From: Actinomycetota bacterium
GTDB taxonomy: Bacteria; Actinomycetota; Acidimicrobiia; Acidimicrobiales; CADCSY01
DNA: 36,188 bases
Assembly (NCBI GenBank): GCA_019348555.1
Contig: JAHWJH010000008.1
Coordinates: 1-36,188, forward strand
Direction of reading: 5' to 3'
The notes beneath the pieces are model-generated. The model searched no databases and had not been told where the DNA came from. It was given only the letters and a program-made list of their open reading frames with translations. This document shows, in pieces, positions 1 through 36,188 of the stretch. Made by a program: the position numbers and the translations under genes. The stretch's first letter is position 1; each line of letters begins with the position of its first letter.

Positions 1-1050
1 GAGGAACAGCAGAGCCTTGAAGAAGGCGTGGGTGATCATGTGGAAGATGGCGGCGACATAGGCGCCGACGCCGATGGCCAGGAACATGTAGCCGAGCTGG
101 GAGACCGTGGAGTAGGCCAGCACCTTCTTGATGTCGCGCTGGGCCACGGCGCAGGTGGCGGCGAACAAGGCGGTGGCGGCGCCGACGACGGCGATGACGG
201 TGAGCGCCTCACCGGCCACGTCGAGCAACGGGTTCATGCGGGCCATGAGGTAGACGCCCGAGGTGACCATGGTGGCGGCATGGATGAGGGCCGACACCGG
301 CGTGGGGCCCTCCATGGCGTCGGGAAGCCAGACGTAGAGCGGGAGCTGGGCCGACTTGCCGGCGGCGCCGACGAACAGCAGCAGGGCGATGGCCAGCGCC
401 GTGGTCTCCGACAGGCTGCCCACGTTCTCCAGCACGCCCCCCTCACCGGCGTAGGTGAGGGTGCCGAGCGAGGCGAAGGTCAGGAACATGGCGACCATGA
501 AGCCCCAGTCGCCCACCCGGTTGGTGACGAAGGCCTTCTTGCCGGCCACCGCCGCCGAGTTCCGCTCGAACCAGAACGACACCAGGAGGTAGGAGCACGC
601 CCCCACGCCCTCCCAGCCCAGGAAGGTGATGAGCAGGTTGTCGCCCAGCACCAGCATCAGCATGGAGAAGGCGAACAGGTTGAGGTAGAGGAAGAAGGTG
701 GCGAACCGGGGATCGCCGTGCATGTAGCCGATGGAGTAGAGGTGGATCAGCGACCCCACGCCGGTGACGAACAGCACCATGGTGATCGACAGCGGGTCGA
801 CCAGCAGGCCCACGTCGACCGACAGGCCGCCGGAGGCGATCCATTCGAAGAGCGTGAAGGTGAACTGGCGGTGGTGCTCGTCCTGGCCGAGGAGACCGAC
901 GAAGGTGACCAGGCCGGCCACGAACGATCCGGCGACCATGGTGGTGGCCAGCCACCCCGCACCCGGCTCACCCAGCTTGCGCCCCCACGCCAACAGGACC
1001 AGGAACCCCAGCAGCGGCAACGCGGGGATCAGCCAGACGGCGCTCAGCAT
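1..1050 (-). CDS. nuoL: NADH-quinone oxidoreductase subunit L, 5' part (runs off the left edge)
   Basis: Antiporter-like proton-pumping membrane subunit of respiratory complex I. Only the first 350 codons are present; the frame is still open at base 1. The start is ATG at 1050 (MLSAVWLIPALPLLGF). Diagnostic segments are GWEGVGACSYLLVSFWFER (glutamate-bearing helix), FVTNRVGDWGF, and GKSAQLPLYVWLPDAMEGP followed by TPVSALIHAATMV with the channel lysine. FVTNRVGDWGF separates NuoL from NuoM and NuoN. About ten membrane segments are visible. The gene upstream is an ABC exporter rather than nuoK, so this nuoL seems to open its own transcription unit, perhaps a separate nuoLMN block continuing leftward (inference). 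Mrp antiporter subunit A is a relative but fits these motifs less well. Confidence 0.93.
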   Translation of the reverse strand, partial: MLSAVWLIPALPLLGFLVLLAWGRKLGEPGAGWLATTMVAGSFVAGLVTFVGLLGQDEHHRQFTFTLFEWIASGGLSVDVGLLVDPLSITMVLFVTGVGSLIHLYSIGYMHGDPRFATFFLYLNLFAFSMLMLVLGDNLLITFLGWEGVGACSYLLVSFWFERNSAAVAGKKAFVTNRVGDWGFMVAMFLTFASLGTLTYAGEGGVLENVGSLSETTALAIALLLFVGAAGKSAQLPLYVWLPDAMEGPTPVSALIHAATMVTSGVYLMARMNPLLDVAGEALTVIAVVGAATALFAATCAVAQRDIKKVLAYSTVSQLGYMFLAIGVGAYVAAIFHMITHAFFKALLFL

Positions 1051-1166
1051 GGCGGGGCGACCCTACCCCAGCGCTGCTCGCCGGGGGGGGCGTGTGGCGG
1101 TGGCGGACGCCGAGACGGTCCGGGCGGGTCGTCGTCGACCGACGTCGACCTCCGGGCGCCTGCCTC

Positions 1167-1982
1167 CTAGACGGCCCGCCGGTAGCGGCGGACGGCGAGG
1201 GGGACGAAGACCGCCAGGATGGCGGCGCTCCAGGCCAGCGAGCGCAGCACCGCCGAGGTGGTGGGTCCCCCGAGCATGAGCGCCCGCACGGCGTCGACGG
1301 TGAGCGACACCGGCTGGTTGGCGGCGAAGACCTGGAGCCACCCCGGCATGGTGTCGACGGGGACGAAGGCCGACGACGCGAACACGAGAGGGAACAGCGT
1401 CGGGAACGCCGCCGCCTGAGCCGTCTCGGCGTTCGAGGCGCTCAATCCGACCAGGACGAAGATCCACGACAACGCGTAGCCGAAGACCAGGAGCACCAGG
1501 ATGCCGGCCATGAAGGCCACCGGTCCGGTGCCCGGACGGAACCCGACCAGGAAGCCGACCACCGCCATGAGCACGACGACGAAGACGTTGCGGGCGAGGT
1601 CGGCGGTGGTGCGCCCGACGACCACCGACGACTGGGCCATAGGAAGCGAGCGGAACCGTTCGATCAGCCCCTTGCCCATGTCCTCCGCCAGGCCGATGCC
1701 CGTCCCCACCGCTCCGAACGCCACCGCCTGAGCGAAGATGCCCGGCATGAGGAAGTCGACGTAGGACCGTCCGGGCGGTGCCTGGATGGCGCCGCCGAAC
1801 ACGAACCGGAAGATCAGCACGAACATGACGGGCTGGATCGTCGAGAAGACCACGAGCTGGGGAAGCCGCAGGTAGCGCAAGAGGTTGCGCCAGGTCAGCG
1901 CCCGGGCGTCGAGGACCCCCCGTCGCAGCCGGCTCACCAGCGATCGAGGGCGGATGGGAACGGGAACGGCGGCCTGGCTCAT
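1167..1982 (-). CDS. ABC-2 type exporter permease, DrrB-like
   Basis: Membrane subunit of a DrrAB-type (daunorubicin-resistance family) ABC exporter, 271 residues, the usual size for the family. After a basic cytoplasmic N-terminus with LTWRNLLRYLRLPQLVVFS there are about six hydrophobic segments. The family-typical stretch DFLMPGIFAQAVAFGAVGTG is followed by EDMGKGLIERFRSLPM, an amphipathic coupling segment. The ATG overlaps the TGA of the ATPase gene upstream by 4 nt (ATGA, 1979-1982), so the two are translationally coupled and very probably form one transporter. The substrate cannot be read from sequence; relatives export drugs, lipids or glycolipids. Confidence 0.9.
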   Translation of the reverse strand: MSQAAVPVPIRPRSLVSRLRRGVLDARALTWRNLLRYLRLPQLVVFSTIQPVMFVLIFRFVFGGAIQAPPGRSYVDFLMPGIFAQAVAFGAVGTGIGLAEDMGKGLIERFRSLPMAQSSVVVGRTTADLARNVFVVVLMAVVGFLVGFRPGTGPVAFMAGILVLLVFGYALSWIFVLVGLSASNAETAQAAAFPTLFPLVFASSAFVPVDTMPGWLQVFAANQPVSLTVDAVRALMLGGPTTSAVLRSLAWSAAILAVFVPLAVRRYRRAV

Positions 1983-3001
1983 CGGGGTCTCCTCCCTGCG
2001 GAGACGGGCTCACCGGCGCCGCCGCTCGGCGAGGCGCCGTCGGCTGCAGGCGATCCGGCATCGCCGGAGGTCGAGCGGCGCCCGGTCAGGGCGAGGAAGA
2101 CGTCGTCGAGGGTGGGCTCGTGCAGGGCGACCGAGGCCAGTGGGAGGCCCGCGTGGTCGAGCGCCCGCAGCGCCTCGATCAGGGCCCTGGGCCCGTCGTC
2201 GACGGAGAGCTCGAGGTGGGCACCGTCGACCCTCGGCGGGGAGCTACCCGCCGGTCGCAGGAGCTCGGCCGCCTTCGCCGCGGTGGGGATGTCGGAGAAC
2301 GAGAGCTCCAGGGTGGTGGCCATCTGCGCCTTCAGCGCCGACGAGGTCCCTTCGGCGATGACCCGCCCCCCGTCGATCACCGCGATCTGGTCGGCCAGGC
2401 GGTCGACCTCCTCGAGGTACTGGGTGGTGAGCAGCAGCGTGGTGCCTGCAGCGACGAGCTCCTCGATGATCGCCCACAGCTCTCGGCGGCTGTGAGGGTC
2501 GAGGCCGGTGGTGGGCTCGTCGAGGAACAGCACCGGCGGGCGGTGGACCAGCGCCGCCGCCAGGTCGAGACGCCGTCGCATCCCGCCCGAGTAGGTGCCG
2601 ACGGTGCGGTCGGCGGCGTCGGTCAGCCCGAAGCGGTCCAACAGCTCGACGACCCGAGGCTTGATGTCGCTGCGTGGAAGGTGGGTCAGGATCGCCATGA
2701 GGCGGAGGTTCTCCCGTCCGGTGAGGCTCTCGTCGACCGCCGCGTACTGCCCCGCCAGTCCGATGACGGAGCGCACGTCGTCGGGCCGCTCCACCACGTC
2801 GAGGCCGAGCACGCGCGCCTCGCCCTGGTCGGGGCGGACCAGGGTGGTGAGGATGCGCACCGCCGTGGTCTTGCCGGCCCCGTTGGGGCCGAGGAGCCCG
2901 TACACGGTGCCCGGTGCCACGGCGAGATCGATGCCGTCGAGGGCCACGACGTCACCGAAACGCTTGGTGACGCCGCGCAGGAGGATGACGGGATCGGTCA
3001 T
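1979..3001 (-). CDS. ABC exporter ATP-binding protein, DrrA-like
   Basis: Nucleotide-binding subunit that powers the DrrB-like permease encoded immediately downstream, 340 residues. Walker A is GPNGAGKT at about residues 38-45. The ABC signature lies in YSGGMRRRLDLAAAL, Walker B in PPVLFLDEPTTGLD, and the switch histidine is replaced in LLLTTQYLEEVDRLADQI, where Gln stands as usual for DrrA-type proteins. The last 80 residues form the C-terminal extension typical of DrrA, ending LHEPTLDDVFLALTGR. An upstream GTG would add 69 arginine/proline-rich residues; ATG at 3001 (MTDPVILLRGVTKRFG) matches the family start and is preferred. The 104 bases up to the next gene hold no visible feature. Confidence 0.93.
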   Translation of the reverse strand: MTDPVILLRGVTKRFGDVVALDGIDLAVAPGTVYGLLGPNGAGKTTAVRILTTLVRPDQGEARVLGLDVVERPDDVRSVIGLAGQYAAVDESLTGRENLRLMAILTHLPRSDIKPRVVELLDRFGLTDAADRTVGTYSGGMRRRLDLAAALVHRPPVLFLDEPTTGLDPHSRRELWAIIEELVAAGTTLLLTTQYLEEVDRLADQIAVIDGGRVIAEGTSSALKAQMATTLELSFSDIPTAAKAAELLRPAGSSPPRVDGAHLELSVDDGPRALIEALRALDHAGLPLASVALHEPTLDDVFLALTGRRSTSGDAGSPAADGASPSGGAGEPVSAGRRPR

Positions 3002-3105
3002 GACGCCGACGGTAGAGGCACCTGCCCTCGCTCCCATCCGTTCGGACCCAACAGTCGACACCGGTGGTCGAGGGGCCAGAGGGGTCGCTGCGGCGAGAAC
3101 CCGGC

Positions 3106-4098
3106 TCAGACGTGGTCGGTGGCGGCGACCGCCCAGGCCAGATGGTGATCGGGGTCCTCGACGGCCAGGTGGAGCGACCAGCCCACCTCGGCGCCACCGG
3201 GATGCCACCGCGCCCAGCGCAGGGCGGCGGCGACGTCACCCAGCTCGTCGGGGTCGACCGGCCAGTCGTCGAGCACCCCACCGAGCGCAGCGAGCGCCCA
3301 CCACGCCCCGAAGCGACCGGCGGCCGCACCCCGGCGACGGCCGTGGGCGCCGCCACTGGCGCCGGCCCAGGCCATGGTGGCCAGCGCCTCGGTCGCCTCG
3401 ATGTCGGTCCACGCAACCGGCGACGGGACCAGGGCGGCGACGGCCGACTCGGCGGTCCCCTCCACCGCCGCCACCCGCACGACGCCGTTCGACTCGACCA
3501 CCCACCGCTCGGCGAGCGCCCGCAGCGCCCCGGCCACGTCCGGATCGTCGACGACGACCGCGGACCTGGGCGGGCGGTCCACGGTGGGGCGGAGCGGCGA
3601 CGTCGTCGGTGCAGGAAACTCGGCAGCGTCGGGTCGGTAGGTGGCCAGGGCGTACGCCGGCTCCCAGGGCGCCAACTCGAGGGGTACCTCCAGGACTGCC
3701 GGGTCGACCTGGCCGTGGTCGACGATGCGCTCGCCTCGCAGCACCCGTTCGTGGGCAGCGAGCGCTGCGGTCGGCGTCGCCGGCACATGGGCGGCCAGCT
3801 CCTCCCAGGTGTGGCTCGATGCCGCCACCTCGGCCAGCGGACCGAGGGCGAAACGACCTCCCCCGTCCACGAGCATCGCCCCTGCCCAGCGCGCTGGCGC
3901 CTCCAGGGCCAGGCGGTACTCGGCCTGGCTGGCGATGGGCCAGAGCTGGCGACCGTGTCGGAAGAAGGCCTCCCGGCTGGCGTCACGCAGCGCCACCAGG
4001 CCGTCCCAGTCCCGAGCATCGCAGAGCCGGTCGACCCAGCGCAGCAGCTCGTCGAGGTCACCGGTGGCGAGCGCGTCGGCCACGGATCGCACGCTCAC
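3106..4098 (-). CDS. Unknown protein coupled to the SCO1664-like kinase gene
   Basis: I do not recognise this 330-residue protein. It has no signal peptide or membrane helix. The N-terminal third looks helical (DALATGDLDELLRWVDRLCD, ARDWDGLVALRDASREAFFR). Further on are segments rich in Trp, Ala and acidic residues, and a C-terminus HLAVEDPDHHLAWAVAATDH. The start is chosen as GTG at 4098 because it overlaps the TGA of the preceding gene by 4 nt (GTGA, 4095-4098); this drops 23 low-complexity residues from the longest frame. It is the last gene of a coupled four-gene operon (phosphomutase, DUF3090, kinase-like). From memory, mshC is often near these genes in other actinobacteria, and this gene occupies that position here. 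A scaffold or regulator for the kinase-like protein is a guess. Confidence 0.7.
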   Translation of the reverse strand: MSVRSVADALATGDLDELLRWVDRLCDARDWDGLVALRDASREAFFRHGRQLWPIASQAEYRLALEAPARWAGAMLVDGGGRFALGPLAEVAASSHTWEELAAHVPATPTAALAAHERVLRGERIVDHGQVDPAVLEVPLELAPWEPAYALATYRPDAAEFPAPTTSPLRPTVDRPPRSAVVVDDPDVAGALRALAERWVVESNGVVRVAAVEGTAESAVAALVPSPVAWTDIEATEALATMAWAGASGGAHGRRRGAAAGRFGAWWALAALGGVLDDWPVDPDELGDVAAALRWARWHPGGAEVGWSLHLAVEDPDHHLAWAVAATDHV

Positions 4099-4808
4099 AC
4101 CAGCGGCCACGGGTAGCAGTGCCCGAGCGGGTCGGGGTCCGGGAACACGCCGCGGCGCAGCAGCCACTCCGCCCTGCGCCGAATGCCGTCCAGCTCGTCG
4201 TCACCCAGGAGCGCCACCAGACCCCCAGGAAGGCGGCTGCGCAGCGCCTCGACGTCGGCCAACACGTCGTCGGGCACCGGCTCCCCGCCGAACTCCCAGA
4301 TGACCGTGCGGACCTTGGGCTGGGGATGGAAGCACAGCCCGTTGTCGATCGCCCACAGCCGCCCGTCGTCACCCAGCAGGCAGTGGCCGCTCTTGCGGTC
4401 GGTGTTGTTGGCCAGGAGGTCGAAGGCGCAGATGGTGCGCAGGGCGCCATGGTGCGCTGGGTCCTCGTAGAGCGTGTAGTAGTGCTGGGAGAAGTCGGCG
4501 GGCACGAAGCGCTGCACGGAACCCTCGCCCAACGGGCCGTCGCGCAGCACGGTCTCGGGCACGATCCCCCAGCCGAGCAGCTCGGACAGCACCCAGGCCG
4601 CCACCTCGCGGCGGTAGAGACCGCCTGGGAAGTCCCACAAGGGCCGCTCGCCCCGTCCGGGCTTGTAGACCCCGAGCATGGCCTCCCCGTCGGCGACCAG
4701 CTTCACCAGGAAGGTCTGGTTCGTGCTCCAGGGCATCCGTCCCTGGAGCTCGACGTCGCCCTCGGCCAGCAGGCTCAGTGCGGTTCGTGGCCGTTGGTCT
4801 TGATGCAC
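4095..4808 (-). CDS. SCO1664-family protein with a PI3/4-kinase-like or HipA-like fold (TIGR03843 type)
   Basis: Conserved actinobacterial protein of unknown substrate with an atypical kinase fold. It shows a glycine-rich strand (EGDVELQGRMPW), an ATP-site lysine in LGVYKPGRGERPLWDFPG, a catalytic-loop segment FDLLANNTDRKSGHCLL and a metal-binding AIDNGLCF (DNG in place of DFG). It ends with a tryptophan-rich tail. It travels with DUF3090 and the MSMEG_4193-like phosphomutase, as in other actinobacteria. The start is uncertain. GTG at 4808 has GAGGGG 5 nt upstream and overlaps DUF3090 by 34 nt, giving 237 residues. A CTG at 4778 would overlap the DUF3090 stop by 4 nt but lacks a clear Shine-Dalgarno. 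Its end overlaps the next gene (GTGA). Confidence 0.86.
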   Translation of the reverse strand: MHQDQRPRTALSLLAEGDVELQGRMPWSTNQTFLVKLVADGEAMLGVYKPGRGERPLWDFPGGLYRREVAAWVLSELLGWGIVPETVLRDGPLGEGSVQRFVPADFSQHYYTLYEDPAHHGALRTICAFDLLANNTDRKSGHCLLGDDGRLWAIDNGLCFHPQPKVRTVIWEFGGEPVPDDVLADVEALRSRLPGGLVALLGDDELDGIRRRAEWLLRRGVFPDPDPLGHCYPWPLV

Positions 4809-5293
4809 ACATGCCCCTCGGGATCGAGCGGTCTCCGGCACAGCCGGCAAGGAGGCCGGCCGGCAGCCACCAGTGCGGCGGCATGGACGACGAACGCCGC
4901 CACCTGCGGCCGGGTGAGGGCGAAGCGGGCGCTCCCCTGCTCGCGCTGCACCACCTGGTCGTCGGCGTCGTCGGGCACGATCTCGTCGGCTCGGATCACC
5001 ATCCGGTCACGTGACTCGTCGAAGGCCACCCCCAGCTGGCCGACCACCCACTCCGCCACCAGGGGCTGGGCAGGCTCGAGCTCTCGAGGCATCTCCTCGG
5101 GCGACGGGGTGGGCAGGTCGGCGAGCAACTCGGCGAGGTAGGCGGCGAGGGCCGCCACCTGCGACTTCTCCAGACGCAGGGTGACCACCTGGCCGCCGGC
5201 GACCCCCTGCAGGTAGAAGACCCGACCACCTGGCGGACCCTCGGCGGTGGCCGTGAACCGATCCACGTCGGGGAGCTCGAACGACGCCCCCAT
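4775..5293 (-). CDS. DUF3090 family protein (TIGR03847 type)
   Basis: Conserved actinobacterial protein of 172 residues with no assigned reaction. It opens with GASFELPDVDRFTATAEGPP and GRVFYLQGVAGGQVVTLRLEKSQ, the family signature, and ends with a small putative zinc-binding motif: CRLCRRPLDPEGHVC supplies C-x2-C plus a distant Cys and His. The ATG at 5293 shares one base with the TGA of the phosphomutase gene (TGATG), so translation is coupled. The middle part DRMVIRADEIV is conserved across the family. A longer frame extends upstream through the phosphomutase gene but is antisense-like in composition and is rejected. Function is unknown; the fixed three-gene neighbourhood suggests one pathway with the kinase-like and phosphomutase-like proteins. 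Confidence 0.9.
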   Translation of the reverse strand: MGASFELPDVDRFTATAEGPPGGRVFYLQGVAGGQVVTLRLEKSQVAALAAYLAELLADLPTPSPEEMPRELEPAQPLVAEWVVGQLGVAFDESRDRMVIRADEIVPDDADDQVVQREQGSARFALTRPQVAAFVVHAAALVAAGRPPCRLCRRPLDPEGHVCIKTNGHEPH

Positions 5294-5919
5294 CAACGGC
5301 CGGCCCGGTCGCCGCCGGACCCGGGAAGAGCACCGGCCACCGAGTTCACGGTGAGCACCGATGGCCCGCCTGGTGCGAAGCTGATGGCGGTGGCCGAGCA
5401 CGGCGACACGACGATGCGCTGGAACAGGTCGAGGTGGGTGCCGAGGGCGTCGGCGACCGCAGCCTTGATGGGATCGGCGTGAGAGACGGCCACCACCACC
5501 CCGCCGACGTGGCGCTCCACCAGGCGGGCGAGGGCACCGGCGATGCGCACCTGCATCTCCCGGAACGACTCGCCCCCCGGAAAGCGGAAGCCGCTGGGAT
5601 AGCGCTGCACCGTCGCCCACTCGGGAAGGCGGCTCAGCTCCTTGAGGGGCCGCCCGGTCCAGTCGCCGAAGTCGCACTCGAGCAGGCCTCGCTCCACGGC
5701 CACCTTCAGGCCCCGAGCGCGGGCGATGGGGCGGGCGGTCTCCCGGGTGCGCTCGAGCGGCGAGGTGTACACGGCGTCGACGCGGGGCAGGCCGGCCACG
5801 CGCTCGGCGGCGGCCTCGGCTTGGGCGACGCCGGCATCGGCCAGGTGCAGCCCCGGGGCACGACCGGGCAGCACCGTGCCGGTGGTCGGCGTCTGGCCGT
5901 GGCGGACCAGCACGACCAC
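5293..5919 (-). CDS. Histidine phosphatase superfamily protein, MSMEG_4193-type phosphomutase-like
   Basis: Member of the phosphoglycerate mutase/histidine phosphatase family (TIGR03848-like), 208 residues. The phosphohistidine motif is LVRHGQTP near the N-terminus, followed by the second arginine in YTSPLERTRETARPIA, the acid in ECDFGDWTGRPLKEL, and the second catalytic histidine in VVAVSHADPIKAAVADALG. The GTG at 5919 is the only reasonable start; an in-frame TAG lies a short way upstream. It is the first gene of the operon running down to 3106, with a one-base overlap to DUF3090. The substrate is unknown. The gene upstream is divergent (uracil-DNA glycosylase), leaving 66 bp for two promoters. 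Confidence 0.9.
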   Translation of the reverse strand: MVVLVRHGQTPTTGTVLPGRAPGLHLADAGVAQAEAAAERVAGLPRVDAVYTSPLERTRETARPIARARGLKVAVERGLLECDFGDWTGRPLKELSRLPEWATVQRYPSGFRFPGGESFREMQVRIAGALARLVERHVGGVVVAVSHADPIKAAVADALGTHLDLFQRIVVSPCSATAISFAPGGPSVLTVNSVAGALPGSGGDRAGR

Positions 5920-5971
5920 GGTGGGCGGCGGCGGCTTGGGCTTGCGGGTGCGGGCAGCGATCGGGCCAACC

Positions 5972-5977
5972 TACCGT
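5972..5977 (+). promoter_or_regulatory. Putative -10 element for a leaderless udg transcript
   Basis: TACCGT fits the actinobacterial TAnnnT -10 pattern and ends 8 nt before the ATG at 5986. No Shine-Dalgarno sequence is present between it and the start codon, which fits a transcript beginning at or next to the ATG. This is inferred from spacing only. Confidence 0.4.
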
Positions 5978-5985
5978 TTGCCCCG

Positions 5986-6669
5986 ATGGACGCAGCTGCC
6001 AGCGACTCGTTGGCGCAGGTCAGCGCCGAGGTGGTCCGGTGCCGGGCGTGCCCCCGCCTGGTCGAGTGGCGCGAGCAGGTGGCGACGGTCAAGCGAGCGG
6101 CCTATGCCGACGACGAGTACTGGGGCCGGCCCATCCCCGGCTTCGGCGATCCCCGCGCCCGCCTTCTGGTCGTGGGCCTGGCGCCCGCCGCCCACGGTGG
6201 CAACCGCACCGGCCGGGTGTTCACCGGCGACCGCTCGGGAGACTGGGTCTTCCGGGCGCTGCACCGGGCCGGCTTCGCCAACCAGCCGACCAGCGAGCAC
6301 CGCCACGACGGCCTCGCCCTGCGCGATGCCTACGTGGTCGCCGCCGTTCGCTGCGCCCCACCCGCCAACCGGCCCACCACCGTCGAGCGCGACACCTGCG
6401 TGCCGTACCTGGCGAGGGAGTGGGCGCTGCTCGATCAGATGCGGGTGGTGGTGGCGCTGGGGGCCTTCGCCGCCCAGGTGGTGGCCGCCCTTGCCGGGCT
6501 GCGCCCCCGACCCCGCTTCGGCCACGGGGTCGAGGCCCTCCTGCCCGGAGGGCGGACGCTGATCTGCTCGTACCACCCGAGCCAGCAGAACACCTTCACG
6601 GGCACCCTCACCGAGGAGATGTTCGACGCCGTGTTCAGCCGGGCACGCCACCTCGTCGACCGTCGCTGA
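5986..6669 (+). CDS. Family 5 uracil-DNA glycosylase (UDGb type)
   Basis: Base-excision repair enzyme that removes uracil, and often hypoxanthine or other deaminated bases, from DNA; 227 residues. Motif 1 is VVGLAPAAHGGNRTGRVFTG, in which the usual catalytic Asp/Asn is absent, as expected for family 5. The C-terminal motif is SYHPSQQNTFTGTLTEEM. Cysteines C19 and C22 (CRACP) plus two in VRCAPP and RDTCVPYL supply the four 4Fe-4S ligands. ATG at 5986 is chosen because it sits just before the first cysteine pair and 8 nt after a -10-like TACCGT; the longer upstream frame is antisense to the phosphomutase gene. It ends 14 bp before the convergent TauE gene. Confidence 0.93.
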   Translation: MDAAASDSLAQVSAEVVRCRACPRLVEWREQVATVKRAAYADDEYWGRPIPGFGDPRARLLVVGLAPAAHGGNRTGRVFTGDRSGDWVFRALHRAGFANQPTSEHRHDGLALRDAYVVAAVRCAPPANRPTTVERDTCVPYLAREWALLDQMRVVVALGAFAAQVVAALAGLRPRPRFGHGVEALLPGGRTLICSYHPSQQNTFTGTLTEEMFDAVFSRARHLVDRR

Positions 6670-6683
6670 TCCGGCCCGAGCGG

Positions 6684-7499
6684 TCAGCCTCGCCACAGGG
6701 CGGCGAGCTCGGCCCCGCCGTAGACCACGGCGATGGCCCCGAGCATCACCGCCACGACCTGCGTCAGCCGGCGGTCGCGGAGCCGCAGCGACGCCGCTGC
6801 CCCGAGCCGAGCGCCGGGCACCACGGTGACGGCGAGCACCACGGCCACCCGCCAGTCGATGTTGCCGAGGGCGGCGTGGGCGAGGGTGCCGGGCACGGCC
6901 AGCATGCCCACGCACACCAGTGAGGTGGCGATCGACACGCGCATCGAAAGCCCGATCTGGTGGAACGCCGGCACGAGCAGGACGCCGCCGCCGATGCCTA
7001 GGAGACCGGAGAGGACGCCGGCGGCTGCGCCGACGCCGGCGACGACCGACGCCGGCGGCGCAGCGGACCGCTTCGCCGCCGGTCCGTCGGCGGCGTCCTC
7101 GGCCTCGTCGCCGTCCTCGGAGCCGCCGAGGCTGGCGATGGTGCGCCAGGCACTGGCGCCGAGCAGCACGGCGGTGAGGAGCTGCAGGAGGTGGCCCTCG
7201 CCCGGTACCAGCCCGGCGAGCAGAGCACCCCCCACCGACGCCGTCATGCCGGCAGGCCCGGCGATGGTCACCACTCGCCAGTCGACCAGGCCCTCGGCCC
7301 GGTAGCGCAGACCTCCCGCCACGGCGCTCGGCAGGATCGCCGGCAAGGTGGTGCCCACCGCCACCAGGGGGGCGACGCCGAGGAGGCGGATCCCCGGGGT
7401 CGAGATGGTGGCTCCTCCCACACCGAGGGCACCGGAGAGGGCACCGGTGAGCAGGCCCACCACGCCGGTCAGCAGATCTCGCAGCAGACCGGTCTCCAC
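6684..7499 (-). CDS. TauE/SafE (DUF81) family membrane permease
   Basis: Integral membrane protein of the sulfite/organosulfonate exporter family, 271 residues with about eight transmembrane helices arranged as two repeats. The first repeat holds GLLTGALSGALGVGGATIST and the second GVLSGLLGIGGGVLLVPAF; these twin glycine-rich motifs are the family hallmark. A charged cytoplasmic loop (GGSEDGDEAEDAADGP) separates the halves. Starts at GTG 7499, 43 bp downstream of the sigma factor gene on the same strand, so it may be read through from it. The transported anion is unknown; members are linked to sulfite, sulfoacetate or taurine metabolism, none of which is encoded in view. Confidence 0.88.
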   Translation of the reverse strand: METGLLRDLLTGVVGLLTGALSGALGVGGATISTPGIRLLGVAPLVAVGTTLPAILPSAVAGGLRYRAEGLVDWRVVTIAGPAGMTASVGGALLAGLVPGEGHLLQLLTAVLLGASAWRTIASLGGSEDGDEAEDAADGPAAKRSAAPPASVVAGVGAAAGVLSGLLGIGGGVLLVPAFHQIGLSMRVSIATSLVCVGMLAVPGTLAHAALGNIDWRVAVVLAVTVVPGARLGAAASLRLRDRRLTQVVAVMLGAIAVVYGGAELAALWRG

Positions 7500-7542
7500 T
7501 GCTCCGCCTCTCGTCGGGCCGGCGCGAGGCGCCGGGGAACTC

Positions 7543-8475
7543 TCAGGCGGTCAAGAGGTCGCGCTCGCCGCGGTTGAACCGACGCCGGAGCTTCAGGACG
7601 GCCTTGGCCTCGATCTGGCGGATGCCCTCACGGGTCAGACCGAAGCGCTGCGACACCTCCTCGAGGGTCCGCGGGCGACCACGGTCGAGGCCGTAGCGCA
7701 GGCACAGGACCTCCCGCTCCCGCTGGTCGAGGCCCGAGAGCAGCTCGGCCACCTGGGCCGGCAGCATGGAGGAGAAGACCTGCTGGTCGGGCGCCTCCGA
7801 CGACGTGTCCTCGACCAGGTCGCCCAGCTCCCGCTCGCCATCGTGGAGCGGTTCGGAGAGCGATACGGGGTCCTGCAGGTAGGGAAGGAGCTCCTCGACC
7901 TTGCGCATCGACAGGTCGAGCGCCTCGGCCAACTCCTCGGCCCGTGGCGGGCGGCCGTGGCGGACCTCGAAGGCGATGCTCTCCATGCGTAGGGCGAACA
8001 GCTGGTCGCCGGCGTGGACCGGCAGGCGGATGGCCCGGCCGGTGTTGGCGATGCCGCGTCCGATCGCCTGGCGGATCCACCACGTGGCGTAGGTCGAGAA
8101 CTTGAAGCCCTTGTGGGGGTCGAACTTCTCGACCGCGTGCATCAGGCCGAAGTTGCCCTCCTGTACCAGGTCGAGCAACGGCAGGCCCGACGTGGGGTAG
8201 CGCTTGGCGATGGAGACGACCAGGCGCAGGTTGGAGTTCACGAACTGGATCGCCGCGTCGGTGCCGGCACGGACCTTCGCTTCCAGCTCCGGCCGGCGGG
8301 AGGGGGGCACCGGGCGGTCGCCCAGGAGCTCGGCGGCGGCGGCCTCGCCGGCCTGCACCGCTTCACCGAGGCGGAACTCGTCCTCCTTGGTGAGCAGCGG
8401 ATACTTGCCGATGTCGTTCAGGTAGAGCTGGACCAGGTCGTCATCGTCGAACCTGGTGCTTGGCTCTCTGGCCAC
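7543..8475 (-). CDS. RNA polymerase sigma factor, sigma-70 family group 2
   Basis: Primary-like sigma factor of 310 residues that lacks the long region 1.1, hence group 2 (SigB/HrdB relatives). Region 1.2 is LVQLYLNDIGKYPLLTKEDE. Region 2 includes NSNLRLVVSIAKRY, LLDLVQEGNFGLMHAVEKFD, FSTYATWWIRQAIGR and RAIRLPVH. Region 4 ends in the helix-turn-helix TLEEVSQRFGLTREGIRQIE. The intact region 2.4 residues predict recognition of ordinary TAnnnT-type -10 elements. Start is GTG 8475 behind a G-rich stretch. It has its own promoter in the 130-bp gap upstream (8555-8583). Likely a stress or stationary-phase sigma; that role is inferred from group membership. Confidence 0.93.
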   Translation of the reverse strand: MAREPSTRFDDDDLVQLYLNDIGKYPLLTKEDEFRLGEAVQAGEAAAAELLGDRPVPPSRRPELEAKVRAGTDAAIQFVNSNLRLVVSIAKRYPTSGLPLLDLVQEGNFGLMHAVEKFDPHKGFKFSTYATWWIRQAIGRGIANTGRAIRLPVHAGDQLFALRMESIAFEVRHGRPPRAEELAEALDLSMRKVEELLPYLQDPVSLSEPLHDGERELGDLVEDTSSEAPDQQVFSSMLPAQVAELLSGLDQREREVLCLRYGLDRGRPRTLEEVSQRFGLTREGIRQIEAKAVLKLRRRFNRGERDLLTA

Positions 8476-8554
8476 GTACTCCCCCCCCGGTGGAGCGGCC
8501 GGACCAACCCGGCCTCACTGCCTTTCGCCGGGGCGATCTCCCGACGTTGTCCGA

Positions 8555-8583
8555 ATCCTACCGTCGTCACCTGTACGTGGCAC
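8555..8583 (-). promoter_or_regulatory. Putative promoter of the sigma factor gene
   Basis: Read on the minus strand: -35 GTGCCA (8583-8578), a 17-bp spacer, then -10 TAGGAT (8560-8555). This matches four of six TTGACA bases and the TAnnnT pattern. A start near 8548 would give a leader of about 70 nt ahead of the GTG at 8475. Confidence 0.5.
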
Positions 8584-8605
8584 GCACGTGAGTTGGATTG
8601 ATCCC

Positions 8606-9016
8606 TCATCTGGGGAGCCGGCCCAACGTGTCGGCCTCCCCCTCGTCGACCTCGGTGGAGAAGAACGCGGTCAGCATCTCCGAGGCCACCTCCGGCGAGG
8701 TGAGACGCAGCCCCAGAGCGACCACGTTGGCGTCGTTCCAGCGCCGGGCGCCCCGAGCGGTCTCGGCATCGGTGCACAGCGCGGCTCGCACCCCCGGCAC
8801 CTTGTTGGCGGCGATGGAGACGCCGGTGCCGGTCCAGCAGCAGACCACGCCACGGTCGGCCCGGCCCGAGGCCACCGCCTCGCCCACCGATCGCCCGACC
8901 TCCGGCCAGGAGTCGCCGTCGGCCACCACGAGGACGTCGTGGCCGAGCTGGCTCAGGCACCGGTGGAGATGGTCGACCAGTGCCGTGTGCTCGTCGGTCC
9001 CGAGAGCCACCCGCAT
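8606..9016 (-). CDS. RpiB/LacA/LacB family sugar-phosphate isomerase
   Basis: Small Rossmann-like isomerase of the ribose-5-phosphate isomerase B family, 136 residues, a normal length. It carries CCWTGTGVSIAANKVPGVRA with the catalytic cysteine (second Cys, aligned to the Cys of ICGTG in E. coli RpiB) and RRWNDANVVALGLR, the conserved phosphate/substrate-binding helix. The N-terminal SDHAG motif is altered to GTDEHTA, and CGTG reads CWTG. The substrate could therefore be ribose-5-phosphate or another aldose phosphate. Starts at ATG 9016, 22 bp after the gpsA stop on the same strand, suggesting co-transcription with gpsA. Confidence 0.87.
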   Translation of the reverse strand: MRVALGTDEHTALVDHLHRCLSQLGHDVLVVADGDSWPEVGRSVGEAVASGRADRGVVCCWTGTGVSIAANKVPGVRAALCTDAETARGARRWNDANVVALGLRLTSPEVASEMLTAFFSTEVDEGEADTLGRLPR

Positions 9017-9038
9017 TCCCCCAGTGTGGCGGCTGCGC

Positions 9039-10043
9039 TCACCGATCCAGCCCGTGGAGCTCCGGGCGCGGTCGGCGGTGCATCAGCGCGGCCAGGGCGT
9101 CGGCCGCCGAGCGCTCGCCCCGGCACACGGCCACGGTCTGCTCGGCGATGGGCACCTCGACATCGAGCTCGGCTCCCAGCTCGCACGCCACCGGGGCGCT
9201 GTTGACGCCCTCGGCCACCCGCTGCAGGTCGGCGACGATGGCCGCCAGCTCCCGCCCTCGACCCAGCTCCACGCCGAGTTGGTGGTTGCGGCTGCGAGCG
9301 CTGCTGCAGGTCGCCACCAGGTCGCCCAGCCCCGCCAGCCCGGCGCACGTGCGGGCGTCGCCGCCGAGTGCCACCGCCAAGCGGGTCAGCTCGGCCAGAC
9401 CCCGGGTGACCAGGGCGGCTCTGGCGTTGTCGCCCAGCTGCATGCCGTCAGCCATGCCGGCGGCGATGGCCACGACGTTCTTGAGGGCGCCGGCGACCTC
9501 GCACCCGATCACGTCGTCGTTGGTGTAGACCCGGAAGCTGTCGGTGCTGAACGCCTGCTGGAGCCCGGTGGCGACGGCCCGGTCGGCGATGGCGAGCACC
9601 GACGCGGCCGGGAGGTCGGCACCGATCTCGCCGGCGAGGTTCGGGCCGGTCAGCGCCCCGGCGGGATGGCCCGGCAGGAGCTCGCCGATGATCTCGCTCA
9701 TGCGCTTGCGCGACCGCAGCTCGAGCCCCTTGGCCAGACTGACCACGGGGACGCCCGGCGCCAGATGGGGTGCCAGCGCCTCCATCACGGCCCGGAAGCC
9801 GTGCGTGGGCACGGCGACGGCGAGGGCGTCGACGTCGTGCACGGCTTCGGCCAGGCTGCTCGTGGCTTGCAGTGACGGCGGCAACACCACGCCGGGCAGG
9901 TAGGCCCGGTTGGTGTGGGCGGTGTCGATCTCCACCGCCAGGTCGGCCCGCCGGGCCCACAGGACGGTGGGTCCGTTGGCGCAACGCAGGGCGGCGAAGG
10001 TGGTGCCCCACGACCCCGCCCCGATGACCGCCACCCGCAGCAC
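9039..10043 (-). CDS. gpsA: NAD(P)-dependent glycerol-3-phosphate dehydrogenase
   Basis: Reduces dihydroxyacetone phosphate to sn-glycerol-3-phosphate for phospholipid synthesis in the cytosol; 334 residues. The nucleotide-binding motif is VIGAGSWGTTFA at the N-terminus. The catalytic lysine lies in CEVAGALKNVVAIAAGMADG, and substrate-binding segments include ALTGPNLAGEI and GLAGLGDLVATC. Initiation at GTG 10043 fits a -10 TAGTCT placed 6 nt upstream, pointing to a leaderless mRNA. It is divergent from cofC; from memory the same gpsA/cofC pair is found in mycobacteria (Rv2982c/Rv2983). Confidence 0.95.
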   Translation of the reverse strand: MLRVAVIGAGSWGTTFAALRCANGPTVLWARRADLAVEIDTAHTNRAYLPGVVLPPSLQATSSLAEAVHDVDALAVAVPTHGFRAVMEALAPHLAPGVPVVSLAKGLELRSRKRMSEIIGELLPGHPAGALTGPNLAGEIGADLPAASVLAIADRAVATGLQQAFSTDSFRVYTNDDVIGCEVAGALKNVVAIAAGMADGMQLGDNARAALVTRGLAELTRLAVALGGDARTCAGLAGLGDLVATCSSARSRNHQLGVELGRGRELAAIVADLQRVAEGVNSAPVACELGAELDVEVPIAEQTVAVCRGERSAADALAALMHRRPRPELHGLDR

Positions 10044-10049
10044 GGCCGA

Positions 10050-10055
10050 AGACTA
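10050..10055 (-). promoter_or_regulatory. Putative -10 element for a leaderless gpsA transcript
   Basis: On the minus strand TAGTCT is followed by exactly 6 nt and then the GTG start of gpsA at 10043. A TAnnnT box 6-7 nt before the start codon, with no intervening Shine-Dalgarno, is the common leaderless arrangement in actinobacteria. Confidence 0.5.
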
Positions 10056-10096
10056 GGAGGCCGCCCTCCCCGTGGTGGTCGTACACTTCGGTGCCC

Positions 10097-10675
10097 ATGG
10101 CCTCGGCGGTGCTGGTCCCGGTCAAGGCCTTCGCCCGGGCGAAGCTGCGGCTGGCGTGCGCACTCGACGACGTGGCCCGCCAGGCCCTGGCACGTGACAT
10201 GGCCACCGTGGTGGTGGCCGCCGCCGCCCCACTCCCCGTCGCCGTCGTCTGCGACGACGACGGCGTGGCCGCCTGGGCGGCGGCGCTGGGTGCCGAGGTG
10301 GTGTGGGCACCGGGCCAGGGGCTCGACCGGGCGGTGACCCTCGGCGTCGCCCACCTCGCCGCCGAGGGCTTCGACCGGGTGGTCGTCGCCCACGGCGACC
10401 TGCCGCTGGCGACGTCTCTCGCAGGGCTGGCCGCCGGCACCGGCGTCACGCTCGTCCCCGATCGCCACGACGACGGCACCAACGTGGCCGTGGTTCCGCC
10501 AGGGTGCGGCTTCGCGTTCTCCTACGGGCCCGGCTCGTTCGAGCGGCACTGCCGGGAGGCCCGGCGCCTGGGCCTCGGGCCCTCCGTCGTGCGGGTGCCG
10601 GCGCTGGCGTGGGACGTGGACCGACCCGGCGACCTGGTGCTGCCCGCCAGCCGGCCGGTGGCCCCGTGCGGCTGA
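10097..10675 (+). CDS. cofC: 2-phospho-L-lactate (or phosphoenolpyruvate) guanylyltransferase, CofC-like
   Basis: Activates the phospho-acid with GTP in coenzyme F420 biosynthesis, giving the donor for the CofD step. 192 residues, slightly short for the family. It begins ASAVLVPVKAFARAKLRL (nucleotide-binding VPVK..AK..RL motif). It also has VVVAHGDLPLA (metal-binding Asp) and LVPDRHDDGTNVAVVPP, the CofC signature for the GTP sugar, followed by FAFSYGPGSFERH. ATG 10097 is preferred to GTG 10091 because the family starts right at this point. A TACACT -10-like hexamer lies at 10082-10087. The stop lies inside the next gene (10-nt overlap), so the PIG-L gene is probably co-expressed. Confidence 0.88.
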   Translation: MASAVLVPVKAFARAKLRLACALDDVARQALARDMATVVVAAAAPLPVAVVCDDDGVAAWAAALGAEVVWAPGQGLDRAVTLGVAHLAAEGFDRVVVAHGDLPLATSLAGLAAGTGVTLVPDRHDDGTNVAVVPPGCGFAFSYGPGSFERHCREARRLGLGPSVVRVPALAWDVDRPGDLVLPASRPVAPCG

Positions 10676-11391
10676 ACCTCGACGTTCCGGCGAGCGCCCT
10701 GGCGGTGGGCGCCCATCCCGACGACGTCGAGTTCGGATGTGGCGCCACGCTGGCCAAGTGGGCGGCGCAGGGCTGCGTCGTGCACCACCTGGTGTGCACC
10801 GACGGCTCGAAGGGGTCGTGGGACCCCGACCAGGACCGCGCCGAGCTGGTGGTCGAGCGCCAGGCCGAGCAGCGGTCGGCGGCCAGTGCCCTCGGTGCTG
10901 TCGGCGAGTGCGTCTTCCTCGGGTGGGTCGACGGCGAGCTGGAGTCGGGGCTGCGCCAGCGCTGGGAGCTCGCGTACTGGATCCGGCGGCTGCGCCCCGA
11001 GGTGGTGCTGGGGCATGACCCGTGGAAGCGGTGGCGGCTCCATCCCGACCACCGCCACGCCGGGTTCCTCGCCGTGGAGGGGGTGGTCGCCGCCCGCGAC
11101 CCGCACTTCTTCCCCGAGCAGCAGCTCGCGCCCCACCGGCCGCGCTCGATGCTGTTGTGGGAGGCCGACGAGGCTGACCACGTGGAGGACGTGGACGGCT
11201 ATGTCGATGCCAAGGTGGCCGCGCTCCTCGAGCATCGCAGCCAGTTCCGCTCCACCCACCGGATCGACGATCCCGACGACGAGGTCCAGGTGCAGGCCTT
11301 CCGCGAGCGCATGGGATCCCGCCTGGCGGAGATGGGCGCGCTCGGCGGTGTCGGCCAGGGCGAGGCGTTCAAGCACGTCGAACAGCTCTGA
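10666..11391 (+). CDS. PIG-L family N-acetylglucosaminyl-type deacetylase
   Basis: Zinc-dependent deacetylase of the LmbE/PIG-L family, 241 residues. The zinc site is formed by GAHPDDVEFGCGATLAKW (His-Pro-Asp-Asp) and the later HPDHRHAG. TDGSKGSWDP and LGHDPWKRWRLHP are other conserved segments. The family includes MshB (mycothiol) and Mca, as well as antibiotic-tailoring deacetylases; sequence reading alone cannot choose. GTG at 10666 overlaps the cofC end by 10 nt and is the only start ahead of the first conserved strand. Downstream are 188 bp of non-coding DNA that contain the hsp20 promoter and leader. Confidence 0.88.
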   Translation: MRLNLDVPASALAVGAHPDDVEFGCGATLAKWAAQGCVVHHLVCTDGSKGSWDPDQDRAELVVERQAEQRSAASALGAVGECVFLGWVDGELESGLRQRWELAYWIRRLRPEVVLGHDPWKRWRLHPDHRHAGFLAVEGVVAARDPHFFPEQQLAPHRPRSMLLWEADEADHVEDVDGYVDAKVAALLEHRSQFRSTHRIDDPDDEVQVQAFRERMGSRLAEMGALGGVGQGEAFKHVEQL

Positions 11392-11436
11392 CCACGCCGT
11401 CGAAGACGGGCTGGCAGCGTTCGGGGAGACACAGCG

Positions 11437-11465
11437 TTGACATCCGGCGTCCACAGGACAATCAT
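11437..11465 (+). promoter_or_regulatory. Putative sigma-70 promoter of the hsp20 gene
   Basis: A perfect -35 TTGACA (11437-11442) is followed by a 17-bp spacer and AATCAT (11460-11465), which matches four of six TATAAT bases. Transcription from about 11472 would give a leader of roughly 108 nt that contains the hairpin at 11520-11554. Confidence 0.55.
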
Positions 11466-11519
11466 GAGCGGCGTTCCTCGCTCCGGCGGCCACCCCGCTC
11501 GGATGAGGAAAGCGGACGC

Positions 11520-11554
11520 GGGCTGAGGTACGTCGGGGGGGCGTGCCTCAGCCC
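11520..11554 (+). other. Strong leader hairpin upstream of hsp20
   Basis: GGGCTGAGG (11520-11528) is the exact complement of CCTCAGCCC (11546-11554). The stem continues inward through a T-G wobble and ACG/CGT, giving 13 pairs around a 9-nt G-rich loop. A second CCTCAG at 11559-11564 could pair with the same left arm, so two mutually exclusive folds exist. No T-run follows, so an intrinsic terminator is unlikely. It may be a regulatory leader for the Hsp20 gene or a barrier to read-through from the deacetylase gene. Confidence 0.5.
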
Positions 11555-11579
11555 CGCTCCTCAGGGTAAGACGGGGCCC

Positions 11580-11966
11580 ATGTCCTCAACCGAACCCGAC
11601 AACTCGCTCATGGCAACCGAAGGCGGCGCGCAGGCGGCAGCCGGCCAACCCCAGCAGGTCCCTGTCAACCTCTACGAGACCGAGCAGGCCATCGTGCTGG
11701 TTGCCCCCCTGCCGGGCGTGATGGCCGACGACATCGCGGTGACCGTCGACGGTCGCACCGTGCACCTCGCCGCTGATCTCCGGACCAAGGCGGTCAAGGA
11801 CTACCTCCTGCACGAGTGGCACTACGGCCCCTACGAGCGGACCGTCGAGGTGCCCGACGGCTTCGGCGGCCCCGCCGAGGCGACGTTCGCCAACGGCCAG
11901 CTGGCACTTCGGATCGAACGTGGGGAAGGCGGCGAACGCCGATCCGTGGAGGTCACCAGGCACTAG
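11580..11966 (+). CDS. Hsp20/alpha-crystallin family small heat shock protein
   Basis: ATP-independent chaperone that holds unfolding proteins; 128 residues. The alpha-crystallin domain runs from VNLYETEQAIVLVAPLPGV through DDIAVTVDGRTVHLAADL and YERTVEVPDGF to GQLALRIERGEG. The last of these is close to the conserved G-x-L-x-I/V-x-I/V motif used in dimer and oligomer contacts, reading GQLALRI here. The N-terminal arm (about 27 residues) is Ala/Gln-rich and short. Preceded by a TTGACA promoter and a strong hairpin. The Shine-Dalgarno is poor (only a GGGG close to the ATG), in line with control at the leader. Convergent with the small membrane protein gene 16 bp downstream. Confidence 0.85.
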   Translation: MSSTEPDNSLMATEGGAQAAAGQPQQVPVNLYETEQAIVLVAPLPGVMADDIAVTVDGRTVHLAADLRTKAVKDYLLHEWHYGPYERTVEVPDGFGGPAEATFANGQLALRIERGEGGERRSVEVTRH

Positions 11967-11982
11967 ACGAACAGCCGGTAGA

Positions 11983-12123
11983 TCAGCGGCGACGAGCCAC
12001 CAACCCGGCCACCACGATGAGCACGAGCACGGCGAGGCCGGCGGTCAGCACCACCCATGTCGGAAGGGGCTCGCCGACCACGCGGCGCACCATCGTGGTG
12101 GTGGTCTCGACGACCTCGGTCAC
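11983..12123 (-). CDS. Small single-span membrane protein downstream of the HIT gene
   Basis: A 46-residue protein that I do not recognise. An N-terminal polar part TEVVETTTTMVRRVVGEPLP is followed by one hydrophobic helix, TWVVLTAGLAVLVLIVVAGL, and a basic end VARRR, which predicts a single membrane span with the C-terminus in the cytoplasm. GTG 12123 is chosen as start; a longer frame would run back into the HIT gene. It begins 10 bp after the HIT stop and so belongs to the DsbA-HIT operon. No function is proposed. Confidence 0.6.
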   Translation of the reverse strand: MTEVVETTTTMVRRVVGEPLPTWVVLTAGLAVLVLIVVAGLVARRR

Positions 12124-12133
12124 GGCCGGGACG

Positions 12134-12583
12134 CTACCGGTCCTCGCCCAAGGGCAGCTGCGCGCCGAGGGCCAGGCGCAGGGCGGCACCGACCTCGGCG
12201 ACGTGCGCGTCGTCGGCGTAGCGCTGCCGCGGCCAGAAGAAGCCTCGAAGCCCGTCCTTCGGCTTTCGTGGCACCACGTGGACGTGGAGGTGGGGCACGC
12301 TCTGGCTCACCCGGTTGTTGCAGGCCACGAAGCTGCCGGCGGCTCCCAAGCCGTCCTCCATCGCCCGAGCGAGCCGTCGTGCTCGGCCGAAGAGAGGGCC
12401 GACCAGCTCCGAGGGCAGGTCGACCAGTGTCTCGACATGCGCCCTGGGCACCACCAGGGTGTGGCCGGGGAACAGCGGCCGGACGTCGAGGAAGGCCACG
12501 AAGCCCTCGTCGTCGAGCACCACCTCCGCTGGGATGTCGCCGGCGACGATGCCACAGAACGCGCAGCGGGCGCCGTCGCTCAG
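12134..12583 (-). CDS. HIT family hydrolase, probable CTG start
   Basis: Histidine-triad nucleotide hydrolase or transferase, 149 residues if started at CTG 12583. The triad is SVPHLHVHVVPR near the C-terminus. The N-terminus reads SDGARCAFCGIVAGDIPAEV, with the zinc-type C-x2-C that HIT proteins carry before DEGFVAFLDVRPLFPGHTLV. The first ATG/GTG/TTG in frame (GTG 12523) would remove this conserved part, and none exists upstream of it. CTG 12583 overlaps the DsbA stop by 4 nt (CTGA) and has GGAGGG 7 nt upstream. Substrate unknown; family members hydrolyse AMP conjugates or Ap4A. The C-terminus is followed by a small membrane protein gene. Confidence 0.88.
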   Translation of the reverse strand: MSDGARCAFCGIVAGDIPAEVVLDDEGFVAFLDVRPLFPGHTLVVPRAHVETLVDLPSELVGPLFGRARRLARAMEDGLGAAGSFVACNNRVSQSVPHLHVHVVPRKPKDGLRGFFWPRQRYADDAHVAEVGAALRLALGAQLPLGEDR

Positions 12584-13257
12584 GTCGCCGCCCTCCGCAG
12601 CAGGTCGTCGTAGACCGAGGGGTCGTCGGCGTCGACGACCGGGAAGCCCCTCCCCTTGCGGCCCTGCCAGTGGTGGGTCACCCCGGGGTTGTGGGCGTCA
12701 CTGCCGTCGGCGAGGAACAGGTGGGGACTGCCCTGCACCTCGTCGGTGCTCGACCGCTGGAAGTCGTCGATCACCGCCCGACGCGCCCGGCCGTCGTCGA
12801 GCGCCTCGGCCAGGGCACCGGCGTCGACCTCGGCGCTCGCCTCGGCCACCTCCAGGATGACCGGGAGCAGCGAGATGCACCGGCTCTCGGCGTAGAAAGC
12901 CCGGCGCAGGCCGAGGTCGAGGGCGGCGGACGCGGCCAGGCCTTGGGACTTGGCTGCCTGGACCGCTTCGAGAGCCGGCAGCATGGTGACCGGCCACTCC
13001 GACGACCGGGCCTGCCAGACCTGCCAGCAGGCGTCGGGCACCAGCGCGCCGGCCACCGGGATCTCGGCGTCGAGAATGCGCTTGGGCGTCGGCCGGCCGT
13101 TGATCAGCTCCAGGGGAAAGGCGTGGTGGTCGATGCCGACGGTGTCCACCAGATCGAGCCGCGCCCGGGCGGCGAAGAGCCGCTCGACGGCGACGCTGGC
13201 CCACGGGCAGCCGATGTCCGAGTAGACCACGATGGTGCAGGGAGGGACGTCGATCAT
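12580..13257 (-). CDS. DsbA family (thioredoxin-fold) oxidoreductase, FrnE-like
   Basis: Thioredoxin-fold protein of 225 residues with the DsbA helical insertion. The redox site is altered: VVYSDIGCPWASVAVERL has Cys followed by Pro-Trp-Ala, so only one cysteine (C-x2-A/S), as in 2-hydroxychromene-2-carboxylate isomerase and FrnE relatives. The cis-Pro loop is in STDEVQGSPHLFLADG. No signal peptide, so cytosolic. ATG 13257 fits the family start (IDVPPCTIVVYSD). The single-cysteine site argues against a disulfide oxidase; a glutathione-, mycothiol- or isomerase-type reaction is more likely (inference). The TGA overlaps the CTG start of the HIT gene. Confidence 0.82.
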   Translation of the reverse strand: MIDVPPCTIVVYSDIGCPWASVAVERLFAARARLDLVDTVGIDHHAFPLELINGRPTPKRILDAEIPVAGALVPDACWQVWQARSSEWPVTMLPALEAVQAAKSQGLAASAALDLGLRRAFYAESRCISLLPVILEVAEASAEVDAGALAEALDDGRARRAVIDDFQRSSTDEVQGSPHLFLADGSDAHNPGVTHHWQGRKGRGFPVVDADDPSVYDDLLRRAAT

Positions 13258-13398
13258 CGACGCGGTCTACCCGCACGGTGCCAGTCGAACAGCAGCGGAC
13301 CCGTCTCGTGCCACCATCTGCGGCATGGAGGCCATTCCCGCCCGCAGCCCATGACCGCCCTGGCGGAGACCACCCCGGCGCAGGGCGCGGGACCGCCG

Positions 13399-13404
13399 TA
13401 TCCT
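13399..13404 (+). promoter_or_regulatory. Putative -10 element upstream of lhr
   Basis: TATCCT fits the TAnnnT pattern and lies about 57 nt before the proposed CTG start of the Lhr gene, leaving a short leader with AGGAGG at 13449-13454. No convincing -35 is visible. Confidence 0.3.
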
Positions 13405-13460
13405 TCGTCGTAGGCGACGGCGCCGACCGAGGCGCCGGCGTCGCGACCAGGAGGCCGGAG

Positions 13461-17753
<4,293 letters not shown>

Positions 17754-17762
17754 GCACCAGCG

Positions 17763-18311
17763 GTGCAGACCTTCCTTCCCGATCCTGACTTCGCCGGCAG
17801 CGCCCGGCTCCTCGACTCCAGGCGCCTGGGCAAGCAGCGGGTGGAGGCGCTCCAGGTGCTGCGGGCCCTCACCCGGGTGCCCTACGGGTGGAAGTCCCAC
17901 CCGGCGGTGCTGATGTGGGCCGGGTGCGAGGAGGCACTGGTCGCCTACGCCCTGGCCATGTGCGAGGAATGGGGCCGGCGCGGCCACCCCGACACGGTCG
18001 CCGGCACCATCGTCGAGGATTTCAAGGCGGCCACGGGCGTGGACCAGGTGCGCAGCCAGGCAGAGCTCGCCGCCGCCGGCGCGCTGCCGACGTGGCTGTT
18101 CGACGAGGCGCTGCACCGCAGCCATCGCTCGGCCCTGGTTCGCAAGGACCCCTCCTTCTACCGTCCGTACTTCCCCGACGTGCCCGACGATCTCCCCTAC
18201 GTCTGGCCGGTCCGCTCCCAGAGGGCGCTGCGAGCCGAGGTCGCCCGGCAGGACCCCAGCCCGGCCGAGGAGTGGACGGAGGGGGGTGTGGGTGTTATGC
18301 CGGATACATGA
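17763..18311 (+). CDS. MSMEG_6728-family protein, pyrimidine dimer DNA glycosylase-like
   Basis: 182-residue protein of the Pyr_excise type (T4 endonuclease V relatives). It begins MQTFLPDPDFAGSARLLDSR followed by RLGKQRVEALQVLRAL, where N-terminal residues and Arg/Lys/Glu resemble the endonuclease V active site. Then GWKSHPAVLMWAG is followed by a helical region with LHRSHRSALVRKDPSFYRPY. The GTG at 17763 gives the conserved N-terminus, which in T4 enzymes supplies the catalytic amine after Met removal (Thr there, Gln here, so the chemistry may differ). It sits 9 bp after lhr on the same strand, so a joint role in UV-damage repair is plausible. Confidence 0.8.
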   Translation: MQTFLPDPDFAGSARLLDSRRLGKQRVEALQVLRALTRVPYGWKSHPAVLMWAGCEEALVAYALAMCEEWGRRGHPDTVAGTIVEDFKAATGVDQVRSQAELAAAGALPTWLFDEALHRSHRSALVRKDPSFYRPYFPDVPDDLPYVWPVRSQRALRAEVARQDPSPAEEWTEGGVGVMPDT

Positions 18312-19081
18312 CGACTTCGGGACAGCTTTGGCGTGTGCTGACGGGCCTGACCGCAGTGGCGCTGTTGACGGGATGCGGCGGCGACGGAGACCAGGAGGCT
18401 GCCTCCACGACCACCACCGCTGCCGAAGCACCGGAGGTGGCGGCCGGCGCCGAGGACTACTGCCTGGCGGCTCGTCTGCTGGACGAGCAGGAGTCCTTGC
18501 CGACCGTGGAACAGCTCGACGAGCTCGCCGCCGTCGCTCCCGAGCAGATCAAGGCCGATGTCGAGTTCGTGATCGGGCGCTTCAAGGCGGGCGTCGAGGC
18601 CGGCGACCCGGCCTCCGCCTTCGGCGATCCGGAGGTCGAGCAGCGCCTGGAGCGGGTCGAGGAGTTCGAGGCCCGAGTGTGCGGCCTGACTGACGACGAA
18701 GAGGAACAGGACCCGGCGGTGACGGCCCTCGACCCGGCGGCGCGCCGCATCGACGTGACTGCCACCGAGTACGACTTCGAGTTCGGCGAGGTGGCGGCAG
18801 GGCGTACCTCGTTCGTCATGGCCAACGCCGGCCAGGAGACGCACATCATGATCGTCGGCAAGCTGAAGGAGGGCGCCACCCTCGAGCAGGCACTCGCCGC
18901 CGACGACCCGGAACAGTTCGTCGAGGTGGACTACGAGTCGGACATCGCCAATGCGGGCGAGGAGGCGGTGGTGACGGCCGATCTGACGCCCGGAAACTGG
19001 GCCATGGTCTGCCCGATCCCGGCTTCCGACGGCCAGCCCCACTTCCTCAAGGGCATGGCGGTGCCGTTCACCGTCGAGTAG
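18308..19081 (+). CDS. Secreted lipoprotein with a cupredoxin-like C-terminal domain
   Basis: 257-residue lipoprotein. The signal peptide ends in a lipobox ALLTGC with Cys23, then a Thr/Ala-rich linker STTTTAAEAPEVAAGAEDYC. Residues about 45-135 form an acidic helical segment that I do not recognise. The C-terminal 110 residues look like a small beta-barrel: IDVTATEYDFEFGEVAAG, then FVMANAGQETHIMIVGKL, and VCPIPASDGQPHFLKGM. Possible type 1 copper ligands are H179, C235, H245 and M250, with a C-x9-H-x4-M spacing longer than in plastocyanin. Its ATG overlaps the preceding stop by 4 nt. The job could be copper binding or electron transfer; this is inference. Confidence 0.75.
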   Translation: MTTSGQLWRVLTGLTAVALLTGCGGDGDQEAASTTTTAAEAPEVAAGAEDYCLAARLLDEQESLPTVEQLDELAAVAPEQIKADVEFVIGRFKAGVEAGDPASAFGDPEVEQRLERVEEFEARVCGLTDDEEEQDPAVTALDPAARRIDVTATEYDFEFGEVAAGRTSFVMANAGQETHIMIVGKLKEGATLEQALAADDPEQFVEVDYESDIANAGEEAVVTADLTPGNWAMVCPIPASDGQPHFLKGMAVPFTVE

Positions 19082-19229
19082 GTCGCAGGTCGCGCCGCGA
19101 CTACGTCGGTGGCGGCCGGGGACGGTGGCCCGGCGGACGGCTGGTGCGGTGGCGCCCCCTGGGATCGCCGACGCAGGTCAACGCCGCTGAGCGCCGCTTC
19201 TGGGGACCGCCTGGGCTTCGCTGAGCTGA

Positions 19230-19895
19230 TCAGGCGGACAGGAGCTTGCCGATGGGGCTGTTGTCGAGCTCGGCGAGCAGCTCGGCCACGTCCTCGTAGA
19301 CGGCGATGGCTCCTGCCTCTTCGAGCTGCTCCACCGTGGAGCCACCGGTGAGCACGCCCACCACCTTCAGACCGACTCGTCCGGCAGCTTCCACGTCCCA
19401 CCGGGTGTCGCCCACGACGAGGGTCCGTTCGGGGTCGAGGTCGAACTTCTTCAGCGCCGCGTCGAAGATGTCCGGCGCCGGCTTGCTGTGCTCGACGTCC
19501 CCCTTCGACACGGCGTCGTCGATGGCGTCATCGGCCCCGACGGCCTCGCGGAGCCGCTCCAGGTCCTCCTCGTCCGACGAGGTGGCCAGCACCACCCGAG
19601 CCTCGCGTCGAGCGAGCTCCCTCACGAGCTCCGCCGCTCCGGGGAACGCCTTGATCTCCTTCTTGAACGACTCGTAGTGGACGGAATGGGCCTCGCTCGC
19701 CTCCTTGCTCTCGCGCCCGACCAGGCGGTGCACGAGCTGGTCGGAGCCCATGCCGATCAGGGGGTGGATCCTGCTCATGGGCACTTCCTCGCCGATGTCC
19801 TGGAAAGCTCGCCACCAGGACACGGTGTGGAAGTAGTTGGTGTCGACGAGCGTGCCGTCGACGTCGACGAGAATGGAGGGCCGGTGATCAGACAC
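19230..19895 (-). CDS. HAD superfamily hydrolase, phosphoglycolate phosphatase-like
   Basis: Haloacid dehalogenase-fold phosphatase, 221 residues. Motif I is LVDVDGTLVDTNYFH (nucleophile Asp and acid Asp), motif II ATSSDEEDLE, motif III the lysine in VEHSKPAPDIFDAALKKF, and motif IV VVGDTRWDVEAAGR. A helical cap lies between motifs I and II (GMGSDQLVHRLVGRESKEA). The substrate is unknown; small phosphorylated sugars or glycolate phosphate are usual. Starts at GTG 19895. The 148 bp between it and the convergent lipoprotein gene contain a GCCGGG/CCCGGC stem (19115-19134) without a T-run. Confidence 0.88.
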   Translation of the reverse strand: MSDHRPSILVDVDGTLVDTNYFHTVSWWRAFQDIGEEVPMSRIHPLIGMGSDQLVHRLVGRESKEASEAHSVHYESFKKEIKAFPGAAELVRELARREARVVLATSSDEEDLERLREAVGADDAIDDAVSKGDVEHSKPAPDIFDAALKKFDLDPERTLVVGDTRWDVEAAGRVGLKVVGVLTGGSTVEQLEEAGAIAVYEDVAELLAELDNSPIGKLLSA

Positions 19896-19954
19896 GGCCC
19901 CGCCTTACCCCACCGGCCGGGCCGCACCACCCCGCCGGTCGGATCCTTCGCCCG

Positions 19955-21292
19955 CTACGACGCCTCCTGACGAGGGAACACGACGTGGCGGCCGATGATC
20001 TGGATCGATGCGGCCACCGGCACGGCGAGAAGCGCCCCGAACACCCCCAGCAGGGTGGCGCCGACCAGGGCGGCGGCGATGGTCGTGAGCGGGGTCACGT
20101 CGACCGTCCGCTTCATGACATGGGGAGCGAGCACGAAGTTCTCGAACTGCTGGTAGACGAACGAGAAGACGATGGTGGCGATGCCCAAGGGCACCGAAAC
20201 GGAGAAGGCGATGACCACCGAGACGACGGCGCCGATGGTGGCACCCACCAGGGGAATCAAGTCGACCAGCGCCACGAAGACGGCCAGGGGCAACGGGTAG
20301 GGCACCCCCGCCACCACGAAGAACACGTAGGACACCACCCCGGCCACCACGGAGGTGGCCACGTTGCCCAGCAGGTAGGCGCCGATCCGGGCGAGCATGT
20401 CCTCGGCCAACAGGGAGAAACGGGCCCGCCTCGACCGGGGGACGAGCCGGTAGGCGGTGCGTTTCATGGTCGGGAGCGATCCCAGGATGTAGAGGGCGAG
20501 CACCAGCACGGTGAGCGTCGAGGCGAAGGCGCTGAACACCCCCCGGGCCATGCCGACCACGTCGTCGAGGCCGTCGGCACCGAGCCCGGGGCCGCTCGAC
20601 AGCGCGCTGCGGACCCGCTCGACCACATCGAAGCGGTCGTCGATCTGGCGGACGATGCCGTTGTCCTGCTGCAGCCGTTCGAGGTAGTCGGGCAGCCCGG
20701 TGCGAAGCCCTGAGGCCTGCGCGACCAGCGGGGGAACGGCGACGGCCAGGAACAGGGCGCAGAGCGCCAGGACGGCGACGACGATGGTGAACATCGCCCA
20801 CGTCCGGCGCAGCCCTCGCCGCTGTAGCCAGGTGACCGCCGGATCGAGGCCGATGGCGAGGAACAGCGCGATGCTCATCAACAGCAGAATCGGCGCTGCC
20901 GCCTGGAGGGTGCGTACGAGCAGCAACGACGTGGCCACCCCGAGCGTGCCGACGAAACCGAGTCGGAACGGCGAGTCGACCGACAGCGGCCGTCCGGGAC
21001 GGCCGAAGGGCAACACTGCGCTGGCGCCGGCCTGCAACCGGTAGATCTCGTTCTCGACCTCGGGTGCGTCGAGGTCGACCCCGAGCTCGGCCATCAGCTT
21101 GCGCTCCTCCTGGCGCTGCTCGTGGTCGGCGGCGATCACCGCCGCCCGGGCCGAGATCCCGGCGGCGGCGGCGGCTTCCTGAGCGGCGTCCTTGGCAGCG
21201 GCCGCTGCGTCTGCCGCCGCCACGCCGGCCGCCGCAGCGGCGTCCACCTCCCGCTGGTTGGGCGCCGGCGCCGTCGCGCTCTCGTCGGGCAT
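19955..21292 (-). CDS. AI-2E family transporter (UPF0118) with an Ala-rich N-terminal extension
   Basis: Integral membrane permease of the AI-2E/TqsA/PerM family, 445 residues. About eight transmembrane helices begin near residue 110 (VATSLLLVRTLQAAAPILLL). The family marks are ALVDLIPLVGATIGAVVSVV near the C-terminal half and FVYQQFENFVLAPHVMKRTV. A roughly 90-residue N-terminal extension is extremely Ala-rich and then charged (EQRQEERKLMAELG), predicting a helical cytoplasmic segment. ATG 21292 is preferred over 21334. Substrates are diverse in the family (signals, sodium/proton exchange), so none is assigned. It is divergent from the 61-residue membrane protein gene. Confidence 0.88.
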   Translation of the reverse strand: MPDESATAPAPNQREVDAAAAAGVAAADAAAAAKDAAQEAAAAAGISARAAVIAADHEQRQEERKLMAELGVDLDAPEVENEIYRLQAGASAVLPFGRPGRPLSVDSPFRLGFVGTLGVATSLLLVRTLQAAAPILLLMSIALFLAIGLDPAVTWLQRRGLRRTWAMFTIVVAVLALCALFLAVAVPPLVAQASGLRTGLPDYLERLQQDNGIVRQIDDRFDVVERVRSALSSGPGLGADGLDDVVGMARGVFSAFASTLTVLVLALYILGSLPTMKRTAYRLVPRSRRARFSLLAEDMLARIGAYLLGNVATSVVAGVVSYVFFVVAGVPYPLPLAVFVALVDLIPLVGATIGAVVSVVIAFSVSVPLGIATIVFSFVYQQFENFVLAPHVMKRTVDVTPLTTIAAALVGATLLGVFGALLAVPVAASIQIIGRHVVFPRQEAS

Positions 21293-21382
21293 TGCCGCAG
21301 TTCTACCCCGGTCGCCGCCCGTGGCGTCGCCCACCCGTGCCTGCGGGCGTTTGCCATCGGCAGCGTCGGGAACGCAGGACCC

Positions 21383-21568
21383 ATGGATCCAAAGTTGGCC
21401 TTCTTCTTCTATCTGGCCGCCGTCGTGTGCTTCGGCATCGCCGCCTTCAGCCCGGTCGGGATCGGCCGGACCGGACGTGGCGTCGGCACCCGGCTCGGGC
21501 TCGTGCCCCTCGGCCTGGGGCTGTGGCTGTTCCCGACGATGTGGACCACGGGCACCGGCGCCTTCTGA
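21383..21568 (+). CDS. Small two-helix membrane protein of unknown function
   Basis: 61-residue protein with no recognised family. It has a hydrophobic helix KLAFFFYLAAVVCFGIAAFS, a short glycine- and arginine-rich turn (GIGRTGRGVGTR), and a second hydrophobic helix LGLVPLGLGLWLFPTMW, giving a hairpin in the membrane. ATG 21383 is the only sensible start. It stands alone on the plus strand between the AI-2E gene (divergent) and the convergent gene ending at 21575, 7 bp away. Confidence 0.6.
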   Translation: MDPKLAFFFYLAAVVCFGIAAFSPVGIGRTGRGVGTRLGLVPLGLGLWLFPTMWTTGTGAF

Positions 21569-21574
21569 TCGGAC

Positions 21575-22159
21575 TCAGGCGCGCCGGGTCCTTCTGGCCG
21601 CCTTCAACAGACGCTTGACGCCGAGGTAGCCGACGCCGCCGGCCGCCAGCCATGGGCCGGCCACGATGATTGGGTCGAGCGGCTGGTGCGTGAGGTCGGC
21701 GCGCTTCTTGCCGACACGAGATGCCACCCCATGGTGGGAGAACTCGCTCAGGACACCGGTCTCGGTGACCGGGTTGTCCGGGCGCAAGGTCAGGAACGAC
21801 CGGAGGTGACTTTCGAGCGCGTCCACACGGTCGGCAGCCAGCAGGATCAGCCAGTGCGCAGAGCGGCCCTCGCCGAAGCCGTAGGCGTACTTCCTCATCT
21901 TCCCTGACATGCCCTTCGGCGCGCACGACGTGCCGAAGACGGGCGTCAGGAACTTGTGCTCGATCGATCTCTCTCGCGGCCACCTCTCGGTCTGGCGTTC
22001 CGGGAAGTCCCAGTGGGCGCCGCTCAGGTCGGGGTCGAATTGCTCCCTCGGCACCGACGGTCGGTCCTTCGGGTCCAGGTCCACCCCCCACCCCGGGATG
22101 CGAGCGCGCAGCTCGTCGGTCGACTGCCAGAGAGGCGGCTTGTCTGCGGTGTAGGCCAT
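21575..22159 (-). CDS. Unknown protein in operon with the zinc alcohol dehydrogenase
   Basis: 194 residues, not recognised. The N-terminal two-thirds is soluble and rich in Trp, Pro and charged residues (LRARIPGWGVDLDPKDRPSV, AHWDFPERQTERWPRERS). It then shows FGEGRSAHWLILLAADRVD, and the C-terminus has one likely membrane helix PIIVAGPWLAAGGVGYLGV followed by basic RRTRRA. ATG 22159 lies 14 bp after the alcohol dehydrogenase stop, so the two are likely co-transcribed. It may be a membrane-tethered partner, but nothing in the sequence shows a function. Confidence 0.65.
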   Translation of the reverse strand: MAYTADKPPLWQSTDELRARIPGWGVDLDPKDRPSVPREQFDPDLSGAHWDFPERQTERWPRERSIEHKFLTPVFGTSCAPKGMSGKMRKYAYGFGEGRSAHWLILLAADRVDALESHLRSFLTLRPDNPVTETGVLSEFSHHGVASRVGKKRADLTHQPLDPIIVAGPWLAAGGVGYLGVKRLLKAARRTRRA

Positions 22160-22173
22160 GGTCGGTGTTCCCC

Positions 22174-23322
22174 TCAGCCGGTGTTGGCGACGATGAGCGG
22201 CTTGATGCAGCCGTCGAGCTTCGCCGAGAAGATGTGGTAACCCTCGGCGATGTGCTCGAGAGGTATGCGGTGGGTGACGATGTCGCTCGGCTTGAGGTAC
22301 CCGTTCCGCACGTGCTCGAAGAGGCGTGGCCACTGCCGTTTCACCGGGCACTGGTTCATCCGGAGCGTGAGACCCTTGTTGACGGCGTCGCCGAACTTGA
22401 TCGCGCTGAACATCGGACCGTAGGCGCCCATCACCGAGACGGTGCCGCCCTTGCGCACAGAGTCGATCGCCCAGTTGAGGGCCACTGGAGAGCCACCCTG
22501 CAGCTTCAGCTTGGCAGCGGCAACGTGCTGCAGGAAGTTGCCGTCCGCTTCCGCCCCGACCGCGTCGATCGCCACATCGGCACCCAGGTGGTCGGTGATC
22601 TTCTTCATGTGGACGACGATGTCGTCGTAGTCGGTGAAGTTCAACGTCTCGGCGTGGGCGAAGGACCGGGCTTTGTCGAGCCGGTATTCCAGGTGGTCGA
22701 TGACGATCACCCGTCCGGCGCCCATCAGCCACGAGGACTTCGCCGCGAACAGTCCCACCGGGCCGGCGCCGAACACCACCACCACGTCGCCTTCGACGAT
22801 GTCGCCCAGCTGCGCCCCGAAGTAGCCGGTGGCGAGCGCGTCGGTGAGCAGCACGGCGTCCTCGTCGTCCATCCACTCGGGGATGAGGCTGGGCCCGACG
22901 TCGGCGAAGGGAACCCGCACGAACTCCGATTGGCCCCCGTCGTAGCCACCGGCGGTGTGTGAGTAGCCGTAGATGCCGCCCACGGCGGTGGCGTTGGCGT
23001 TGACGTTGTGGCAGTTCGAGTGCAGGCCGCGGGCGCAGAAGAAGCACGACCCGCAGAAGACGTTGAACGGCACCATGACCCGATCGCCGCGCTTGAGGTT
23101 TCGGACCGACGGGCCCACCTCTTCGACCACGCCGATGAACTCGTGCCCGAAGGTCGTGCCGACGCGCGTGTCGGGGACCATCCCGTGGTACAGGTGGAGA
23201 TCCGAGCCGCAAATGGCCGCCAGCGTCACCCGCACGATGGCGTCGTTGGGGTGCTCGATGGGAGGGACGTCCTTCTCCTCCACCCGGACCTTGTAGGGGC
23301 CGCGGTACACCATCGCTCGCAT
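22174..23322 (-). CDS. Zinc-dependent alcohol dehydrogenase, formaldehyde-dehydrogenase-like
   Basis: Medium-chain dehydrogenase of 382 residues. Catalytic zinc ligands are in CGSDLHLYHG (Cys) and FGHEFIGVVEEVG (His-Glu). The structural zinc lobe is CGSCFFCARGLHSNC (C-x2-C-x2-C-x7-C). The nucleotide-binding motif is VVFGAGPVGLFAAKSS. The YGYSHTAGGYDGGQSEFVRV segment recalls glutathione-independent formaldehyde dehydrogenases (FdhA type). Start is ATG 23322, preceded by GAGGGGGC; an ATG 9 nt later is also possible. The gene after it is an unknown membrane-linked protein. Formaldehyde or a short-chain alcohol as substrate is inference. Confidence 0.9.
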   Translation of the reverse strand: MRAMVYRGPYKVRVEEKDVPPIEHPNDAIVRVTLAAICGSDLHLYHGMVPDTRVGTTFGHEFIGVVEEVGPSVRNLKRGDRVMVPFNVFCGSCFFCARGLHSNCHNVNANATAVGGIYGYSHTAGGYDGGQSEFVRVPFADVGPSLIPEWMDDEDAVLLTDALATGYFGAQLGDIVEGDVVVVFGAGPVGLFAAKSSWLMGAGRVIVIDHLEYRLDKARSFAHAETLNFTDYDDIVVHMKKITDHLGADVAIDAVGAEADGNFLQHVAAAKLKLQGGSPVALNWAIDSVRKGGTVSVMGAYGPMFSAIKFGDAVNKGLTLRMNQCPVKRQWPRLFEHVRNGYLKPSDIVTHRIPLEHIAEGYHIFSAKLDGCIKPLIVANTG

Positions 23323-23431
23323 CACTGCCCCCTCGACCAGGTGGTCAGCCGGGCGAACGAGTGCCTCACCAGCGGCGGACCAACGCCAACGAACCCTCCC
23401 ATCGCACTGTTGTGTCCCAACCCGGGGCGAC

Positions 23432-24085
23432 TCAACCGTCCCGCTGGGTGCCCGAAGCGGCCACGACCTTCCCGAGGCGACCGGAGCGGTCGTGCAACCA
23501 CGGCCGCACCTCGACCATGGACGGGCGCCGGGGCGGTTCGCTGAAGCCGAACCCCGCCGGCTGGTGGAACGGGCCGACCCGGCCGAGGTCCCGGCCGTCC
23601 AGGGACGCTTGGCCAGCAACCAACCGGCGGTACGTGTCGGCGCGGTACCACTCCTGCACGCCGGTGGGGCTCACACCCCAGGTCCGCACGCCGAGCAGCA
23701 CGCCGGCGAGCAGCCGCTCGAGCTGACGGACCTGCGTCCGGCTCCGTACTCCGGCCAGAGGGATCCGCCACCGCCGGCCGCCCCGCATGGTGATCCGCAG
23801 CCCCCCGGCGGTGACTGACAGCAGGGCATCCTCGAGGCAGCACCTCAGGGGCACGACCTCCACGGTGTCGAAGCGGTAGACCGCGGTGATGAGCTCGGCC
23901 GCCTCGGGGCGATTGACCAACAGCGCCCGCCGCCCGTCCGGAAGGGCCCACATCACGTCGTCCATCGGCCCGATGGGCGACTCCGCCCAGTGCCCCACCA
24001 CGAAGCGGTGCCCGGAGCTGAAGCCTGCGCTGGCGATGGTGCCCCGCAACTCGCAGCTGAACCCAGGCGCCGAGCGTCTCCTCAC
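23432..24085 (-). CDS. Unknown protein coupled to the DUF2071 gene
   Basis: 217 residues, no family recognised, no signal peptide or membrane helix. The middle shows a run of beta-like strands (GRRALLVNRPEAAELITAVY, FDTVEVVPLRCCLEDALLSV, GGLRITMRGGRRWRIPLAGV), a helix RQLERLLAGVLLG, and a Pro/Arg-rich tail. The GTG start overlaps the DUF2071 stop by 4 nt (GTGA, 24082-24085), so the two proteins are made together. It could be a small PH-like or FHA-like fold, but that is only a guess. Confidence 0.65.
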   Translation of the reverse strand: MRRRSAPGFSCELRGTIASAGFSSGHRFVVGHWAESPIGPMDDVMWALPDGRRALLVNRPEAAELITAVYRFDTVEVVPLRCCLEDALLSVTAGGLRITMRGGRRWRIPLAGVRSRTQVRQLERLLAGVLLGVRTWGVSPTGVQEWYRADTYRRLVAGQASLDGRDLGRVGPFHQPAGFGFSEPPRRPSMVEVRPWLHDRSGRLGKVVAASGTQRDG

Positions 24086-24825
24086 CGGTCTCGCTCATCC
24101 GCTTCGTGAAGGACCAGGCGAACCGGGCCGAGACGCGCGTCCACGCCGGGCGAGTAGCCGACCAGCGGGAGACCAGACGGCGCCGGGAGCCCGGCGGCGA
24201 CGAACAGGTCCTCTTCCAGCGTTACCACCTCAGCGTGCTGCAGGCGCCAGGGCTGGTGCTCGACGGGCACGGTCGCCAGCACTCCGGCGAGGGTCGTGTA
24301 CGCCCGCCAGCGCCCGGTGAGGAAATGGTCGCGCTCGGAGGCCTCGGCGACGGACAGCGGTGGCCCGGGGCGGACGACGATCCGGTGGCCCGCCGGGCGA
24401 CACGGTCGACGCCGCCGGGCGGTGTAGGTGATGGTCTCGCCCGTCTCCACGGCCATCGCCGACCATCGGTACGGCACGCCGGTTCCCGCCCATGCCGTCG
24501 CCACCGTCAGGGCACTGTCCGCGTCGAGCGAGAAGAACCAGAGGCCGTCGACGCCTCCGGGGCCGCGTACGTAGGTGCGAAGGTTGGTCTCGGGGAACCG
24601 GGACAGCGAGGGCAGGGCAGGCAGGGGGGGAAAGCGGAAGCCCTGCACCAGGAACGGGGTGATGCTGACCCATGCCTGGCCCTCCCAGAGGTCGGGCTCC
24701 AACCCGGCGGGAAGCCGGGACGCCACCACCTCGGGGGGGAAGGGCCAGTGGAGGAAGGTGACGTGGCGCCACGACTGGGCCACCGCCGGCCATCGCACCG
24801 GCTGTTCGGGCAGTGCCCCCGCCAT
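24082..24825 (-). CDS. DUF2071 family protein
   Basis: 247-residue protein of the YqjF/DUF2071 type. The hallmark opening is SWRHVTFLHWPFPPEVVASR followed by LPAGLEPDLWEGQAWVSITP. Then come NLRTYVRGPGGVDGLWFFSL and a C-terminus with AEVVTLEEDLFVAAG. ATG 24825 has GGAGGT and AGGGGAG upstream, and further upstream is an alpha/beta-hydrolase remnant on the other strand. No reaction is known for the family; the lipocalin/acetoacetate-decarboxylase-like fold suggests binding of a small hydrophobic molecule. Coupled by GTGA overlap to the unknown gene that follows. Confidence 0.83.
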   Translation of the reverse strand: MAGALPEQPVRWPAVAQSWRHVTFLHWPFPPEVVASRLPAGLEPDLWEGQAWVSITPFLVQGFRFPPLPALPSLSRFPETNLRTYVRGPGGVDGLWFFSLDADSALTVATAWAGTGVPYRWSAMAVETGETITYTARRRRPCRPAGHRIVVRPGPPLSVAEASERDHFLTGRWRAYTTLAGVLATVPVEHQPWRLQHAEVVTLEEDLFVAAGLPAPSGLPLVGYSPGVDARLGPVRLVLHEADERDR

Positions 24826-24840
24826 CGCTCCCCTACCTCC

Positions 24841-25152
24841 GTCGGCCTCCGCGCCATCGGACCCGACCAGCGAGGTTACGCAGCGACGACCCGGCCCACC
24901 GCGGTGGACCAGGAGTCCGTCGATCACCTCGTCGCCGATGTTCGCGGCATCGGGGACGGCCTTGGGGTCGACCGCCTCCATCTCGTCGGCCACGACTGGG
25001 GAGGCATCGTCGGGTGGGCACTGGCTTCGTCGTACCCCGAACGGCTCCACAGCCTGACCTCGATGTCGGTTCCCCATCCACGCGCGTGGAGGAGGAAGGG
25101 GCCCACCTGGCGCCGACCGTCACCGCTGATGAACCAGGCCTCGGTGTCCTGA
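24841..25152 (+). pseudogene. Remnant of an alpha/beta-hydrolase (epoxide hydrolase/dehalogenase type)
   Basis: About 80 codons of recognisable hydrolase: VGLRAIGPDQRGYAATTRPT, then DHLVADVRGIGDGLGVDRLH, the nucleophile elbow LVGHDWGGIVGWALASSYPE with Asp as nucleophile, and SMSVPHPRAW. The N-terminal strands with the oxyanion residues, and the whole cap and C-terminal part with the catalytic acid and histidine, are missing. The frame runs on to a stop at 25152 through unrelated sequence. It fills most of the 399-bp space between the DUF2071 and glycosyltransferase genes, the only long stretch without an intact gene. Its presence marks a deletion or insertion point at this island border. Confidence 0.75.
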
Positions 25153-25224
25153 CGCACGCCTGGACCCCGTCAGGGCCCTTCCCTCCGCTGAGCCGAGATG
25201 CCGCTCAGCGCCACCCCGTGATGG

Positions 25225-27096
25225 TCATCGGCGACGAGGTCGTGCAACTCCACTGCCAGCGATCACGCCGCGAAGGAAGTCGACGAGGCGATCGACGTGG
25301 GCGTCGAAGGTGAAGTCGCGTCGTCGCGACCAGACGTTGTCGCGCAAGACCGCCATCCGGTCACGATCGCGCAACTGCGCGACCAGGTCGTCGGCCTCAT
25401 GCCAGAACACACCGAGATCGCCCTCGCGTGCCAGCGCCTGGGTGGCCACGATCGATCCGGTGTTGTCACGCTGGATCATCGGCACTCCCGCCGCGGCCAG
25501 CGTCCCCATCCGTGCCGGGTAGTTGAGGTCGTCCCAGCTCGCCGCGTAGGGGTCGCCGAGGTTGTCGCTGCGGAAGCTATGGAGCCACCCGGCGTCGTAG
25601 CGGGAGAACTCGGCCACCCAGTCGCTCTGGTCGACCTGGGGATGCAGGTGGAAATGAGCAGGGGCCAAGCGCTGGACCTCGCTCACCCATGACCGCATCT
25701 GTGCCGCAGCCTTCCCGCTGTAGAGGTGGACGTGGATGTCGGCAGCGGCGAGCGCGGCGACCACCTCCGGTTCGGGGCCCATCGGACGCCCTGGGATGAC
25801 CGTGTGCAGGGCGCCGTCCCGGGAAGAGAGAAGCGGCGAGCGCTCCCCGGACAGCCATTCTGCCTTGGGCAGGTCTCCGTCGACCACCAGGGTCGGGCGG
25901 TGCCGGCTGGCGGGAACCGTCGCCGCGAACCAGTCACGCAGCTCAGGGCTGGAGTAGATCACCCCGTCGGAGCGGGTATGCAGCTCGACGAGCTCGGGCC
26001 ACAGGCCGTGCTCTTGGGCAAAGAAGGGGCCTTCCTTGAAGTGCCAGACAAAGGGAACGCCAAGGTCGGCGGTCAGCACTTCGTGGGCGAAGCGGATGCT
26101 CTGCCAATTGAGCAGGGCGTAGATGACATCGGGACGCAGCCTCCTCACCGCTCGGCGCCAGTCGTCGCTGGGAACCTCGGCGACGTGGCCGAAAGGCAAC
26201 GGCCCTACGGTGTTGAACCACAAGGGGCTGTCGGTCCACAGCCCGTGCAGCTCGTGTCCCCGCTCCTCCATCGCGAGGATCCGCTCGGGGTTGTGGGCCA
26301 ACTCACCGACCAGCAGCACCCGCAGCCCGTCAGGCGCGCGGGGCGTGGACGGCCGCTCCCGAAAGCGGCGGTAGTGCTCCACCTCGTCGTGCAGGTGGCC
26401 CACGGTGGACTGCAGGCGGAGCGGTTCCTGCACCTGGAACCGCGAGCGGTAGGTGTTGAGCCCACCCCACGGCTCGCGCAGTGCTTTGTGGCGTTGACGG
26501 GGATGGCAACCCCACTGACAGCTGACCTGACCCGTCTCGACCGCCGACCCGAGCGAGAGCAGTCGGGTCCAGAGCATGCGGTCGAGGTCGTCGGTGGTGA
26601 GCTCGGAGCGTTCGATCCACCGCTCGGCGGTCCGGCGGTGCGCGACCTGAACGAGCTGCAATGGTTCGCCCTCGATCCGCCCCGACGAGGTCGTGACCTG
26701 GTGATGACGCACGCCGGTCACAGCGAGGACGGCCTCCGGCGCAGCTTCGAGGGCGGTGGTGAGCGACTTCAAGTGGTCGAGGTAGTACACGTCGTCCGAG
26801 GGCAGATAGGCGATGTAGTCCCCGCTCGCGCAGTCCAGGCCGCGATTGAGGGCGGCACCCAGACCGCGGTTGTGATCGAAGACCTCCAGACGGACCCGCG
26901 GGTCGTCGAGCGCGCCGCCGAGCGCTTGACGGGTGTCGCCAGGCGAGCCGTCGTCCACGACGATCAGCTCCCAATCCGGGGCGCTCTGGGCGAACAGCGA
27001 TGCCACCGCACCAGGCAGGAACGCCTCCTGGTCATAGGTGGGCATCACCACGCTGACCCGCACCGCCGGGCTCGGCTCGTTGCCCATGTGGCTCAC
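25225..27096 (-). CDS. Two-domain glycosyltransferase (GT2 N-terminal, GT-B-like C-terminal)
   Basis: 623 residues. Residues 1-250 are a family 2 (GT-A) domain: VRVSVVMPTYDQEAFLPGAV, ELIVVDDGSPG, NRGLGAALNRGL and the metal-binding AYLPSDDVYYLDHL at about 100-102. From about 258 a second domain with the look of GT4/GT-B starts (LRVLLVGELAHNPERI, GELAHNPERILAMEERGHEL). It later holds IHVHLYSGKAAAQM and WLHSFRSDNLGDPY with a C-terminal GVPMIQRDNTGSIV typical of CESA-like capsule enzymes. GTG 27096 has GGAGGAGGGA upstream; ATG 27087 is an alternative. Not secreted. Divergent from the cytidylyltransferase gene; it may decorate that pathway's product. The sugar and acceptor are unknown. Confidence 0.85.
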   Translation of the reverse strand: MSHMGNEPSPAVRVSVVMPTYDQEAFLPGAVASLFAQSAPDWELIVVDDGSPGDTRQALGGALDDPRVRLEVFDHNRGLGAALNRGLDCASGDYIAYLPSDDVYYLDHLKSLTTALEAAPEAVLAVTGVRHHQVTTSSGRIEGEPLQLVQVAHRRTAERWIERSELTTDDLDRMLWTRLLSLGSAVETGQVSCQWGCHPRQRHKALREPWGGLNTYRSRFQVQEPLRLQSTVGHLHDEVEHYRRFRERPSTPRAPDGLRVLLVGELAHNPERILAMEERGHELHGLWTDSPLWFNTVGPLPFGHVAEVPSDDWRRAVRRLRPDVIYALLNWQSIRFAHEVLTADLGVPFVWHFKEGPFFAQEHGLWPELVELHTRSDGVIYSSPELRDWFAATVPASRHRPTLVVDGDLPKAEWLSGERSPLLSSRDGALHTVIPGRPMGPEPEVVAALAAADIHVHLYSGKAAAQMRSWVSEVQRLAPAHFHLHPQVDQSDWVAEFSRYDAGWLHSFRSDNLGDPYAASWDDLNYPARMGTLAAAGVPMIQRDNTGSIVATQALAREGDLGVFWHEADDLVAQLRDRDRMAVLRDNVWSRRRDFTFDAHVDRLVDFLRGVIAGSGVARPRRR

Positions 27097-27157
27097 GCTC
27101 GACGCTTCCCTCCTCCGGCAACGAGGCCAGATCCGAGCCGCAGCTCGCGAGCACAGG

Positions 27158-27163
27158 AATGTA
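27158..27163 (-). promoter_or_regulatory. Putative -10 element for the glycosyltransferase gene
   Basis: TACATT on the minus strand fits TAnnnT and lies about 60 nt before the GTG at 27096. No clear -35 is present, so this is weak. Confidence 0.25.
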
Positions 27164-27222
27164 GATGGCTGGACGGGAACGGCGACGACTCGCGCCGGTA
27201 GGTCCGCTGGATGCGCCGTGGG

Positions 27223-27228
27223 TACGAT
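27223..27228 (+). promoter_or_regulatory. Putative -10 element for the cytidylyltransferase gene
   Basis: TACGAT fits TAnnnT and lies 46 nt before the ATG at 27275, in the 178-bp divergent space shared with the glycosyltransferase gene. The -35 is not convincing. Confidence 0.3.
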
Positions 27229-27274
27229 CCGGCGCCGAGTCGCTGGGGCTCAGCAGGGTGGGACTGGGGCGGCC

Positions 27275-28096
27275 ATGAGCGAAGCGGCGTCGGGACGGCA
27301 CGACGTGGTCGTCGTCGTGCTGGCGGCAGGGCACGGAAAGCGCCTGGCCCAGGCGGGCGGGCCGGGACCGAAGTGGCTCACCCACGTCGGCGGGGTACCG
27401 ATCGCCGAGCGCCAACTGACGGCGATCGAACACGGGCTCGGGCCCGACACGGAGGTCGTCGTCGTGGTCGGTCATGCCGCCGACCGAGTCGAGCGGTACT
27501 GCCGGGAACGCGCGACACGCAGTCCCCTCCGCCAGCGTCTGGTGCACAACGACAACTACCTCCAGCGCAACAACTGGTACAGCCTCCTCGTCGGGCTGGA
27601 TGCGCTCGACGGGAGGCTCGGAGACGATCAGGTCCTCGTCGTGTTGAACAGTGACCTCTTCGCGCTCCCGCCATGGACCGCTGCTCTGTTGCGCGTCGCC
27701 GCCGAGCTCGTTGACATCCCGGGCTTTCTCGCCGTCGACGTCGGGCGTCCCATCACCGAGGAGGCCATGAAGGTCGCGGCTGGGCCGAACGACGCTGCCG
27801 GGCGCCGGTGGTGCACCGCCATCGGCAAGGTTCGTGTGAGCGATCCGGTGGGCGAGTACGTGGGCCTGTCGGCGCTGGCGCCTTCCGGACGGGCGCTGGT
27901 CCACGACGCTCTTCGGGCGTTCACCGATGAGGAGGCCAGGGCCGACGCCTGGTACGAGGAGGCCTTCCACGACATCAGTACGGCGTCACCGTTCCTCAGC
28001 GTGTTGCCGACCCCCTCATCCGACTGGGTCGAGATAGACGACGCCGAGGATCTGCTGATCGCCGAGCGACTGGCCGAGCGCTTTCCTCAGCTCTGA
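27275..28096 (+). CDS. Nucleotidyltransferase, phosphocholine/inositol-1-phosphate cytidylyltransferase-like (LicC/IPCT type)
   Basis: 273-residue sugar-nucleotide-transferase fold enzyme. The signature is VVVLAAGHGKRLAQAGG (LAAGxGxRL at about 16-24) with a substrate lysine in GPKWLTHVGG. It then shows NDNYLQRNNWYSLLVGLDAL, VLNSDLFALPPW (metal Asp) and, close to the end, the LicC/IPCT-type SDWVEIDDAEDLLIAERL. These features suggest it forms a CDP-linked alcohol from CTP plus an alcohol phosphate, not a sugar-UDP product. ATG 27275 is the start; a longer frame upstream runs over the intergenic region. It converges with the dehydrogenase gene and their ends overlap by 10 bp. Confidence 0.85.
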   Translation: MSEAASGRHDVVVVVLAAGHGKRLAQAGGPGPKWLTHVGGVPIAERQLTAIEHGLGPDTEVVVVVGHAADRVERYCRERATRSPLRQRLVHNDNYLQRNNWYSLLVGLDALDGRLGDDQVLVVLNSDLFALPPWTAALLRVAAELVDIPGFLAVDVGRPITEEAMKVAAGPNDAAGRRWCTAIGKVRVSDPVGEYVGLSALAPSGRALVHDALRAFTDEEARADAWYEEAFHDISTASPFLSVLPTPSSDWVEIDDAEDLLIAERLAERFPQL

Positions 28097-29244
28097 CCCC
28101 ACAGAGCCTCGACCAGCACGGTGGCCTTCGCCTCATCCAGCGCCGCGCTCTCGAGGATGGTGAACCGACCGGGCCGGGTCGACGGAGCTCGCAGCAACGC
28201 GGCAACCATGTCGTGGTGCGAGAGCCCGAGCTGCCTGGGGTGATGCGGCAGTCCGAGGTTCACCAAGCACTGGCGGAAGCCCTCCACGTCCAAACCGTGG
28301 AGCGCCAGCGACACGAGGGAGGCGAACGCCACCTGGGCGCCGTGGTGAGCCCGCCCCCCGAAGAGAAAGTCGATGGCATGGGAGATCTTGTGTTCGGCAC
28401 CGGAGACGGGTCTGGAGGTGCCGACGGCCATCATCGCGAAGCCGGAGGTGACCAGGGCTTGCGCCAGCAGGCCGACCAGCGCCGGGTCGACGCGCTCGGG
28501 CCCGAGCGGCTCCACCAACAGGGGCTCGATCAGCAGAAAGGACTCCGCCGAGAGGTGCCAGGCAGCGTGGTTGATCTGCTCCACACCGGCGACCGACGCC
28601 AACTTCCAGTCGTACAGAGCGAGGGGGTTCGAGAGCAGGTCGCCGATCCCGGCCCGCAGCGAGGCGATGGGTGCCTTGACCAAGGTGGGCCGGGAGAAGA
28701 AGGCGAGGCAGGGAGCAACCGCTTCGAAACTGTCGGTCAACCCGCCAACGGCCTCGGGAAGCACCGAGACGGGAGAGCAGATGCCGTCGTGCGACAGCTG
28801 CGTCGGAACGGCGATGAAGGGGATACCGGCTCCGACGGTCACCAGCTTGGCCACGTCCAGGCACCGCCCGCCACCGATGGCGACGACGGCGTCAGCGCCG
28901 CGTGCCGCCCCGCTGCAGAGGCGGGCCCAGCCCCGAGTGGCGTGTCGCCCGGGGACGGCGATGCCGGTCGCTCCCGAGATGTGGCGACGGAGCCCTTGAC
29001 CGTGCCCCGAGACGACCAGGAAAGGTCGCTCCACACCGTTCGCCCGCAACCACACGGCGAGCTCCTCTGCGGCGTCGTCCTCGTCGTAGGTCGATGCCGA
29101 GATGGTGATCTGAGGCGGCGGCGTGGTACGGGCGACGACGTAGAGGGTCCCCGGAGGCTCAGCCGGCAGGACGGGGATGTCGATGAGGAACGGGGAGGCG
29201 CTAGGAGCCGCCGGCTGTTCGGCCGTCCCGCTAGCCCCGTGCAT
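28087..29244 (-). CDS. Glycerol-1-phosphate dehydrogenase-like iron/zinc alcohol dehydrogenase (EgsA/AraM type)
   Basis: 385-residue metal-dependent dehydrogenase. NAD site: AVVAIGGGRCLDVAKLVTVG (GGG at 124-126, Asp130, Lys133). The G1PDH hallmark is FIAVPTQLSHDGICSPVSVL. Metal ligands would be Asp202 in RAGIGDLLSN, a His in GAEHKISHAIDF (285/289) and His301 in RAHHGAQVAF. It resembles archaeal and AraM-type enzymes that make sn-glycerol-1-phosphate from dihydroxyacetone phosphate. Start ATG 29244 overlaps the CDP-alcohol phosphotransferase end by 14 nt. A 2-deoxy-inosose/dehydroquinate synthase-type enzyme is a more distant alternative. Confidence 0.8.
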   Translation of the reverse strand: MHGASGTAEQPAAPSASPFLIDIPVLPAEPPGTLYVVARTTPPPQITISASTYDEDDAAEELAVWLRANGVERPFLVVSGHGQGLRRHISGATGIAVPGRHATRGWARLCSGAARGADAVVAIGGGRCLDVAKLVTVGAGIPFIAVPTQLSHDGICSPVSVLPEAVGGLTDSFEAVAPCLAFFSRPTLVKAPIASLRAGIGDLLSNPLALYDWKLASVAGVEQINHAAWHLSAESFLLIEPLLVEPLGPERVDPALVGLLAQALVTSGFAMMAVGTSRPVSGAEHKISHAIDFLFGGRAHHGAQVAFASLVSLALHGLDVEGFRQCLVNLGLPHHPRQLGLSHHDMVAALLRAPSTRPGRFTILESAALDEAKATVLVEALWGQS

Positions 29245-29809
29245 CGAGGTGCCTGATGGTCCAGTACATGCGATGCACGGCGGTGACCATCCCGAGGACG
29301 GCGACCACGGCCAGCCCGATGAACGCCGCACCGAACAACCCGGCGACGACGAGGATGAGCATGCGGGTGTCCCGTCCGGCGATTCCCACCTGGCAGTCGG
29401 TGCCCACGGCCTGCGCCTTGGTGCGGGTATAGCTCGTCATGAACGTTCCGACCAGGGCAGCGAATCCGACCGGTGCCAGCGAGGAGATGTCCGAGAAGGT
29501 CAGTCCCACCACCAATGCCGCATCCGTCCAACGGTCGAAGACATGGTCGAGGTAGGAGCCGGACTTCGAGGCACGACCGGTTGCCCTGGCCAGATCGCCG
29601 TCGATGCAGTCGGTGAGCGATCCCAGCAATGTCAGGATCGCTCCGACCACGAAGGCCCGGCGGGCGAAGGCGAGGCCTCCGGCGAAGGAAAGCGTGGCGC
29701 TGGCGTAGGTGACCTGGTTGGGACTCACCGGCGTCCCGGCCAAGGCCGCCGCCGCCGGGACCGACAGGGGTCGGTACACATACCGGGTGAGCGCGTAGCC
29801 GATCTCCAC
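29231..29809 (-). CDS. CDP-alcohol phosphatidyltransferase-family enzyme
   Basis: Membrane enzyme of 192 residues with about five or six helices that joins a CDP-activated alcohol to a second alcohol. The family motif DG-x2-AR-x8-G-x3-D-x3-D is complete, with D70 G71, A74 R75, G84, D88 and D92. GTG 29809 is chosen because AAGGAGG (29816-29822) lies 6 nt ahead and the protein then begins EIGYALTRYVYRPLSVPAAA; a GTG at 29845 adds 12 residues without a Shine-Dalgarno. The gene overlaps the G1PDH-like gene downstream, so the two enzymes are made together. The head group is unknown; PgsA, PIP synthase and DIPP synthase are relatives. Confidence 0.87.
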   Translation of the reverse strand: MEIGYALTRYVYRPLSVPAAAALAGTPVSPNQVTYASATLSFAGGLAFARRAFVVGAILTLLGSLTDCIDGDLARATGRASKSGSYLDHVFDRWTDAALVVGLTFSDISSLAPVGFAALVGTFMTSYTRTKAQAVGTDCQVGIAGRDTRMLILVVAGLFGAAFIGLAVVAVLGMVTAVHRMYWTIRHLDARG

Positions 29810-29948
29810 ACCCACCCTCCTTCTCGAGCCGCCAACCCCCGGCACTGCTTGCCCGACGGACCCGAAGGTCTACATGGCCGGGTGGCCTCCCGTCCACGAG
29901 AGAGGAGTCAGCGGTGCAGTTCGCCGCCGTAGCCGAGCGCCGAGCAGT

Positions 29949-30647
29949 ATGCCCATGGTGCTGAACCGTGATGCTTTGGTGGTGGGTTTCGACCTCGACA
30001 TGACCCTGATCGACCAACGAGTCGGGATCGCCTCGGCGATGGCGGCGCTGGAGGCGGAGATCGACGCCGGCATCGACGTGCAGTGGGTGGTCGACAACAT
30101 CGGCCCGCGGCTCGAGACGGTCCTCGCCAGATGGGTCGCCCCCGAGGGGATCGAGGGTGCGGCGTCGAGGTACCGGGAGCTCTTTGGCGTCGTCGGAGTG
30201 GCCACGACCCGAGCCATGCCGGGAGCGGCGGGTGCGGTGGATGCCGTGCACGCAGCCGGAGGCAAGGTCATCGTTGTCACGGCAAAGTACGAGCCCCACG
30301 CCCGGGAGGGCCTCCGCGCCGTTGAGCTTGTGCCGGACGCCGTGTTCGGGTTGCGGTTCGGCCCCGACAAGGCCGACGCGCTCCTCGCCCATGGAGCGGA
30401 GATCTATGTCGGGGACCATCCAGGCGACGTGCTCGCCGCCAGGGCCGGCAACGCCGTGGCGGTCACGGTGTCGAGCGGCCCCGCGTCTGCCGACGAGCTC
30501 GCCGATGCCGGCGCCGACGTCGTCCTCGGGACCCTGCACGAGTTCCCGACCTGGTTCGACGGCTACCGTCGGTCGACGCGACGTCGCCGAGCTCGGGTGG
30601 ACCGAGCACATGGCCCCGGGCCAGCGGCTGAGCGCCGACCTGATTGA
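29949..30647 (+). CDS. HAD-family phosphatase, C-terminus extended by fusion into a foreign fragment
   Basis: 232 residues from ATG 29949 (ATG 29955 and an upstream ATG 29874 with GAAGG are alternatives). Motif I is LVVGFDLDMTLIDQRVG, motif II VIVVTAKYEP, motif III lysine in RFGPDKADALLAHG and motif IV IYVGDHPGDVLAARAG, all intact. The fold should end about EFPTWFDGY (near 30566). The last 26 codons are an Arg-rich tail read in another frame through a ligD-like fragment, which suggests the native stop was lost. Activity should be kept since the motifs come first. In this gene set it could dephosphorylate a phosphodiester intermediate, as in inositol phosphodiester synthesis. Confidence 0.82.
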   Translation: MPMVLNRDALVVGFDLDMTLIDQRVGIASAMAALEAEIDAGIDVQWVVDNIGPRLETVLARWVAPEGIEGAASRYRELFGVVGVATTRAMPGAAGAVDAVHAAGGKVIVVTAKYEPHAREGLRAVELVPDAVFGLRFGPDKADALLAHGAEIYVGDHPGDVLAARAGNAVAVTVSSGPASADELADAGADVVLGTLHEFPTWFDGYRRSTRRRRARVDRAHGPGPAAERRPD

Positions 30648-30849
30648 CGAGGGGCAAGCCATCCCGCCAGGCCGGGTCGAGGCGATACGCGAGGGGAAGC
30701 GCAGCGCCCGGGCGGCCGGCAACAGCGATCCGTGGGGTGCCCACTGGCGCACACTGCAGATCGCCGTGGCTGGTGTGGCAGCGGCGATGGGGCCGATGCT
30801 CAGTCTCCCGACCAGCCAGCGGCGCGCACGGGTCTTGGTCGCTCCCTAG
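30571..30849 (+). pseudogene. Fragment matching the C-terminal end of the LigD-type polymerase gene
   Basis: In one frame (GGT at 30571 to TAG at 30849) the translation shows DLIDEGQAIPPGRVEAIREG. About 25 of 35 residues from the WxEHM stretch match the intact gene's C-terminus (DLIEEGRAIPAGRVEAMHEG at 33920-34090). The nucleotide match is also high over about 150 bases, but the two lie in inverted orientation. Nothing upstream of 30571 resembles the polymerase; it is HAD sequence in another frame. The remaining 40 codons do not match. It is the 5'-truncated end of a second copy. It occupies most of the 198 bp between the HAD and regulator genes. Confidence 0.7.
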
Positions 30850-31604
30850 CGGCCCGTGGGTGTGACCGGGTTCACGAGGCCATGTGCGATGGCGAAGCGC
30901 GTCGCTTCGGAACGGCTGGAGACGGCGCACTTCATGTAGATCCTCTCGATGTGGGTCGACGCGGTCTTCGGTGCGATGCCGAGGACGTAGGCGACCTGCT
31001 TCGCTGACGCCCCCGTGGCGATGAGCACGAGGACCTCGGTCTCCCGCGGTGTGAGTCCGGCTGGACCCGATTGCCGGCGCGGACGGTGGCCGACGGCGCC
31101 GAGAACGAGCGCCACCGCGCCGGGGTCCAGGCGGCCGGCGCGAGCCTCGGCGCGAAGCCGCTGTGCCGCCTCGGACCGCGAGCGGCGTTCGCCCGACGCT
31201 CGAGGAGCCGTCATCGCGTGGTACGCCTCGCCGGCTTCTATGAGCTGGGTGTAGGTCCGGCAGAAGTCGACGATCTCGCACGGCTCGTCGCCGACTACCC
31301 ATGCGTCATGCCCCGGCGGGATGACTGCCGCATCTCCAGTGCGCACCTCGAGCTCAGCCCCGTCCTCCATCACCACGTGCAGCCGCCCGGACACGATGAA
31401 CAGCTGGTGCAACGCCCGACAGAGATCCGTGCCGACGATGGGTTTCACGTCGGTCGACCACGTCCACCCCGGGTCCATCACCTCCCGAGTGATGGTCGTA
31501 TCGCCGACCGATGCGACCGTCAGCTCCGCATTTCCGACGCGGTGCGCGTCGGTCGGCCGGTCGAGCGCCTTCGCTTCGAGCCGCACGTCCCAATGATGCT
31601 TCAT
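30846..31604 (-). CDS. Cupin-LuxR regulator: N-terminal cupin domain fused to a LuxR-type HTH
   Basis: 252-residue putative transcription regulator. Residues 1-130 fold as a single-domain cupin (LHQLFIVSGRLHVVMEDGAE, then LEVRTGDAAVIPPGHDAWVV), which would sense a small molecule or metal. After a basic linker, GLTPRETEVLVLIATGASAK, QVAYVLGIAPKTASTHIERI and YMKCAVSSRSEATRFAIAHG form the four-helix LuxR/GerE DNA-binding domain. ATG 31604 gives MKHHWDVRLEAKALDRP; a longer frame upstream is mostly intergenic. It is divergent from the OsmC gene across 113 bp, so it probably controls that gene and itself. The cupin has one His/Asp-rich motif where others have two, so the ligand is unclear. Confidence 0.85.
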   Translation of the reverse strand: MKHHWDVRLEAKALDRPTDAHRVGNAELTVASVGDTTITREVMDPGWTWSTDVKPIVGTDLCRALHQLFIVSGRLHVVMEDGAELEVRTGDAAVIPPGHDAWVVGDEPCEIVDFCRTYTQLIEAGEAYHAMTAPRASGERRSRSEAAQRLRAEARAGRLDPGAVALVLGAVGHRPRRQSGPAGLTPRETEVLVLIATGASAKQVAYVLGIAPKTASTHIERIYMKCAVSSRSEATRFAIAHGLVNPVTPTGR

Positions 31605-31717
31605 CGACGTCCAGCGGACACACCAGCCGTACGGAGAACACCCGATGATTCGCCCTCTGCGCACTCCCTACGCTTCGACCGTGAGCTCCGTCGCCGTCGG
31701 ACCCTGAAGGAGGATGC

Positions 31718-32239
31718 ATGAGAGTCGAGACCATCGAGGCCACCATCGAGGCATGGACGAAGGACCCGGAGAAGGCGCTGGGCGCTCCGGTCGTGACCGC
31801 CCGCGCAGACGAGAGCCAGGCCGTGATCCAGGCCGGACCGTTCACCTGGCGCGCCGACCTGCCGCCAGCGCTCGGTGGCACCAACGAGGCGCCGAGCCCC
31901 ACCGCACTGCTGCTCGGAGCGCTCGCCGGCTGTGCCGTCGTGTTCGTGCGAGACACGCTTGCTCCGCAGCTCGGAGTTCGAGTCGACGCGCTGGAAGCGG
32001 CGGTGCGATGCGAGACCGATGCGCGCGGCCTCCTCGGCATGGACGGTGCGGAGCCGAACCTCCGCAACGTCAGCCTGGAGGTCACGGTCCAGTCGCCTGA
32101 CGGCGACACGGGCGTCAACAAGATCGCCGAGACGTGGCAGCAGCGGTGCCCGATCTACCTGGCGCTCGTCAACCCCCTCGACGTGGCGGTGCAGTTTCGG
32201 ACTGGGATCTCGGGTGCCGCACTGGCTAGCTCTAGCTAG
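31718..32239 (+). CDS. OsmC/Ohr-family peroxiredoxin-like protein
   Basis: 173 residues; enzymes of this family reduce organic hydroperoxides using a pair of cysteines. The first reactive cysteine is in LLLGALAGCAVVFVRDTLA and the second in WQQRCPIYLALVNPLDVAVQ, the usual spacing for OsmC-like proteins. The N-terminus TIEATIEAWTKDPEKALG is an extra strand pair. The start ATG 31718 has an ideal AAGGAGG at 31707-31713, 4 nt away, and TACGCT at 31669 could be a -10. The cupin-LuxR regulator is divergent. It ends 4 bp past the stop of the LVIVD gene on the opposite strand (tail-to-tail overlap). Confidence 0.87.
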   Translation: MRVETIEATIEAWTKDPEKALGAPVVTARADESQAVIQAGPFTWRADLPPALGGTNEAPSPTALLLGALAGCAVVFVRDTLAPQLGVRVDALEAAVRCETDARGLLGMDGAEPNLRNVSLEVTVQSPDGDTGVNKIAETWQQRCPIYLALVNPLDVAVQFRTGISGAALASSS

Positions 32240-33822
32240 CCGGCGTCACCCTCGTACTGGAAGGAGTAGAAACCGCCCCGTTCATCAGCTGTGAGCACGT
32301 AGCCCTCATAGAACACCGCGTCCCAGATCATGGGCCGGTCGATCGGGAACTCGGTGAAAAAACCGACCAGCGGCTGGATCAGCGGCTGGCCAGCCGGGCG
32401 GATCTCGTCACCGTGAGGCACGACGAAACCAAGCTCTCGGGGCCGCTCCGGTCGGCCTCTGAACGCCGCCGACGCGTCGAGCACATACACACCACCGTGG
32501 TAGTGGGACAGGTAGATCTGATCGCCCACGATCTGCTGGTTGTGCGGCGAGAACCGCAGGTCACCCCCCGCCCGGCCGGCCGGGTTGGTCCACGTGGTCA
32601 CGAGCGCTGCCTCGGAGGCGGCGCGAAGCTGCTCCACGGCGTCATTCCCGCTGTCCACGGCGGGGCCGAGTTTGGAGAATTCGGTGGCGTCGACGATCCA
32701 GAGCGGCCCGGGCTTGTCGCCGTTGCCCTGCACCTGGCCGCACCCACGGCGCTGGTCGGCCGCCGACTGGTTGCCAAGATCGAGGCTCTCGGCATCGAGC
32801 GTGAGCGAGCGCCGGCCATCGCGCACGACCACGTCGATGGTGTGGGCGTACCAGTCGGCGGAGCACTGGGGTGTCAGGTCCCACTCAGCGAGGAGCTGCG
32901 GTCTGGCCGGGTCCGTGACGTCGTAGACGTACGCTCCCGACTCGAAGCCCGCGGCGACGTAGAGGTAGGTGCGCCCGGTCAGCGCATCGTTCTGGATGAA
33001 GCTGTCATGGACGTCGTCGATGCTCAGCCGGGTGACTTTGGCGAGACTGGGCATACCGCCGTCCCGGTCGAGCCTGCTGATCTCGAGCCCCAGACCATTG
33101 GCCACGGAGAAGACGTACTCGCCCGGCGCCCGCGGCCCACCCTCGACGGGGCCGGAAGGAATGACATGCGAGCGCGACGTATGCACGCCGCCCAGGCTGA
33201 TGACCGGATAGATCTGTGCCAGCCGCGGGATGCGGGGCTGGCGAACGTCGATCACCTCGACGCTGGGGAGAGACACGGGCCGAGCCTTCAGGTCTGGCAG
33301 GTCGCCGGGGAGGAGGGTCAGGGCCTGGGTCGAGAGGAACGCCACCGTGCCGTCGGTCGAGAGGTCGACGAAGGCGCCGCAGTTGACGTCGGTCACCAGC
33401 GCCTCACACTGCGAGCCGCGGTACCGGCTCAAGAACTGTGGCTGGGCCGGGTTGGAGACGTCGAAGAACAGGACGCCCGACTCGGGAAACGTCACCGTCA
33501 CAGCAGCAAGGCCATTCTCCACGTCCATCTCACCCAGCACCACGTCTTGTTGGGCGCCAAGCTCGTCGCGCAGCCCGTCGAAGAACACCTGGCGCATCCG
33601 GCAGGCGAAGCGGTGCTGGGTGATGTCGAGGTGGTCGTGGCCGACGCCATCGGGCATCGACGCCGCTGCTTGATCAGTGCAGGGCCCCAGAGCTTCAATG
33701 GCCGGCGGAGTCGTGGTGAACTCCCGATCACCGCTGGCGCCCCGGGGATGCGCCAACGCCACCGCCGGGGCGACGAGGGCGAGCGCCACAATCACTGGCA
33801 CCCAACGCAAACGACGCGTCAC
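32236..33822 (-). CDS. Secreted LVIVD-repeat protein
   Basis: 528-residue secreted beta-propeller-like protein. GTG 33822 is preceded by AGAGGAGG 5 nt upstream and gives the signal peptide TRRLRWVPVIVALALVAPAV, cut at about ALAHP. LVIVD repeats are seen as VLFFDVSNPAQPQFLSRY, VEVIDVRQPRIPRLAQIYPV, AYVYDVTDPARPQLLAEW and VYVLDASAAFRGRPER. Other marks are ISRLDRDGG, HSRSHVIP-like histidines and two Cys pairs (GSQCEALVTDVNC, CSADW...RRGC) likely forming disulfides. Extracytoplasmic role unknown; such proteins often bind surface partners. A TATCGT at 33857-33862 could be its -10. Confidence 0.83.
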   Translation of the reverse strand: MTRRLRWVPVIVALALVAPAVALAHPRGASGDREFTTTPPAIEALGPCTDQAAASMPDGVGHDHLDITQHRFACRMRQVFFDGLRDELGAQQDVVLGEMDVENGLAAVTVTFPESGVLFFDVSNPAQPQFLSRYRGSQCEALVTDVNCGAFVDLSTDGTVAFLSTQALTLLPGDLPDLKARPVSLPSVEVIDVRQPRIPRLAQIYPVISLGGVHTSRSHVIPSGPVEGGPRAPGEYVFSVANGLGLEISRLDRDGGMPSLAKVTRLSIDDVHDSFIQNDALTGRTYLYVAAGFESGAYVYDVTDPARPQLLAEWDLTPQCSADWYAHTIDVVVRDGRRSLTLDAESLDLGNQSAADQRRGCGQVQGNGDKPGPLWIVDATEFSKLGPAVDSGNDAVEQLRAASEAALVTTWTNPAGRAGGDLRFSPHNQQIVGDQIYLSHYHGGVYVLDASAAFRGRPERPRELGFVVPHGDEIRPAGQPLIQPLVGFFTEFPIDRPMIWDAVFYEGYVLTADERGGFYSFQYEGDAG

Positions 33823-33919
33823 CGTCACCTCCTCTGCCTGGAGCCTCTCGCCGCGGACGATAGCCCACCCCGTCGCTCCGTTGCTCCTGTCCCGACGACC
33901 GCCGGATGGCTTGGTTCCG

Positions 33920-34894
33920 TTATCGGAGGCGCCGCGGATCACGCTTGGCGGCCGCCCTCCGCTTCCCCTCGTGCATCGCCTCGACCCGGCCAGCCGGGAT
34001 GGCTCGCCCCTCTTCGATCAGGTCGCCGCTCACCCGCTGGGCCGGGGGCATGTGCTCGGCCCACCGGTTGCCTTCGCCGAGGTGCCGGCCGGCGGTGTGC
34101 ACGGTGAAGTCTTGCGGCACCACGTCATCGAGCTCGCCCCAGCCGACGGGGAACGAGACCGGGACACCGGGCCGGATCCGCGGGCTGTAGGCGGAGACCA
34201 CCGTCGCCCCGCCGACCCGAGTGGCGTCCACGAAAACCTTCCCCTCCCGGTCCTCCTTCATGAACGCCGTGGTGGCCACCGCGGGGTCGAGCCGAGCAGC
34301 CCGAGCAGCGATGGCACGGGTGGCAAACGCCGCTTCCGCCGCGGAGACCGTGTCGTCGACGGGAACGAACACGTGGACGCCCTTGGCTCCGCTGGTCTTG
34401 ACCGCGCCCTGCAGCTTCGCGTCGCTGAGCACCTGGCGGACCACGTGGGCGGCCCGCACGGCCATAGGGAAACCGGAGGAATCGGGTGGGTCGAGGTCGA
34501 CCACGAGATGGGTGGTGCGGTCTGGGTGGTCGGCCCGAGACAGGGTCGGGTGGTACTCGACCGCCCGCTGGTTGGCGAACCACAACAGCGTGCGGCGGTC
34601 ATTGCACAAGGCGTAGGACACCTCGCGCCTGGACGTCTCCGCCCAGAGCCGCACCGTGGGGACCCATGCCGGCGTGTACTTCGGGACGTTCTTCTGCATG
34701 AAGGCCTCTTGGCCCCGATGTACCCGGACGACCGACAGCGGCCGATCCTTCAACTCGGGCAGGATCAGCTCACGCACGCCGTCCAGATACTCCACCAGGT
34801 CTCGCTTCGTCGCCCCGGCGCCCTCGAACAGCGGCTGGTCGAGGTTGGTGAGCTGGACACCGTCGCGTTCCTCCGCGCCGCTGGAACCGCTCAC
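33920..34894 (-). CDS. LigD-type primase-polymerase domain protein
   Basis: Archaeo-eukaryotic primase-like DNA polymerase as in the LigD polymerase domain, 324 residues, without ligase or nuclease domains. The N-terminus VQLTNLDQPLFEGAGATKRD is typical, followed by VRVHRGQEAFMQKNVPKY and NDRRTLLWFANQRAVEYHPT. The metal-binding motif is HLVVDLDPPDSSGF and the substrate-binding motif AVKTSGAKGVHVFVPVDD. The end holds FVDATRVGGATVVSAYSPR and the tail also found in the fragment at 30571. GTG 34894 is the chosen start. The 231 bp upstream hold nothing I can assign. No ku gene is in view. It could join non-homologous end joining or gap filling; the role is inferred from the family. Confidence 0.9.
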   Translation of the reverse strand: MSGSSGAEERDGVQLTNLDQPLFEGAGATKRDLVEYLDGVRELILPELKDRPLSVVRVHRGQEAFMQKNVPKYTPAWVPTVRLWAETSRREVSYALCNDRRTLLWFANQRAVEYHPTLSRADHPDRTTHLVVDLDPPDSSGFPMAVRAAHVVRQVLSDAKLQGAVKTSGAKGVHVFVPVDDTVSAAEAAFATRAIAARAARLDPAVATTAFMKEDREGKVFVDATRVGGATVVSAYSPRIRPGVPVSFPVGWGELDDVVPQDFTVHTAGRHLGEGNRWAEHMPPAQRVSGDLIEEGRAIPAGRVEAMHEGKRRAAAKRDPRRLR

Positions 34895-35125
34895 CGCGGA
34901 AGACGCTAGTGACGAGCGAGGCCGGGGCACGACAACGAACGCAAACTGGGACATGTGGAGTCCCAACCTCCAGAACAGGCGCGTGCTGGCGGGCATGGCC
35001 GAGGTCCGCCTGACCTTCTGGGGCGAGCGCTTCCCCGAGCTCTGTGGCTCCGAGGACCGATACCGGCTGCTCTCCCCGCAGACCGCCCGGCGCGAGCGGG
35101 CCCACCGCATCGACCACGGCCACGC

Positions 35126-35611
35126 TCACCCCTCGACGGGAACAAGCAGTCGCCATGCCGCCGGGTGGATGCGCCAGGACCGGCCCGAGCTCGGCGGCGA
35201 GAGCTCGCCGTCGAGGACGTACGGGATGGGCTGGCCCCGGACACCCACCGATCTCCCTTGCCCGAATACCACGCCGTCGGCGTCAGCGACATCACCCGAC
35301 CGCAAGGCCGCCAGGAGCCTGAGGCGAGACAACGGGCCGAAGGCGGGGGCCACGACCACCTCGGCGAGTCCGTCGTCAGGGGCGGCCCGGGGCCAGAGGA
35401 CGGTGCCACCGCCGATGGTGCTGCCGTTGCCGATGCCGACGAAGAGCGTTCTCCCCTCCGCCAAGAGTCGCCCGTCCAGCTCTACGCGCAGCTCCCAGCC
35501 CGGTGCCCTTCCTCCCGCCCAAACTGCTCCCAGCCGGTAGGCCAATCGCCCCAGCACTGGCTTCAGGCGGCTGGCGCTCCTCACGGCCGCTCCGCCCACT
35601 CCAGTGCTCAC
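35126..35611 (-). pseudogene. C-terminal remnant of a diacylglycerol kinase-family gene
   Basis: 161 codons from GTG 35611. They match only the C-terminal lobe of diacylglycerol/sphingosine kinase-like proteins (YegS family): SASRLKPVLGRLAYRLGAVW, then LFVGIGNGSTIGGGTVLWP, DDGLAEVVVAPAFGPLSRLR and VLDGELSPPSSGRSWRIHPA. The N-terminal domain with the GGDGT nucleotide motif (about 130 residues) is absent. Reading upstream in this frame meets a TAG near 35700 and the thioredoxin gene starts at 35714, so there is no room for it. The beginning is therefore lost. It could be a free-standing lobe, but a remnant is more likely. Confidence 0.7.
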
Positions 35612-35713
35612 CGAACCCTTGACTTGGGAGCACCGGGTTCGGCATGCGGTGCTGCCGTCGGTCCTTGCCGCAGCGCCTGGCGGCGGAACCTTTCGTCGCT
35701 ATGTGGCGCTCGT

Positions 35714-36181
35714 TCATCGCTGGCTCTTCCCGTCGAGGACAGCGCTGAGCCAGGTGCTCAGCTCTGTACGGGGAGCGGCGCCGACTCGACGAGCCGCTAC
35801 CTGGCCTGAGCGCAGGACAACGAGCGTCGGGATGCTCTGCACTTGGAACCGTCGCGCCGTCGCCGGCGATTCGTCGACGTTCACCTTCACCAACTTGCAA
35901 CTCCCGGCGAGTTCCGCCGCCAACTCGTCGAGGACAGGGCTGATGATGCGGCACGGGCCGCACCACGGTGCCCAGAAGTCGACGATGACCGGGACGACGG
36001 CTTGCTCGGCCACGGCGGCGAAGTTGTCGTCTCGTGCAGTCACGACCCACGGCAGCGAGCGTTTGCAGTTTCCGCACCGAGGCACGCCGACGGCGGTGTC
36101 GGGCACACGGTTGCGTCGGCCGCACGCACGACACTCGACGATCGAGGAATCCGAGGGAATCTTCGAACCTTCCTTGCTCAT
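35714..36181 (-). CDS. Thioredoxin with N-terminal zinc finger, Trx2/TrxC type
   Basis: 155-residue thioredoxin that reduces protein disulfides. The first 40 residues carry VECRACGRRNRVPDTAVGVP and RCGNCKRSLPW, two C-x2-C pairs that bind zinc, as in TrxC. The catalytic site is VIVDFWAPWCGPCRIISPVL with WCGPC, and the cis-Pro loop is VQSIPTLVVLRSG. No signal peptide, so cytosolic. ATG 36181 is the start; only seven bases are left before the right edge. The gene downstream on the same strand is the kinase remnant, 102 bp away with no gene between. Zinc-finger thioredoxins are often induced by oxidative stress, in line with nearby OsmC (inference). Confidence 0.93.
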   Translation of the reverse strand: MSKEGSKIPSDSSIVECRACGRRNRVPDTAVGVPRCGNCKRSLPWVVTARDDNFAAVAEQAVVPVIVDFWAPWCGPCRIISPVLDELAAELAGSCKLVKVNVDESPATARRFQVQSIPTLVVLRSGQVAARRVGAAPRTELSTWLSAVLDGKSQR

Positions 36182-36188
36182 CGCGAGA

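Follow-up and report, generated by a model that had tools for sequence, protein, structure and literature searches.

The locus described here raises the question of which product could be assembled in an uncultured actinobacterium by a cytidylyltransferase, a dehydrogenase of the sn-glycerol-1-phosphate type, a CDP-alcohol phosphotransferase, a phosphatase, and a glycosyltransferase that are encoded side by side. The initial annotation of the window (i.e., the whole analysed stretch of 36,188 nucleotides) had proposed a pathway to a CDP-activated phosphodiester or, alternatively, to a lipid head group. The reading tentatively preferred here, with a confidence slightly short of even, is that the five genes produce a polyol phosphodiester that derives from sn-glycerol-1-phosphate (G1P) and is glycosylated.

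Gene inventory and conserved layout

The five open reading frames and their family assignments were confirmed as initially annotated, and the third-position GC of all five was of the coding type. The two-domain glycosyltransferase (GT; 25225..27096, minus strand) contained a GT2 domain at its N-terminus (residues 15-143; Pfam PF00535, E = 2.6e-28). The second, C-terminal domain was only weakly GT4-like (Glyco_transf_4, E = 0.0023), had no counterpart in the 246 other genomes of the class, and could not be assigned by fold because the predicted GT model was too poor (pLDDT 45). The predicted CTP:phospho-alcohol cytidylyltransferase (CyT; 27275..28096, plus strand), a member of the LicC/PntC/IPCT group, was identified by profile comparison with the PDB and as a Pfam MobA-like NTP transferase; its longest open frame begins upstream of 27275, at 27038. 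It was followed by genes for an sn-glycerol-1-phosphate dehydrogenase-like iron-containing alcohol dehydrogenase (FeADH; 28087..29244, minus strand; Pfam Fe-ADH), a class I CDP-alcohol phosphotransferase that was AF2299/AIPS/PIPS-like (CAPT; 29231..29845, minus strand; Pfam CDP-OH_P_transf), and a HAD phosphatase proposed to remove a terminal phosphate (HAD; 29949..30647, plus strand; Pfam HAD, E of about 4e-8). CAPT and FeADH overlapped head to tail, CyT was convergent on FeADH, and GT/CyT and CAPT/HAD formed divergent pairs; the five genes are not one operon.

The unusual strand layout of all five genes recurred in three genus mates (L049, L050, and L051), and a more distant genome (L052) contained four of them in the same layout, without HAD. 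The GT copies in these four genomes were 78-83% identical and stood beside the same genes. Because this layout was kept despite flanking genes that were shuffled or different among these genomes and the window, the grouping is not due to chance. It is thus very improbable that the genes are unrelated neighbours or serve a sugar-nucleotide pathway, as their distribution over both strands might suggest, together with a CyT fold that is common to UTP, dTTP, and GTP enzymes with close structural Z-scores; besides the conserved layout, the sequence profile that sets CyT apart from sugar enzymes speaks against it. Only the three genus mates had a HAD orthologue at this position, and HAD was absent in the L052 and L058 genomes, two of the five related genomes with this CAPT; HAD is confined to the genus and lies outside the conserved core. 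The three gene classes that a diglycerol phosphate or glycerophosphoinositol solute pathway would require (cytidylyltransferase, CAPT, and phosphatase) were linked within the genus, with substrates that are predicted. A second HAD hydrolase gene (19230..19895, minus strand), possibly a loose member of the locus, directly adjoined GT in L050 and L051 and was displaced by about 5 kb from GT in the window.

The dehydrogenase and cytidylyltransferase pair

In profile comparisons with the PDB, the five best solved relatives of CyT were LicC (95 bits), PntC (92 bits), TmIPCT (78 bits), AfIPCT (61 bits), and AfIPCT-DIPPS (58 bits), the last separated by a thin margin from the other solved enzymes, which reached at most 57 bits. 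The profile favoured enzymes for CTP:phosphocholine, aminoethylphosphonate, and inositol-1-P, which supports the grouping of CyT with CTP-dependent phospho-alcohol enzymes, apart from UTP/dTTP sugar enzymes. The LicC/IPCT-like character proposed earlier was thereby upheld, and a preference for UTP or dTTP sugar substrates is not indicated by the sequence. The predicted CyT model (pLDDT 94) gave PntC, TmIPCT, LicC, and AfIPCT-DIPPS as top Foldseek entries, and every enzyme listed by Foldseek/VIA-align had a Z-score of about 24 to 28. Since these scores do not separate CTP from UTP/GTP enzymes, the argument for CTP rests on the sequence profiles.

By far the best NCBIfam family of FeADH was G1P dehydrogenase (G1PDH; NF002022, 192 bits, below the curated cut-off of 413), and its best PDB match was the G1PDH 5fb3 (E = 9e-34). 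Residues D153, H285, and H301, presumably the Asp/His/His metal ligands of the family, were invariant in 85 of 85 homologues, and H152 of the SHDG motif, which aligned with 5fb3, was conserved in 81 of the 85. Since the window also encodes GpsA (9039-10043), the supply of ordinary G3P does not require FeADH.

Related loci were recovered by an FeADH alignment scan of genome contigs; a scan with CyT alone yielded no relatives. CyT was located within 300 bp of FeADH in 73 of the 80 related loci sampled, which ranged from Streptomyces to Patescibacteria. When FeADH and CyT were searched independently in 247 genomes, they were adjacent in all four genomes with a strong FeADH match (the window's own excluded), and no CyT match lay beside the four weaker FeADH matches. 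The co-occurrence across genomes that the initial annotation had proposed to check was therefore observed repeatedly, both for this pair and for the gene set in L049-L052. FeADH/CyT is the core of the set; it is widespread in actinobacteria and, as far as found, uncharacterised. In Streptomyces and other bacteria this core was common and often accompanied by a CAPT, and most of these loci were of the surface-glycan kind and carried exporters.

Most related loci lie among surface-glycan genes, so the chief alternative to a soluble solute is a surface product. In that case, FeADH and CyT would produce CDP-glycerol or a comparable CDP-alcohol, while CAPT and GT would assemble or modify a cell-surface glycan or glycolipid that carries phosphoglycerol, which is possible but rather doubtful. 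Related FeADH/CyT pairs were accompanied by ABC-2 exporters, GT2 enzymes, Stealth phosphotransferase, Glyphos_transf, WbaP-like Bac_transf, flippase, and type I phosphodiesterases. Furthermore, the nearest FeADH relatives outside the five-gene layout (L053-L057), which neighbour the window clade in the FeADH tree, were found in polyprenyl-phosphate glycan-type loci. On the other hand, exporter, flippase, and polyprenyl-phosphate transferase were absent from the five genes and the conserved flanks of L049-L052, and the CAPT of the window belongs to the PIPS/AF2299 type, in which it differs from the CAPTs of those surface-glycan loci. The CDP-glycerol glycerophosphotransferase PF04464, a polymerase, had no match in the window's own genome (a MAG that is 86% complete), and a classical teichoic-acid-type polymer was rejected on this ground.

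In L053-L057, FeADH adjoined CyT with no CAPT motif within 4 kb, an arrangement that suggests G1P as the substrate of CyT. This weighs against a route in which CyT would activate inositol-1-phosphate, CAPT would join it with either G1P or inositol-P (DIP/GPI type), and FeADH would supply the acceptor only. The scores of CyT against both IPCTs and the inositol-phosphate synthase of the host are consistent with such a route; however, no inositol-phosphate synthase gene was found within the cluster, and AF2299 is closer to CAPT than AfDIPPS, which makes CDP-inositol as the donor decidedly improbable.

The phosphotransferase and its acceptor

The motif of CAPT, D79-x2-D82-G-x2-A-R-x8-G96-x3-D100-x3-D104, was complete with respect to the class I CDP-alcohol phosphotransferase motif (D-x2-DG-x2-AR-x(7-9)-G-x3-D-x3-D), as initially annotated, and D79, D82, G83, A86, R87, G96, D100, and D104 were invariant in six orthologues. 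Among solved enzymes, the CAPT profile scored highest to AF2299 (79 bits; E = 4.7e-21, alignment across the transmembrane domain, over profile positions 9-184 of 194), followed by PIP synthases (60 bits) and AfDIPPS (47 bits). The best NCBIfam family was archaetidylinositol-P synthase (144 bits, below the cut-off of 180), and phosphatidylinositol-phosphate synthase NF045883 gave 93.7 bits, below its curated cut-off of 170. S138, R141, R161, and R192 of CAPT, all invariant, are the counterparts of S132, K135, R155, and R195 of MtPIPS, which function in phosphorylated-acceptor binding (PMC4634129); R141 for K135 is a conservative change. AF2299 was solved with CDP-glycerol, and its donor pocket is small and hydrophilic (PMC8633023, PMC4634129). 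These comparisons support a resemblance of CAPT to soluble-donor enzymes that take a phosphorylated acceptor.

The host genome contained its own PIPS-like gene (C283), the product of which scored 133.7 bits against NF045883 and was 33% identical to CAPT. A role of CAPT as a housekeeping PIP synthase was rejected, as each of the four genomes from the genus had a separate PIPS-like copy. The lipid head group offered as an alternative by the initial annotation also became less likely. In that case, CAPT would take CDP-diacylglycerol and G1P or another polyol phosphate and GT would glycosylate the phospholipid, or CyT would feed a CDP-polyol to a lipid acceptor. The NCBIfam scores of CAPT to archaetidylinositol-P synthase and PIP synthase (144 and 94 bits) are in line with this, as is a Bacteroidetes NTP-transferase/CAPT/HAD cluster that is proposed for inositol lipids (PMC9246714). 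However, the CDP-diacylglycerol option gives CyT no role, and lipid-acceptor CAPTs have extra helices (PMC4634129), whereas the 204-aa CAPT aligned over its length with six-helix, soluble-acceptor enzymes. AF2299, its closest solved relative, does not process lipids. Together with the separate PIPS-like gene and the lack of a GGGP synthase match (PcrB, PF01884) in the 86%-complete genome, this renders a lipid product unlikely. Archaeal-type ether lipids were rejected because of the same PcrB/GGGPS result.

Proposed route and comparison with known systems

In the preferred route to a glycosylated phosphodiester, FeADH would reduce dihydroxyacetone phosphate to G1P, the enantiomer usually regarded as archaeal, and CyT would convert it with CTP to CDP-glycerol of the sn-1 series. 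The membrane enzyme CAPT would move glycerol phosphate from CDP-glycerol onto a phosphorylated soluble polyol, either another glycerol phosphate or the L-myo-inositol-1-phosphate that the host inositol-phosphate synthase makes, to form a phosphorylated phosphodiester. HAD, or another phosphatase where HAD is absent, would strip the terminal phosphate to yield diglycerol phosphate or glycerophospho-inositol, to which GT would probably add a sugar. We infer the substrates, stereochemistry, step order, and product solubility of this route; the identities of the genes, their conserved linkage, the residues of the catalytic and acceptor sites, and the CTP-dependent subgroup of CyT were shown. The CDP-activated phosphodiester pathway of the initial annotation was supported in part, by the linkage, the CyT group, and the soluble-donor type of CAPT; HAD falls outside the core. 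The FeADH and CAPT scores below curated NCBIfam cut-offs, the two HAD-less genomes, and the glycan-type loci of L053-L057 count against the route.

More broadly, FeADH/CyT might be a module for making CDP-glycerol from G1P that is widespread among bacteria. It would serve the surface phosphoglycans of many actinobacteria and Patescibacteria and, in this genus, a glycosylated phosphodiester solute, although this generalisation is doubtful. If true, a G1PDH-like dehydrogenase and cytidylyltransferase module would bring the archaeal glycerol-phosphate enantiomer into bacterial envelope or solute chemistry. The genes of the locus are candidates for a bacterial pathway of the diglycerol-phosphate or glycerophosphoinositol type. 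No paper on this combination of genes was found in literature searches, in agreement with the earlier remark that no described actinobacterial locus with exactly this set is known.

The locus resembles the scheme proposed for diglycerol phosphate and glycerophospho-inositol in Archaeoglobus fulgidus, the source of AF2299, to which CAPT is nearest. That scheme, which Borges et al. are said to have put forward in J Bacteriol in 2006, reportedly comprises a CDP-glycerol donor, a phosphorylated polyol acceptor, a phosphorylated intermediate, and then a phosphatase. In contrast to it, the locus has a separate CyT gene, a linked, dedicated G1PDH-like gene, and an added glycosyltransferase, and its product is a prediction. 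The di-myo-inositol phosphate pathway (IPCT/DIPP synthase) likewise combines a cytidylyltransferase and a CAPT, both homologous to those of the locus, but DIPPS is more distantly related to CAPT, and the locus has G1PDH linked instead of inositol-phosphate synthase. CAPT belongs to the same fold family as phosphatidylinositol-phosphate synthase and shares its catalytic motif and its residues for the phosphorylated acceptor, but scores higher to AF2299. In the Bacteroidetes alternative inositol-lipid cluster, NTP transferase, CAPT, and HAD lie side by side as in the locus; however, according to the part of the report that describes it, this cluster adjoins inositol-phosphate synthase and is proposed for lipids, likewise unconfirmed, and that part names neither the dehydrogenase nor the glycosyltransferase present in the locus (PMC9246714). 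Streptomyces-type loci, located beside apparent hopanoid genes, contain CAPT-DUF5941, CyT, FeADH, a second CAPT, GT2, and an ABC-2 exporter; they differ from the window in their CAPT types, exporter, other GTs, and the placement of genes on one strand, but as in the window, FeADH adjoins CyT and a CAPT lies near.

A conserved five-gene block

All five genes that the initial annotation had read as a possible pathway for a CDP-activated phosphodiester or unusual polar lipid were present, and each ORF showed coding-type GC by codon position. The block comprised a GT2 glycosyltransferase (GT; 25225-27096, minus strand), a MobA-like NTP transferase (cytidylyltransferase, CyT; 27275-28096, plus), an Fe-ADH dehydrogenase whose top NCBIfam model was sn-glycerol-1-phosphate dehydrogenase, G1PDH (FeADH; 28087-29244, minus), a CDP-alcohol phosphotransferase (CAPT, CDP-OH_P_transf; 29231-29845, minus; top NCBIfam model archaetidylinositol-phosphate synthase), and a HAD-family phosphatase (29949-30647, plus). 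CAPT and FeADH overlapped by 14 bases, CyT and FeADH were convergent, and the GT/CyT and CAPT/HAD pairs were divergent, thus indicating several transcription units.

A GTDB genome scan with the FeADH alignment yielded 80 loci, three of which (L049-L051) contained all five genes in the layout of the window, and a fourth (L052), from a more distant genome, lacked only HAD. Judged from CAPT coordinates and CyT places, L049-L051 represent the remaining three genomes of the genus to which the window belongs. The gene set is real and conserved, and the shared grouping is not due to chance. In a sample of 78 relatives, all four members of the genus had a window-type CAPT (76-91% identity), as did one genome of another family; eight genomes from the family's other genera had none. 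The GT C-terminal domain occurred in all four related loci and was found in none of 246 other genomes of the class. Genes flanking the block mostly differed, except for a second HAD hydrolase that adjoined GT in L050 and L051 (19230-19895 in the window, about 5 kb from GT) and, in L049, a DUF2071 gene that lay apart from the block.

L050 carried two tandem copies of the two-domain GT (4211-8670), 83% and 60% identical to that of the window and separated by a HAD gene. The window also encoded a 568-aa protein that matched no Pfam family and looked repetitive by eye (32236-33942), and a protein with a LigD-type primase-polymerase domain (33920-35110).

A wider FeADH/CyT module

CyT lay within 300 bp of FeADH in 73 of the 80 loci, and a complete-motif CAPT within 4 kb in 54; a variant with His at the motif's fourth Asp was found within 4 kb in 13. 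When CyT and FeADH were searched independently in 247 genomes of the class, four strong FeADH matches (E below 1e-40) came from genomes other than that of the window, and all four adjoined CyT, with CAPT nearby; none of the four weak matches adjoined a CyT match. In L058, CAPT and FeADH occurred together, and the CyT of that genome lay elsewhere on the contig, in a DUF4012-type locus.

Gene contexts varied. Streptomyces-type loci (L062-L128; about 7-20 kb, in Streptomyces and relatives) contained CAPT-DUF5941, CyT, FeADH, a second CAPT (with the His variant in some), GT2, and an ABC-2 exporter, followed downstream by polyprenyl synthetase, phytoene/squalene-synthase-like, and squalene-hopene-cyclase-like genes, hopanoid names assigned by reading the sequences; a literature search found no description of this locus type. 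The variant motif (G-x3-D-x3-H) also occurred in CAPTs adjoining CyT/FeADH in L035, L036, L037, and L039. L053-L057 carried DUF4012, CyT, FeADH, a type I phosphodiesterase, and a WbaP-like transferase. The phosphodiesterase (PF01663 tested in L053; by eye in L054-L057, L060, and L065) lay closely downstream of CyT/FeADH in these actinobacterial and patescibacterial loci. Two Patescibacteria loci contained genes named by reading as flippase-like and phosphodiesterase-like, together with CyT, FeADH, and CAPT. Most related loci are of the surface-glycan kind, which makes such a product the main rival to a soluble phosphodiester. The wider, uncharacterized FeADH/CyT module may be the find of greater importance.

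Enzyme classes and candidate products

The CyT profile scored highest against LicC (95 bits) and PntC (92), followed by the IPCTs of T. maritima (78) and A. fulgidus (61), AfIPCT-DIPPS (58), and other solved nucleotidyltransferases (at most 57). The nearest Foldseek entries of its structural model (pLDDT 94) agreed, but fold scores do not discriminate CTP-dependent from UTP/GTP enzymes. The closest solved relative of FeADH was G1PDH 5fb3, and D153, H285, and H301 were invariant in 85 homologues.

The CAPT profile ranked AF2299 (79 bits) above PIP synthases (about 60) and AfDIPPS (47). AF2299, solved with CDP-glycerol, has a small, hydrophilic donor pocket, in contrast to PIP synthase, which has a lipid groove there (PMC4634129, PMC8633023). 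The MtPIPS acceptor residues S132, K135, R155, and R195 (PMC4634129) correspond to CAPT S138, R141, R161, and R192, invariant in six orthologues. This likeness and the kept residues suggest that CAPT takes a soluble CDP-alcohol as donor and a phosphorylated, soluble compound as acceptor; a lipid product is therefore less likely.

FeADH would reduce DHAP to sn-glycerol-1-phosphate (G1P), CyT would convert G1P into CDP-glycerol, CAPT would form a phosphorylated glycerol-phospho-polyol, HAD would release the phosphodiester, and GT would glycosylate it. We infer all substrates and the stereochemistry of this scheme. The pathway put forward in the initial annotation is partly supported: the conserved gene set and enzyme classes fit. 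FeADH is paired with CyT whether or not CAPT is present, which favours G1P as the substrate of CyT; a CDP-inositol variant seems quite improbable. Besides GpsA, which lies in the window, the host genome encodes an inositol-phosphate synthase (L129) and a further PIPS-like protein (L004); the lack of matches to PcrB and CDP-glycerol glycerophosphotransferase is suggestive at most because the MAG is 86% complete.

Starting from DHAP alone, the gene set could yield diglycerol phosphate; with host inositol phosphate, it could yield glycerophosphoinositol. A CDP-glycerol route was reportedly described in Archaeoglobus by Borges and colleagues in 2006. Known solutes include diglycerol phosphate and mannosylated di-myo-inositol phosphate (PMC1224877).
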